Of a DNA stretch of 57,551 nucleotides, positions 1-57,551 are shown one piece after another. The notes beneath the pieces are model-generated. The model was not told the DNA's origin. It worked only from the letters and a program-made list of their open reading frames with translations, and did no database searches. Numbering within the stretch: the first letter of the stretch is position 1; the number at the start of each line of letters is the position of its first letter. The stretch is from Ferrithrix thermotolerans DSM 19514 (GTDB lineage Bacteria; Actinomycetota; Acidimicrobiia; Acidimicrobiales; Ilumatobacteraceae), in NCBI GenBank assembly GCA_945861025.1, contig CAMASN010000013.1:1-57551 (forward strand). The letters run 5' to 3'. Both the position numbers and the translations under genes were made by a program.

Positions 1-99
1 CCGCTTGGGTACCGACCCCACTGTGTTGTTTGCGAGGCCGAAGCGTAGCGGCCGCTCAGGCTGCACGCACCTGCGAGCCGCAATCGCTACCCTATGCGC

Positions 100-588
100 A
101 TGCCAACTTTTGACATTGTCTCCGAAGTGGACCACCAAGAAGTCCGAAACGCAATCGATCAGGCTCAGCGCGAAGTCGCCAACCGGTTCGACTTCAAGAA
201 CACCAACTCGTCGATTGAGCAGAACGAACTCGTGGTCACGCTGCGAACCGTCAGCGAAGATCGCCTTGTTGCGCTGCGCCAGGTCGTCGAGGAAAAGCTC
301 GTCAAGCGGGCCGTATCGCTCAAGGGTCTTGAGTACGGCAAGGTTGAAGAGGCCACGCAGAACACGGTGCGCCAGACCGTGACCATCAAGGTCGGAATCT
401 CGTCGGACAAAGCCCGTGAGATCAACCGGATGATCAAAGAAAAAGGCCCCAAGGGCATCAGCAGCCAAACACAGGGCGAAACCGTTCGCGTGACCGGCAA
501 AAAGCGCGACGATCTGCAAGAAGTAATGGCCCTGCTCAAAGGCGCAGAGCTTGAGATTCCCCTGCAGTTCAACAACTTCCGCGACTAA
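100..588 (+). CDS. yajQ: YajQ-family nucleotide-binding protein
   Basis: This is a small cytosolic protein of the YajQ (DUF520) family. Some members bind cyclic di-GMP and others have been reported to bind nucleotides or RNA; the role here is unknown. The product is 162 residues, the usual family length, and covers both ferredoxin-like halves. The family signatures seen are the N-terminal MPTFDIVSEVD, the central NRFDFKNT, the IKEKGPKG segment and the C-terminal IPLQFNNFRD. I chose the ATG at 100 rather than the in-frame ATG at 94 because homologues start MPxFDIVSE; no ribosome binding site separates the two. It converges on the membrane-protein gene ending at 607 with only 18 bases between. 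It is not obviously part of any operon in the window. The identification is firm; the ligand is not known. Confidence 0.93.
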   Translation: MPTFDIVSEVDHQEVRNAIDQAQREVANRFDFKNTNSSIEQNELVVTLRTVSEDRLVALRQVVEEKLVKRAVSLKGLEYGKVEEATQNTVRQTVTIKVGISSDKAREINRMIKEKGPKGISSQTQGETVRVTGKKRDDLQEVMALLKGAELEIPLQFNNFRD

Positions 589-606
589 TCGTCGCTGCCC
601 ACCGCG

Positions 607-2520
607 CTAGCGGGCTGAGCTACAGAACGTTTCGAGATCCTGCAGTGATTGCCGCAGGGCCACGCTGATTGCGGCGCTCGGCTCAGCCACGATTGCTGCG
701 ATTTCGCTATCGAGCTCGGGCATTCCGTTGACGCGATACGAGTTCACAGCGCAGGCAACGCCCGGAACCGTGAGCGACATGCCTAACGCGTTGAGTTGCT
801 GCAACATCACTTGCTCCTTCACGAGCCTCGCCTCGAAGTCGACGCGCACCTGGCTCGTTGGATCAATCGTCTCGGGTGTTGCCGACGCGCATGCAGTCAC
901 CACGACAACCGTGCCTTTGGCTTCAACCGTGGTGGCTGAATCCGCAGGCCGAGTCTGGGCCCACAGGTTCAATCCGTTGGCGAGTTCACCGAGGCTGGCG
1001 GCATCGCGGGTGGCCACCGAGGCACGGATGCAGCCACGCCCTTCGACCTCGGAATACGTGACCGAATCGCCCGTCCATTGAGATGCCATGCGGAAGGCAA
1101 ATTCGTTGCCAACTGCTGGGTAGAGCAGCCCGTACCAGAAGTACATGCCGAGCGATGACGCATCAGTTGTGGCGGCGCCGGCAGGGGTTTCGAGGCCACG
1201 AGCCGAATCGAGCACGGCGGCATCGCTTGAAGGCACGTTGAGACCCGTAACAAAGTCGCCAGCCAACATTCGAGTAGCAACGCCCCACGAGTTCGCGGCC
1301 TGCATGTCGAACACTCCAACGAGCCACGGGCTGAGGTGCTGCGGCAATGCGTCGCGGGTCGTCACCTGGGCTGCGCGCTGGGTTGCATACTCAGCAGCAA
1401 AGGCAGCATTCTTCTCGGACTTTTTAGCGATCGCATAGCTACCCGCTCCCTCGATCAACGACAGGTAGCCAAGCTGTTGCGCCGGAGACAACGTGTCGAC
1501 CGCTGCGCCCCAACCGCTTGCTTGGTCGAGCAGCGCCACGCTCAATGCGGCGAGCACACTTCCATCGTGCAATGGCCCACTGGTGTTGGTCACGGCGTAA
1601 ACGGTGGTTGTGGCGGGGTCGTAAAAAGCGGTCTGGGTGAGGCCCACATACTCGCCCACCTGTGCCGCGCTTGGTGCTGCAGCGATCAAACCGACCGCCC
1701 GCAAACCGCTCATTTGGCCATTGGTATCCGATGACACCCGAGCCAACTCGTAGATGCCGAGCTTGGCCTCATATTCGGCCTGCGGCAGTTCGACGAGCGG
1801 CACAGACCGGTCAAAAGGCCGGCCAAGCGTGGCTTCAACGAGGGCCGCAACTGGCTTGATCGCAGCGGGCCATTGTTTGATTCGTGCCGCATCTTGACGC
1901 TGCTTCAGCAGGATGCCGCCACCAACCGCGAGCAAGGTAACCACGACGAACAACGCCATCAACAACTTGCCCTTCTTGCGCGACTTTGGCTTGTTGGTCG
2001 TGACCTTGACGTCGGCTGGGCGCTGAACCATCAGCCTGTTTGGCGCTGCAGCATGTGCGCGTGCATCGGTGGTGAGTGCCTCAGCCTGCCGGGCGACCAC
2101 GGGCTTGGGCAGCATAGGTAGCGCCACTTCGCTCGGCGCGAGAACGGCGATCTCGTCGACGACACTGAGCTGAACGACGCTGGGCTCGGGAACGAGCTGA
2201 GCCTGAGCTTGGGCCAAAAAGTCGGGGGTGAGCAATTGCTCAAGACGAAACTCTGATGGGTCGACGAAGAGCGGTTCGGGTACCACGAGCGGAGCGATCA
2301 TCGGAGCAAGCCGCGGCGCCGGGCGTAGTTCAAACTTGGGCACACTGCTCTCGGTGCCACGCGACCCGCCAAGATCGAGCTTGAGTTTGAAGTCAAATGG
2401 CGCCCGAAAGCTGGAGTGCTGCGAAGAACTCGACTCGCCCAAGCCAACACTGGCTGCCTCGGCATATTGATCGTGGGCGGAATCGCCGCTTTCAGGGGCC
2501 GCTTCGGGCAAATTGCTCAT
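607..2520 (-). CDS. Unknown single-span membrane protein, paralogue A
   Basis: Function is not recognised. The 637-residue product has a long cytoplasmic-type N-terminal region rich in Pro, Ala and Ser (about 1-180), a basic stop-transfer stretch (KPKSRKKGK), one hydrophobic span at about 186-205, and a large C-terminal domain of about 430 residues that should lie outside the cell. It is clearly paralogous to the next gene upstream (2577-4508): both share an EYExKLGI segment, LRAVGL, TAFY, and a lone Cys inside an AT-x-DAA context. Four cysteines in the last third occur at matching places in both proteins, suggesting two disulfides. There is no cleavable signal peptide, so it is probably anchored with the N-terminus inside. 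The gap to the paralogue is 56 nt, so the two are probably co-transcribed. The ATG at 2520 is the only reasonable start. Confidence 0.8.
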   Translation of the reverse strand: MSNLPEAAPESGDSAHDQYAEAASVGLGESSSSQHSSFRAPFDFKLKLDLGGSRGTESSVPKFELRPAPRLAPMIAPLVVPEPLFVDPSEFRLEQLLTPDFLAQAQAQLVPEPSVVQLSVVDEIAVLAPSEVALPMLPKPVVARQAEALTTDARAHAAAPNRLMVQRPADVKVTTNKPKSRKKGKLLMALFVVVTLLAVGGGILLKQRQDAARIKQWPAAIKPVAALVEATLGRPFDRSVPLVELPQAEYEAKLGIYELARVSSDTNGQMSGLRAVGLIAAAPSAAQVGEYVGLTQTAFYDPATTTVYAVTNTSGPLHDGSVLAALSVALLDQASGWGAAVDTLSPAQQLGYLSLIEGAGSYAIAKKSEKNAAFAAEYATQRAAQVTTRDALPQHLSPWLVGVFDMQAANSWGVATRMLAGDFVTGLNVPSSDAAVLDSARGLETPAGAATTDASSLGMYFWYGLLYPAVGNEFAFRMASQWTGDSVTYSEVEGRGCIRASVATRDAASLGELANGLNLWAQTRPADSATTVEAKGTVVVVTACASATPETIDPTSQVRVDFEARLVKEQVMLQQLNALGMSLTVPGVACAVNSYRVNGMPELDSEIAAIVAEPSAAISVALRQSLQDLETFCSSAR

Positions 2521-2576
2521 GTCATTCTTTCGGCACCGGTAGTGAGACCTTGAGCGATTTCAGACGATCGAGAGAC

Positions 2577-4508
2577 TCAAGCGTTCTTGCAGTACGACAA
2601 CACGTTGGACATCGCCTCGGCCTGCAGCGGATCCGTGGAACCCTCAACGAAGTTCGCCAATCCACCTGTGCGGAGCACTGCGATGGCACACGACCAAGAG
2701 CCCTGCGTTTCGGGAAGCCCCATCCGGATGAGATTCTCGCCGATGTCTTGTTCACGCATGGGGGCCGAGTACAACAGCGTCGCATCTGCAGGTCCAGTTA
2801 CCTGGGTGGACGGCTCGGTTGGTTCGCACACCGACACTCTGATAAGCGTGCCCGATTCGTTTGAGATCACTGCCGAACTGGAGATCGGTAGAGACTGGGC
2901 CCAACGTTGCAGCGCCGAGCTCATCGTGGAATTGCCGGCTGCATCGAGTGTGGCAATCGTGGCAGCGAGGCAAGCGTTACCCCGAATCGTTGTCGTGACA
3001 GCAGAATCACCTGCCCAGGTAAGCGCCGCAGCGCGTGCGTCGGTAGCGCCGAGCCTCGGCAACAACGCCAGGTACCAGAACTGCATGCCCAGTGTTCGCG
3101 GGCTCTCACCAGAGTTCGGTGGCGGCACATCGACGGCAGCGGTGCTCGAACTACGCGAGGGGTCGAACATTGGGGCATCGCTACTCGGCATCACAATGTC
3201 GGCAAGGAGGCGATCGGGTTTCGAAGCGGGCGAGGTGTGCGCACCGAAGAAGTACGAGCCAAGCACAGCGGTGAGATAGGTGGGGCGAGCTTCAGCAGCA
3301 ATGCCCAGGGCGGCGGTACGCGACTGCACCTCGTAGGCGACAAGTGCTTCGAGTTGCGGATCCTTGGCAAACATGGCTCGCACGACCTCGGCGCCGACCC
3401 CGTCGACAGCTGCCCGTATGCCAACTTGCTGTGCGTCGGTCAGCGTGGCGAGATCCTTCGACCAGCTGAGATTCTGATCGACCAAGGCAACGGTGAGCGC
3501 CCGCAATGTTGCCAAATCGAACGCGGGGGTGCGCCCGTCCATGCGATAAATGGTCTTGTCGGCCGAACTGTAAAAGGCAGTCATGGCTACTGCAGCAATA
3601 TGCCCCACCATGCTCGGTTCGGGGACTCCGGTCACGAGTCCCACGGCGCGCAAGGTGCCGAAGCGACCATCGGCGTCGCTGTACGAGCGGGCGAGCACAT
3701 CGATGCCGAGCTTCACTTCATATTCAGGCACCGACAAAGTGGTGACTGGAACATCTTCGATGAACTTCGAATGCGTGGCTTCTTCAACGAACGTGGCCAA
3801 CGGAGCAACGTCTTGGGCCCACGCGACCTTCTTGTTGATGAGGAAGTACCAACTGGTAAATCCGGCGCCGCCGAGAAGCGACGCCACGACCAGGAACGAA
3901 AAGAACGCGCGCACCGGATGACGCTTTCGCTTTTTTGGAGCCGGTGGCTCAGCGAGCTGTGCGCCCACGACCCGCGACTGCACCACACGCTGAGAGCCCG
4001 AGGATCGGGTGGGTTGGCCAAGGTAGGGAATGCTCGCTCCGCCGAGGCTGGGAGCCGCGCTCACGCTGAGGTCGGCAGTAAACAGCGAAGCATCGTGGGT
4101 GGCCTGAGGGTGCAGCTGCGGCTGAGCGTGCGTCAACACAGCCACGCTGGCGGTGGCTGTCGCAAACTGATCAACCCCAGCAGGGATAAAGATTTGCCCG
4201 GTCAGGTGTGCGTTTGGGGGTTGGAGCAGCAGCGGCGGCGGCTGCGGAGGCTGCAACAACATTGCTGGCAACGCCTGAAGCGGCGCTGGCGCACAGGGCA
4301 GCGGAGCGGCGGGAGGCGTCAGGGCTGGCGCAGGGGTAGGCGCGAGGGTAGGCGGCGGCGCTGGCGCCACATCAAAAACATTGAGCCGCACACGAAGTCG
4401 ATCACGAAGTGCACTGGCGGCATCGGCCGTCGCCGACAAGGCGACCGGCGATGCGCTCAGTTCTCTCTCGTCGAGTGGATCGGGTGACACATGGTTGTAT
4501 CGGCACAC
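2577..4508 (-). CDS. Unknown single-span membrane protein, paralogue B
   Basis: Function is not recognised. The product is 643 residues from the GTG at 4508; a second GTG at 4490 would begin MSPDPLDEREL and resembles the paralogue's start more closely, so the first six residues are doubtful. The N-terminal 190 residues are dominated by Pro, Ala and Leu with APxP-type repeats, followed by a basic KKRKRH stretch, a hydrophobic span at about 201-224 and an extracytoplasmic domain of about 415 residues. It matches paralogue A along the external domain (EYEVKLGI, LRAVGLVTG, MTAFYSS, and four Cys at GNAC, RVSVC, SWSC and LSYC). The tandem arrangement and same domain order point to a local gene duplication. 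It could be a cell-envelope or secretion-associated anchor, but nothing in the sequence proves this. Confidence 0.78.
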   Translation of the reverse strand: MCRYNHVSPDPLDERELSASPVALSATADAASALRDRLRVRLNVFDVAPAPPPTLAPTPAPALTPPAAPLPCAPAPLQALPAMLLQPPQPPPLLLQPPNAHLTGQIFIPAGVDQFATATASVAVLTHAQPQLHPQATHDASLFTADLSVSAAPSLGGASIPYLGQPTRSSGSQRVVQSRVVGAQLAEPPAPKKRKRHPVRAFFSFLVVASLLGGAGFTSWYFLINKKVAWAQDVAPLATFVEEATHSKFIEDVPVTTLSVPEYEVKLGIDVLARSYSDADGRFGTLRAVGLVTGVPEPSMVGHIAAVAMTAFYSSADKTIYRMDGRTPAFDLATLRALTVALVDQNLSWSKDLATLTDAQQVGIRAAVDGVGAEVVRAMFAKDPQLEALVAYEVQSRTAALGIAAEARPTYLTAVLGSYFFGAHTSPASKPDRLLADIVMPSSDAPMFDPSRSSSTAAVDVPPPNSGESPRTLGMQFWYLALLPRLGATDARAAALTWAGDSAVTTTIRGNACLAATIATLDAAGNSTMSSALQRWAQSLPISSSAVISNESGTLIRVSVCEPTEPSTQVTGPADATLLYSAPMREQDIGENLIRMGLPETQGSWSCAIAVLRTGGLANFVEGSTDPLQAEAMSNVLSYCKNA

Positions 4509-4559
4509 ACAACGCGCAGGTTAAGGATTTCTCAATCGCATTCTGAATTGGTGTGCCGA
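4500..4559. repeat. Separated inverted repeat before paralogue B
   Basis: TCGGCACAC at 4500-4508 is the exact reverse complement of GTGTGCCGA at 4551-4559, with 42 bases between. It lies between the acs stop codon and the start of paralogue B, and one arm covers the GTG candidate start at 4508. It could form a long hairpin in the minus-strand transcript that pairs with the start region, or it could be chance. No T-tract follows it. Confidence 0.35.
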
Positions 4560-4574
4560 GCACCCCACACAGAA

Positions 4575-6524
4575 CTAGTCCTCGGCTGGGGCCTCAGCGG
4601 CGCGGCGCTGCAGCTCGTTGACCACGCTTGCATCGGCAAGTGTGGATGTGTCGCCAAGGTTGCGGCCTTCGGCAACATCGCGCAGCAGACGACGCATGAT
4701 CTTGCCGCTGCGGGTCTTGGGAAGGTCGGGCGTGAAATAGATTGCCTTGGGCTTGGCGATGCTGCCGATCTCAACGGCGACATGGTTGCGCAGCGCTTGC
4801 TCGTCGCCTTCGAAACCACCTCGCAGCGTGACATAGGCAATGATCGCTTGCCCTGTAGTTGCGTCGAGCGCACCCACAACCGCTGCCTCACAGACCGACG
4901 GATGCGATACAAGCGCTGATTCGACTTCGGTTGTTGAGATGCGATGCCCACTCACGTTCATGACATCGTCGACACGACCCAGCAACCAGAGGTAGCCGTC
5001 GTCGTCGAGCTTGGCACCATCACCTGCGAAGTAGCGACCAGGGAAACGGCTCCAATAGGTTTCGCGATAGCGATCGGGGTCGCCCCAAATGCCGCGCAAC
5101 ATGGCCGGCCATGGCTGGGTGAGGGTGAGATAGCCGCCACCGCGCTCGACATGCTCGCCAGATTCGTCGACCAGTTCGGTGCCGATGCCGGGCAGCCCAA
5201 ACGTGGCCGAGCCGGGCTTAGTGGTGGTAACGCCGGGCAGTGGGCTGATCATGATCGCGCCGGTTTCGGTTTGCCACCACGTATCGACGATGGGACACGT
5301 AGACCCGCCGATGTGTTCGTGATACCACATCCACGCCTCAGGGTTAATCGGCTCACCGACCGAACCGAGCAGACGAAGCGACGACAGGTCGTGCTTGGCG
5401 GGTTCGTGGTCGCCCCACTTCATAAACGTACGAATGGCCGTTGGGGCCGTATAGAACAGGGTGACGCCGTACTTCTCGACGATCTGCCACATGCGGTCGT
5501 TGCCGGGAAAGTTGGGCACACCCTCGTACATCACTTGGGTGGCGCCGTTGGCCAGTGGGCCATACACGATGTAGGTGTGACCCGTTATCCAGCCAACATC
5601 GGCGGTACACCAATACACATCGGTGTCGGCGTGGAGGTCGAACACATATTTGTGGGTGAACGCTGCCTGGGTGAGATAGCCACCGCTGGTGTGCATAATG
5701 CCCTTGGGCTTACCTGTGGTGCCACTGGTGTACAACAAGAACAGCAACTGTTCTGAGTCCATCGGCTCGGGCGGGCACACAGGATCGGCTTGCGCCATCA
5801 GTTCGTGGTACCAGTGGTCGCGGCCGTCGTGCATCGTGATCTCGTTGCCGCCGCGGCGCACGACAACGACGTCGGTGATGGTTGATGTGCCGAGCAGTGC
5901 CTCGTCGGCGGTGTGCTTGAGCGGGAAGATCTCGCCACGACGCCAGCCACCGTCGGCGGTGATGAGCACCTTGGCTTCGGCATCGTTGATGCGGTCGGTC
6001 AACGAAATGGCGCTGAAGCCGCCGAACACAACGCTGTGCGCTGCGCCGATACGCGCGCACGCCAACATCGCGATGGCGGCCTCGGGGATCATCGGCATAT
6101 AGATGTTGACGCGATCGCCCTTGACGACTCCGAGGCCCTTGAGCACGTTTGCGAACCGTTGCGTCTCGTCGAGCAGTTGCGCATAGGTCACGGTGCGGGT
6201 GTCGCCTGGCTCCCCCTCGAAATGGAAAGCGACCTTGTCGCCTCTACCTGCCAGCACATGACGATCGAGACAGTTGTAACTCACGTTCAGTTCGCCGCCG
6301 ACGAACCACTTCGCGAACGGAAGGTTCCACTCAGACGCCGTGTGCCACTCCTTCGACCATGAAATCAGTTCTCTGGCCTGCTTCGCCCAAAAGGCAGTGG
6401 AGTCTTGCGAGGCTTCGTCGTACAACGAGTGATCAGAGACGAGAGCGTTGCTACGAAATGCATCGGAGGGAACGAAGGTGCGGCGCTCCCAGCCAAGTGA
6501 ATCGATTGCATGGGCGTCAGTCAT
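4575..6524 (-). CDS. acs: Acetyl-CoA synthetase (AMP-forming)
   Basis: Acetate-CoA ligase activates acetate to acetyl-CoA through acetyl-AMP in the cytosol, feeding the TCA cycle and lipid synthesis. The 649-residue product has the usual Acs length. It carries the N-terminal ACAS_N region ([20 protein letters not shown]), the P-loop-like [15 protein letters not shown], the adenylation motif WWQTETGA, and the C-terminal [16 protein letters not shown] hinge. The end contains [16 protein letters not shown], whose lysine (second Lys) is the catalytic residue regulated by acetylation in Acs enzymes. Start ATG at 6524. It is followed 66 nt later on the same strand by paralogue B, with no clear functional link. 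A short palindrome (GTCAC-CCTA-GTGAC at 6560-6573) lies upstream and might be regulatory, but I cannot tie it to a known regulator. Confidence 0.96.
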
Positions 6525-6612
6525 CTTCGCAGTCCCCTCATCCGTTGTTGCGTTTGGGGGTCACCCTAGTGACAGCCACCACCGCAGGCGTCAGTGGTCT
6601 CGTACCTGTGGA

Positions 6613-7881
6613 CTACGCCGATCGACGCCGAGCCGCCATCATGAGGACGAGACCGACCAGGACTCCGATTGATGCGAGGAAGATGGACCCTCGTGATGCA
6701 CGACCCGTGCTGGGCAGTTGGATCAACAAAGCGTCGGGCGAGAAGCCAAAGCTTGCGACGGTTGATGCGGTCTGACCAGCCACTGTGACGGGACTTGCGG
6801 ACCCGCCACCCAGAACAGGTACCGCCGTGGTCGACGTTGGTACTGGTGTGGTTGGAGTGACTTCACCGGGCACTCCGGTGGTAGGAGGAGCCGTCGTCTC
6901 GGGTGCTGCGGTCACAGGCGTTGTGGTCGCGGGTGCTGTGGTCGGGGGTGTCGTGACGGGCGTTGTCACCGGAGGTGGCGGAGGTGGCGGAGGTGGCGGA
7001 GGTGGCGGCACATCATTGTTGATGATGGTGCACACGGCGTCTTCGCCCGCAGCAAGCATGATCGAGTAGCCATCCTGATATCCGCCGACACAGGTCCAGT
7101 CAGAAGGGGTGTAGCCGCTTGGCCCTGACTGTGTGAGCAAGTAGACGACCTCGGGGGCCACGTCGGCTCCAACGCCCATCCATGACATTGCGCTTGGATC
7201 CGGCCCGAGAATCGGTGTGGACCAGTCGTCAACCGACGTGGCCTGAAGATTAAAATCGGCGAGGGTTGCGGTGCCACCATCGTCGTTGATGAGAACGTTG
7301 TTCAGCGTGAGATGCGGCGCACGAATGTCGTCGTTGATCACGGTGCAACTGACGTCTTGGCCAGAGCGCAGTCGAATCGTGCTGCCCACCCTGGTGCCGC
7401 CATCGCATATCCAACCCAACGAGTTGTATCCGAGCGGACCACTTTCATCGAGAATGTAGGTGGTGTACGCGACCACGTCGGCGCCGATGCCCACCGAGTA
7501 GCTCAACGCGGGATCGACACCGTCGATAGTGGCGACGCGGCTACCGGCTGCTGTGGCGCTCAGGCTGAAATCACTAAACGTTGCAGTGCCGCCGTCGTTG
7601 TTGATAACAACTTTGTTGAGTTGCAAGAACGGAGTCGTTGGGTTGCAATCGTCGTTGTTGTCGCCATGGTGCGTCGAGCGGCCCGACGAGCTTGAGCGCA
7701 CTGAGCTACCACTGCAGTTGTCCGAGCCTGACCTAGGACGAGAACTAGCACGAGTGATCTCGGCCGTAAATCCAACGGTAATGACCGTCAGCGCTACGAC
7801 AACTAAGAGCCGAACGACCGAACGAGTCGGACCGCGACTCGAAGCTCCAATTCCTTTGGTATGCACCGTGTGCCCATGCAT
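6613..7881 (-). CDS. LPXTG-anchored surface protein with two prealbumin-like repeats
   Basis: This is a predicted sortase substrate displayed on the cell wall. The 422-residue product starts with basic residues and a hydrophobic signal peptide (VVRLLVVVALTVITVGF). Two homologous domains of about 95 residues follow, each with DDGG/NDGGTAT near its start, a GPxGY segment and a Cys pair (WICDGG...SCTVIND; WTCVGG...VCTIINND). This pattern fits prealbumin-like (SpaA-type) surface modules. Next comes a 13-residue proline run and a Thr/Pro-rich spacer. The end has LPSTG (codons 6703-6717), a hydrophobic span and ARRRSA, a classic cell-wall sorting signal. I chose the ATG at 7881 because GGAG lies 7 nt upstream and the signal peptide follows; an earlier in-frame start would overlap midA and add non-hydrophobic sequence. 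It is 95 nt downstream of midA on the same strand. Confidence 0.85.
   Translation of the reverse strand: MHGHTVHTKGIGASSRGPTRSVVRLLVVVALTVITVGFTAEITRASSRPRSGSDNCSGSSVRSSSSGRSTHHGDNNDDCNPTTPFLQLNKVVINNDGGTATFSDFSLSATAAGSRVATIDGVDPALSYSVGIGADVVAYTTYILDESGPLGYNSLGWICDGGTRVGSTIRLRSGQDVSCTVINDDIRAPHLTLNNVLINDDGGTATLADFNLQATSVDDWSTPILGPDPSAMSWMGVGADVAPEVVYLLTQSGPSGYTPSDWTCVGGYQDGYSIMLAAGEDAVCTIINNDVPPPPPPPPPPPPPVTTPVTTPPTTAPATTTPVTAAPETTAPPTTGVPGEVTPTTPVPTSTTAVPVLGGGSASPVTVAGQTASTVASFGFSPDALLIQLPSTGRASRGSIFLASIGVLVGLVLMMAARRRSA
6971..7006. repeat. 9-bp tandem repeat, four copies
   Basis: The 9-mer GGAGGTGGC is repeated four times in a row inside the LPXTG protein gene. Read on the minus strand it encodes an uninterrupted polyproline run between the folded repeats and the Thr/Pro spacer. 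Copy number could vary by slippage in steps of three prolines without shifting frame. Confidence 0.85.
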
Positions 7882-7976
7882 GAGCCGTCTCCAAATCCAA
7901 CGCCCCGGGGGGTGGGGCTTAGGGAAACAGTACGGACGCGGAGTATGAATCTGAATAGGCCAGTCGACCCATTTCG

Positions 7977-9050
7977 TTATGCAGTGGCAACGGCAGGGAT
8001 CTCGACAACGATAAAGGCGCCAAGGCCCTGCGGGTCGCACAGCGCCTCTGCCTCGCGGACACGGCTGCGCATGGTGAGAGCCGCCACCGTGGGTCGCGCG
8101 GCCTGGTCGTTCCAGATGCGTTGCCCTTCGGCCACAAGGTCGTCGATGCCCCAGCGCTGCAGGAACTGACTCTGCGTACGCACGTTGGCCACGTGGCCGC
8201 TGTTGACCAGCAGTTGATCGAGTGCAACCTCAGCAGTGATGTCTTGAGTGCCGGGTTCGGCAAGGTAGTGCCCGCCGCGCTCGTGGCCTCGGTAGGTACG
8301 CAACCACTCTCGCCACGGGCGCAGTGCTAAGCCAGCGGTGGTGGCGCTTGCGTAATCGACGACGAGCACTACACCTTGCGAAACAAGCGCCCTCGTTTGG
8401 GCAAGCCACTTGGCGGCTTCGCGCTGCACTGGCACGCGCGAACCGTGAGCCGCCGACGGCGGCAAGGGCAATTGGTCGAGGTCGTCGGCATGGCGCAGCA
8501 CCTCGGCGAAGGCTCCGTCGGGCCGCACGATCACGAACGCCTCACGCCAGCCGCCATCCATCACGAACAATCTGAACGCAAGATTGTCGAGCAGTTCGTT
8601 AGCGATGACGACGCCGACAATGGGTTCGGTGGGCAGAGAGGCTACCGACGTGACCCAGTCGGGGTGCGCCGCTCGTTGCTGGGCAGACACCTCGACAGCC
8701 ACATAACTCACAGCGTCGAGACAATCGGGCTGTGCTGCTCGAAAGGCACGCGCCAAGGTGCCTGGGCCGGCGCCAGCTTCGATAACCGTGAACTGATCGG
8801 GCTCACCGAGTTGATGCCACAGCGAATCGACCATGCGAGCAAGAACTGCCCCGAACAACGGCCCGACCTCGGGGCTGGTGATGAAGTCGCCTCGGCGACC
8901 AGCAGAGCCACCCGATGTATAGAAGCCCTGCTCGCCATACAAGGCAATATGCATGAAACGCTCGAAAGAAATTGCTCCGCCCGCCGCAACTATTGCGGCA
9001 CGGATTTCGTCAGCGGCTGAGAGCACCGGTGAGCGCGCTGAGGTCGCCAA
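7977..9050 (-). CDS. midA: MidA/NDUFAF7-family SAM-dependent methyltransferase
   Basis: The family (DUF185) contains mitochondrial NDUFAF7/MidA, an arginine methyltransferase needed for complex I assembly that modifies subunit NDUFS2 (NuoD homologue). The protein has the family's N-terminal FERFMHIALYGEQGFYTSG, the RRGDFITSPEVGPLFGAVLA block, and the SAM motif VIEAGAGPGTLARAF. These cover the full length expected (about 350 residues). The first possible start is TTG at 9050, which overlaps nuoN by 41 nt; GTG at 9026 (VLSAADEIRAA) would reduce the overlap to 17 nt and is an equal candidate. Neither has a strong ribosome binding site. It is the last gene of the first nuo cluster, directly behind nuoN, which strongly suggests that it acts on this complex I. 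The predicted substrate is Arg69 of the NuoD encoded at 16752-17924. Confidence 0.88.
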   Translation of the reverse strand: MATSARSPVLSAADEIRAAIVAAGGAISFERFMHIALYGEQGFYTSGGSAGRRGDFITSPEVGPLFGAVLARMVDSLWHQLGEPDQFTVIEAGAGPGTLARAFRAAQPDCLDAVSYVAVEVSAQQRAAHPDWVTSVASLPTEPIVGVVIANELLDNLAFRLFVMDGGWREAFVIVRPDGAFAEVLRHADDLDQLPLPPSAAHGSRVPVQREAAKWLAQTRALVSQGVVLVVDYASATTAGLALRPWREWLRTYRGHERGGHYLAEPGTQDITAEVALDQLLVNSGHVANVRTQSQFLQRWGIDDLVAEGQRIWNDQAARPTVAALTMRSRVREAEALCDPQGLGAFIVVEIPAVATA

Positions 9051-10527
9051 AGCGCAAGACCAAGCCGGGGAGAATACCGAGCACCAGAGTGCTGCTGCCG
9101 GTGATGACCAACGCCGCCAACAACGACGTCGGCGTGGTGATGGGCGCTGTGTCGCCGTCGGGAGCGGGCTTCATCCACATTTCGCGCATGATGTTGCCGT
9201 AGTAACCAAAGGCAACGACCGTGTTGACGGCACCGATGATCGCGATTGCGTATCCGAGCGTGGTGCCAGCTTCGAGCACTGCGCGGAACGCGTTGAGCTT
9301 GGCAAACCATCCGCCGAACGGAGGAATACCGGCCAACGATGCCAACAGGAATGTCATCAGCGCCGCCAGACCAGGCGCATAGGAGAACAATCCGCCAAAG
9401 CTAGAGATCTCACCGCTGCGCGTTTTGCGACTGACAGCGATGACCACAGCGAACACACCCAAGTTGGTGGCTGCATACGCCAGCAGATACACGACGACCG
9501 TCTTGAGCGATGTGCCCGTGGCCTTGGTGCCGGCAACAACCAGTGGCATCAAGATGAAGCCACCTTGGCTGATGGACGAGTAGGCCAACATACGAACGAT
9601 GTTGGTCTGCTTGAGCGCCACCACGTTTCCGACGGTCATCGTGAGTGCAGCGAGCACGAAGATGAACGGCTGCCACACCTTTTCGGCGTGAGGGAAAGCG
9701 AGATACAACATGGTGACGAGCGCAACGAAGCCGCCCGCCTTTGAGGCCACCGACAAGAACGCAGTCACCGGCGTCGGCGCACCTTCGTAGGTATCGGGTG
9801 CCCACGAATGAAACGGCACTGCGCTGACCTTGAAAGCGAAGCCAACAACGACGAACACAACAGCCAAAGCCTCAACGGCTTTGTACTGGCCGGTGATGGT
9901 GATGGCCTCGCCGATATCGACGAGCAAGGTGCTGTTGGCAACGCCGTAGAGCAGGCTCATGCCGTAGAGCAACATTGCGCTAGCGAACACACCGAGCAAG
10001 AAGTACTTCATGCCCGCTTCGTTGCTCTTGGTGTCGCGCTTGCGCCACGCGGCCAACATGTAGGCGGGGATCGACAAGAACTCAAGCGCCACAAACACAC
10101 CAATGAGATCTCGCGCCGAGGTCATCATGACCATGCCGAGCACGCTGGCGAGCAACAGCACGTAGTACTCGCCTTGGTAATAGCCACCTTCTTCGATCTC
10201 GTTGGTGGACAGCAACACCACGACATAACCGGTAATGAGGAACATCGCTTTCATGATCAGGCTGAAGTTGTCGACCACATAACGACCATCGAACATCGAG
10301 CGCACTTCGCTGCCAACGACCGCAAGGGTGACGACGGGAAGGAGTGCTGCAAGCAAGCTGAAACCGGCAAGCGTTGCCGTGAGCCATTTCTTAGATTCGC
10401 TGACGAAGAGATCGACAATGAGTACGACGCAGAGGCCGGCCGCAAGGATGATCTCGGGCGCGAGCGCGTGATAGTCGACCTTCGGCGGCGTGAAGCCGCC
10501 CCCGGCAACGAGGAGCGAAGCAAGCAC
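9010..10527 (-). CDS. nuoN: NADH-quinone oxidoreductase subunit N, copy 1
   Basis: This is one of the three antiporter-like, proton-pumping membrane subunits of complex I. The 505-residue product is almost entirely hydrophobic segments and has the expected length. The conserved pump residues are visible: the lysine in AFKVSAVPFHSWAPDTYEG, then PTPVTAFLSVASKAGG with its second lysine. The start is a GTG at 10527, 3 nt after the nuoM stop, giving MLASLLVAGGGFTPP. It is the last structural gene of this nuo operon and overlaps midA. It is paralogous to the subunit encoded at 30842-32377 but clearly diverged from it. Confidence 0.95.
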   Translation of the reverse strand: MLASLLVAGGGFTPPKVDYHALAPEIILAAGLCVVLIVDLFVSESKKWLTATLAGFSLLAALLPVVTLAVVGSEVRSMFDGRYVVDNFSLIMKAMFLITGYVVVLLSTNEIEEGGYYQGEYYVLLLASVLGMVMMTSARDLIGVFVALEFLSIPAYMLAAWRKRDTKSNEAGMKYFLLGVFASAMLLYGMSLLYGVANSTLLVDIGEAITITGQYKAVEALAVVFVVVGFAFKVSAVPFHSWAPDTYEGAPTPVTAFLSVASKAGGFVALVTMLYLAFPHAEKVWQPFIFVLAALTMTVGNVVALKQTNIVRMLAYSSISQGGFILMPLVVAGTKATGTSLKTVVVYLLAYAATNLGVFAVVIAVSRKTRSGEISSFGGLFSYAPGLAALMTFLLASLAGIPPFGGWFAKLNAFRAVLEAGTTLGYAIAIIGAVNTVVAFGYYGNIMREMWMKPAPDGDTAPITTPTSLLAALVITGSSTLVLGILPGLVLRFGDLSALTGALSR

Positions 10528-10530
10528 GGG

Positions 10531-12174
10531 TCAGCCCTGCCCGAATGCCTTGAGGGTGAGGTTCACCGCTGGATCGATGATCTTGAACATCAGTTGCGGG
10601 TACACACCGAACACGACAATGGCAAGCAGGAACGGAGTCCACGCAACCCACTCGAAGAAGGTGACGTCGTGGATGTCGCCGGAATGATCGTCGTGATCAT
10701 GAGCGTCGTCGTGACCGTGGTCGTCGCCCTGAGCGGCATGCCCATGACCGTGGCCGTCGGGGTGACCAGTGCTGGCGCCAGCGAACTCAGCCTTGGGCTG
10801 ACCAAATGCCACGCGTTGGAACATCCACAACAGGTAGCCAGCAGCAAGCACCGTGCCGAGCGCAGCAATCACCATAAACACGCGAAACACGTTGTGGTTC
10901 AAGCCTGCGGCTGGCGAGTACGCCGAAATGATCGCGGGGAACTCGCCCCAGAAACCGGCAAGGCCTGGCAAACCGAGCGACGCCATAACGCAGAATCCGA
11001 GGATCCAGCCCATGCGTGGCATCGAGATGAGCATGCCGCCGAGACGCTTGATCTCGAGCGTGTGATAACGGTCCTTCACCGATCCGGCGACGAAGAACAA
11101 CATGCCAGTGATGAGGCCGTGAGCGACCATGCCGAAGATCGCAGCGTTGAAACCCAGCGGAGTGAGCGTCGAGATACCGAGCATCACGAAGCCCATGTGA
11201 GCCACCGAGCTGAACGCAATGAGACGCTTCATGTCGGTCTGAGCCAGACAGCCAAGCGCACCATAGATAATGCCGATGACTGCGAGGCCACCAATCCACG
11301 GTGCCCATGCTTTTGCGGCCACAGGCAGGATCGGGATGGCAATACGCACGAAGCCATACGTTCCGAGCTTCAGCAGAATTGCGGCAAGGATGACCGAGCC
11401 CTGAGTAGGAGCCTGGGTATGCGCGTCGGGCAGCCACGTGTGGAACGGGAACATCGGAACCTTGACCGCGAAGCCGATGAACATGCCTGCGAAGATCCAG
11501 ATCTGAACCGAGCGACCCAGCAGACCGCCGTGCTCGGCGAGATAGGCAATGTTGAAGCTCGCTTCGCCTGCGGGCACCTTGCCCGACACCTGGAAGTAGA
11601 GCGCCAAGAAAGCAACGAGCATGAGCGCCGAACCGAACATCGTGTACAAGAAGAACTTAAGCGAGGCGTACTGGCGATCTTCGCCACCCCAGACACCGAT
11701 CATGAAATACATCGGCAAGAGCACGAGTTCGAAGAACACGAAGAACAAAATGAGGTCCTGCGCCACGAAGGTACCGGCCATGCCAACCTGCAGCACGAGC
11801 ATCAAGATGAGGAATGCCTTGGGATTACCCGGCGACGGGATGTGGTCCCACGAGTAGATCATCACTAACACGGTGACGACCATGCTCAAGATGTACAGCG
11901 GCAAGCTCAAGCCGTCGAGACCGACGGTGTAGTTGCTGTGAATCACCTTGATCCACGACGTGTCGGCAAAGAACTGCAACTTTTCGGAACTGCCGTAGTT
12001 GAACTTGGTCAGCGAATAGATGCCGACAAGCAGTGTCGCAACCGCCGTGAGCAAAGCGATCTGCTTGTGCAGCAGTTCCTTGCCCTTCGGGACGAACATC
12101 ATGACGAGTACACCGACGAGCGGCAGGAAGGTACCGATCGTGAGTAGCGCGTTATTGGTGCGGAGTACTTCCAT
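10531..12174 (-). CDS. nuoM: NADH-quinone oxidoreductase subunit M, copy 1
   Basis: This is an antiporter-like proton-pumping subunit of complex I (547 residues). It contains the conserved FFELVLLPMYFMIGVWGG with the key TM5 glutamate, AVKVPMFPFHTWLPDAHTQ with the pump lysine, and SVILAAILLKLGTYG. The C-terminal part holds an unusual loop of about 35 residues rich in His and Asp (ten His; roughly 10670-10768). In a standard 14-helix fold this loop lies between the last two helices on the cytoplasmic side. The second NuoM in the window lacks this insertion. ATG start at 12174, 14 nt after nuoL. Confidence 0.95.
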   Translation of the reverse strand: MEVLRTNNALLTIGTFLPLVGVLVMMFVPKGKELLHKQIALLTAVATLLVGIYSLTKFNYGSSEKLQFFADTSWIKVIHSNYTVGLDGLSLPLYILSMVVTVLVMIYSWDHIPSPGNPKAFLILMLVLQVGMAGTFVAQDLILFFVFFELVLLPMYFMIGVWGGEDRQYASLKFFLYTMFGSALMLVAFLALYFQVSGKVPAGEASFNIAYLAEHGGLLGRSVQIWIFAGMFIGFAVKVPMFPFHTWLPDAHTQAPTQGSVILAAILLKLGTYGFVRIAIPILPVAAKAWAPWIGGLAVIGIIYGALGCLAQTDMKRLIAFSSVAHMGFVMLGISTLTPLGFNAAIFGMVAHGLITGMLFFVAGSVKDRYHTLEIKRLGGMLISMPRMGWILGFCVMASLGLPGLAGFWGEFPAIISAYSPAAGLNHNVFRVFMVIAALGTVLAAGYLLWMFQRVAFGQPKAEFAGASTGHPDGHGHGHAAQGDDHGHDDAHDHDDHSGDIHDVTFFEWVAWTPFLLAIVVFGVYPQLMFKIIDPAVNLTLKAFGQG

Positions 12175-12188
12175 TGCCGTGAGGCTCC

Positions 12189-14378
<2,190 letters not shown>

Positions 14379-14381
14379 GGC

Positions 14382-14681
14382 TCAGCCCTTCATCTCAGAG
14401 AGTTCGTCAAGCGCGATGGTGCGCTTGTTGCGGTAAATCAGCAGAACCAAGCCGAGACCAACACCAACTTCGGCGGCAGCCACGGCAATGACATAGAGCG
14501 CAAACACGTGGCCATCGGGGCTGCCGTTGCGTAAGGCAAACGCCAACAAGTTGAGGTTCACGGCGTTGAGGATGAGTTCGATGGCCATCAGCACCATCAC
14601 AGCGTTTTTGCGGGCGATGACGCCATAGATACCGATGCAGAACAGCACGGCACCAAGCAGGAGGAATTCATTGATCAGCAT
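14382..14681 (-). CDS. nuoK: NADH-quinone oxidoreductase subunit K, copy 1
   Basis: This is a small three-helix membrane subunit of complex I (99 residues, the family's usual length). The two membrane glutamates needed for proton transfer are present, in MAIELILNAVNLNLLAF and AVAAAEVGVGLGLVLL. ATG at 14681, 6 nt after the nuoJ stop and 3 nt before the nuoL start. The C-terminal LDELSEMKG tail matches the ending of the second NuoK in the window (DDIAELKG). Confidence 0.96.
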   Translation of the reverse strand: MLINEFLLLGAVLFCIGIYGVIARKNAVMVLMAIELILNAVNLNLLAFALRNGSPDGHVFALYVIAVAAAEVGVGLGLVLLIYRNKRTIALDELSEMKG

Positions 14682-14687
14682 CGGGCA

Positions 14688-15203
14688 TCAATCCTTACGG
14701 GCCAAGACAATGGCGCCGATGACGGCGACGAGCAACACGAACGACAGCGCCCAGAACGGCAGCAAGTAGGGCTTGAAGATTGCGTCAGAGACGGCTTGTG
14801 TATCGATGCGTACGGCCGTTGATGGCGAAGGAAGCTTCTCGTCTGTGAAGCCGCCGACCAGAGCGATAGCCATTGCGGCGAACATGGTGAGCGCAACCGG
14901 AATGCCCAGTGCCCAGTTCTTATTGTTGAGGTCGTTCTCGTTACCGATGCGCGCGCGGGTGAGCATGACACCGAACAAGAACAGCACCATCACGGCGCCC
15001 ACGTAGACCAAGATTTGGGTGATGGCCACGAACTCGGCGTAGACCAACAGGTACTGCGCTGCAGCGCCAGCGAGCACACACACCAGCCACAACGCAGCGT
15101 GCACCACGTTCTTGCTAGTGACCACGCGGATGGCTCCGACGATCATCACTGTGGCGATGATGCCGAACGAAATGTTTTGGGCGACCAAGGTTTCGGCAAG
15201 CAT
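14688..15203 (-). CDS. nuoJ: NADH-quinone oxidoreductase subunit J, copy 1
   Basis: This is a membrane subunit of complex I with five predicted helices (171 residues). The TM3 signature, where a pi-bulge forms in known structures, is seen in QILVYVGAVMVLFLFGVML. The nuoI stop and this ATG share one base (TGATG at 15203); a GTG one codon earlier (15206) is also possible and would give a GTGA overlap. The loop between TM4 and TM5 is slightly extended and hydrophilic (FTDEKLPSPSTAVRIDTQAV). Confidence 0.94.
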   Translation of the reverse strand: MLAETLVAQNISFGIIATVMIVGAIRVVTSKNVVHAALWLVCVLAGAAAQYLLVYAEFVAITQILVYVGAVMVLFLFGVMLTRARIGNENDLNNKNWALGIPVALTMFAAMAIALVGGFTDEKLPSPSTAVRIDTQAVSDAIFKPYLLPFWALSFVLLVAVIGAIVLARKD

Positions 15204-15703
15204 CACTTCTTGCCCTTCTTGTCAGCGCCGACCTCAAGCTCGGGAGCTTCGGGAACGGTCTCCATCCATTCGCCAAGCTTGGTCTTGTCGTGCAACAAGT
15301 CGGCAATCTTGGGCTCGCTGTATTCGTACTCTGGGCTCCAGAACAACGCATCGAATGGGCACACCTCGACACAGATGCCGCAATACATGCACAACGCGTA
15401 ATCGATGTCGAAACGGTCGAGCTTGTTGACCTTGCGCGGTGCGCCCCCAGCGCGACGTGGCGGCGCGAGTTCTTTGTGACCCTCGATGTAGATGCACCAG
15501 TCGGGGCAGCTGCGGGCGCAGAGCATGCACGATGTGCAGTTGTCTTCGCGTAGGGCGATGACACCACGAGCACGAAGCGGTGGGGCTTCTTTTTCGTGTG
15601 GATACTGAACGGTGTTGGAACCCTTGGTGATGGTGGCCATCATCGTGTTGAACGTGACTCCAAGGCCCTTAACGAGGCCCGGAACCTTTGGCTTGAGACC
15701 CAT
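15203..15703 (-). CDS. nuoI: NADH-quinone oxidoreductase subunit I, copy 1
   Basis: This 2x[4Fe-4S] subunit carries electrons toward cluster N2 in the peripheral arm of complex I. The two cluster motifs are [12 protein letters not shown] and [12 protein letters not shown]. The product is 166 residues from the ATG at 15703. I rejected upstream in-frame starts because the ATG overlaps the nuoH stop as TGATG and the protein then begins with the amphipathic [18 protein letters not shown] typical of NuoI. The C-terminus ([20 protein letters not shown]) differs from copy 2. With no nuoEFG in this operon, this subunit would be the natural entry point for an alternative donor such as ferredoxin. That is inference. 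Confidence 0.95.
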
Positions 15704-16752
15704 CAGAACACCACCTTCAAGACAGCGGTGAGCATGATGTTGCCAAGCGACACAGGAATGAGCACCTTCCAAGCGAACCGCTGCAGTTGATCTTCGCGGA
15801 AACGGGGATAGCTGAATCGGATCCACATGATGAGGAAGACAAGTCCCATCATCTTGGTGAACATAATCAGCGGACCGACGATGTTCATCCAGTTATCGAT
15901 CTGATCGATGTTGTTCCAGCCGAACCAGCTGAACGGGATTCCCCATCCGCCGAGGAACAGCACCGAAGCGATCATTGCGAACACACCAGCAGTTGCGAAC
16001 TCGGCGATGAAGAAGATGAGGAAGCGGAAGCCCGAATACTCGGTCATGTAACCCGACACGAGTTCGGATTCGGCGACGGGCATGTCGAACGGAGCCTGAG
16101 TGAGTTCGGCTTGTACAGCAATCATGAAGACTGCGAACCCGATGAACTGGGTGAGGATGTATGGATTGCCGAGGCCACTCCAACCAAAGATCTCGCCAGC
16201 GTTTTGCGCCACGACGATCTGTTGCAGGTTCATTGTGCCGGCCTGGATGACGACGCCGACAACAGCGAGCACCATTGGCAACTCGTACGCGATGAGCTGA
16301 CCGGCAGCACGCAGGCCACCGAGCAGTGAGTACTTGTTGGCACTGGACCAGCCAGCGATGAGGATGCCGAGCACGCTGACTGAGCTGACGGCCAATGCGT
16401 AAAACACACCGGTCTCAAAGTTGGTGAACAACGCATCGGGTCCGAATGGCACCACTGCGACGAGCAAGAACGTGCTGGCGAGCACGATGAGCGGCGCAAT
16501 CTTGAAGATCGAGTGATCGGCCTTCTCGGGCATGATGTCTTCTTTTTGCAGCCACTTGCCAACCTCGGCGAACAACTGCATCGAGCCGTAGGGCCCAGCT
16601 TCCATCGGTCCAAGCCGACTCTGCATGAAGCTCATCATCTTGAACAAAAAGAGGTAGACGATGGTGCCGGCGGGGAGCAAGACAGCGACCAGGCCGCCAA
16701 GCACCCGGAGCAACGACTGCGCCCAGTAGGGAAATTGAACTGCAAGCATCAT
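15703..16752 (-). CDS. nuoH: NADH-quinone oxidoreductase subunit H, copy 1
   Basis: NuoH anchors the peripheral arm and forms much of the quinone tunnel. The 349-residue product has the [19 protein letters not shown] block near the first cytoplasmic loop and [20 protein letters not shown], then [10 protein letters not shown], the acidic loop lining the quinone site. The start is one of two adjacent ATG codons at 16752 and 16749; the first shares a base with the nuoD stop (TGATGATG). Longer in-frame readings upstream are not hydrophobic and lie within nuoD. It diverges from copy 2 (for example TQAPFDMP against NRPPFDLV). Confidence 0.95.
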
Positions 16753-17924
16753 CAGCGGTCGATGTCTCCGAGAATGAAGTACAGCGACGCCAAGATGGTG
16801 ATGACGTCGGGCACGTATACACCGCGCAGCAACCACGGCACGATCGAGATGTTGTTGAAGCTGGCCGAGCGGATCTTCACGCGGAACGGGCCAAGATCGC
16901 CCTTGCTCACCACGTAGTAGCCCATCTCACCGAGTGGGTTTTCGGTGCTCACCCATGCTTCGCCTTCGGGCACCTTGATGATGCGCGGCACCTTGGCCAT
17001 CACTGGACCGGCCGGCAACGTGTCGAGCAGTTTCTCGACAATGAGGGTTGCCTCGCGGGTTTCCTGCAAGCGGACCCAGCATCGAGCGAAGCTGTCGCCG
17101 TCTGAATGAGTCCAGACCTTGAAATCAACCTTGTCCCAAGCCATGGCGATCTTCTGATCACGACGGAGGTCGTAATCGACGCCGCTGGCACGAAGGTTGG
17201 GGCCCGACAGGCCATATTGCAGCGCCACATCTTTGGGGATGACACCAATGCCGCGGGTGCGACTCTGAAAGATCTCATTGCCGAAAAGCAGATCGTCAAT
17301 CTCGTCGCAGAACGTGCGCAGCTTACGCATCACGCTGCGGGTCTCCTCGATCCAGCCCTTGGGCAGATCGTCTTTGAGCCCGCCGATGCGGTCGAAGTTG
17401 GGGTGGAAACGACCACCGGTTGCGCTCTCGATGAGGTTGAGCACGTATTCGCGATCTCGGAATGCCATGAACACCGGGGTGATCGCGCCGAGTTGCACAC
17501 CAAGGTCACCGAGGAACAACGACACGTTGGCGATGCGGCTGAGCTCGAACAAGATCGTGCGAATGTGCTGCGCACGCGGTGGCGCCTCGATGTCCATCAA
17601 CTTCTCGGCGGCAAGGATGAACGGAACCTCGTTCGCAAAGCTGCCCAGCCAGTCGATGCGGTTCACCAGCGAGGTGACCTGCGGGAAGGTGCGCACTTCG
17701 GTGAGCTTTTCGTAGCCACGGTGCATGTAGCCCGCGGATGGCTCGGCCCAGACAACCTGCTCGCCATCGAGGCGACAGATAATGCGCAACGTGCCATGGG
17801 TAGCAGGGTGCTGCGGCCCAATGTTGAGGGTCATGCCCTCTGTTTCGAGTTCGACGTTCAGGCGAGCATCGGCGGCTTGCGACGCGATGTAGGCCAAACG
17901 CTGACGGTCACCGAGCATGGTCAT
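16752..17924 (-). CDS. nuoD: NADH-quinone oxidoreductase subunit D, copy 1 (Tyr-to-Trp at quinone site)
   Basis: This is the 49-kDa-type subunit that forms the quinone pocket with NuoB (390 residues). The quinone-contacting histidine is present ([13 protein letters not shown], His43). The residue equivalent to the almost invariant quinone-binding tyrosine (RxDY in other complex I enzymes, RMDY in the second NuoD here) is tryptophan: NRIDWLGSF, Trp92, codon 17649-17651. The segment GYMHRGYEK has Arg69 (codon 17718-17720), equivalent to the arginine methylated by NDUFAF7 in mitochondria, whereas copy 2 has Thr there. It ends in FILGDIDR, as typical NuoD proteins do. The ATG at 17924 overlaps the nuoC stop by four bases (ATGA). 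Confidence 0.96.
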
Positions 17925-18592
17925 GATTCGCCACCATCTGCATCAGAGTTGTCGGCCGGTTCGCCTGGCAGTGGTTCGACATCGACGATGCCTGGCCACG
18001 GCTTCACCATGCGAGCCAACAACGGAAAGTCTTTACGCATCGGATGTCCCTCGAAGCCAGTCGGGAGATACATATTGCGCAGATCTGGATGCCCGGCAAA
18101 GTTGATGCCGAACATTTCGTGAGCCTCACGCTCGTGCCAGTTGGCCCCGGTGTAGCAAGGGATCCAGGTTGGCATGGTCATGTCATCGCCAACGTCGGCC
18201 TTGATGGTGACACCGAAATGCAGCGTGGTACTGCAGGCCCGGGCGAACAACTGAAAGCGGGTCTCGCCACCGGTGTAGCCCTGGCGAATGGTCATATCGC
18301 GCTCGGCCTGAGGCTGCGTTGGGTCGTCTTCGCCGCGCCCAAACGGCGACGGCATCCAATCGATGGCTGATAAAAAGCAGAAGTAGTCGAGGCCCACCAC
18401 GTCGCGCAGCGCAATGCCCGCTTCATGCCACGCATCGGCGCGGACCCGCACCCAAACATCGTCGCCCGGCTTGACCAGCGTGTCGATCAGCGCATCGCCG
18501 AGTTCGGCGCGTAGTTGATCGACGGCACGCTCGCGCAGCGCATCGCCCGGCAACGCTGCGATAGGAGTATCAGTTGACGACAATTGGCTCAC
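17921..18592 (-). CDS. nuoC: NADH-quinone oxidoreductase subunit C, copy 1
   Basis: This is the 30-kDa-type peripheral arm subunit of complex I. The signature is [20 protein letters not shown] followed by [10 protein letters not shown]. The product is 223 residues, with a hydrophilic C-terminal tail ending in [16 protein letters not shown]. The start is a GTG at 18592 inside the end of nuoB (23-nt overlap), preceded by a weak purine-rich stretch. It is a separate gene, not fused to nuoD. It differs from copy 2 mainly in the N-terminal half. Confidence 0.94.
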
Positions 18593-19097
18593 CTCGGTTC
18601 AACGGCACGTAGCCCTCGCCGCGCCAGCGGGCACCCATGTCTTCGTTCTTGATGCGTTGCTGTAACAGCACAACACCTTCGAGCAGTGCCTCGGGGCGAG
18701 GCGGGCAACCGGGCACGTAGATGTCAACGGGAATGATCTGATCGACGCCCTTAGTGACCGAGTAGCTGTCCCAGTAGGGCCCGCCACAGTTGGCGCAGGA
18801 GCCCATGCTGATGACGTACTTGGGCTCGGGCATCTGCTCGTAGAGGCGCTTGATCGCTGGAGCCATCTTGTCGGTAACCGTTCCGGAAATCACGACGAGG
18901 TCGGCTTGGCGTGGGCTTGCTGGCAGCGGGATAACGCCCAGGCGCATCACGTCGTAACGAGGCGAGCCAAAGGCCGCCCCCATTTCGATAGCGCAGCAAG
19001 CGAGTCCCCACTGGTACACCCAAAGGCTGTACGAGCGACCCATGTTGAAGAGTTGTGTCAGCGGCTTCGGCAGCCGGCCGCGGTCAACGAGGCCCAT
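18570..19097 (-). CDS. nuoB: NADH-quinone oxidoreductase subunit B, copy 1
   Basis: NuoB holds the terminal [4Fe-4S] cluster N2 that reduces the quinone. All four ligands are visible in the 175-residue product: tandem Cys34-Cys35 in GLACCAIEM, Cys101 in GSCANCGG, and Cys131 in [11 protein letters not shown]. The ATG at 19097 is 66 nt downstream of the nuoA stop, the widest gap in this nuo operon. The 3' end overlaps nuoC by 23 nt. N2 being intact shows that this complex could reduce quinone even without an NADH module. Confidence 0.96.
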
Positions 19098-19163
19098 ATC
19101 AGCACGCCACTTTCTTGAAAGTCATCGCCGGAGTTGTGCAGGTGTGAAGTGTCATTACTTGAG

Positions 19164-19529
19164 CTACACCCATCGCAGGACGCCCTTGCGCCATGCGTAG
19201 ACGAGACCCAGCAGAAGAACGAAAACGAAGATACCCATCTCAACCAAACCAAAGCCGCCGTAGCGCTCGAGCTGTGTGGCCCACGGGAAGATGAACACTG
19301 CTTCGACGTCGAACACCACGAAGAGCAAAGCGAACACGTAGTAACGAATCTGGCTCTGCGACCATCCGTGGCCGACAGGATCGACACCACTTTCGTAGGA
19401 CATCAATTTTTCGCGAGTGGGCTTGTTCGGACGGATTGCCGCCGAGAGAGCCAACAAGAGCGCGGCGAGCAGCAAGGCTGTTCCGCCGAACCAAATAACG
19501 GTGAGGTAATCCCGGAGAAAGTCGGACAT
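19164..19529 (-). CDS. nuoA: NADH-quinone oxidoreductase subunit A, copy 1
   Basis: This is a small three-helix membrane subunit next to the quinone tunnel (121 residues). The conserved loop between TM1 and TM2 has MSYESGVDP, and TM2 has FVVFDVEAVFIFPWA with its acidic pair. It is the first gene of the eleven-gene nuo operon (nuoABCDHIJKLMN). The ATG at 19529 has a poor ribosome binding site. A perfect CRP-type palindrome is centred about 30 nt upstream (19552-19567). Confidence 0.95.
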   Translation of the reverse strand: MSDFLRDYLTVIWFGGTALLLAALLLALSAAIRPNKPTREKLMSYESGVDPVGHGWSQSQIRYYVFALLFVVFDVEAVFIFPWATQLERYGGFGLVEMGIFVFVLLLGLVYAWRKGVLRWV

Positions 19530-19551
19530 CGCACATGAAGCTACTACGCCG

Positions 19552-19567
19552 TGTGAATCGGCTCACA
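19552..19567. promoter_or_regulatory. CRP/GlxR-type binding site upstream of nuoA copy 1
   Basis: TGTGA-ATCGGC-TCACA is an exact match to the TGTGA-N6-TCACA consensus used by CRP and actinobacterial CRP/GlxR regulators. It lies in the 214-nt space between nuoA copy 1 (minus, start 19529) and the secreted acidic protein gene (plus, start 19744), much closer to nuoA. It suggests control of the NADH-module-less complex I by a cAMP-responsive or CRP/FNR-fold regulator. At this distance it could act as a repressor site at or after the promoter, or as an activator of a promoter I cannot place. Confidence 0.6.
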
Positions 19568-19743
19568 AACTGGGGCGATATCTCTCCACGAAATTGAGCC
19601 TGTCTCGCGCTCGTAAAGTCGGCCATAACGGCCCCGATGGACAAGATGGTTCTTTAACGACTCTTGGGTCAGGGGGGGATGACGTTGCGTCGATGTCACT
19701 GTTGGATGAGAGCACAAGCCACACCGCACAAGGAGACCGAACC

Positions 19744-20316
19744 ATGAAGAAGTCTTGGCTCACAGCAGTATCAGTCGTAGGTGCACTGAGCACTGGCTCC
19801 GCCGTTGTGATGGCTGGAACCGTCATCAACTCGGGCTCGAGCCCGCAAACAGCGGCACCTGTGCCCGAGCTCACCGCGCCTCAGACGTCGGTGTACCAAG
19901 TGGGCAACGCCGCCCGCATCTCGTTGTCATCGGCAGGCGGAATCATCACCGTGATCTCTGCGACACCTGACGCCGGTTGGTCGGTGGTCTCCACATCGCC
20001 TGCCGCACCAAGCGTGGCCGTGACGCTCACCGACAACACACAGGTCGTGACATTCGCCGCCTCGATGGTGAACGGCGAAGTACAGACGACGGTGTCAGCC
20101 GCCCTCGTCGGCGCCCCGCCGATACCAGCAACTCCACCCACGGCGGCGCCAACCCAAAGCCGCACAGCAGACGCGGCGTCGACGACCTCACCATCGACAA
20201 CAACGCCAGGCGCAAGCTCGGGCACGTGGGACGACGACAACGACGAGGACGAGGACGACGACGAGGACGACGAGGACGACGAGGACGACGACGGAGACGA
20301 CGACAATGACGACTAA
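19744..20316 (+). CDS. Secreted protein with acidic Asp/Glu tail
   Basis: Function is not recognised. The 190-residue product starts MKKSWLTAVSVVGALSTGSA, a clear signal peptide with n-region, hydrophobic core and small residues. AAGGAGA lies 8 nt upstream of the ATG at 19744, which decides the start over an earlier in-frame codon at 19594. A small folded region of about 85 residues follows, then an Ala/Thr/Pro-rich linker, and finally 28 residues that are almost all Asp and Glu. The acidic tail could bind calcium or other cations, or simply keep the protein extended in the envelope. It overlaps the next gene by 11 nt and leads a four-gene operon that includes ApbE and a ferric-reductase-like membrane protein, so a role in extracytoplasmic redox or metal handling is plausible but unproven. 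Confidence 0.8.
   Translation: MKKSWLTAVSVVGALSTGSAVVMAGTVINSGSSPQTAAPVPELTAPQTSVYQVGNAARISLSSAGGIITVISATPDAGWSVVSTSPAAPSVAVTLTDNTQVVTFAASMVNGEVQTTVSAALVGAPPIPATPPTAAPTQSRTADAASTTSPSTTTPGASSGTWDDDNDEDEDDDEDDEDDEDDDGDDDNDD
20230..20313 (+). repeat. GAC/GAG low-complexity tract coding an acidic tail
   Basis: Twenty-eight consecutive codons, nearly all GAC or GAG, encode the acidic C-terminus of the secreted protein. The purine-rich tract also supplies GGAGA upstream of the next gene's ATG at 20306, so the tract doubles as its ribosome binding site. Slippage could alter tail length. Confidence 0.8.
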
Positions 20317-20923
20317 CGACGAACTCGCCCAGCGCCTCACCTCCCTGCGGACCAAGCGCGGTCAAGCCCCCATAGCAAAGAGTGCAGCGCCTGCAGCAAG
20401 TCCATTTGCCCCGCCAGTGGCTGCCGCAATCGTGGCACCCGCGGGCATCGCTCCCGTTGCTCCAGTTGCTGTCGCTCCACCGACTCCCCCGCCGTCGGTA
20501 GTGATTCATCACACCGCACCGGCACCGAAGCCCCGCTTGAGGCGCCCGCACGCTGCTGCCGGTGCACGCATTGCGGCGAGCGGAATCGCTGCCTCGGCAG
20601 TGCTCGGGCTCACCGGTGTGATCGCCTCGGCGAACCGGCCCGAGATCACCATTGCCCGAGCCACCGCCGAGACGACCGTGCCCACAGTTGTCGCCGCACC
20701 AAACACCGAGACGATCCCAACGATTGTTGGCAACACGATTCCGGCGCCAGCTACGGCCGTGAGCCTGGCAATACCACCCGCCATAGCCCCAGCAGCCCCT
20801 GCGCCCGCGGCAACGTCAGCCCCAGCGGCTACGCCCGCACCAACGGCGCCGCCAGTAACCGCTGCACCTGCGCCACCCACCACGCCGAAGCCTCCGTCGA
20901 CGACGGCGCCAAGTAAGCCCTAG
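20306..20923 (+). CDS. Ala/Pro-rich single-span membrane protein
   Basis: Function is not recognised. The 205-residue product has an N-terminal region of about 85 residues rich in Ala and Pro, a basic patch (KPRLRRPH), a hydrophobic span (GIAASAVLGLTGVIASA) and a C-terminal Ala/Pro/Thr-rich tail of about 100 residues that should be outside. The start ATG at 20306 lies inside the end of the acidic protein gene. There is no LPXTG motif. Composition is low-complexity, so the protein probably acts as a tether or spacer rather than an enzyme. It is 5 nt upstream of apbE, so it belongs to the same transcript. Confidence 0.7.
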   Translation: MTTNDELAQRLTSLRTKRGQAPIAKSAAPAASPFAPPVAAAIVAPAGIAPVAPVAVAPPTPPPSVVIHHTAPAPKPRLRRPHAAAGARIAASGIAASAVLGLTGVIASANRPEITIARATAETTVPTVVAAPNTETIPTIVGNTIPAPATAVSLAIPPAIAPAAPAPAATSAPAATPAPTAPPVTAAPAPPTTPKPPSTTAPSKP

Positions 20924-20928
20924 GGACG

Positions 20929-21855
20929 ATGCCAACCGAAATCCCAGCTTCGGTTCAACGCAGCTTTCGAGTTATGGGATGTTCGTCCCATGTGGTCATT
21001 ACCGAAGGTACCGAACTGCTCGTAGATCAAGCCGAGCGTCGCTTGCGCGAGCTCGAGGGTCTGTGGAGTCGCTTTCTCGACAACAGCGACATCACCCGCG
21101 CCAATCAAGCAGCTGGTCTGCCGGTAACAGTGCACCCTGACACGTTGGCGATAATCCTGCGCTCAGTCGAGGCGTGGAAGCAGACTTCGGGCTGCTTCGA
21201 CATCACGGTGTTGCCAGCACTGGTTCATCACGGATACACGCACAGCGCGATTACCTCGACTGCGGCGCCACGGGTGAGCCAACAACTCATCGGCGTCAGC
21301 GGTTCCATCATTGTTGATATTGCAAATGCAACTGTCTGCGTGCCCGCCGGCGGCGCCATCGATCTCGGTGGCATCGCTAAAGGATTCGCTGCCGACATCG
21401 TCGCCGAAGAACTCATCGAGAGCGGCGCCCGCGGAGCACTCGTGAATGTGGGCGGTGACATCTGCGTTCTTGGCGAATCCTTCGATGGCGAAGGCTCCTG
21501 GCTGATCGGCATCGAAGACCCCGAATCACCCAGCGGCCACGTTGGCCGACTCGCTGTGCGACACGGCGGCGTAGCGACATCTGGAACAACAATCCGGCAC
21601 TGGACCGCGCCGACGGGTGAAAGCGCCCATCACCTCATCGATCCCAAAACTGCGCTGCCCGCCTCGACCAGTCTGCTAACGGCAACGGTAATCGCTGGCG
21701 ACGCAGCTACCGCTGAGGTGTTTGCCACGGCCGCAATGATGAGCGACGGACCCAGTGCAGTGGCGATGCTCGAACGGCGTGGCCTCGCAGGGCTTATGGT
21801 TGCCACAGACCTCACGATCTATAAGACAAAGACTCTGGAGGCCTTTCAGGCATGA
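20929..21855 (+). CDS. apbE: ApbE-family FAD:protein FMN transferase
   Basis: ApbE enzymes attach FMN covalently to Thr or Ser of partner redox proteins outside the membrane, using FAD and magnesium. The 308-residue product has the family blocks: ELEGLWSRFLDNSDITRAN near the N-terminus, AIDLGGIAKGFAADIVAEEL, LVNVGGDICVLG and HHLIDPKTALPAS, plus a late ATAEVFATAAM segment. There is no clear signal peptide or lipobox, so this copy may be cytoplasmic or poorly annotated at its N-terminus; the ATG at 20929 is 5 nt after the previous gene. The following membrane gene overlaps it by four bases (ATGA). I see no obvious FMN_bind domain in the neighbouring proteins, so its target is not evident. Confidence 0.92.
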   Translation: MPTEIPASVQRSFRVMGCSSHVVITEGTELLVDQAERRLRELEGLWSRFLDNSDITRANQAAGLPVTVHPDTLAIILRSVEAWKQTSGCFDITVLPALVHHGYTHSAITSTAAPRVSQQLIGVSGSIIVDIANATVCVPAGGAIDLGGIAKGFAADIVAEELIESGARGALVNVGGDICVLGESFDGEGSWLIGIEDPESPSGHVGRLAVRHGGVATSGTTIRHWTAPTGESAHHLIDPKTALPASTSLLTATVIAGDAATAEVFATAAMMSDGPSAVAMLERRGLAGLMVATDLTIYKTKTLEAFQA

Positions 21856-22439
21856 ACCCGCAAACATGGTGGTACCTCTCTCGAGGTAGCGGGATCGTGG
21901 CATGGGTGATGTTGGCTGCGACCCACCTCTGGGGCATCTTGCTCGTCACCCGAATGCTGAAACCCGTCGATCGACCGGCTTGGCTACTCGACCTTCACCG
22001 CTGGCTCGCAGCACTCACAGTGATCACAACCGGCGTGCATCTCGGCGGCCTCGTCGCCGACAACTACGTCCATTTTGGATGGCGAGAAATTGCCCTTCCG
22101 CAGGCGTGCCAAATCGAGTGCTGGCCGTCAGGCGGCTCAAAGGCAGCCGCGGTGACATGGGGTGTGATCGCGCTCTACATCATCGTCGTGGTTCAGGTGA
22201 GTTCGTTGATGATGCGCAAGCTGCCACGCAAGGCGTGGCACACGATTCACCTGTTTTCATACGTGTCGTTCCTTATGGCAACGGTGCACGCCGTCATGTC
22301 CGGCACCGACCGCGGCAACATAGTGTTCATCGCCGCCGTCAGTGCGATGACAGGTGGCATCGTTTTAGCGGGCGCAGGGCGCGCGCTGTACGCCAACGGT
22401 AAGTCAAAGATCAAACGCATAATGGCCAACTCGGCCTAG
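21852..22439 (+). CDS. Ferric-reductase-like haem b transmembrane protein
   Basis: This 195-residue product resembles the ferric reductase-like transmembrane domain family (cytochrome b561/YedZ-like fold). It has about five hydrophobic segments. Likely haem ligands are paired histidines: LDLHRWLAALTVITTGVH (13 residues between) in one helix, and TIHLFSYVSFLMATVH (12 between) in a later one. There is no attached FAD or NAD domain, so it must pass electrons to or from a separate flavoprotein, which fits with ApbE next door. The ATG overlaps the apbE stop by four bases, so translation is coupled. It converges on arfB with 15 nt between stops. Confidence 0.85.
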   Translation: MNPQTWWYLSRGSGIVAWVMLAATHLWGILLVTRMLKPVDRPAWLLDLHRWLAALTVITTGVHLGGLVADNYVHFGWREIALPQACQIECWPSGGSKAAAVTWGVIALYIIVVVQVSSLMMRKLPRKAWHTIHLFSYVSFLMATVHAVMSGTDRGNIVFIAAVSAMTGGIVLAGAGRALYANGKSKIKRIMANSA

Positions 22440-22454
22440 TTCAGCGCTGCCTTG

Positions 22455-22865
22455 TTACTCGTCGGCGCGCCAACTGCGGTTGGCTTTGCGCGTTGCTGTG
22501 TGTTTTTTTGCGGTGATGCGGCGCTCGACTGCGCCTTTGCCGGGCCGCGTTGGTCGGCGAGTGCGCTCGACCTTGGCGGCCCCATCGATGAGTTCGCACA
22601 GCCGCTCTACTGCTTCGGCTCGATTGCGCAGCTGTGATCGTTGTGTCGACGCCACCACTCGCACCTGCTCGCCCAGCTTGGCAATGACACGCTCCGAAAT
22701 GTGTTCAGGCAGTCCAGCTTGGGTGAGATCGCAGGTGAGTTCGGCTTTCGAATCGGTGGTGTTCACGTGCTGCCCGCCTGGCCCCGACGAGCGGGAGAAC
22801 TTCCACGAGAACGCGACCGGGTCGATGCGCCAACCTGCGGGCGTTACGTGATCGGTGGAGTCCAC
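22455..22865 (-). CDS. arfB: Peptidyl-tRNA hydrolase ArfB (ribosome rescue)
   Basis: ArfB/ICT1-type proteins enter the empty A site of stalled ribosomes and hydrolyse the peptidyl-tRNA. The 136-residue product has the catalytic GGQ motif in RSSGPGGQHVNTTDSKAEL and a basic C-terminal tail (RRITAKKHTATRKANRSW) that would sit in the mRNA channel. It lacks the codon-recognition domains of RF1/RF2, so it is not a truncated release factor. The start is a GTG at 22865 that lies inside a 15-bp inverted repeat. It is transcribed away from the phosphotransferase gene and converges on the ferric-reductase-like gene. Confidence 0.93.
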   Translation of the reverse strand: MDSTDHVTPAGWRIDPVAFSWKFSRSSGPGGQHVNTTDSKAELTCDLTQAGLPEHISERVIAKLGEQVRVVASTQRSQLRNRAEAVERLCELIDGAAKVERTRRPTRPGKGAVERRITAKKHTATRKANRSWRADE

Positions 22866-22867
22866 CG
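22853..22867. repeat. Palindrome over the arfB start codon
   Basis: CGGTGGA-G-TCCACCG has perfect 7-bp arms and a one-base centre. It spans the GTG start codon of arfB (22863-22865). It could be an operator or an RNA hairpin limiting initiation, or a chance palindrome. Confidence 0.35.
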
Positions 22868-22960
22868 CTCACCACCCCTTGCGCTGGGGACAGACTCACC
22901 ATTGCGAACCGGCGTCGACTTCACTTCGTCAAGGTACCAAGACCTGCTAAGCCTTGCGGG

Positions 22961-23869
22961 ATGGACCCCGAGATCGAAAGGATCGTTCGTCGCGTACCAG
23001 CATGGGCAACGGCCGATCTCACGATGCATCCGCTCACCGGCGGCATCACCAACCGCAACTTCGTGGTGGTGGTAAACGACGATGAATTCGTCGTCAGAAT
23101 TCCTGGCGAGCGCACCGAGTTACTGGGCATCAACCGCCGTTGCGAAGCCGAAGCATCGCAACGAGCCAGCGAGCTTGGGCTGGGTCCGCCGGTACTTGGC
23201 GAGCTTCCCGGAATCGGCACCCAGATCACTCAACTCATGCCGGGGCACCACCTCGAGAGCGACGCGTTCATCGAGCGACTCGAAGACATCGTGACGATTA
23301 TCAAGACCTTCCACACCAGCGGGCCTCTCAGTGGAGCTTTCCCGATCCATCGCGTCGTCGAATGGCACGCACGCGACGCTGCGAGTCACGGCATCATGCC
23401 GCCCGCCGCCTATGAACGTCTCCATCAACAGAGCCGTCACATCGAAAACGCGTTCGCTGCAACGCCAGTGCCATCTGCGCCATGCCATAACGACCTGCTG
23501 CCCGGCAACATGCTGTTTGGGGCCGAGCGCGTTTGGTTGCTCGATTACGAATACGCGGGCATGAACGATGCCTTCTTTGACCTCGCCAACCTCAGCGTGA
23601 ACTGCCAACTCACCCCATCGGCCGATGCCAAACTGCTCACGCTGTACTTTGGTGCTGTCACCGAAGTGCGCTGGGCGCGGCTACAACTCATGAAAGTAAT
23701 GAGCGAGTTCCGCGAGGGGATGTGGGCCGTGGTGCAGCAAGCAATCAGCACCCTCGACACCGACTTTGTTGCATACGCCAACGAACGACTCAGCAACTGC
23801 GAACGCCTCGCATCGGTTGATGACTTCGGCATGTGGGTGACCGATGCTCGCGGCGATCCACGGGTCTAG
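22961..23869 (+). CDS. Choline/ethanolamine kinase-like phosphotransferase (APH fold)
   Basis: The 302-residue product belongs to the APH/choline kinase superfamily, which transfers phosphate from ATP to small hydroxyl compounds. The catalytic loop CHNDLLPGNMLF (His-x-Asp with the metal-binding Asn) and the metal-binding LLDYEYAGMNDAFFDLANL are both present, as is the N-terminal GGITNRNFVV nucleotide-loop region. The DYEYAG context is common in choline and ethanolamine kinases. The substrate is inferred, not proven; an aminoglycoside or thiamine-type substrate is possible. The next gene, a methylated-amine flavoprotein, starts 11 nt downstream, so they probably form an operon concerned with choline-derived compounds. 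ATG at 22961. Confidence 0.85.
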   Translation: MDPEIERIVRRVPAWATADLTMHPLTGGITNRNFVVVVNDDEFVVRIPGERTELLGINRRCEAEASQRASELGLGPPVLGELPGIGTQITQLMPGHHLESDAFIERLEDIVTIIKTFHTSGPLSGAFPIHRVVEWHARDAASHGIMPPAAYERLHQQSRHIENAFAATPVPSAPCHNDLLPGNMLFGAERVWLLDYEYAGMNDAFFDLANLSVNCQLTPSADAKLLTLYFGAVTEVRWARLQLMKVMSEFREGMWAVVQQAISTLDTDFVAYANERLSNCERLASVDDFGMWVTDARGDPRV

Positions 23870-23880
23870 ATTCTGGTCCC

Positions 23881-26307
23881 ATGCGAACTCATGCGAGGGC
23901 AGTCATCATCGGCGGAGGAGTTGGCGGCGCAAGCATCGCCTATCACCTCACCCTGCTTGGTTGGAACGACATTGTGTTGGTCGATCGAGACCAACTCACC
24001 AGTGGTTCCACCTTTCATTCGGCAGGCCTTGTCGGCCAACTCCGAAGCAGCGTCACGCTGACCAAGATGATGATGTACGGCGCCGAGCTGTACCGCCATC
24101 TTTCTGAGGAGACCGGACACCATGTCGGCTGGCACGAGGTTGGCTCGTTGCGCCTTGCCTCGACACCCGAGCGGCTTGAAGAGCTTCGGCGCCAAGCCGG
24201 ATGGGCCAAGACTTTCGGCTTGCCGCTCGACCTCATCAGCACGCACGAGGCGCTCGAACGTTTCCACGGTTTGTTCGATCCCACCGATGTGCTCGGCGCG
24301 GTCTGGCTGCCCACCGACGGGTGGCTCAACCCCAGCGACCTCACGATGGCGCTCGCTGCCGGCGCGCGCAGCCGCGGCGCCGAGATTCAGACCATGACTC
24401 GAGTGCTCTCGATCGGCGTCGAAGAAGTGGGCGGCCGCAAACGCGTCACCCACGTAGAGACCGACAAGGGTCGCATCACATGCGACGTGGTTGTGAACGC
24501 AGGCGGCATGTACGCGCACGAGATCGGCCGCATGGCTGGGGTCAACGTACCCATCGTGCCGATGGCACACCAGTACGCGATCACACGACCCAAGGTCACC
24601 GTTCCCAGTGACCTACCAACAATGCGCGACCCGGATCGATTGGTGTACTTCCGCGAAGAAGTGGGCGGAATGATCATGGGCGGTTACGAGCGCAATCCCG
24701 ATCCGTGGTGTCTCGACGGAAACATCCCACCCACCTTCAACAACACGTTGCTCACCCCCGACTGGGACCGCTTCTTGCCGCTCACCGAGGCCGCACAAAC
24801 GTTGGTGCCCTGCATGGAAGACGCCGACGTGCACCAGCTCATCAACGGGCCCGAGGCCTTTACACCCGATGGCGAATTCATTCTGGGCGAGAGCGAAGTC
24901 GACGGGTTCTTCGTGGCCGCCGGATTCTGCGCACACGGCATCGCTGGCGCAGGCGGCAACGGCAAAGTGATGGCCGAGTGGATCATTGGTGGCGAGCCGC
25001 CAATGGATCTGTGGAAGATGGACATCCGGCGCTTCGGACCGCAATACCGATCACGTCAGTTCAGCCTCGAGCGCACCCACGAGGTGTACAGCACCTACTA
25101 CGACATCGTGTATCCCAACCACGAACGACAGGCCACCCGTCCGCTTCGAGTTCCACCTGCGTACGCGCGCCACATTGCGCTCAACGCCGAGTTCGGTGAG
25201 AAGAGCGGCTGGGAGCGAGTCAACTGGTACAACTCGAACGAGGACAAAACGCACGAGCTGCTGCGGCCGCGCGGCTGGGCGGGCCAGCACTGGTCCACCG
25301 CCATCGTCACCGAGCATCTCGCCACTCGCACCGCCGCTGGGTTGTTCGATGAATCATCGTTCGCCAAGATCGAAGTTTCGGGCACTGGTGCTGCGGCGTT
25401 CCTGCAACACATGTGCACGAACAACGTGAACAAGAAACCTGGCTCGATCACCTACACCCAGATGCTCAACAGCAAGGGCGGCATCGAGTGCGACTTCACG
25501 GTCACGCGTCTCGAAGCCGAGCGCTTCCTCATCGTCACCGGCACAGCGTTTGGTCGCCACGATCTCTCGTGGATCACTTCGCACGCACCAACCGACGGCT
25601 CAGTCGCGGTACGAGACATCACGTCGTCGATGGCTTGCTTCGGCCTCTGGGGACCCAAGGCACGCGAGATCTTGTCGTCGATTACTGCTGATGACCTTTC
25701 GTTTGGCTACATGCAAGCTCGCTTCGTCACCGTGGGCGATGTGCCGTGCTGGGCATTGCGGGTCACCTACGTCGGCGAGACCGGTTGGGAGTTGTACCCC
25801 ACGACCGAGCTCGGGCTTCGGCTGTGGGACACCGTGATCAACGCAGGCGCGCCGCACGGCCTTGTGCCCGGCGGATACCGAGCCATCGATTCGATGCGAC
25901 TCGAAAAGGGATACCGGGCGTGGGGCAGCGACATCACCAGCGAAACCGATCCGTATTCGTCGGGACTTGGGTTCGCAGTGCGCACCGACAAAGACTTTGT
26001 GGGGCGATCGGCGTTACCCGCTATCGAAGGCACCGACCAGCGCCTGTGTTGTCTGGTGCTGTCCGATCCGCGCTCGGTTGCCTTAGGCAACGAGCCAGTT
26101 TCGCTGGCCAACGGCGAGATCGTGGGTCGCGTCTCAAGCGGCGGCCTCGGCTATTCGCTCAACGCATCAATCGCCTACGCATGGCTGCCAGTGGGTGCCT
26201 CGGCGCCAGGCACCGCTGTGTCGGTTGAAGTTTTTGGCGAAAGCGTGCCGGCCGAGGTGCGCGCCGACCCGCTGTATGACCCAACGGGTGCGCGCTTGCG
26301 CGGCTGA
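23881..26307 (+). CDS. Dimethylglycine/sarcosine dehydrogenase-like flavoprotein (DAO + GcvT)
   Basis: The 808-residue product joins an N-terminal FAD-dependent DAO domain (about 1-400) to a C-terminal GcvT-like tetrahydrofolate-binding domain (about 430-800). Enzymes of this design oxidatively demethylate dimethylglycine or sarcosine and pass the methyl carbon to folate. The dinucleotide fold is seen in AVIIGGGVGGASIAYHL. The covalent-FAD histidine of the family is probably the His in SGSTFHSAGL. The GcvT part shows CTNNVNKKPGSITYTQMLN, then YVGETGWELYP and DSMRLEKGYRAWGSDI. The ATG at 23881 is chosen because the Rossmann motif begins a few residues later; earlier in-frame codons overlap the kinase gene. 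Exact substrate is uncertain. Confidence 0.9.
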   Translation: MRTHARAVIIGGGVGGASIAYHLTLLGWNDIVLVDRDQLTSGSTFHSAGLVGQLRSSVTLTKMMMYGAELYRHLSEETGHHVGWHEVGSLRLASTPERLEELRRQAGWAKTFGLPLDLISTHEALERFHGLFDPTDVLGAVWLPTDGWLNPSDLTMALAAGARSRGAEIQTMTRVLSIGVEEVGGRKRVTHVETDKGRITCDVVVNAGGMYAHEIGRMAGVNVPIVPMAHQYAITRPKVTVPSDLPTMRDPDRLVYFREEVGGMIMGGYERNPDPWCLDGNIPPTFNNTLLTPDWDRFLPLTEAAQTLVPCMEDADVHQLINGPEAFTPDGEFILGESEVDGFFVAAGFCAHGIAGAGGNGKVMAEWIIGGEPPMDLWKMDIRRFGPQYRSRQFSLERTHEVYSTYYDIVYPNHERQATRPLRVPPAYARHIALNAEFGEKSGWERVNWYNSNEDKTHELLRPRGWAGQHWSTAIVTEHLATRTAAGLFDESSFAKIEVSGTGAAAFLQHMCTNNVNKKPGSITYTQMLNSKGGIECDFTVTRLEAERFLIVTGTAFGRHDLSWITSHAPTDGSVAVRDITSSMACFGLWGPKAREILSSITADDLSFGYMQARFVTVGDVPCWALRVTYVGETGWELYPTTELGLRLWDTVINAGAPHGLVPGGYRAIDSMRLEKGYRAWGSDITSETDPYSSGLGFAVRTDKDFVGRSALPAIEGTDQRLCCLVLSDPRSVALGNEPVSLANGEIVGRVSSGGLGYSLNASIAYAWLPVGASAPGTAVSVEVFGESVPAEVRADPLYDPTGARLRG

Positions 26308-26343
26308 CCGCTACGACAAGCAACGAAACAATTCTGGATAACA

Positions 26344-26371
26344 AACGGCCGGCTCCGAAGAGCCGACCGTT
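26344..26371 (-). terminator. UUCG-tetraloop hairpin after the permease gene
   Basis: A 12-bp stem (26344-26355 with 26360-26371) closes a CGAA loop, which reads UUCG in the minus-strand transcript. The single mismatch on the plus strand becomes a G-U pair on the minus strand, so the minus-strand RNA is fully paired. It lies 24 nt after the permease stop and 36 nt after the flavoprotein stop, so it could stop transcripts from both sides, with better pairing for the permease. Confidence 0.75.
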
Positions 26372-26395
26372 GCCATGTCAGAAGTTGAGTAGCGA

Positions 26396-28045
26396 TTACA
26401 GCGTGCCGTGCTCAAGTGCATCGAGCTCGTGCTCGATAGCTCGCAGTTCTTCTGGCGTGCCCTGCACCTTGGGCCCCGTAAACCACTTTCTGCCCGAGAA
26501 CGCCCAGTACAGCGTGATCACGATGACGCTACCGATGATGAGCGGCGCCGTGAAGTTGACGTTGTTCTGTTTGAAGAAGCCCGACTCTGTGCCGTCGGCA
26601 TTCAAGATGGCGTTGTCATTGCCCCAGAATTTCCAGAACGGCCAGAACAAGGGGGCGAAGAACAGGATCGTGATGCACCCAATCCAGATCAATGATGTCC
26701 ACCCAACGAGCTTGTGCTTGCCCTTGAGATTCCACGGCCCCGTCTGGAAGTCGGGGTTCGTGAGGCGAAGGTAGATCGGAATGGCATACGCGATGTAGAG
26801 CCCGATCACGCAGATACCGGTCATTGCAAAGAACGCCGTTGAGTAGCCGCCCTTTTGGTACAGCGACAAAGCTCCAACGATCGCCGAGAGTCCAACACCG
26901 AGCCAGATCGAGTTCGTTGGTGTACGAGTCTTCGGATTGATCTTGTGCCAATACTTTGAGCCAGGCAGCGCGCCGTCACGGCTAAAGGCATAGATCATGC
27001 GGCTGTTCGCTGTGACCGAGGCCATGCCACAGAAGAACTGGGCCACGATTGCAATGAGCACAAGCAGTTTCGCTGTGGCATCGCCGACAGCACTCGACAA
27101 CAAGCGCGGCGCGGCATTCACAAGGAAGGTGTCGTTGCCCCCGCCGAACGCGATGGCCGCGTAGGCGTCGGGGTCCTTTGGCAACACCTTGTTCATCGCC
27201 AAGTTGAGCAAGAAACCGGCGATCGCCGAAATGTAGATAGCGCGCACGATTGCCTTTGGAGCCTCGGTGCGGGCGCCAACGGTTTCTTCACTGACGTGCG
27301 CCGATGCATCGAACCCAGTAATGGTGTACTGCGCCAACAACAGGCCAAGAGCAAAGAGATAGATCGTGACGAACGTGCCGCCGGTCCAGCCCGTGAGACC
27401 AGGAGGAGCCGAATCAAACAGGTGGCCCAAACCGCGTTGGCCGGGCTTGCTCGAAAACATCAACACGCCGAAGATGACTGCTACGCCGACGACGTGCCAC
27501 CACACGCTGACGTCGCCGAGTATCTTCACCAGTTTCACGCCGACAATGTTGAGCAAAGCGTGCGCCAACAGCACCAAGATGTAGATGCCAAAGACCGTCC
27601 AAGCGGTGAGCTTGAAGGTGTCGTCGAACATGCGCACGAAGTAACCGATGAAGATTGCAAGCGCGTAGTCGACGCTTGCGATAACACCGATCTGGCCGAG
27701 CAGGTTGAACCAGCCCGTATACCAAGCCCAGCGCGGGCCGTTCTTTCGGGCGAGTTTCGCAGACCAGTAATACAGCCCGCCCGCTGTTGGATACGCGGAG
27801 CAGATCTCACCCATTGACATGCCCACAAGAAGGGCAAAGAAACCAACGACGACCCAGCCGACCATGATGACCCGTGGGCCGCCCGTGACCATGCCAAGCC
27901 AATAGCTCGTCATGCCTCCGGCGAGAATCGAAATGATCGAGAAACTGATTGCAAAGTTGCTAAATCCACCAAGGCCACGGCGCAACTCTTGCGCGTAACC
28001 CAGATCGTGTAGATGATCACGGTCCTTGTCAACGGTATCTGACAT
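26396..28045 (-). CDS. APC-superfamily amino acid/amine permease
   Basis: This is a secondary transporter of about 12 membrane helices (549 residues). The first helices have FSNFAISFSIISILAGGMTS and the strongly conserved EICSAYPTAGGLYYWSAKLA, a pattern typical of the amino acid/choline transporter branch of the APC superfamily (GABA, choline or basic amino acids). The start ATG at 28045 is preceded by GGGAGG at 8 nt spacing, which favours it over the GTG at 28054 that lies within the spacer. It is 117 nt downstream of the glutamine amidotransferase gene on the same strand. Neighbours suggest import of choline-, glycine- or polyamine-related compounds, but the substrate cannot be read from the sequence. 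Confidence 0.9.
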   Translation of the reverse strand: MSDTVDKDRDHLHDLGYAQELRRGLGGFSNFAISFSIISILAGGMTSYWLGMVTGGPRVIMVGWVVVGFFALLVGMSMGEICSAYPTAGGLYYWSAKLARKNGPRWAWYTGWFNLLGQIGVIASVDYALAIFIGYFVRMFDDTFKLTAWTVFGIYILVLLAHALLNIVGVKLVKILGDVSVWWHVVGVAVIFGVLMFSSKPGQRGLGHLFDSAPPGLTGWTGGTFVTIYLFALGLLLAQYTITGFDASAHVSEETVGARTEAPKAIVRAIYISAIAGFLLNLAMNKVLPKDPDAYAAIAFGGGNDTFLVNAAPRLLSSAVGDATAKLLVLIAIVAQFFCGMASVTANSRMIYAFSRDGALPGSKYWHKINPKTRTPTNSIWLGVGLSAIVGALSLYQKGGYSTAFFAMTGICVIGLYIAYAIPIYLRLTNPDFQTGPWNLKGKHKLVGWTSLIWIGCITILFFAPLFWPFWKFWGNDNAILNADGTESGFFKQNNVNFTAPLIIGSVIVITLYWAFSGRKWFTGPKVQGTPEELRAIEHELDALEHGTL

Positions 28046-28088
28046 CTGCCACACCTCCCTACTGCCGCCCCCGAGAACGGCCAGTAAC

Positions 28089-28138
28089 GCAAGGTCTAAC
28101 AGGCGCGATACCCGCGAATGTGCGACCCTTGCGCGCCT
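28089..28138 (-). promoter_or_regulatory. Interleaved inverted repeats in the permease leader
   Basis: Two inverted repeats are interleaved in the order A-B-A'-B': GCAAGGTC (28089-28096) with GACCCTTGC (28124-28132, one extra C), and AGGCGCG (28101-28107) with CGCGCCT (28132-28138). In RNA from the minus strand this could form a pseudoknot or two mutually exclusive hairpins, 44 to 93 nt before the permease start. It does not match a riboswitch I recognise. It may be a leader regulatory structure or chance in GC-rich sequence. Confidence 0.35.
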
Positions 28139-28162
28139 CTGACGGACACTGGCGGCCGCTGG

Positions 28163-28840
28163 TCAGCTACCGGATACGTGCTCGACGTACCAGTCGACAA
28201 TGCGGCTCGCATTGGGACGGCTCGTCAACACGTTGTGCGCCGTCTCGGCACGAAGATCAGCGACATCAATGCCCTGCGCGCGTAACTCGTCGCCACCCTT
28301 GCCGCTTGACCATCTGGCAATGATCGAGTCGTTTGCTTCTGGATGAAACTGCGTGGCAAAGCTGCGGCCGAGCAGGAACGCCTGCGGTGCACGAGGCGAC
28401 TGAGCCAATTCTTCGGCGCCTGGCGGCACGGTGAGCACGTCGTAATGCCACTGCATCCACGGACCCGGAGCCATCACGTCAGGAAGCGTGCTCACGACAT
28501 CGTCGTGCCAGCCAACCTCGGGTTCGGAGGCACGAACAACCGTGCCGCCAAAAGCAGCCGCCATCGACTGCGCTCCGAAACAGATGCCATACACCGGCAC
28601 ACCGCGATCGTGCGCTATTCGAATGAGCGCGAGCTCTGCGGCAACTTCGTCGGCGACATGCGGCCAGTAAACGCTCCAGTCGCTGCCAAGCAAAACCACT
28701 TGATCGATGGCATCGAGCGTCGGCCACTCGCGGGGACGCTCGCGATGACACTCAGAAAAAGAGTAACCGTGGTGACGAAATCGTTCGCCTGTGAACCCGG
28801 GATCGCAATCGTTGGAGTTGGCAAGAAGCAGCGCGCGCAC
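28163..28840 (-). CDS. Class I glutamine amidotransferase-like protein
   Basis: The 225-residue product has the class I amidotransferase fold used to release ammonia from glutamine. The catalytic cysteine is in VPVYGICFGAQSMAAAFGG and the His-Glu pair is in FATQFHPEAND. It stands alone, without a synthetase domain, so it resembles the GMP-synthase-like glutamine amidotransferases found as single genes near amine metabolism. Some members hydrolyse gamma-glutamyl compounds instead. The start ATG at 28840 gives MRALLLANSNDCD and is only 21 nt from the divergent threonine ammonia-lyase start. It is upstream of the permease on the same strand and may be co-transcribed with it. Confidence 0.87.
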   Translation of the reverse strand: MRALLLANSNDCDPGFTGERFRHHGYSFSECHRERPREWPTLDAIDQVVLLGSDWSVYWPHVADEVAAELALIRIAHDRGVPVYGICFGAQSMAAAFGGTVVRASEPEVGWHDDVVSTLPDVMAPGPWMQWHYDVLTVPPGAEELAQSPRAPQAFLLGRSFATQFHPEANDSIIARWSSGKGGDELRAQGIDVADLRAETAHNVLTSRPNASRIVDWYVEHVSGS

Positions 28841-28861
28841 GGTTGTACCGTAGGCGACATC

Positions 28862-30073
28862 ATGGAACGTGCGTCGATTTCAATTGAGTCGATCGTTGCA
28901 GCGCGAGCCAAGGCCCGCGCCTACGTGCAGCACACCCCGGTCACTACCTCTGCAGCGTTGAGCGCGATGTGCGGCGGCGACATCGTGCTCAAGGTCGAGA
29001 GCTTGCAGCGAACGGGTTCATTCAAAATTCGTGGCGCACTCAACAAGCTGTCCGACCTTGGAGACGCAGCGCTCAACGGCGTCACCGCTGGCAGCGCCGG
29101 CAACCATGCTCAGGCGTTGGCGTTTGCGGCAAGAACCCGCAACGTGCGGTGCGAGATCTTCGTTCCAGCGGGCGCCTCAATTTCGAAGGTGGCAGCGTGC
29201 CGCGGATACGGCGCAACCGTTGTCGAGGGTGGCGATTCACTTGACGATGCAGTCGCATCGGCTCGCGCCCGCGCTGGCGAAGCGAACATGGCGTTTTGCC
29301 ATCCGTTCGATGATCTGTCGGTCATCACCGGCCAAGCCACGCTCGGCCTTGAACTGCTCGAAGACATCGAGAACCTTCGTCAGGTGATCATTCCGCTCGG
29401 CGGCGGCGGTCTGGCTTCGGGAGTAGCACTGGCGTTGAAGCAACAGTTGCCGCACGTTCGCGTGATCGGGGTACAAGTCGATGCGTGCGCGCCGTATGTG
29501 CATGGGTCGGCGCCGGCAGGTGCCGTGGTCACATTGGCCGACGGCATTGCCGTGAAACGGCCAGGCGACATCACGCGTCCCCTGGTTGAGCAATGGCTCG
29601 ACGAAATCGTTGTTGTCGACGAGAACTCGGTGGCCGACGCAATGATGCTGCTGCTCGAACACTCGAAGCTCGTGGTCGAAGGCGCTGGCGCAGTTGGTGT
29701 GGCCGCGCTCATAACCAAACTGGTGCAACCGGCCACCGATGGCAACACCTGTGTGGTGCTCTCGGGAGGCAACGTCGACCTTGGAGTATTGCCCGGCCTT
29801 GTGAGCCGTCACGAAACGCGTGCTGGTCGGCGCCTCATTGTGTTTGCTCGCATCAGCGATCGTCCCGGTGGCCTCGCTCGATTGTTGGCATTGTTTGCCG
29901 AGCTCGGCGCCAACCTGATCGAGGTTGAGCATGTGCGCGACGGCGTCGATCTACACGTTCGCGAAACCGGCGTTCAAGCCGTGCTCGAAGTGAAGGGTCG
30001 CGGTCACGCCGACGATATTCTCGCTGCCGCCCATGGCGCCGGCTACGAAGTGGCCGAGATCAGCAGCCGCTGA
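28862..30073 (+). CDS. ilvA: Threonine ammonia-lyase with ACT-like domain
   Basis: This PLP enzyme deaminates threonine (and often serine) to 2-oxobutyrate and ammonia. The 403-residue product carries the PLP lysine in RTGSFKIRGALNK, the phosphate-binding IPLGGGGLASGVAL, and SAGNHAQALAFAAR. The last 80 residues form an ACT-like regulatory domain (RLIVFARISDRPGGLARLLA, then LGANLIEVEHVRDG). This layout matches the short, ACT-containing threonine dehydratases rather than the longer IlvA with two ACT-like halves. The ATG at 28862 is set by homology; the open frame continues upstream only as antisense to the amidotransferase gene. Spacing of 21 nt to the divergent gene means the promoters must overlap coding sequence. 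Confidence 0.93.
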   Translation: MERASISIESIVAARAKARAYVQHTPVTTSAALSAMCGGDIVLKVESLQRTGSFKIRGALNKLSDLGDAALNGVTAGSAGNHAQALAFAARTRNVRCEIFVPAGASISKVAACRGYGATVVEGGDSLDDAVASARARAGEANMAFCHPFDDLSVITGQATLGLELLEDIENLRQVIIPLGGGGLASGVALALKQQLPHVRVIGVQVDACAPYVHGSAPAGAVVTLADGIAVKRPGDITRPLVEQWLDEIVVVDENSVADAMMLLLEHSKLVVEGAGAVGVAALITKLVQPATDGNTCVVLSGGNVDLGVLPGLVSRHETRAGRRLIVFARISDRPGGLARLLALFAELGANLIEVEHVRDGVDLHVRETGVQAVLEVKGRGHADDILAAAHGAGYEVAEISSR

Positions 30074-30124
30074 CAACGCAGCTGGTTGTCGCTCGGCGAG
30101 GCTCCGACGCGGCAGACTGACGCG

Positions 30125-30841
30125 GTGAGTGCACCGATCATCATCATTGTGGGTCGCCAGAGTTCTCAGGCTAAGGGCGTGCGCGCCGAGGCGTACGCGT
30201 CGGGGCAGCGTTACTACCGCGCTGTCGAGCGCGCCGGGGGTATCCCGATGATGGTTCCGCCAATGCCCGAGCTACTCGATGGTCGACTCATCGATCTCAT
30301 CGATCGGGTCGACGGCGTGCTTTTCCACGGTGGAGGCGACATTGATCCGCGTCGTTACGGCGACGCGGCTACGGCCGAGCAGTTGTACGGCATCGTGCAC
30401 GAACACGACGAAGTCGAGCTCACGGTCATGCGCGCTGCGATCGACCACGATCTTCCCGTTCTCGGCTTGTGCCGCGGATTGCAGATTCTCAACGTGGCCC
30501 TTGGCGGAACCTTGATACAAGACATCGGCAAGCAAGATCATTGGTTGCAATATCACCCCGTGTCGTTAGAGCCCGACTGCCGTCTTTCCTTGGCGTTTGG
30601 CACGACCCGCCCGCAACGTTGTCACAGCGTGCATCACCAAATCATCGGCACAGTCGGCAACGGCCTGCGCGTGGTCGGACACGCCGACGACGGCACGCTT
30701 GAGGCGGTCGAGCTTGAATCAGCAACATGGGTGGTTGCAACGCAATGGCATCCCGAAGACACAGCCCATGAGGACCCTGAGCAACAAAACGTGTTCGACG
30801 AACTCGTTCGCCAAGCAGTGGCGGCACGAAGCCGCGGCTGA
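30125..30841 (+). CDS. Gamma-glutamyl-GABA hydrolase-like peptidase C26
   Basis: The 238-residue product belongs to the peptidase C26 group (PuuD-like), which cleaves gamma-glutamyl bonds, for example in gamma-glutamyl-GABA from putrescine breakdown. Motifs are VLFHGGGDIDPRRYG, the nucleophile elbow LPVLGLCRGLQILN and the catalytic VVATQWHPEDTA. I prefer the GTG at 30125 (MSAPIIIIVGRQ) because homologues start close to that strand; an upstream TTG at 30086 would add 13 unlikely residues. It lies 51 nt after the threonine ammonia-lyase gene. Its TGA abuts the stop of nuoN copy 2 on the other strand, together forming TGATCA. The true gamma-glutamyl substrate is unknown. Confidence 0.9.
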   Translation: MSAPIIIIVGRQSSQAKGVRAEAYASGQRYYRAVERAGGIPMMVPPMPELLDGRLIDLIDRVDGVLFHGGGDIDPRRYGDAATAEQLYGIVHEHDEVELTVMRAAIDHDLPVLGLCRGLQILNVALGGTLIQDIGKQDHWLQYHPVSLEPDCRLSLAFGTTRPQRCHSVHHQIIGTVGNGLRVVGHADDGTLEAVELESATWVVATQWHPEDTAHEDPEQQNVFDELVRQAVAARSRG

Positions 30842-32377
30842 TCAGCCGCCCGAGGCGGAACTGGCCACGTTGACAACGGTCTCGCTGAGTCCGATGAACC
30901 AACCTGGGTTGAAGCCCACGTACAACGTGAAGGCAACGCAGAACCCGATGGCGATTGCAGTGGACGCTGGAACTCGCAGAGCTTCGCGAGTATCGTCGCC
31001 GGCTTCGGGATCGGCCAGCCACATGCTGATCAAAATTCGCAGATACAAGAAGGCTGCGATGACCGCCGAAACCATAGCCACGATCGCCAGTGCGTAGCTG
31101 CGCTGGTCGACGGCGGCCTGAATGACACCAAACTTGGCGATGAACCCCGACGTGAGCGGAACGCCAGCCTGAGCCAACAAGAACACGGTGAGGGCCAGCG
31201 CCAACAGTGGCTTCTGACGCGCCAGACCACGGAATGAACCAAGCTCGGTAGCTGCATCGCCCGTACGGCCGACAACCGACACGATGGCGAACGTACCCAC
31301 GACCAACACGGCATAGATCAACAGGTAGAGCATCGTGCTGGGCATGCCGCGGCTTTCGGCAGACGAACCACCAACGTGGCCTGCAGCCTCGACACCGATG
31401 AGGATGAAACCTGCGTGGCTAATGGACGAATACGCGAGCATGCGCTTGACGTTGGTTTGCACCACTGCCGAGATGGAACCGATGACCAACGTGAGGATCG
31501 CGATGACCCAGACCACGGGACGCCAATCGTCTTTCCAGTTCGGCAACGCAATCACGAGCACGCGCAGCATGGCTGCGAACGCGGCCATCTTGCCGACGCT
31601 AGCGAAGAACGCAGTGACCGGTGTTGGCGAGCCTTGGTAGACATCGGGCGCCCAGAAGTGGAACGGCGCTGCGGCAACCTTGAACGAGAGTCCGATGAGC
31701 AACAACGCCACGCCTACGAGCACCATCGAGTCGCTGCGCTGTAACGAAACAAAATCGAATGAAGCGATAATGCGACCAAAGTTGGTGGAACCGGTGCCGC
31801 CATAAATGAGCGCCACGCCATACAAAAAGAAGGCCGACGAGAAGCCGCCAAGCACGAAGTACTTGATGCCGGCTTCTTGGCTCTCTGCTCGTTTGCGGTT
31901 GCTGGCCGCCAGCACGTAGAACGAAATCGACAGCGTCTCAAGACCGAGGAACAACACGATGAGGTCGTTCGACATAATCATCACGATGGCACCGATAACG
32001 GCCATGATGTAAAGCCCGTAGATCTCGGGGCCGTCCATGCCTTCGCGTCGCACGAAGTCGTCGGTGATGAGCGAAACCAGAATCAGCGCCAAGCAAACAA
32101 CGATGATGCCAAACATTGAGAAGTGGTCATACGCCAACGCGTCGCCAATGATAATCCGCGCGCCCGTGTCGGAGATGCGGCCCCACTGAAAGCAGACAAC
32201 CACGATGGTGGCGACAGCGATAGCGATGGTGCTCAACGAATACAGATGCTTTGGCCATGGTGGCGTCAGCGATGCAGCGACGAGCAGCACGAGGCCACCG
32301 CCCAGCAAAATGAGCATTGGCGCAATGGCGAACCAGTCGATTGACGGGGCGATAAACGGAGTGGCGGCGAGGTTCAC
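30842..32377 (-). CDS. nuoN: NADH-quinone oxidoreductase subunit N, copy 2
   Basis: This antiporter-like membrane subunit of complex I has 511 residues. The pump-lysine region is SFKVAAAPFHFWAPDVYQG, followed by PTPVTAFFASVGKMAAF. I chose the GTG at 32377, which overlaps the nuoM stop as GTGA; the longer in-frame reading upstream lies inside nuoM and is not hydrophobic. It is the last gene of the 21-gene respiratory operon. Compared with copy 1 its N-terminus is longer and its loop sequences differ throughout, consistent with an ancient paralogue rather than a recent duplicate. Confidence 0.95.
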   Translation of the reverse strand: MNLAATPFIAPSIDWFAIAPMLILLGGGLVLLVAASLTPPWPKHLYSLSTIAIAVATIVVVCFQWGRISDTGARIIIGDALAYDHFSMFGIIVVCLALILVSLITDDFVRREGMDGPEIYGLYIMAVIGAIVMIMSNDLIVLFLGLETLSISFYVLAASNRKRAESQEAGIKYFVLGGFSSAFFLYGVALIYGGTGSTNFGRIIASFDFVSLQRSDSMVLVGVALLLIGLSFKVAAAPFHFWAPDVYQGSPTPVTAFFASVGKMAAFAAMLRVLVIALPNWKDDWRPVVWVIAILTLVIGSISAVVQTNVKRMLAYSSISHAGFILIGVEAAGHVGGSSAESRGMPSTMLYLLIYAVLVVGTFAIVSVVGRTGDAATELGSFRGLARQKPLLALALTVFLLAQAGVPLTSGFIAKFGVIQAAVDQRSYALAIVAMVSAVIAAFLYLRILISMWLADPEAGDDTREALRVPASTAIAIGFCVAFTLYVGFNPGWFIGLSETVVNVASSASGG

Positions 32378-33942
32378 GGGTGTGCTTCCTGCGACGTTGA
32401 GACAGGTTGCGGTTCGACGTAACCGGTCTTGTCGCTGATGTGCGAGATCAATGCGTTCACGCTTGGCTGGATGCGGTCGAGCATCGGCTTGGGATACACG
32501 CCGCAGAACACGATGGCTGCAATAAACGGCAGCAGCACCATGCCCTCTTTCCATCGCAGTTCGGCAAAGGACTTGTTGTCTTCGTCGGGCTCACCGTGGA
32601 ACACGCGCTGGTATGCCCACAACAAGTAGAGCGCGGCGAGGATCACGCCAGACGCTGCGACCACGGTCCACCAACGAGCGGTGAGGAATGAGCCAATGAG
32701 CACCAAGAACTCGCCGACGAAACCGTTGAGTCCAGGCACGCCAATAGACGACAACATCACGAGGGTGAAGGCTGCGGCGAATACAGGGGCCACGCTTTGG
32801 ATGCCCTTGAGGGCCGAGATTTCTCGAGTGTGGCGACGTTCGTAGATCATGCCCACAAGCAAGAACAAGGCGCCGGTAGAAACACCGTGGTTGATCATCT
32901 GCAACACACCGCCGCTGATCGACTGTGAGGTCATCGCGAAGGTGCCCAACACGATGAACCCAAGGTGGGCAATCGACGAGTAGGCCACGAGCCGCTTGAG
33001 ATCTTTTTGCATGGTGGCCGCAATGGCGCCATACAAGATGCCGATAACCGCAAGGGTGAGGAAGATGGCCCGAGTGTTGCGTGCTGCTTGCGGGAACAGA
33101 TACAAACCAAAGCGCAAGAAGCCGTAGGTTCCGAGTTTCAGCATGACACCGGCAAGCACCACTGAGCCCGCAGTGGGCGCCTCGGTGTGTGCATCGGGAA
33201 GCCACGTGTGCAACGGGAACATTGGCACCTTCACTGCGAAGGCAATCGCGAACGCGAAGAACAGCCATCGTGCAGTGGACGCCGCAAAGTTCGAGTCGTT
33301 CGCGAGCTCAACGAGGTCGAAGGTGACACGGCCGAGACTGTTCTTGGCCAACAGAACCGTCGCTGCTATGCCGACCAGCATGAACGCTGATCCGATCATC
33401 GTGTACAGGAAGAACTTGGTGGCGGCGTAGATGCGCTTGCCATGGCCCCAGCCGCCGATGAGGAAATACATCGGCACAAGCACGATCTCAAAGAACACGA
33501 AGAACAAAAACAGGTCGAGACTCAAGAAGCTGCCCATCACGCCAGCTTCGAGCAGCAACAACCAAGCGAGGTATGGCTTTTCGTCGTGATGTGGATCAAC
33601 GCCAACGATGGCCAGTGGGAACAACACGCCGGTGAGTACCACGAGAAACAACGAGATGCCGTCGACACCGAGATGCCAGCTGATACCCCAGCTCGAGATC
33701 CACTCGTGCTTACTGACGAGCTGGAAACCTGCATCGGCGGTTTTGAACGACCCCAACATCCATACGCTGATTGCGCCAGTGAACACGCTGAACAGAATTG
33801 CGGTGAGCTTGATCCACTCGGGCCGGCGCTTGCTCATCGAGGCCACAAGTACGGCACCGAGCACCGGCACAAGCACCAGAGCAGTGAGCAATGGGAAGCC
33901 CGATGCGGCCGCCCCTTCTGCGGCGAATGTGGCGGCGGTCAT
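32374..33942 (-). CDS. nuoM: NADH-quinone oxidoreductase subunit M, copy 2
   Basis: This is a proton-pumping membrane subunit (522 residues). It has FFEIVLVPMYFLIGGWGHG with the conserved glutamate, AVKVPMFPLHTWLPDAHTEA with the pump lysine, and VVLAGVMLKLGTYGFLR. The C-terminal loop (RVFHGEPDEDNKSFAELRW) is of ordinary length and has no His-rich insertion. The ATG at 33942 overlaps the nuoL stop by four bases. Confidence 0.95.
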   Translation of the reverse strand: MTAATFAAEGAAASGFPLLTALVLVPVLGAVLVASMSKRRPEWIKLTAILFSVFTGAISVWMLGSFKTADAGFQLVSKHEWISSWGISWHLGVDGISLFLVVLTGVLFPLAIVGVDPHHDEKPYLAWLLLLEAGVMGSFLSLDLFLFFVFFEIVLVPMYFLIGGWGHGKRIYAATKFFLYTMIGSAFMLVGIAATVLLAKNSLGRVTFDLVELANDSNFAASTARWLFFAFAIAFAVKVPMFPLHTWLPDAHTEAPTAGSVVLAGVMLKLGTYGFLRFGLYLFPQAARNTRAIFLTLAVIGILYGAIAATMQKDLKRLVAYSSIAHLGFIVLGTFAMTSQSISGGVLQMINHGVSTGALFLLVGMIYERRHTREISALKGIQSVAPVFAAAFTLVMLSSIGVPGLNGFVGEFLVLIGSFLTARWWTVVAASGVILAALYLLWAYQRVFHGEPDEDNKSFAELRWKEGMVLLPFIAAIVFCGVYPKPMLDRIQPSVNALISHISDKTGYVEPQPVSTSQEAHP

Positions 33943-35852
33943 TGAGCCACCCCCCGGAAGACAAACCAGGCGATGACAGCAACAGCGCCAACGCCGATGA
34001 GCGCTGCATAGGTGCGCACCAAACCGTTCTGGCCTTTACGCACGATGCCAGCAACCCCTTGCACGAGCTTGCCGGTGCCGTTGACCGCACCATCAATGAT
34101 GTGCGAATCGAACCACGCCACAGCGTCGAAGCTCTTTCGGCCCGGGCCACCCATCAGGGCCGACACGCCCTTGTCGTAATACCACGCATTGGCCAGCAGG
34201 TTTGGCTCGATGGCTTTCACCTTCTTCTTCGAATACACCATGTAGGCCGCTGTAATTCCGATGAGACCAATGGCCACTGCCACGCCGGCGAGGATCCACT
34301 TGATGTCCTCGGACCCTGCCTTCAGCGGACTCTCGGCGGTTTCGATGACTGGCTCAAGCCACATCTCAAGACGCTTGGTGCCATGGCTGAATGGCAACTG
34401 GATCAACCCGCCCACGATGGACAGGCCGGCGAGTACAACAAGAGGAAGCAACATCGTGACGGGACTCTCGTGCGGATGAACGTCGCCATGTGCGCCGTTC
34501 TCTTCGGCGTGATCGTTCCAGCGCGCCTTGCCGTAGAACACCATGATCACCTGCCGGGTCATGTAATACGCAGTGAGTAGTGCCGTGACGAGACCGACAA
34601 CCCACAAGATGGGACTCTTGTTCCAGGCGAACAACAAGATCTCGTCCTTCGACCAGAAGCCAGCGAACGGAGGCACGCCGGCAATCGCCAACCATCCGAT
34701 GATGAACGTGAAACCGGTGATTGGCATCAACTTGCGTAAGGCGCCCATGCGACGCATGTCTTGCTCACTGTTCATGCCATGGATGACCGAACCCGAACCA
34801 AGGAACAACAGTGCCTTGAAGAATGCGTGAGTGACCATGTGGAAGATGGCGGCCACGTAGGCGCCAGATCCGACAGCTAAGAACATGTAGCCAAGCTGAC
34901 TCACGGTGGAGTAAGCGAGCACCTTTTTGATGTCGTTCTGGGCTACGGCAACCAAGGCTGCGTACAACGCAGTGGCCGCACCGATTCCAGCAACGATCCA
35001 TGGAGCCCAATGCCAAGCGGCGATTGCGAGCACCGGCGCGGTACGCACCATGAGGTACACGCCGGCGGTCACCATGGTGGCCGCATGGATGAGCGCCGAG
35101 ACCGGGGTGGGACCTTCCATTGCGTCGGGCAGCCACAGGTACAAGGGCAACTGTGCGCTCTTACCAACGGCGCCAACGAACAGCATCAGCGCGATCATCG
35201 TGGCGGTGGACTGGGCGATACCACCATGGCTGGCTGCTTCATTCAGCGGGCCGTAGCTGAGCGTTCCGAGCGCTTGGAAGGTGAAGAACATTGCGACCAT
35301 GAAGCCCCAGTCGCCAACTCGGTTGGTGACGAACGCTTTCTTGCCAGCAGTAGCGGCCGACTCTCGGCTATGCCAGAAACTGATCAGCAGGTACGAGCAG
35401 GTACCCACACCTTCCCAGCCGAGGAACGTGACCAACATGTTCTCGCCGAGCACCAGCATGAGCATGCTGAACACGAACAAGTTGAGGTACAAGAAGAACT
35501 TGCTGAACTTGGGATCACCGTGCATATACCCAATGGAGTACAGGTGGATCAACGAACCAATGCCGGTGACGAACAGCGCCATCGTGATGGACAGCGGATC
35601 AGCAAGAAAGGCGAGGTCTACCGTGAGGTTGCCCGCCGGAATCCAGCTGAACAAGGTGTACACGTGCGAACGATCGTGGCTGGTCTTCGAGAGCAAGTCG
35701 ATGAACACGCCAACCGTGACCACGAACGCCGAAGCGGTCATCAGCGTGGCGACATAGCCAGCGCGTGGCTCACCAAGCTTGCGGCCGAGAACCAACACAA
35801 TGAGAAATCCTGCGAGCGGCAGGGCAGGGATCAACCAAATGAGGTCGAGCAT
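33939..35852 (-). CDS. nuoL: NADH-quinone oxidoreductase subunit L, copy 2
   Basis: This is the distal proton-pumping subunit of complex I (637 residues). It has GKSAQLPLYLWLPDAMEGPT, then SALIHAATMVTAGVYLM and KKVLAYSTVSQLGYMFLAVG. The loop before TM13 is modest (HAEENGAHGDVHPHESPV). The ATG at 35852 is 5 nt after the nuoK stop. The final residues VIAWFVFRGVAQ form the anchor helix after the lateral helix. Confidence 0.95.
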   Translation of the reverse strand: MLDLIWLIPALPLAGFLIVLVLGRKLGEPRAGYVATLMTASAFVVTVGVFIDLLSKTSHDRSHVYTLFSWIPAGNLTVDLAFLADPLSITMALFVTGIGSLIHLYSIGYMHGDPKFSKFFLYLNLFVFSMLMLVLGENMLVTFLGWEGVGTCSYLLISFWHSRESAATAGKKAFVTNRVGDWGFMVAMFFTFQALGTLSYGPLNEAASHGGIAQSTATMIALMLFVGAVGKSAQLPLYLWLPDAMEGPTPVSALIHAATMVTAGVYLMVRTAPVLAIAAWHWAPWIVAGIGAATALYAALVAVAQNDIKKVLAYSTVSQLGYMFLAVGSGAYVAAIFHMVTHAFFKALLFLGSGSVIHGMNSEQDMRRMGALRKLMPITGFTFIIGWLAIAGVPPFAGFWSKDEILLFAWNKSPILWVVGLVTALLTAYYMTRQVIMVFYGKARWNDHAEENGAHGDVHPHESPVTMLLPLVVLAGLSIVGGLIQLPFSHGTKRLEMWLEPVIETAESPLKAGSEDIKWILAGVAVAIGLIGITAAYMVYSKKKVKAIEPNLLANAWYYDKGVSALMGGPGRKSFDAVAWFDSHIIDGAVNGTGKLVQGVAGIVRKGQNGLVRTYAALIGVGAVAVIAWFVFRGVAQ

Positions 35853-35857
35853 GTCGA

Positions 35858-36178
35858 TTAACCCTTCAACTCGGCGATGTCATCGGCAGTAGCCGAAGGG
35901 CGACGACGCAGGATCGACACGATGATGCCCAGACCCACGACAACTTCGGCGGCGGCTACCACCATCACAAAAAAGACCGTGGTCTGTCCGCCAATATCAC
36001 CGAGCTTGCGAGCCAGCGCTACAAAAGTGAGGTTGACGGCGTTGAGCATGAGTTCGATGCACATGAACATCACGAGTGGGTTGCGGCGAACTAAGACACC
36101 AACCGAACCAATAGCGAACAGCAACGATGCGAGCACGAGATACCACGTGGTGGTGGGAGACGCGATGGCGAGATGCAT
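35858..36178 (-). CDS. nuoK: NADH-quinone oxidoreductase subunit K, copy 2
   Basis: This is the three-helix membrane subunit of complex I (106 residues). The conserved membrane glutamates are in [17 protein letters not shown] and [17 protein letters not shown]. The ATG at 36178 shares a base with the nuoJ stop (TGATG); a GTG at 36181 is also possible. The same GTGATG arrangement occurs at nuoI/nuoJ of copy 1. Confidence 0.95.
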
Positions 36179-36738
36179 CACTTGCTTCCCGCAGATGGGT
36201 CGGTTGCAGAACCGCTGCGGGGACGACGGGCCAAGAGCACCGTGCCTACCACTGCGATCACCAAGAGCACTGAGGTGATTTCAAAGGCGAACACATGGTT
36301 GCTGAACAAGTCGTTGGCCAACTGACGAATGTTTGAGTCGTGACCAGCATCGCCTGAGGCGATGTCGATGCCACGGCCGCGCACAACGAGCGAATCGCGA
36401 CTGCGAACAATCGCGGCGGCGACGAGACCAAACAGGCCCAAGCCAACAATGACTGCCAACGGCCGCTGCACCTTGACAGGGTCGATGCGCAATGCCTCAG
36501 CCTTATCAACGCCGAGCAACATAATGACGAACAAGAACAACACCACGATGGCGCCGGCGTACACAATTACTTGTACAGCCGCCAAGAAGTGAGCCTCTTG
36601 AGCAACGAACAACACGGCCACACCAAACAAAGTGAGGATCAGGCTGAGCGCAGCGTGCACCGGATGCGACCTCACGATCACACCAATGGCGCCAACAAGA
36701 ATCATTGCGGCGGCGCAGACGAAGACGAAAAGCTGCAT
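36178..36738 (-). CDS. nuoJ: NADH-quinone oxidoreductase subunit J, copy 2
   Basis: This is a five-helix membrane subunit (186 residues). The TM3 signature is [21 protein letters not shown]. The start ATG at 36738 gives [16 protein letters not shown]; longer in-frame readings fall in nuoI and are basic, not hydrophobic. The gap to nuoI is 2 nt. The loop between TM4 and TM5 is longer and more polar than in copy 1, and the C-terminus ends [10 protein letters not shown]. Confidence 0.94.
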
Positions 36739-36740
36739 CG

Positions 36741-37391
36741 TTACTTGTCCCTTGTTTCCTGCGCAGGTTCGCCAGTGCGGACTCCGTGGCCGAGTTCGCC
36801 ACTCCACCCCTCGATGCCTTCGAAATCGGCGCTGCCGCTTGGCGCGGTGGCGCGCATCCATCCACTGGTGAGTAGATCTTCGCCCTCGCGCCAGTCTTCC
36901 CAAGGCATGTGCTGCGGCTTGCCCTCATCGTCGACGAGCAACTCGTTCTTGGTGTAGATCGCATCTTGGCGATTGGTGAAGCTGAACTCGAACAACTTGG
37001 TTTCGGTGATGGCCTCGGTTGGACACGCCTCAACGCACAGGTCGCAATGGATGCAACGCAGATAGTTGATCTCGTAAACGAAACCAAAACGCTCGCCTGG
37101 CGAGGTGGGGTTGATCGCGTCGTTGTCAGCGCCGCGCACGTAGATGCACTTGGCGGGGCACACACCGGCGCAGAGTTCGCAGCCGATGCACTTTTCCATG
37201 CCGTCTTCGTAACGATTGAGCACATGGCGACCGTGAAGCCGCTCAGGCTTGGGCGCCTTTTCGTCGCCGACAAGTCCCTTCGCCACACTCTTTTTGTTGA
37301 CGCGCCCACCCGAATACTGCTTGGTGATGCGGTCTCCACCAAACAGACGGTGCTGCTTGATGGTCACGAGGAATCCGTCGAGATATCCCAT
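36741..37391 (-). CDS. nuoI: NADH-quinone oxidoreductase subunit I, copy 2
   Basis: This is the 2x[4Fe-4S] subunit of the peripheral arm (216 residues). The cluster motifs are [12 protein letters not shown] and [12 protein letters not shown]. It has a long C-terminal tail (about 60 residues past the second cluster region, ending EPAQETRDK) typical of actinobacterial NuoI of the full complex. The ATG at 37391 shares one base with the nuoH stop (TAATG). Confidence 0.96.
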
Positions 37392-38614
37392 TAGAACATC
37401 GCCCCCTCTCGTTCACGATTCTTTGCACTGACTCGCGTAGCCGCGAGCAGCAACAGACCGCACGCCAGCAGCACCGCGATGGTGATGATGTTCACGGTCC
37501 ACTTGTTCCAGTCGTTGTCGGTTGCCACGCGCTGGGCAGCGAGCAACATGAACCATCCGAGCGACGCAGGGATGAGCAATTTCCATCCGAGGTTCATCAA
37601 CTGGTCGTAACGCAGGCGAGGCAGCGTTGCCCGGAACCACACGTAGATGTACAAGAACACAAGCAGCTTGGCGACGAACCACACGGTGCCGTTCATGAAG
37701 CCGAGGCGAAGATCGCCGCTGAAGTGCACGGCACCCAGATTGAACGTCACGGGCTGCGGGCCACCAAAGAACATCGTGACGATGATGCCGCTCATCGTGA
37801 CTGTGTTCATGAACTCAGCCAAGTAGAACAATGCGAAGCGCAACGACGAGTACTCGGTGTTGAAGCCGCCGACGAGTTCTTGCTCGGCCTCAACGAGGTC
37901 GAACGGTGGTCGGTTGAGTTCGGCTGTGGCAGCGACCATGAAGATGACGAACGGCACGATGCCAGTGGCGATGACGTGCCAGCGACCAAGGCTGCTCTGC
38001 GACGTAACAATGCCGTTGGTGCTCAACGTGCCCGCCACCAACATCACGGCGGCGAGGCTCAGGCCCAAGGCCGCTTCGTACGAAACCATCTGCGCCGAGG
38101 CACGCACCGAGCCGAGCAGCGGGTACTTTGAACCCGACGACCATCCGGCGAGCATGATGCCGTACACACCGATGCTGCTGATTGCGAGCAAGAGCAACAC
38201 ACCTACTGGCGGATCGGCCAACTGCACAAATGTGCGATGCCCAAACATGGTGACGGCGCCATTTTTGCCATTGCTGAAGTCGCCGCCGAGCGGAATGATC
38301 GACCAGACCAAAAAGGCCGGCACGAACGCCAAGAACGGCGCCAGACGGAACACGAAACGATCGGCACGGTCGGGCAACAGATCTTCTTTGAAGAACAGCT
38401 TGATGCCGTCGGCAAGCGTTTGCAGGATGCCGAACGGACCAGCCTTGTTGGGGCCGATTCGGTTCTGCATGCCCGAGATGATCTTGCGCTCGAACCACAC
38501 CATGAACATCGTGGCGACAAGGCCGACGACGAACACGATGACCACTTTGAGGAGAACGATGAGAACGGCCGCCGGTGTGAGGCCTTCGAGAAGGATGTCG
38601 ATTGCGAACATCAC
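37391..38614 (-). CDS. nuoH: NADH-quinone oxidoreductase subunit H, copy 2
   Basis: This is the quinone-tunnel membrane subunit (407 residues). It contains [20 protein letters not shown] and [20 protein letters not shown], then [10 protein letters not shown]. The C-terminus is extended by about 30 residues with an additional hydrophobic segment ([20 protein letters not shown]) compared with copy 1. The ATG at 38614 overlaps the nuoG stop as ATGA. Confidence 0.96.
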
Positions 38615-41001
38615 AGGCTCTCAATCCGAACGTCGGTGACGGCGGCAGCGGCATCAATGAGTTCGCCGATCTTGGCGCCCGTTTGGTTAAACGGCACCCA
38701 CGCAGTTCCGCGCTGCACCGAATCGTCGATGGCAAGCGACAGCACGATTGTTGCCTTTGGCGCAGACACCTTGACGTCGGCGCCGATGGCGGAACCGATG
38801 CGAGCAATGTCAAGGGGATGCACAAACACCGCACCGCCTGGCGCCAGTTTGGCCAACGAAGGCGAGTGAGCCGTGCCAACCGCTTGGTCATACAGCTTGC
38901 GGCTCACAACGAGGCGGAAGTTGTATGAGTTGCGATCGCCGAGCACAACGGTGGGAGTTGTAATTGGGTCGAATGATGCCACGCCCGCCAGAACACCGTT
39001 GGCTGCGGCTTCAAGCGCCTCAGCAGTTACCTCTTCGAAACCGTCGACAGCCGCTGCAATTGCGGCGGTGACATCGTCGACCGAGCCGAAGCCAAGATCG
39101 GTACCGAGCAGTTGCGCCAACTCAGCAGCAACCATCCAGTCGGGGCGCGATGTACCAGTGACGGTGACCTTATGAGCCAGCGTGGTGACACGGCCTTCGA
39201 TGTTGGTGGTAGTGCCTGCCTTTTCGGCGTAGGCAGCTGCCGGGAAGACCACATCTGCGAGTCGCGACGAGTCGGTGATAAAGGTGTCGACCGCAATGAT
39301 GCGACGAGCGCCGGCGAGTGCGCGACGAGCAAGATCGGCGTCGGGCACATCGGCAATTGGGTCGGTTCCAACCAAGATGAGACACTCGATCTTGCCAGCG
39401 GCTGCCGCATTGAGAATGCCGGTGCTGTCGAGGCCACCCTTGCCGCGACGCATACCGACGCTGATTGCGCCGACGACGTTGCCACGGCGAAGCGCTGGCA
39501 ACACCTTTGCCTCGGGCAGCGCAGTCGACAGGGCGAGCAGCGCTGCGGTGGTGCCCGCCGACGACTCGGCGAGGTTGGCCCGGCCGGCGACGATGACGAC
39601 TTCGCCCTTCGCCAATTGTGCGGCGATTTCGGGCCGGGCAAGCGTGGCGGAAACCGCGTCAGCCTGTGTGCCGGGTTCGTAGAAGACCGTGCGCCATGCA
39701 TACCGAGTGAGTCCCGTTGCCTTGGGGGCAAACTCGATGATGCGGCTGCGGTTCTTGACGGCTGCATCGCGCAAGCGCAGGTACAACACCGGCAGCTCTT
39801 CTTTGAGGTCGGGAGCCAACAAGATGATGGTGGCTGCCGACGACGCCTGATCGATGGTGGCGCGGTTCATGCCGAGCACACCCACTGGCAGCCCGTCGCC
39901 CAACTGCGCAGACACGTTCGGCGTGCCGATTATTTCGTGAGCCAAGCGGGCCCAAGCGAACGCATCTTCGTTGCTGCCACGTGCGCCGCCGAGCACCGCA
40001 ACGCTGCTTGCGCCGCCCGCCGCGATGGCATCAGTAATCATCCGAGCCGCTGCCGCATTCGCCGAGTTCCATGAGGTTGCCTCGTGACCATTCGCAGTGC
40101 GTACCAGTGGCGTAGTCAAACGGTCGTCACTCTTCACTCCCTCGAAGCTGAAGCGGCCCTTGTCGCACAACCAGCCCCAGTTCACTGGATCGGAGTCGAC
40201 GCCTTGATAGCGCAACAATTCGTCACGGCTCGACTGCACTGCAGTGCGACAGCCCACCGAACACGTAGTGCATGTGCTCTCGGCTTCTTCCAAGTCCCAT
40301 GGGCGCGCCTTGAAGCGGTAGGGCTTTGCAGTGAGCGCGCCAACAGGGCAGATTTGCACAGTGTTGCCGCTGAAGTAGCTCGAAAATGGCTCATCGGGGA
40401 ACGTGGTCACCTCAGTGGTGTTGCCTCGGCTCGTGAACTGAATGAGTGCATCACCAGCGACTTCGTCGGCAAAACGGGTGCAGCGATCGCACAAAATGCA
40501 ACGCTCGCGGTCGAGCAACACCAGTTCGCTAATGGCGATGGGCTTTTCGTAATGACGCTTCTCTTCGATGTAGCGGCTCTCGCCCGGGCCATGGCTGAAC
40601 GACTGATCCTGCAACGGGCATTCGCCACCCTTATCGCAAACCGGGCAATCGAGTGGGTGGTTCGCAAGCAGCAACTCGATAATGCCCTCTTGGGCTGCCT
40701 TCGATGCTGGTGACTCGGTTTCGACCACCATGCCGGGGGTCACTGGGAACATGCACGACGGCATCAGCTGCGGGCCGCGACCCGTATCGACCTCGACGAG
40801 GCACATGCGGCACATACCCACCGAGCTCATTCGATCGTGGTAACAAAAGTGAGGAATGTAGGCGCCAGCATTCTCAGCGGCCTTAATGATGAGGTCGCCC
40901 TTGCGCGCAGTGAACTGCTTGCCGTTGATCGTGACGCTTACGGCGTTGGGATCGACCACTACTTCTGCTGCCTCAACGTCGTTCGACTCTGTGGTGGTCA
41001 C
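38611..41001 (-). CDS. nuoG: NADH-quinone oxidoreductase subunit G, copy 2 (with N7 site)
   Basis: This is the large Fe-S subunit of the NADH module (796 residues). From the N-terminus it has the [2Fe-2S] ligands (FCYHDRMSSVGMCRMC with a later Cys), the His-Cys3 site for N5 (CDKGGECPLQDQSFSHGPG), the N4 site (ERCILCDRCTRFADEVAG), then a molybdopterin-like domain. The motif CTTCSVGC followed by 27 residues and another Cys (WLCDKG) matches the extra cluster N7 found in some bacterial NuoG proteins. The start is a GTG at 41001 giving MTTTESNDVEAAEV, overlapping the nuoF stop as GTGA. Confidence 0.95.
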   Translation of the reverse strand: MTTTESNDVEAAEVVVDPNAVSVTINGKQFTARKGDLIIKAAENAGAYIPHFCYHDRMSSVGMCRMCLVEVDTGRGPQLMPSCMFPVTPGMVVETESPASKAAQEGIIELLLANHPLDCPVCDKGGECPLQDQSFSHGPGESRYIEEKRHYEKPIAISELVLLDRERCILCDRCTRFADEVAGDALIQFTSRGNTTEVTTFPDEPFSSYFSGNTVQICPVGALTAKPYRFKARPWDLEEAESTCTTCSVGCRTAVQSSRDELLRYQGVDSDPVNWGWLCDKGRFSFEGVKSDDRLTTPLVRTANGHEATSWNSANAAAARMITDAIAAGGASSVAVLGGARGSNEDAFAWARLAHEIIGTPNVSAQLGDGLPVGVLGMNRATIDQASSAATIILLAPDLKEELPVLYLRLRDAAVKNRSRIIEFAPKATGLTRYAWRTVFYEPGTQADAVSATLARPEIAAQLAKGEVVIVAGRANLAESSAGTTAALLALSTALPEAKVLPALRRGNVVGAISVGMRRGKGGLDSTGILNAAAAGKIECLILVGTDPIADVPDADLARRALAGARRIIAVDTFITDSSRLADVVFPAAAYAEKAGTTTNIEGRVTTLAHKVTVTGTSRPDWMVAAELAQLLGTDLGFGSVDDVTAAIAAAVDGFEEVTAEALEAAANGVLAGVASFDPITTPTVVLGDRNSYNFRLVVSRKLYDQAVGTAHSPSLAKLAPGGAVFVHPLDIARIGSAIGADVKVSAPKATIVLSLAIDDSVQRGTAWVPFNQTGAKIGELIDAAAAVTDVRIESL

Positions 41002-42416
41002 AGCGCGGCCTCAGTTTCGGACACCGACACAGCGGTCACAGGGATAAAGGTTCGCTTCACGAGTTTGGCCTCGAATTCGTCACGGAACAGAGTGAGTGCC
41101 GAATGCACCGGCGTATAGGCCGATGGCCCAACGAAACAGATGGTGGTCATCTTGTACGGAAATGGAACCGCGGCAAGGCCGAGTCGTTCGCTCGATGCGT
41201 GCGGAAAGTCGCCGGGGCAAATAGTGCCTCCCACTTCGAGCAGTTGATCGAGATCGCGCTGCGTGCCCTGGCCCGCAACGACGCGATCGAGAATGCGCAT
41301 CAGCCATGTGCCACCTTCGCGACACGGCGTGCACTTGCCGCACGACTCATGGGCATAAAAGCGAGTGAGCGTGAGCGCTGCATTGGGGATGTCGGTGGTG
41401 TCATCCATCACCATCACTGCGCCCGATCCAGCCATCGAGCCAGCGGCGCCGATGAGGCGACCCTCGAACGGAAGGTCGAGTTGATCGGGCAAGAACCATG
41501 GAGCTGATCCGCCACCGGGCACAAACGCTTTGAGTTCGTTGTTGTCGCGAATACCGCCGCAGAACTCTGCGCCGTAGAGCAGATCGCGAAACGTGGTAGT
41601 GCCGTTGATGATTTCGTACACACCGGGACGTTTCACGTGGCCCGACACAGCAACCATGCGCGTGCCTGGCGACGTTGCGCTACCGATAGCGGTATACGCA
41701 GCCGAACCGTTACGCATCAGCCATGGCAAGTTGGCCATGGTCTCAACGTTGTTCACGATGGTTGGCTTGCCATACAGACCAATGGCCGCTGGGAAGAACG
41801 GAGGCTTCAAGCGGGGCATGCCGCGGTTACCTTCGAGGCTTTCGATGAGCGCTGTTTCTTCGCCCACCACATACGCGCCGGCACCCCAGTGCAACACGAT
41901 GTCGAGCGAGAAGTCGGAGCCGAGAATGTTGCGACCCACATAGCCAGCCGCGTACGCCTCGTTGAGAGCAGCAGCAACGCGCTCTTGCGCCAACGCCATT
42001 TCGCCCCGGATGTAGAGAAAGCACTGTGACAAGCCCGCTGCGTAACACGCAATGAGACAGCCCTCGATGAGTTGGTGTGGATCGCGCTCCATGAGCAAGC
42101 GATCTTTGTAGGTGCCTGGCTCGCTTTCGTCGCCGTTGACGACCAGGTAGCGCGGCCACACGCCTGCGGGAGTGAGTCCCCACTTGGTGCCTGCCGGGAA
42201 GCCTGCGCCGCCGCGGCCCAACACGGTGGCGGCCTTTACTTCGTCGTGCACTTCGGTTGCGCTACGCGAAAGCGCGGCTCGCAAACCTGCGTAGCCGTCG
42301 GTGGCTAGGGCGCGCTCAAGCGTGTACGAGTCTTCGTACTCGAACCGCGAGGTGACGATCTGAGGACGGTCGCCGGCGACAAAACCGGGAGCGTGCGAAT
42401 AGGTAGTTCCGGTCAT
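40998..42416 (-). CDS. nuoF: NADH-quinone oxidoreductase subunit F, copy 2
   Basis: This flavin subunit oxidises NADH. The 472-residue product has the FMN/NADH loop VLGRGGAGFPAGTKWGLTPA, a second glycine-rich site in VVGEETALIESLEGNRG, and the N3 cluster ligands ESCGKCTPCREGG with a later Cys in GTICPGDF. The ATG at 42416 overlaps the nuoE stop by four bases; the in-frame sequence before it is basic and lies within nuoE. This is the only NuoF in the window; copy 1 has none. Confidence 0.96.
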   Translation of the reverse strand: MTGTTYSHAPGFVAGDRPQIVTSRFEYEDSYTLERALATDGYAGLRAALSRSATEVHDEVKAATVLGRGGAGFPAGTKWGLTPAGVWPRYLVVNGDESEPGTYKDRLLMERDPHQLIEGCLIACYAAGLSQCFLYIRGEMALAQERVAAALNEAYAAGYVGRNILGSDFSLDIVLHWGAGAYVVGEETALIESLEGNRGMPRLKPPFFPAAIGLYGKPTIVNNVETMANLPWLMRNGSAAYTAIGSATSPGTRMVAVSGHVKRPGVYEIINGTTTFRDLLYGAEFCGGIRDNNELKAFVPGGGSAPWFLPDQLDLPFEGRLIGAAGSMAGSGAVMVMDDTTDIPNAALTLTRFYAHESCGKCTPCREGGTWLMRILDRVVAGQGTQRDLDQLLEVGGTICPGDFPHASSERLGLAAVPFPYKMTTICFVGPSAYTPVHSALTLFRDEFEAKLVKRTFIPVTAVSVSETEAAL

Positions 42417-43030
42417 TTCGGTGCCTCGGCAACAGTCATCCAAGAAGGGGCATTCGTGGCGTCTTCGGGTGGTACAGCGCCAACGCCGCGCTCGGCTGGA
42501 ATGTGCTGGCGGATACGCGCCACGGTGCCGTGTGCCGGTATCTCTGAGTCGAGTCGGCCAGCTGCGAGATCGTCGATGAGTGCATCGAATGTCTCTGGGG
42601 TGACACGGAAACGGTAGCGATAGTTCACTTGCAAGGTCGGCGCCTCGGTGCAGGCTGCCTGACACTCGGCGTGTTCGAGCGTGAACATGCCGTCAGGCGT
42701 GGTGCTGCCAGCTTTGATGCCCAAGCGATGCTCGGCGTGATGCATCAGTTCTTCGCCGCCCATCAGTGCGCACGACATGGTGCGGCATATGTTCACCAAG
42801 TACTTGCCCACTGGCTCGAACTTAAACATCTCGTAAAACGTGGCCGTGCCAAGCACTTCGGCCGACGTGGCGCCAACGAGTTCGCCAATATGACGAATAG
42901 CGTCGTTGGTCACGTAGCCATCTTGCTGTTGAGCAAGATGCAGCAACGGGATGGTTGCCGAACGGGACCGCGGGTAGTGCGAGATGATCTCGTGCGCGAC
43001 ACGAACATTGTCTTCGGTGAGACGGCTCAT
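42413..43030 (-). CDS. nuoE: NADH-quinone oxidoreductase subunit E, copy 2
   Basis: This is the thioredoxin-like [2Fe-2S] subunit (cluster N1a) of the NADH module, 205 residues. The ligands are seen as C-x4-C in ICRTMSCALMGG and C-x3-C in ECQAACTEAPTLQVN. The N-terminal helical part starts SRLTEDNVRVAHEIISHYP. The ATG at 43030 overlaps the nuoD stop as ATGA. Confidence 0.95.
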   Translation of the reverse strand: MSRLTEDNVRVAHEIISHYPRSRSATIPLLHLAQQQDGYVTNDAIRHIGELVGATSAEVLGTATFYEMFKFEPVGKYLVNICRTMSCALMGGEELMHHAEHRLGIKAGSTTPDGMFTLEHAECQAACTEAPTLQVNYRYRFRVTPETFDALIDDLAAGRLDSEIPAHGTVARIRQHIPAERGVGAVPPEDATNAPSWMTVAEAPK

Positions 43031-44382
43031 CGATCGACCTCTCCGAGCACAGGGTCAACGCTCGAAATAATGGCGACAGCATCGGCCACCAGACAGTTAC
43101 GCATCATGTGAGGCAGGGTCTGAATGTTCACGAACGAAGGGGCGCGAACATGCATGCGATATGGCTTCGCTGAGCCATCGCTGGCGATGTAGCAGCCAAT
43201 TTCGCCTCGTGGACTTTCGATTGCCACGTAGACCTCGCCCTCGGGAACTTTGAATCCCTCGGTAAAGATCTTGAAGTGGTGAATCAACGCCTCCATCGAC
43301 TCGTCGATGCGAGCACGTGGCGGCGGAGTGACCTTTTTGTTCTGGATGCGATAGTCGCCCGAAGGCATGCGATCGAGAACCTGCCGAACGATCTTCATCG
43401 ATTCACGGATCTCGTTGAGACGAATCGCGAACCGATCGAAGCAGTCACCGTAGGTGCCGACAATTACATCGAACTCGACCTCGTCGTAACGCAGGTATGG
43501 AATGTCGCGACGAAGGTCCCAAGCCAACCCGGTGCTGCGCAGGATTGGGCCGGTAGCGCCCAACGCCATCGCCTCTTGCGCAGTGATCACGCCGACGCCC
43601 TGCAAGCGATCTCGCCAGATTGGCTGACCGGTCATCAACACGTCGTATTCGGCGAGACGTGGGGGCAACATGTCGAGGATGGCCAAGACGTCGTCGCGCC
43701 AGCCGGCAGGAAGGTCGGCAGCGAGGCCGCCAGGACGGATGAAGTTGTGGTTCATCCGCAAGCCGGTGACCTTCTGGAAAAAGCGCAACACTTCTTCGCG
43801 CTCGCGCCAGCCGTAGAGCATCATGCTCACGGCACCGAGATCCATGCCGTTGGTGGCCATAAACAACAGGTGGCTGCTCATGCGGTTCAGTTCGCTGAGC
43901 AACATGCGCATCCATACAGCGCGCTCAGGAATGTCACCATCGATACCGAGCAACTTTTCGACTGCCAACGAGAAGACCAGCTCGTTGTTCAGCGGACTCA
44001 CGTAATCCATACGCGTGACGTTGGTGCCACCCTGCATGTAAGTGAGCGTCTCGCCGGTCTTTTCCATGCCGGTGTGCAGATAGCCAATGATCGGCTTGCA
44101 ACGCAGCACGGTCTCGCCCTGCAGTTCGAGCATGAGTCGCAACACGCCATGGGTGCTCGGGTGCTGGGGACCCATGTTGATAATCATGGTTTGGTCATCG
44201 TGGTATTCGTTGTCGCCAGTACCGGCTGCGTACTGAGCAGCTTCGGCCTCGCTCATGCGCAACACTGCGCCCACTTCGCGAAGCAGTTCTTTGGCGCTGA
44301 GTTCACTGCGCGGGCGCATTTCTTGATGGCCTTCGCCCGTCTGGTGCAGCAGGCCTGCTTGAGTTTCGTCGATCACTGCCAC
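43027..44382 (-). CDS. nuoD: NADH-quinone oxidoreductase subunit D, copy 2
   Basis: This is the 49-kDa-type subunit with the quinone pocket (451 residues from GTG at 44382). The conserved pocket is complete: His78 in GPQHPSTHGVL and Tyr127 in TRMDYVSPLNNE. The position of the mitochondrial NDUFAF7 target arginine is Thr104 (GYLHTGMEK, codon 44071-44073), as is common in actinobacterial and Thermus-type NuoD. GGAG lies 8 nt before the GTG at 44382; a second GTG at 44376 would overlap the nuoC stop as GTGA and cannot be excluded. The protein has a hydrophilic N-terminal extension of about 60 residues that copy 1 lacks. Confidence 0.96.
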   Translation of the reverse strand: MAVIDETQAGLLHQTGEGHQEMRPRSELSAKELLREVGAVLRMSEAEAAQYAAGTGDNEYHDDQTMIINMGPQHPSTHGVLRLMLELQGETVLRCKPIIGYLHTGMEKTGETLTYMQGGTNVTRMDYVSPLNNELVFSLAVEKLLGIDGDIPERAVWMRMLLSELNRMSSHLLFMATNGMDLGAVSMMLYGWREREEVLRFFQKVTGLRMNHNFIRPGGLAADLPAGWRDDVLAILDMLPPRLAEYDVLMTGQPIWRDRLQGVGVITAQEAMALGATGPILRSTGLAWDLRRDIPYLRYDEVEFDVIVGTYGDCFDRFAIRLNEIRESMKIVRQVLDRMPSGDYRIQNKKVTPPPRARIDESMEALIHHFKIFTEGFKVPEGEVYVAIESPRGEIGCYIASDGSAKPYRMHVRAPSFVNIQTLPHMMRNCLVADAVAIISSVDPVLGEVDR

Positions 44383-44939
44383 GCGCTGGTCTCCTCGGCT
44401 CGCGGTGCGTTCTGCACATAGTCAGCACTGAACTGCACCGGGATGACACCGACTTCGTAATCCTTGCGAAGCGGGTGGCCATCCCAATCCTCGGGCATCA
44501 AAATGCGCGTGGGGTCGGGATGATTGGCGAACGAAATGCCAAACATGTCGTAGGCCTCGCGCTCCATCGCCTCGGTGCCTGGATGCAGATCGAACAACGT
44601 TGGACACGTGGCATCGTCGGCTGGAATCTGCACTCGCACACGCAGTCGGCGCCGGTGCTCGATGTCGAGCAGGTTCACAACAACTTCAAACCGTTCGGGC
44701 ACAAAGCCTTCGGGCAACGCGCGACCTGGATGAGTGAGGTAATCGACCCCACACAAATCGATGGCCATCACGTAGCCATCGTCGGCGAGTTGCTTGATCA
44801 GGGCGACATAGCTCGACCGAGCAACGTGCACCACCGACTGACCGAAGCTGTCGGTGAGCGGATGCCCGTGCAATGTGGGTGCTGGTTCAGCGCTCGGCAA
44901 CGTGTCTGTGGCGGCCTCGGGGGCGGGGGTGTTGCTCAT
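44373..44939 (-). CDS. nuoC: NADH-quinone oxidoreductase subunit C, copy 2
   Basis: This is the 30-kDa-type peripheral subunit (188 residues). The signature is EREAYDMFGISFANHPDPTR followed by GHPLRKDYEVG. The N-terminus is a short Pro/Ala-rich segment before the folded part. The ATG at 44939 lies 3 nt after the nuoB stop. It overlaps the next gene by 10 nt. Confidence 0.94.
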   Translation of the reverse strand: MSNTPAPEAATDTLPSAEPAPTLHGHPLTDSFGQSVVHVARSSYVALIKQLADDGYVMAIDLCGVDYLTHPGRALPEGFVPERFEVVVNLLDIEHRRRLRVRVQIPADDATCPTLFDLHPGTEAMEREAYDMFGISFANHPDPTRILMPEDWDGHPLRKDYEVGVIPVQFSADYVQNAPRAEETSAWQ

Positions 44940-44942
44940 CGG

Positions 44943-45530
44943 TCACCGATTTCCCAAGAGCACCGGGGTGGGCTCTACAGCAGCAGCGATCTCGGTGATG
45001 TGCACGTTGGCGCCAGCTCCGGTTTGAACACGGCGCTTCATGATCTCGCCATCTTCGATGAGCTGATGAAGGGTCTCAATCGCGTGGATGAGCGTCTCTG
45101 GTGTTGGCGGGCAACCCGGTGCATACACATCGACAGGCACGATCTGGTCGACACCTTGCACGATTGCGTAGTTGTTAAACATGCCCCCGCTGCTGGCGCA
45201 AACACCCATGCTGATGACCCACTTGGGTTCCATCATCTGGTCGTACACCTGACGCAGCACAGGAGCCATCTTTTGGCTCACCCGACCGGCCACAATCATG
45301 ATGTCTGCCTGACGCGGGCTGGCGCGAAACACTTCCATGCCGAAGCGGCTGAGGTCGTAGTGCGAGCCGCCTGAACCCATCATCTCAATGGCACAACAGG
45401 CGAGGCCGAATGTGGCGCCCCAACTGCTGCGGCTACGCGCCCACTTCACCAAATCTTCGATGCGACCGGTGAGGGCGTTGTGTTGAATACCGCCAAGACC
45501 GTCGTCGAGTACGTCGTTTACAAGTCCCAT
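44943..45530 (-). CDS. nuoB: NADH-quinone oxidoreductase subunit B, copy 2
   Basis: This subunit binds cluster N2 (195 residues). The ligands are the tandem Cys in [11 protein letters not shown], the Cys in MGVCASSGG, and the Cys in [12 protein letters not shown]. The sequence between them differs from copy 1 (GVCASSGG against GSCANCGG). The ATG at 45530 is 2 nt after the nuoA stop. Confidence 0.96.
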
Positions 45531-45532
45531 GA

Positions 45533-45994
45533 TCAGGCTGCCTTCTCGTCGATTCGGCCTTCGGTGCCAACACGGCGGATGGTACTGCTCAGCGTGCGCT
45601 CGGCAGATACGGCGCTATCGAGCGCCTTGTACTTCTGCAGTGGGCCCCAGTCGAGCGCGCCACGTGCAACCACGTAGACAAACGCTGCGAAGAACACTGC
45701 GCTGAAGGCGATCATTTCCCAGAACGCAAAGGATCCGAGCTCACGGCGCGCCACCGAATAGGGATAGATGAAGATGATCTCGATATCGAACATCACGAAC
45801 AGCATGGCCACGATGTAGAAGCTCACTGGGAAGCGCTCGGGCAGCTCGCGGCCCGGCACAATGCCACATTCGTATGGTGCTTGCTTGGCCGCCGAAGGTC
45901 GACGAGGGGCCAGCAGCCGTGAGGCCACAAAGCTGACCGCGCCGAACAAAATCGCCACGACCATCAGCGCGATCACAGGCAAGTACTGGCCCAT
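45533..45994 (-). CDS. nuoA: NADH-quinone oxidoreductase subunit A, copy 2
   Basis: This is the three-helix membrane subunit (153 residues). It has the loop motif [10 protein letters not shown] and the TM2 motif [17 protein letters not shown] polar C-terminal extension of about 35 residues ([20 protein letters not shown]) goes beyond the usual length. The ATG at 45994 is only 3 nt after the stop of the preceding unknown membrane protein of the cytochrome cluster, so no internal promoter space exists between the cytochrome genes and the nuo genes. Confidence 0.95.
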
Positions 45995-45997
45995 GAG

Positions 45998-46819
45998 CTA
46001 GCTCGTTGCCGGTACAGCAAGACCGCCAGCGCGGTTCACCAGTACCCGTTTGTCGCGGATGTGCAGCAAGTAGCAACAGGCGAAGAACACCAGCGCCGAG
46101 CCAAACGCGATAATTGCCGCTGGCACTCGCTTATTACCAAGATCGCGAATCATGTATACGTAGCGGTGAGGCTGTGATGGGTCGAGTTCGGCTCGAGCAG
46201 GTGCGCGGCCCGGCTCGGCCCGCTGAGGTAGCAACGGTGCGACCTCAACCATGACCCAGTGCGGCTTGTGCATGAATGCAACGAAGTCAATCGACTCGCC
46301 AATCTTCGGGTAGCGGGCGCCACCCTTGTCGAACACTTCGACCACTTGGTACTCGCCGGCCTTCAGCGTGCCGTCTTCTTCGATAACGAAACCGCCGGCT
46401 GACGCCGACTCTCCGTAGCTCGAGTCTGACTCGCCGAGCTGGCGCCAACCGTTTCCGAGCAACGACTTCTGCACTGCTGCAGCCTGATCGGTGAACGGGG
46501 CGTCGGCAGCAACATCGATCGGCTCCTGCACGACCCCAGCCGCAAAGACCGAGTCGGTCTGCATCAAAATCGAGTTGTTACGAACCGGCTGCCAAGATGG
46601 CGATTCGCCCGTGAGGCCAATACCGAACGTCCACCACACCAGGGTCATCACCATCATCCACCCGCTGAGCCCAGCGAGTGCGACCAAGAAGCCCAAGCGA
46701 GCACCGATGTTGGTCCCGAGGATCAGATAGGTCGAGCCGCACAACGTGCCGACGGAAATGATGATAATGAGAATGCCGCGGATCTGCGGTTCCCAATTGA
46801 TTGCGAGTAGGGCATGCAT
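45998..46819 (-). CDS. Unknown membrane protein of the cytochrome/complex I operon
   Basis: Function is not recognised. The 273-residue product has two N-terminal helices (GILIIIISVGTLCGSTYLIL and LGFLVALAGLSGWMMVMTLV), then WWTFGIGLTG, a soluble domain of about 150 residues and a C-terminal helix (AAIIAFGSALVFFACCYLLH). There are no haem, Fe-S or flavin motifs. It sits between the dihaem cytochrome c (sharing one base, TAATG) and nuoA copy 2, inside the apparent 21-gene operon. It is therefore a good candidate for an accessory subunit or assembly factor of the b6-type complex, of complex I, or of a contact between them. That role is inferred from context only. Confidence 0.8.
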   Translation of the reverse strand: MHALLAINWEPQIRGILIIIISVGTLCGSTYLILGTNIGARLGFLVALAGLSGWMMVMTLVWWTFGIGLTGESPSWQPVRNNSILMQTDSVFAAGVVQEPIDVAADAPFTDQAAAVQKSLLGNGWRQLGESDSSYGESASAGGFVIEEDGTLKAGEYQVVEVFDKGGARYPKIGESIDFVAFMHKPHWVMVEVAPLLPQRAEPGRAPARAELDPSQPHRYVYMIRDLGNKRVPAAIIAFGSALVFFACCYLLHIRDKRVLVNRAGGLAVPATS

Positions 46820-47892
46820 TACAGGCTCCGCACGTATTCGATGATGGCTTTGATCTGTCCGTCAGTGAGCATGTTGCCAAAACCAGGCATACGGCCGCTG
46901 CCTTGACCCTGCAGACCGTACTTCTTGCCCAACTCAGAGCCCTTTTTCACGAAATCGATCTGGTCGGCCTCGCTGGGGAAATGAGCGTTCGAGGACCCTC
47001 CGGTGAGGTTGGGCCCCAGGCCGCCTTGGCCGGTTTGGCCAGGGTCGCCGTAACTCCAGCCCTGCGTATGGCAACGTGCGCACGAATACGCACCGCTGTT
47101 GGTGTCGAGGTTGAAGAGCGCCTCGCCATACGACTTATAGGTGCCATCGGCAACAAGCCTGTTCGCTGAATCGGTGATGGCTTGCTGCTGCGCGGCCTCG
47201 AGTGTGCCCGTAGGGCAGACGCGAGCGTCGGGTTCGTTAGCGGCACAACCCGAACGGGGCAACTGAATTGATTTCAGGTAGGCAATGAGGTTGTCGATCT
47301 GCTGCGAGTTCAACGGACCGCCGCCAGCAAGACCCCATGGGGACATTGGCGAGAATGGGCGGCCGTAATTGAGAATGAAGCGAACTTCTTCCTCGCTGTA
47401 ACGGTAAAACACTGCGTTCAGTGCTGGCGCCCGCCAACTAACGGCCTTGACCTCGTTGGTCTTTGGATCGGTGATTGCATACGCAGCGACTCCGCCCGTA
47501 GCGGTCATCCCACCGTGGCAACCGGCGCAGTTGAAGCCGCCCTTTGCCGTTGGATAGAACAGTTCTTCGCCCCAGTGCTCGGCGCGCTCCACTGAGTATT
47601 CCTTGGCCCCAACTAAGCGCGACGGCTCAAGCACCCAGTACAACGGCAGGCCGACAACGCTGACAACGAGGAACAACAGTCCAATGAACTGAACTCGTTC
47701 GAGGCGGCGTCCTTCAAGGATTTCATCGTCGTAAAACTGCTTGCGGTTTGCTGCAAGCTCGATCTCGGACCCGAGTTCGGGACGCGCCGACTTGCGGTTC
47801 GACATCGCGTAGAGCACATAGCCCGCCACGATGACGAACAAGATGATGTAGGCAACATTGGTGGTGGTACTCGCCAACATGACTGAATTCAC
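46819..47892 (-). CDS. Membrane-anchored dihaem cytochrome c
   Basis: The 357-residue product should be the electron acceptor haem protein of the quinol reductase. It has two hydrophobic segments (about 12-30 and 67-86) and two c-type haem sites: CAGCH (Cys122-His126) and CARCH (Cys271-His275). Likely axial methionines are Met183 (FSPMSPWG) and Met335 (GRMPGFG). Two further cysteines (Cys216, Cys226) lie between the haem domains. The ATG at 47892 overlaps the Rieske gene stop as ATGA; a start at 47880 (MLASTTTN) is also possible. The two-domain layout is reminiscent of the dihaem QcrC of other actinobacteria, but the sequence around each haem differs from any I can name. Confidence 0.9.
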   Translation of the reverse strand: MNSVMLASTTTNVAYIILFVIVAGYVLYAMSNRKSARPELGSEIELAANRKQFYDDEILEGRRLERVQFIGLLFLVVSVVGLPLYWVLEPSRLVGAKEYSVERAEHWGEELFYPTAKGGFNCAGCHGGMTATGGVAAYAITDPKTNEVKAVSWRAPALNAVFYRYSEEEVRFILNYGRPFSPMSPWGLAGGGPLNSQQIDNLIAYLKSIQLPRSGCAANEPDARVCPTGTLEAAQQQAITDSANRLVADGTYKSYGEALFNLDTNSGAYSCARCHTQGWSYGDPGQTGQGGLGPNLTGGSSNAHFPSEADQIDFVKKGSELGKKYGLQGQGSGRMPGFGNMLTDGQIKAIIEYVRSL

Positions 47893-48749
47893 TCTCCGCC
47901 CGTAATGCAGTGCGGGCCTTCGGCTTCTTGACCCGTGGTATTCGTTCCGATGGCCGGACCCGGAAGGGCCGCACCACCCAGTGTGTCGATGGTTACGTCG
48001 CCTGTGGCGTTGACCGAGACGATGAAGCGGTCCATGCCACGTGGTGCAGGACCGATCTTCTTCTCGCCAACTCGGTTGTATTGGCTACCGTGGCACGGGC
48101 ATTCGAACCACTGTGAACTCTTGCACTCAGGAACTCGGCAACCGAGGTGAGGGCACTTCTGATACAGCGCCACGAGGCCGGCTTCCATGCCGGGCAACAG
48201 CACCGAGGGGTACAGCGATTTTGCCTTGGGCACCGCGTCGGCGGGATACGCCGTAATCCACGTGCGAGCCTCGGGCAAGTAGAAGAAGCCGTTGTTGAGA
48301 CGAATGTTCAGCAAAATGTCATCGATCTTGCCGGCGCCAACCTTGCCACCGAAGCCGCCACCCGAACCAGTTGGCCAAAGGAAGGCAACGAAGCCCGACG
48401 CTGCAAAGCCGCCCAGTCCGAGGCCCATCAGGCCGATGTACGCACGGTTGAAAAACTTACGACGCGAGACGCCAATGGCTTCTAAGTCGGGCTCAACCCA
48501 TGGCGATGGCAACAATGTGTCGGCCTTGACCACTGTGGCTGTGCGACTTGCGGTCGCTGCGGCCTCGAGGTCACGACCTGTTGCTGACTTCTTCGAAGCG
48601 CTCGTTGCTGGCTGATCGCGCTTTCGGGTCTCGCGCGACAGAGCGCCAGCGCCGCGCACATCGGTGCGACGGGCTGCGGTGAGGAACATCACCGCCGCCA
48701 GCACGACCACTACTGCAATCGCAATTCCAATTACTGCTCCAGAGTTCAC
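47889..48749 (-). CDS. qcrA: Rieske iron-sulfur protein of a b6/bc-type complex
   Basis: The Rieske [2Fe-2S] protein takes the first electron from quinol at the Qo site. The 286-residue product has a helix at about 5-24, a basic linker, a twin-arginine-like segment (VSRRKFFNRAYIGLMGLGLG), a second helix at about 103-125, then the soluble domain. Cluster ligands are in CPHLGC (Cys199, His201) and CPCHGSQY (Cys217, His220); Cys204 and Cys219 would form the usual disulfide. An extra Cys209 is present. The start is a GTG at 48749. It is positioned between the subunit-IV-like and dihaem cytochrome genes. Confidence 0.95.
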   Translation of the reverse strand: MNSGAVIGIAIAVVVVLAAVMFLTAARRTDVRGAGALSRETRKRDQPATSASKKSATGRDLEAAATASRTATVVKADTLLPSPWVEPDLEAIGVSRRKFFNRAYIGLMGLGLGGFAASGFVAFLWPTGSGGGFGGKVGAGKIDDILLNIRLNNGFFYLPEARTWITAYPADAVPKAKSLYPSVLLPGMEAGLVALYQKCPHLGCRVPECKSSQWFECPCHGSQYNRVGEKKIGPAPRGMDRFIVSVNATGDVTIDTLGGAALPGPAIGTNTTGQEAEGPHCITGGE

Positions 48750-48758
48750 CTCAGGACC

Positions 48759-49526
48759 TCACAATTCGAAGAAGATGCCGTCACGCCACGGAAGCGTGAA
48801 GTTGAATCCAGGACCACGGAAGAACGAACCAATGATGACCAACACGGCCCATGTCATCAAGAACAGGGTCATCATCGAGGTCGCAAACTTGCGATCCTCG
48901 GGTTTGATCGATGGGTTCTTATCGAGGTACGGCGACAAGACGAGCACAATCAGACCAACGCCCGGGAACGTAACGCCGGCCACCATTGGGTGGAACATAG
49001 TGAGCAGTTCCTGAAGGCCAAGGAAGTACCACGGCGCTTTCGAGGGGTTCGGGGTTTTGTTGATGTTGGCGAACTGCAGCAGCGGTGCATTGACGAAGAT
49101 GCTGAACACGAATGTGAACGCAGTGCACGCCAGGGCTGCCACAAACTCGGCGGCGAGCAAGTGCGGCCACGTGTGCACCTTGTCGACCGGCGTTGCCTTG
49201 ACCTCTTGGATTGAGCCACTCTTGACCACGGTGAGCAGACGCTGAGTGTGACCACCGGGGCCAGCACCCACAGGTAAGCCAGCGCTTGCAGCCGGAGCAG
49301 CAACTACGGCAGTGACTTTGTCAAGCACAGCAACACCGCCGCCGGCGGCATCGCCGTCGGTCTTCGATTTTGCGGACCGGCTGCGCTCAAGCAGATGCGC
49401 GGGAATGCGCGGATCTGATGCCGGGGCTTCAGCGCTCGGCGCAGCGGCCGCGGGTGCGGCTTCCTCTGCGGCCTTATCGCGGGCAGCTTGTGCTCGCTTG
49501 AGCAGGTGCTCTGGGATTTCAGTCAT
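48759..49526 (-). CDS. Cytochrome b C-terminal half (subunit IV-like) with N-terminal extension
   Basis: This 255-residue protein is the second half of a split cytochrome b, like subunit IV of b6f. The membrane part begins after about residue 118 and has three helices. The Qo loop reads NPSKAPWYFLGLQELL, so the usual PEWY is APWY and the glutamate is missing at that position. The N-terminal 115 residues are hydrophilic and low-complexity and contain two copies of a short motif: MTEIPEHLLKRAQAARDK at the start and DPRIPAHLLERSRSAK later. The first copy is almost identical to the N-terminus of the monohaem cytochrome c at 51645. ATG at 49526. Confidence 0.92.
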   Translation of the reverse strand: MTEIPEHLLKRAQAARDKAAEEAAPAAAAPSAEAPASDPRIPAHLLERSRSAKSKTDGDAAGGGVAVLDKVTAVVAAPAASAGLPVGAGPGGHTQRLLTVVKSGSIQEVKATPVDKVHTWPHLLAAEFVAALACTAFTFVFSIFVNAPLLQFANINKTPNPSKAPWYFLGLQELLTMFHPMVAGVTFPGVGLIVLVLSPYLDKNPSIKPEDRKFATSMMTLFLMTWAVLVIIGSFFRGPGFNFTLPWRDGIFFEL

Positions 49527-49556
49527 GACTCAACACCCTTCGATCGCAATGGCTCA

Positions 49557-50342
49557 TCACAGCGGACCCGAAATGCCGCCGTCTTTACGGACACGCCAGA
49601 AGTGGATGGCCATAAAGATGACAATGATGAACGGAAAGAACAACACATGAAGCACATACCATCGCAGCAACGTCTCGGGGCCGATTTCGGCCCCGCCAAG
49701 TAAGACGAATCTCACCTGCGATCCGAGCACCGGCGTGTAGCCCATCATGTTGGTACCCACCGTCACCGCCCACAGTGCCAGCTGATCCCATGGAAGCAAA
49801 TAGCCGGTGAACGACAACATCAAGGTGAGTACCAGCAAAATGATGCCGATCACCCAGTTGAACTCGCGAGGAGCCTTATAGGCGCCGTGGTAAAAAACGC
49901 GGGCCATGTGCAAGAACACCGTGAGCACCATCAGGTGTGCACCCCATCGGTGCATGTTTCGCACAAGTAAGCCGAACGCCACCGACGTTTGCAAGTTGTT
50001 GATGTCGTTCCATGCCTGTGTTGCTTCTGGCCGGTAGAAGAACATCAAGAAGATGCCCGTGACCGTCAGCAGAATGAACAAGAAGAAGCTCAGCCCGCCG
50101 AGGCACAGCGTGTAGCTCACCTTGACTGCGTGACGCTTCACCTTCACCGGATGCAGGTGATACAGCACCGAGTTCATGATGACGTAACTGCGGTTACGCG
50201 GGCTGTCGGTGTAGCCCTTTCGGAAGATGCTGCCAGGGCGGAAAATGCTGTTCCATACCTGACTGCCTTGTACCGATCCGTTGACCTTGGTGACGCGATC
50301 TTTCAGCGTCGGTCGTGGACTCTCATCGAGAATATTGGCCAT
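49557..50342 (-). CDS. qcrB: Cytochrome b, b6-type N-terminal half, with predicted haem ci cysteine
   Basis: This is the four-helix haem-binding half of a split cytochrome b (261 residues). The haem-ligand pairs are His131/His145 (13 residues between) and His232/His247 (14 between); 14 is the b6-type spacing. Cys80 in SYTLCLGGLSFF aligns with the cysteine of cytochrome b6 (YCLGG) that binds the extra haem ci, and FFYRPEATQAW, GYLLPWDQ and the ending RKDGGISGPL match b6 closely. So the complex is of the b6f/Bacillus type, not the usual actinobacterial QcrB. ATG at 50342. It sits 15 nt after the ferredoxin gene and 30 nt before the subunit-IV-like gene. Confidence 0.94.
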   Translation of the reverse strand: MANILDESPRPTLKDRVTKVNGSVQGSQVWNSIFRPGSIFRKGYTDSPRNRSYVIMNSVLYHLHPVKVKRHAVKVSYTLCLGGLSFFLFILLTVTGIFLMFFYRPEATQAWNDINNLQTSVAFGLLVRNMHRWGAHLMVLTVFLHMARVFYHGAYKAPREFNWVIGIILLVLTLMLSFTGYLLPWDQLALWAVTVGTNMMGYTPVLGSQVRFVLLGGAEIGPETLLRWYVLHVLFFPFIIVIFMAIHFWRVRKDGGISGPL

Positions 50343-50357
50343 GATCTGTGGTCTCCT

Positions 50358-50771
50358 CTACAGCCGCAAGCCGTAGGCGTAGCCGTGATTGTTCGTACGT
50401 GTATGCGGATCGCCGGTGGCTCCTGCCGTACCGACTTTGCCCAAAATGATGACTCCGGTTGGGCAACGATCGACGCAGAGCGCGCAGCGGGTGCACACGT
50501 CGTCGTCGATGATGAACAGCACATTGTCTGCTGGGTCGCTACCCGGCATTTCTGTGCCGGTTGCTTCAGCGATGGCCTCGGGAGCCACCATGTGGATGCA
50601 TTTCCAAGGGCAGATATCGACACAGCCTTCGCACATGATGCACTCGGTCTGGTCAATGTGAATGAACTGCTTGGGCTTCACCGCTTTGCTGAGGTAGTCG
50701 GCATCAACCTCAACGAGTTGATACTCAGACGACCACAGCGGCATCGGTGGATTGGCGTCGGTACGTGCCAT
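50358..50771 (-). CDS. 2x[4Fe-4S] ferredoxin in the cytochrome operon
   Basis: This soluble protein of 137 residues has two complete four-cysteine motifs, CIMCEGCVDICP and CTRCALCVDRCP, about 48 residues apart, with a long insert (PEAIAEATGTEMPGSDPAD) between them. It has no membrane span. It lies between the first membrane gene of the operon and the cytochrome b gene, with gaps of 4 and 15 nt. It may deliver low-potential electrons to complex I copy 1, which lacks its NADH module, or to the b6-type complex in a cyclic-type pathway. Another possibility is a peripheral subunit of the reductase. The fold call is firm; the partner is inferred. Confidence 0.93.
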   Translation of the reverse strand: MARTDANPPMPLWSSEYQLVEVDADYLSKAVKPKQFIHIDQTECIMCEGCVDICPWKCIHMVAPEAIAEATGTEMPGSDPADNVLFIIDDDVCTRCALCVDRCPTGVIILGKVGTAGATGDPHTRTNNHGYAYGLRL

Positions 50772-50775
50772 GAGA

Positions 50776-51258
50776 TCAGGCCTTCTTCACCAGTGGACGG
50801 CCATATGTGCTGGTGGCCAATTCGGTGCTCGCGGTCTTCTTGCCGCGGTTTTGCCACCAGATCCAAATCCAGATCTGCAGGGCGAAGAAGATCAAGTGAA
50901 TGACGACCACGATGATGTCGCGAATCTCTTGGTACGAGACCGTGAAGGGAAAATTGCCGCCGAAGGCCTTGGGCTTCAAGATGTCGAACGGGCCGAAGAG
51001 GAGTTTCTGCTTCGTCCACTCGAGGTTCTTATCGGCGTGTTGGATCCAGCGATCGGGAACAACGCCATAAGCGATGAACATGACTGTGGTTGCGTAGACG
51101 GCAGCGATCATTGACTCGCCCCAAGTAAAGGGGGTGCCGATGGGTCGTCGGTTGCCATAGGGAATGGCAGCGAAGGTGAGCACCAACGTCAGCGCAAACG
51201 AAAAGAGAAACGCTTGGTTGACGCCAGGCCATGTGGAGATGTCGATTGCGAGGAGCAA
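50776..51258 (-). CDS. Unknown three-helix membrane protein, first gene of respiratory operon
   Basis: Function is not recognised. From the TTG at 51258 the product is 160 residues with three hydrophobic segments (FLFSFALTLVLTFAAIPYG; GESMIAAVYATTVMFIAYGV; IIVVVIHLIFFALQIWIWIW) and a polar loop (VPDRWIQHADKNLEW). There is no cofactor motif. The open frame extends to a TTG at 51375, but that stretch is polar, contains a candidate -10 element and a perfect inverted repeat, and is probably untranslated. AAAGG lies 10 nt before the TTG at 51258. Position as leader of the b6-type operon suggests a small subunit or assembly factor. Confidence 0.72.
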   Translation of the reverse strand: MLLAIDISTWPGVNQAFLFSFALTLVLTFAAIPYGNRRPIGTPFTWGESMIAAVYATTVMFIAYGVVPDRWIQHADKNLEWTKQKLLFGPFDILKPKAFGGNFPFTVSYQEIRDIIVVVIHLIFFALQIWIWIWWQNRGKKTASTELATSTYGRPLVKKA

Positions 51259-51307
51259 CGTGACGTCGCCTTTCCGTTTTTGGGGCGTATTGAAATCGAA
51301 CGCGATC

Positions 51308-51329
51308 TTCGTAGTTGTGAAACTACGAA
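51308..51329. promoter_or_regulatory. Perfect inverted repeat, candidate operator of the respiratory operon
   Basis: TTCGTAGTT (51308-51316) and AACTACGAA (51321-51329) are exact reverse complements separated by GTGA. The repeat sits 50 nt upstream of the proposed TTG start of the operon's first gene and just downstream of a -10-like TACAAT on the minus strand, so it would overlap the transcription start. A dimeric regulator could bind here and repress or sense redox state. As RNA it would form a 9-bp hairpin at the 5' end. The regulator is unknown. Confidence 0.5.
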
Positions 51330-51332
51330 CGA

Positions 51333-51338
51333 ATTGTA
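51333..51338 (-). promoter_or_regulatory. Candidate -10 element of the 21-gene operon
   Basis: On the minus strand this reads TACAAT, five of six matches to the -10 consensus. No good -35 hexamer is present at the usual spacing, so the promoter may depend on an activator or an alternative sigma factor. It would place the transcription start inside the inverted repeat at 51308-51329, leaving a leader of about 65-70 nt before the TTG at 51258. Confidence 0.35.
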
Positions 51339-51644
51339 GTCGCGTGCACCCCCGCAACTTCCAGTTTGAGCACAACTGAATTCGAGATGGGCACTGCTTT
51401 TGTACAGGTTTACCACGCGCACCCCCATCGGCAGCATGGTTGTGAATTAGTGCAAGAAAGTGCGGGGGTCGGCTCGGCTCGACGTTTCACAACGACTTGA
51501 GCTCTCGCGCTGCTCGAGTTCGTGCTGGATGTACTGGACCTTCGCGTACTAATTCATGTTTCGAGCACGCCGCGCTCTACAGTGGCGGGTCGTAGTAAAC
51601 CTTGAGTCGTACGTGTCTCGCACAGACGCTACGAAAGGAATCCA

Positions 51645-52454
51645 GTGACTGAAATTCCCGAGCATCTCCTGAAGCGCTCCAAAGAGCGCCGAACAGCCGA
51701 AGGCGCCGAAACGCCGGCTGGCGCAACCCCCGCCACGATCGCCGCAGCACCAGCTGTCGTCGCAGCAGCAAGCGCTCCGGCCAAGTCGGCGCCAGCCGCA
51801 CCGCCGGCGCCGCGACCCGACCCAGCCTTCATCGCCTCGGCCAAGACTCGCAAGAAGATCCCGTTCTGGGCGATGGCCACACTCAGCCTGCTGCCCATCT
51901 GGGGCTTCATGTACGTGCAGGGCCTCAAACCACAAGCACGCGAGGTCACAGGCCCCATTGCCGAGGGCGTTGTCGTGTATGCGGGCTGCGCGTCATGCCA
52001 CGGTGCCACCGGCGCCGGCGGCGTTGGTCGTGCATTCACAGCCGGTGCTGTGCAAAAGACCTTCCCCCATATCGAAGATCAGTTGAACCTCGTCTACACG
52101 GGTAGTCAGGCCTACAAAGACACCGGCGTTGGCGCCTATGGCGATGCATCGTTGGGCCGCCTCGGCTACAACGGCAACTACATGCCATTGCAAGGCATCA
52201 AGAGTGGCGGCGCGCTGACCGAAGCAGAGATCGTGGCTGTTGTTTGTCACGAGCGCTACGACCTTGGCGGTGCCGATCCAACCAGCGAGCAGTGGGAGAC
52301 CGAGTACGAACTTTGGTGCAGCCCCGAAGCGAAGATCTACGAAGCCATCCTGGATGGCTCAGCCAACTTCGACAATGTCGACACGGTGTTCAAGGCCGAC
52401 AAGGTTCTGCCCGTCGGCACGGTTCCCCGCCCAGGCACACCAGCCGGCAAGTAG
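51645..52454 (+). CDS. Membrane-anchored monohaem cytochrome c with IPEHLLKRS N-terminus
   Basis: The 269-residue product has a cytoplasmic-type N-terminus (MTEIPEHLLKRSKERRTAEG), an Ala/Pro-rich linker, a hydrophobic span (about 73-92), and an external cytochrome c domain. The haem site is CASCH (Cys115-His119) and Met180 in NYMPLQG is the likely axial ligand. Cys201 and Cys224 may form a disulfide. The start is a GTG at 51645 with AAAGGAA 5 nt upstream. It is divergent from the quinol reductase operon, and its N-terminus is nearly identical to that of the subunit-IV-like protein. It probably carries electrons from the b6-type complex to a terminal oxidase not in this window, or forms part of that complex. 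Confidence 0.9.
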   Translation: MTEIPEHLLKRSKERRTAEGAETPAGATPATIAAAPAVVAAASAPAKSAPAAPPAPRPDPAFIASAKTRKKIPFWAMATLSLLPIWGFMYVQGLKPQAREVTGPIAEGVVVYAGCASCHGATGAGGVGRAFTAGAVQKTFPHIEDQLNLVYTGSQAYKDTGVGAYGDASLGRLGYNGNYMPLQGIKSGGALTEAEIVAVVCHERYDLGGADPTSEQWETEYELWCSPEAKIYEAILDGSANFDNVDTVFKADKVLPVGTVPRPGTPAGK

Positions 52455-52493
52455 TCGCTATGCCTCTGCGGCCTGGCACATGTTGGCCCGGTC

Positions 52494-53747
52494 ATGACCG
52501 AGGCTGACCACTCGTGCGAGGTGCTTGTAGTCGGCGGCGGCCCATCAGGCGCTGCTGCTGCGTATTGGCTTGCCAAGCGTGGCCACTCGGTCACCGTTGT
52601 TGAGAAGAACAGTTTTCCGCGCGACAAGACCTGTGGAGACGCGCTCACCCCGCGTGGAGTCAAGCAACTCGTCGATATGGGGCTGTCAACAACGCTCACC
52701 ACGTTCCATCAGGTCAACGGGCTGCGCCTTGTAGCGAGTGGCCGCGAACTCGAACTGCCGTGGCCCTCGCATGCCATCTATCCCGACCACGGATTCGTGG
52801 TGCGGCGTACCGAACTCGACGGCATCGTTGCGGCCAACGCAGTTGCGGCGGGCGCCACATTGATTCAGGGTTGCGAGGCGTTGACCCCAATCGTCGAACG
52901 AGGTTTCGTTCGCGGCGCAATGGTGCAAGCCGAAGGCGGCGAACCATACGAGTTGCATGCCAAGTACGTCGTTGTGGCCGACGGTGCCGACAGTCGCTTC
53001 GGTCGATCACTCGGAACATTCCGCACGCGCGATTGGCCATTCGGTACCGCCATCCGGGCCTATTGGGAATCGCCGCGACACAACGAAATTCTCATCGAAT
53101 CAGTGCTCGACGTGAAAGACCGAAATGGCAACGTACTGCCCGGTTACGGGTGGGTCTTTCCCGTTGGCGACGGCACCGTCAACGTAGGCGTTGGGCTGCT
53201 CAGCACGTTCCGCGACTTCAAGAGCGTGAACCCAGCGCACCTGCTCGAGTCGCATGCTCAATCAATCGCCGAGCGTTGGCAGATCTCGCCCGACCAAGCC
53301 CTATGCGACCCGGCGTCGGGTCGCATCCCAATGGGCGGTTCTATCGGGCCCATCGCAGGGCCCACCTACTTGGTCGTTGGCGATGCAGCAGGCAGCGTCA
53401 ATCCATTTAACGGAGAGGGCATCGACTACGCATACGAGACCGCCCGCATGGCGGCCGATGTTTTGCACGAGGCACTGAGTTCGGGGGACGCCTCCGTGCT
53501 GCAGCGCTACCCGCGACTACTCGACGACGAGTTCGGGCAGTACTTCAAAATGGCCCGTCTGTTTGCTCGAATCATCGGGCATCCTGCACTCATGCGCGAA
53601 CTCACGCGAGTCGGAATGCACAATCGCTCGCTGATGGAATGGGCACTGCGCATCATGTCGAATCTGCTGCGCCCCGACGAGATGGGTCCAGCCGAGGTTG
53701 CGTACAAAGCAATCGACAAGATCGTGCGTTTGGCCCCCAACGCGTAG
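52494..53747 (+). CDS. Geranylgeranyl reductase-family FAD protein (probable quinone-tail reductase)
   Basis: The 417-residue product belongs to the GGR family, which saturates isoprenoid double bonds; actinobacterial members such as MenJ reduce one unit of the menaquinone tail. The FAD-binding start is VLVVGGGPSGAAAAYWLA; the family hallmark FPRDKTCGDALTPRG follows. Later blocks are GYGWVFPVGDGTVNVGVGLL and VVGDAAGSVNPFNGEGIDYA. The ATG at 52494 follows the cytochrome c gene by 39 nt on the same strand, so co-transcription is likely. Location beside the quinol reductase genes and a prenyl synthase gene supports menaquinone as substrate. Archaeal-type lipid reduction is less likely. Confidence 0.9.
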   Translation: MTEADHSCEVLVVGGGPSGAAAAYWLAKRGHSVTVVEKNSFPRDKTCGDALTPRGVKQLVDMGLSTTLTTFHQVNGLRLVASGRELELPWPSHAIYPDHGFVVRRTELDGIVAANAVAAGATLIQGCEALTPIVERGFVRGAMVQAEGGEPYELHAKYVVVADGADSRFGRSLGTFRTRDWPFGTAIRAYWESPRHNEILIESVLDVKDRNGNVLPGYGWVFPVGDGTVNVGVGLLSTFRDFKSVNPAHLLESHAQSIAERWQISPDQALCDPASGRIPMGGSIGPIAGPTYLVVGDAAGSVNPFNGEGIDYAYETARMAADVLHEALSSGDASVLQRYPRLLDDEFGQYFKMARLFARIIGHPALMRELTRVGMHNRSLMEWALRIMSNLLRPDEMGPAEVAYKAIDKIVRLAPNA

Positions 53748-53783
53748 GCGCTGAGTACACCAAGTCGTTGAGATCGCGAATTG

Positions 53784-53807
53784 GAGTTGTAGTAACGAAC
53801 TCAACTC
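53784..53807. terminator. Hairpin between convergent quinone genes
   Basis: GAGTTG-t-AGT (53784-53793) pairs with ACT-CAACTC (53799-53807) around a five-base loop, giving nine pairs with one bulged base. It lies in the 97-nt space between the convergent GGR-family and polyprenyl synthase stops, so it could end both transcripts. There is no strong T-tract on either side, which lowers confidence. Confidence 0.4.
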
Positions 53808-53844
53808 TGCATCGGCTACAGCGATCGTTTCCCTGTCTGCGCGG

Positions 53845-54819
53845 TTACTTCACTGAGTCGAGCAACGCCTGCGGGGCCGCACGTAGTGCCTCAGTTGCAG
53901 CACTTGAAGGCATTGCATCGCACGCCTTGGCGGCAGCGGCAACATACGTAGCAGCAACCTCGATCGCCTCGGCAATCCCCGAGCCCGCGCGCACAATGGA
54001 GAGCGCCTTGTCGCACACCACTGCATCAAGAGGATGACCGAGCATCTCGCGCAATTCGTCGCTCGCTGGCGATTTGTGAGCGAGGGTACGCAGCACCGGC
54101 AGCGTGTAGACGCCTTCGACCATGTCGTGACCCGCTGGCTTACCCAACTGCTCGTCGGTAGCAACGATGTCCAGCACGTCGTCGACGATCTGGAAAACCA
54201 TTCCGTAGGCCAAGCCGAAATCGGTGAGTGCGTCGATTACCGAGCGATCGAGCTGAGCCACAATGCCGCCAATACGTGTAGCGGTACTGAACAGCGAGGC
54301 GCTCTTGCCGTCGATCGACGACAGGTACGACGACTCGGGACGGCTCACGTCGTAGGTGTGACGCAGTTGCTCGATTTCGCCTTCGCACAGACGGGCGATG
54401 GTGTTGCCCAACAGCCCGGCAACCTCGGCGCCAAGCGATGCTGCGATCTCGGATGCCCGGGCCAGCAAGAAGTCGCCAGCGAGGATTGCTTGGAGGTTGC
54501 CCCACTTGGCATTGACTGTCTCGACTCCGCGACGGGTCGCTGACTCGTCGATGACATCGTCGTGATACAACGACCCGGTCTGCACCAACTCGCACGCAAT
54601 TCCGCCCTGAATGGCTTCGTCGAGGCACGGGCCATTGGCCACCTGGCAGGCCACCGCAGTGAGCACCGGCCGGACACGCTTGCCACCCGCCACGATGAGA
54701 TGACGCGCCAACTCGTTGAGATATGCGTCTTTCGTGTGGACCGACGCAAGGAGTGCGTCCTCGATCCGCACTCGGTCTCCGGTCATGCCCGGCAGCGAAA
54801 ACAAAGGCGTGTTTGCCAC
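53845..54819 (-). CDS. Trans-polyprenyl diphosphate synthase
   Basis: This all-helical prenyltransferase elongates allylic diphosphates with isopentenyl diphosphate, probably to make the menaquinone side chain. The 324-residue product has the first aspartate-rich motif in LYHDDVIDESATRRG, the second in FQIVDDVLDIVATDEQLGKP, and GGKRVRPVLTAVACQVANG near the N-terminus. These are the marks of the heptaprenyl/octaprenyl-type synthases; chain length cannot be stated from motifs alone. The start is a GTG at 54819; an in-frame ATG at 54786 would remove eleven residues. It converges on the GGR-family gene, and its 5' end is 157 nt from clpC, which is divergent. Confidence 0.94.
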   Translation of the reverse strand: MANTPLFSLPGMTGDRVRIEDALLASVHTKDAYLNELARHLIVAGGKRVRPVLTAVACQVANGPCLDEAIQGGIACELVQTGSLYHDDVIDESATRRGVETVNAKWGNLQAILAGDFLLARASEIAASLGAEVAGLLGNTIARLCEGEIEQLRHTYDVSRPESSYLSSIDGKSASLFSTATRIGGIVAQLDRSVIDALTDFGLAYGMVFQIVDDVLDIVATDEQLGKPAGHDMVEGVYTLPVLRTLAHKSPASDELREMLGHPLDAVVCDKALSIVRAGSGIAEAIEVAATYVAAAAKACDAMPSSAATEALRAAPQALLDSVK

Positions 54820-54976
54820 ACCGCAAGGCTAGGCCACCGCGACGAAAACTGACGATTAGTGTGAACGCAGCGGCATTGGTGTTCGGTGTGACAGAGATAC
54901 TGCTCCCCAGCACCACACTGTGCCACCCCCCGTATACACTCGGATTCAAGTATCCACCGTCTCTGAAAGGGCGGGT

Positions 54977-57538
<2,562 letters not shown>

Positions 57539-57551
57539 CCCATCCCATCAT

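What the first reader, a model, noticed from the sequence alone, without database searches (positions are those of the whole stretch)
7977..17924. midA is linked to the one NuoD that has the methyl-acceptor arginine
NDUFAF7, the MidA homologue in mitochondria, dimethylates Arg85 of NDUFS2, which lies in an H-R-G motif. NuoD copy 1 has HRG (Arg69, codon 17718-17720). NuoD copy 2 has HTG (Thr104, codon 44071-44073) and cannot be modified there. midA is the gene directly after nuoN copy 1. The pairing predicts a bacterial complex I arginine methylation specific to one of two isoenzymes.
Basis: partly seen in the sequence, partly recalled or inferred. Interest (0 to 1): 0.75.

Follow-up and report, generated by a model that had tools for sequence, protein, structure and literature searches.

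The report
Methyltransferase gene tied to one NuoD
This bacterium has two versions of respiratory complex I, and the gene for an arginine-methylating helper enzyme sits only with the version whose NuoD subunit keeps the arginine that is methylated in mitochondria; in related actinobacteria the nuoD gene has left its operon and still sits near that helper gene.

Summary
midA (7977-9050, -) is the only PF02636 gene found in the genome. It overlaps the end of nuoN of the 11-gene nuo operon, whose NuoD has HRG (Arg69). The 14-gene operon's NuoD has HTG (Thr104). Among 197 genomes of the phylum, 62 hold midA and 60 of those hold an Arg-type NuoD. midA lies within 25 kb of Arg-type nuoD in 33 of 62. 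It is nearer to Arg-type than to Thr-type nuoD in all 16 genomes where one contig holds all three. In Streptomyces and several other families nuoD is missing from the 11-type gene set and sits near midA elsewhere. This points to NuoD as MidA's substrate. The Thr-type complex carries the arginine in NuoB instead, the known Thermus-Yarrowia switch (73 R/T, 45 T/R, no R/R or T/T of 124 pairs). Isoenzyme-specific methylation is well supported by genomics but untested chemically. Extra: this NuoD clade has Trp in place of the quinone-site tyrosine (104 distinct sequences; 0 of 125 others).

The parts
7977..9050 (-). midA: MidA/NDUFAF7-family (PF02636, COG1565) SAM-dependent methyltransferase; start TTG 9050 or GTG 9026
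   Evidence: PF02636 112.8 bits, only genomic copy found; PDB sequence hits 4f3n, 1zkd, 5ztz; AF2 pLDDT 90.3; Foldseek TMq 0.74-0.80 to COG1565/MidA structures
9010..10527 (-). nuoN1; stop codon 9012-9010 lies inside midA
   Evidence: TIGR01770 380 bits; codons read
10531..12174 (-). nuoM1
   Evidence: translation and position in operon
12189..14378 (-). nuoL1
   Evidence: translation and position in operon
14382..14681 (-). nuoK1
   Evidence: translation and position in operon
14688..15206 (-). nuoJ1
   Evidence: translation and position in operon
15203..15826 (-). nuoI1 (ORF; true start inside)
   Evidence: two 4Fe-4S cysteine motifs in translation
15703..16836 (-). nuoH1 (ORF; true start inside)
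   Evidence: NCBIfam NuoH models
16752..17924 (-). nuoD1, Arg type
   Evidence: NCBIfam NuoD models; PF00346
17718..17720 (-). Arg69 codon (CGT), HRG motif, predicted MidA acceptor
   Evidence: aligned to Nqo4 Thr64
17649..17651 (-). Trp92 codon (TGG), at the position of the quinone-site tyrosine (Thermus Tyr87)
17921..18592 (-). nuoC1
   Evidence: TIGR01961 86 bits
18570..19097 (-). nuoB1, Thr type; FRASPR replaced by LPASPR
   Evidence: NF005012 222 bits
18879..18881 (-). NuoB1 Thr73 codon (ACG): switch partner of Arg69
   Evidence: Yarrowia NDUFS7-T122 type
19164..19529 (-). nuoA1
   Evidence: NuoA2 query match 57 bits
43027..44382 (-). nuoD2, Thr type, in the 14-gene operon
   Evidence: TIGR01962 546 bits
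44071..44073 (-). Thr104 codon (ACC), HTG motif
44943..45530 (-). nuoB2, Arg type
   Evidence: NF005012 240 bits
45282..45284 (-). NuoB2 Arg83 codon (CGG): takes the place of the missing NuoD arginine; aligned to Thermus Nqo6 Arg83
30842..45994 (-). complete 14-gene nuo operon 2 (A to N)

Best explanation
MidA is a dedicated maturation enzyme of the 11-subunit (E,F,G-less) complex I. It symmetrically dimethylates Arg69 of NuoD1, beside cluster N2, before or while NuoD1 joins NuoB1, as NDUFAF7 does in mitochondria. The 14-subunit complex in the same cell does not need it, because its N2-side arginine comes from NuoB2 (Arg83) and its NuoD2 has Thr104. SHOWN here: gene overlap with nuoN1; Arg/Thr states; the reciprocal NuoB states; MidA fold (predicted model); linkage of midA to Arg-type nuoD across the phylum, including genomes in which nuoD has left the other nuo genes. 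SHOWN by others: Arg dimethylation in Paracoccus and mitochondria, and NDUFAF7 as the enzyme in human cells. INFERRED: that this MidA is active, that Arg69 is its substrate, that the product is symmetric dimethylarginine, and that complex 2 is untouched.
For: Single midA copy in the genome. Overlap with nuoN1. 60 of 62 midA genomes hold Arg-type NuoD. midA within 25 kb of Arg-type in 33 of 62, and nearer to Arg- than Thr-type in 16 of 16. In families f15, f16, f27, f36, f39, f54 no nuoD was found in any of 16 fetched regions around the Thr-type nuoB, other than the Thr-type nuoD of the neighbouring 14-type operon in L146, while their Arg-type nuoD stands apart from all other nuo genes in the stretch fetched and near midA (13 loci, L065-L070 and L075-L081; reading frames at most 6.7 kb apart). 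In named records 30 of 32 such lone nuoD loci have midA within 10 kb, in tandem or tail to tail, profile E-values 4e-32 or better. D/B switch: 73 R/T, 45 T/R, 0 R/R, 0 T/T, 6 R/other of 124 pairs. Fold match to Dictyostelium MidA 5ztz, TMq 0.78. Literature: PMC3750175, PMC3829151, PMC8042128 (passages).
Against: Arg-type NuoD persists without midA in 56 of 116 Arg-holding genomes (in at least two, G139 and G022, the nuoD contig ends early), so the arginine can work unmethylated, as in E. coli. Two midA genomes (G089, G196) show only a Thr-type NuoD, so MidA may have other substrates. In 29 of 62 midA genomes midA is not within 25 kb: 28 have no Arg-type nuoD on a midA contig, and G159 has it at 27 kb. 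In two same-class genomes (G055, G168) nuoN is not followed by midA. Some genomes carry several PF02636 matches (for example G159, G169). Outside the phylum, 0 of 32 Arg-type loci had midA within 10 kb by an actinobacterial MidA profile (14 of the 32 have a flank under 9 kb), although 19 of those 32 genomes hold midA. The R/T switch is a single event on the tree. Streptomyces-type MidAs have His in place of both acids of GDF.TSPE. No chemistry was seen.
Confidence: 0.77

Rival explanations
1. MidA acts on the 11-subunit complex as a NuoD-specific assembly chaperone, with little or no methylation of Arg69.
For: Linkage is to nuoD as a gene, not to its residue chemistry. Six f16 genomes have HRA instead of HRG and keep midA near nuoD. 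Streptomyces-type MidAs are divergent in the N-terminal TSPE motif.
Against: The SAM-binding glycine motif and NExxD are kept in the window protein (EAGAGPGTLA, NELLDN). Relatives are methyltransferases. midA is rare with Thr-only NuoD (2 of 27 genomes, against 60 of 116 Arg-holding; Fisher p 2e-5, not corrected for kinship).
Confidence: 0.1
2. midA is linked to the nuo genes by shared descent and operon convenience; its real substrate is another protein.
For: Much of the linkage is inherited within clades (trees). G089 and G196 have midA and no Arg-type NuoD found.
Against: Different arrangements keep the link: after nuoN, tandem with nuoD, tail to tail with nuoD. Where nuoD left the other nuo genes, midA is with nuoD, not with nuoN.
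Confidence: 0.09
3. MidA serves both complexes (other residues in operon 2), so there is no isoenzyme specificity.
For: Only one midA gene found for two complexes.
Against: NuoD2 has no arginine there, and NuoB2 Arg83 is followed by Val, not Gly. Thr-only genomes mostly lack midA.
Confidence: 0.04

Closest known systems
NDUFAF7 (human) / MidA (Dictyostelium, PDB 5ztz) acting on NDUFS2 Arg85
   Same: Same family and fold, same acceptor position in HRG, same partner arrangement (threonine in NuoB/NDUFS7)
   Different: Here it is tied to an 11-subunit, E/F/G-less complex while a second complex in the same genome has no acceptor; acceptor chemistry untested
Paracoccus denitrificans complex I with dimethylated Nqo4 arginine (PMC3750175)
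   Same: Bacterial complex I with the arginine in NuoD, symmetrically dimethylated
   Different: 14-subunit complex in Paracoccus (recalled); two complexes of opposite type in this genome
Thermus thermophilus complex I (Nqo4 Thr64, Nqo6 Arg83; PMC8042128) and M. smegmatis complex I (8e9g)
   Same: Operon 2 has the same swapped pair
   Different: Operon 1 of the same genome has the opposite, mitochondrial-type pair
Streptomyces nuo2 with separate nuoD2 (PMC3765725, PMC8388888; passages)
   Same: 11-type gene set without E, F, G; nuoD apart
   Different: In the window nuoD is still in the operon. The passages I read do not mention midA beside nuoD2

Membership tests
MidA/NDUFAF7 (PF02636, COG1565) | Profile match above curated cut-off | tested here: met
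   112.8 bits against cut-off 23.3
MidA/NDUFAF7 (PF02636, COG1565) | Family fold | tested here: met
   AF2 pLDDT 90.3; TMq 0.78-0.79 to 5ztz/5zu0, 0.79-0.80 to 4f3n/4g67, 0.74-0.76 to 1zkd; TMq 0.42 or less for the other entries among the 50 listed
MidA/NDUFAF7 (PF02636, COG1565) | SAM-binding glycine motif and NExxD | tested here: met
   EAGAGPGTLA and NELLDN in the window protein; role of the motifs recalled
MidA/NDUFAF7 (PF02636, COG1565) | Symmetric dimethylation of the NuoD/NDUFS2 arginine | not testable with these tools
   Needs mass spectrometry
Mitochondrial/Paracoccus-type arginine placement (NuoD Arg, NuoB Thr) | Arg in NuoD HRG, Thr in NuoB | tested here: met
   Operon 1: Arg69, Thr73
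Thermus-type arginine placement (NuoD Thr, NuoB Arg) | Thr in NuoD HTG, Arg in NuoB | tested here: met
   Operon 2: Thr104, Arg83
11-subunit complex I | nuoA-D and H-N without E, F, G | tested here: met
   Operon 1 gene list
Canonical quinone-reducing complex I site | Conserved quinone-site tyrosine in NuoD | tested here: not met
   Trp92 in NuoD1; NuoD2 has Tyr

The most novel reading that the evidence does not exclude
Actinomycetota keep a second, 11-subunit complex I whose NuoD carries a MidA-dependent dimethylarginine at N2 together with a tryptophan in place of the conserved quinone-site tyrosine. The cell thus runs two complexes I with opposite N2-arginine placement and different acceptor sites, and only one is under methylation control; selection kept nuoD near midA even after nuoD left its operon.
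Probability: 0.5. Interest if true: 0.78.

Novelty: new variant of a known kind. Interest (0 to 1): 0.62.

Why it matters
Why the arginine beside N2 is methylated is open (PMC8042128, passages). A cell with one complex that has the acceptor and one that lacks it is a built-in control: deleting midA should hurt one complex and spare the other. Streptomyces, with a lone nuoD near midA, makes this testable in standard laboratory strains. The Trp-for-Tyr change separates the arginine's role at N2 from its proposed role of stabilising the anionic tyrosine.

Tried and rejected
Rejected: 'HTG copy is simply defective for modification'. NuoB2 supplies the arginine.

Rejected as a rule: 'HRG implies midA'. 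22 midA-less genomes have HRG in a NuoD-like peptide, and 34 more have HRC, HRS or HRA.

Tested and not significant: midA tracks the glycine after the arginine. Raw counts look strong (97 of 106 midA+ rows have Gly, against 26 of 62 midA- rows; HRC 0 of 26 with midA). On the tree only 8 independent pairs exist on supported branches, 2.1 going the same way and 0.4 the other way on average, median p 0.5.

Rows dropped: from the HRG pattern hits I dropped by eye 16 of 100 genomes whose peptide was not NuoD-like. Nine further genomes with GF[VI]HRGLEK (f28, f41) were counted as hydrogenase-like, not NuoD: two were fetched (L155, L156), where they fall outside the other NuoDs on the tree, and the other seven were judged by peptide. 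From HTG hits I dropped G020 and one G078 place. In one search I thinned the Thr-type and NuoB loci before building the tree; I removed hydrogenase-like rows and half of the Streptomyces rows.

Tool slip: my 'A1' query in the scripts was a wrong frame; nuoA1 is 19164-19529, and 'A1' labels should be ignored.

Mended on re-check: two of the 16 nuoD-less regions are not tidy operons (L138, L139), and the miss at L187 is not a truncation, since 1.5 kb after nuoN hold no midA.

Literature searches that listed no paper whose title or opening abstract deals with midA beside nuoD2 or with isoenzyme-specific methylation: (open-licence PMC only; listings, not full reads). Searches bearing on the Tyr-to-Trp change. 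The key paper of Shahul Hameed 2018 is not held; I saw only its title, in a reference list and in PDB entry titles.
Full report
OBSERVATION. midA is 7977-9050 on the minus strand. The nuoN1 stop (TGA, 9012-9010) lies inside it whether midA starts at TTG 9050 or GTG 9026. It matches PF02636 at 113 bits and is the only match found in the genome G000. NuoD1 has GYMHRGYEK with Arg69 = CGT at 17718-17720. NuoD2 has GYLHTGMEK with Thr104 = ACC at 44071-44073. Operon 1 is A-B-C-D-H-I-J-K-L-M-N without E, F and G; operon 2 has all 14 genes.

WHAT THE POSITION IS. HMMER aligns NuoD1 Arg69 with Thermus Nqo4 Thr64, without gaps nearby. A passage of PMC3829151 gives Thr64 as the orthologue of human Arg85. 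Passages of PMC3750175 say the arginine is symmetrically dimethylated in cow, human, Pichia and Paracoccus, and is present but unmodified in E. coli. So bacterial methylation at this residue is already known. What would be new is specificity for one of two complexes in one cell.

THE THR COPY IS A KNOWN ALTERNATIVE DESIGN. Passages of PMC8042128 describe an 'intersubunit residue switch': Thermus has Thr in NuoD and Arg83 in NuoB, and the two arginines fill the same space. Here NuoB1 has Thr73 (18879-18881) and NuoB2 has Arg83 (45282-45284); NuoB2 aligns Arg for Arg with Thermus Nqo6 Arg83. The solved M. smegmatis complex (8e9g) is of the same Thr/Arg type. I read 189 distinct NuoDs from fetched loci; 124 had a readable nuoB within 4 kb. 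These give 73 R/T, 45 T/R, 4 R/W and 2 R/other in hydrogenase-like loci, and no R/R or T/T. On a NuoD tree of 153 sequences, built with the acceptor column masked, all 18 Thr-type rows form one side of one branch (SH-aLRT 97), so the coupled switch is one event in this sample, not many.

CO-OCCURRENCE. In 197 genomes of the window's phylum (at least 90% complete), PF02636 is in 62 and PF00346 in 179. An HRG pattern gave 84 genomes with NuoD-like or hydrogenase-like peptides, after I dropped 16 by eye; an HTG pattern gave 91. Of the 62 midA genomes 53 have HRG. Of the other nine, six f16 genomes have HRA near midA and one has HRS, so 60 of 62 keep the arginine; G089 and G196 show only HTG. The converse fails: a wider pattern shows 56 Arg-holding genomes without midA (22 HRG, 24 HRC, 4 HRS, 6 HRA; nine hydrogenase-like genomes left out). 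midA is in 60 of 116 Arg-holding and 2 of 27 Thr-only genomes, Fisher p 2e-5, not corrected for kinship. Among 32 Arg-type loci of other phyla, 19 genomes hold midA; the nine HRC ones hold none. A tree-based test of the glycine effect is not significant.

LINKAGE. midA is within 25 kb of an Arg-type nuoD in 33 of 62 genomes and of a Thr-type in 1 of 62, which is also an Arg-type case. Where one contig holds all three, the Arg type is nearer in 16 of 16. Of the other 29 genomes, 28 have no Arg-type nuoD on a midA contig and G159 has it at 27 kb. In a named set fetched by NuoD similarity (80 best of 586 relatives found), 41 of the 48 loci with the actinobacterial Arg-type NuoD have midA within 10 kb. 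Five of the seven misses are on contigs that end before the expected place; L187 has nuoN followed by 1.5 kb without midA, and L220 (Glycomyces) is a full-length miss. Eleven of the 41 have midA after nuoN (Ilumatobacter, Acidimicrobiaceae, Actinomarina and others; one record, L184, is titled Acidobacteria).

NUOD LEAVES THE OPERON BUT NOT MIDA. In families f15, f16, f27, f36, f39 and f54 the Arg-type nuoD stands apart from other nuo genes, with its reading frame at most 6.7 kb from midA's (13 loci, L065-L070, L075-L081). PF01058 finds NuoB genes elsewhere in all 21 genomes of these families that I searched. I fetched 16 regions around the Thr-type nuoB of these families (L135-L149, L154): none holds an Arg-type nuoD, and the only nuoD seen is the Thr type of the neighbouring 14-type operon in L146. 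Most show a run of nuo genes without nuoD; L138 holds only A, B, C, H, I, and in L139 B, C, H and I are spread over 12 kb. In the named set 30 of 32 lone nuoD genes have midA within 10 kb: Streptomyces, Kitasatospora, Actinomadura, Knoellia, Terrabacter, Actinoplanes, Micromonospora and others. Arrangements differ: immediate tandem, midA then nuoD (L207, L216, L219); tail to tail (L194, L206, L210); or a few kb apart. Two papers note that Streptomyces nuoD2 is apart from the nuo2 operon; the passages I read do not name its neighbour. On the Arg-type tree the f15 group sits apart from the f16 and Streptomyces groups, and within f15 G036 keeps nuoD near nuoB and has no midA while G006 and G021 have lone nuoD plus midA. 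So nuoD moved at least twice if this quick tree is right. I regard this as the strongest evidence that NuoD itself, not another subunit, is MidA's client.

MIDA PROTEIN. The AlphaFold2 model (pLDDT 90.3, pTM 0.89) matches 4f3n/4g67 (TMq 0.79-0.80), Dictyostelium MidA 5ztz (0.78) and 1zkd (0.74-0.76). The other entries among the 50 listed have TMq 0.42 or less. The SAM glycine motif, TSPE and NExxD are intact in the window protein; the three Streptomyces-type MidAs aligned have His in place of the acids of GDF.TSPE.

A SECOND DIFFERENCE BETWEEN THE TWO COMPLEXES. NuoD1 has Trp92 (TGG, 17649-17651) where Thermus has Tyr87, the tyrosine that PMC8042128 (citing simulations) says the arginine stabilises as an anion after quinone reduction. 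104 distinct NuoDs have Trp there, all with the YMHR motif of the actinobacterial Arg clade; none of 125 other distinct sequences does, three of which are hydrogenase-like. One YMHR sequence outside that clade (L292) has Tyr. The nearby histidine is kept. NuoB1 also lacks the arginine of FRASPR that is hydroxylated in mammals. I infer an altered quinone site, but no acceptor is known. A paper on Actinomarinales, read in passages, noted two nuo clusters and suggested F420 as donor for the EFG-less one; this genome has one FrhB/FdhB-type gene, which does not settle it.

VERDICT. The pairing is real, general in the phylum, and more than chance. Isoenzyme-specific methylation is the best explanation (0.77; lowered by 0.01 on re-check because L187 and G168 show nuoN without midA after it) but has not been shown chemically.

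Noticed in passing
17649-17651 (Trp92 of NuoD1): Trp replaces the quinone-site tyrosine in 104 distinct actinobacterial Arg-clade NuoDs and in none of 125 others; suggests an altered acceptor site of the 11-subunit complex.
   Followed up: partly
18570-19097 (NuoB1): The FRASPR arginine that is hydroxylated in mammalian NDUFS7 is absent (LPASPR), while NuoB2 keeps it.
   Followed up: partly
L065-L081, L135-L149, L190-L222: nuoD has moved away from the other genes of the 11-type nuo set and stands near midA in several actinobacterial families.
   Followed up: yes
L264-L270, L278-L291, L232-L253: Many NuoDs have HRC, HRS or HRA instead of HRG; no genome with HRC NuoD had midA (0 of 24, 0 of 9), but the pattern follows clades.
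   Followed up: partly
L274 and L085-L091, L263, L272-L277, L293-L298: NuoDs with Phe two places after the arginine (YMHRGF, HRAF, HRSF) come almost only from midA-less genomes, in two separate parts of the tree.
   Followed up: partly
L166 and L287 (genome G135): A genome of family f20 holds an Acidimicrobiia-like 11-type nuo plus midA cassette besides an HRS-type NuoD: transfer or binning error.
   Followed up: no
6613-8040: Cell-wall-like protein with SpaA_2 domains (PF19403) just downstream of midA on the same strand; the ORF as called overlaps the end of midA.
   Followed up: no
G000:C3:65189-65635: One FrhB/FdhB C-terminal domain gene (PF04432), a possible F420H2-oxidising partner for the EFG-less complex.
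   Followed up: no
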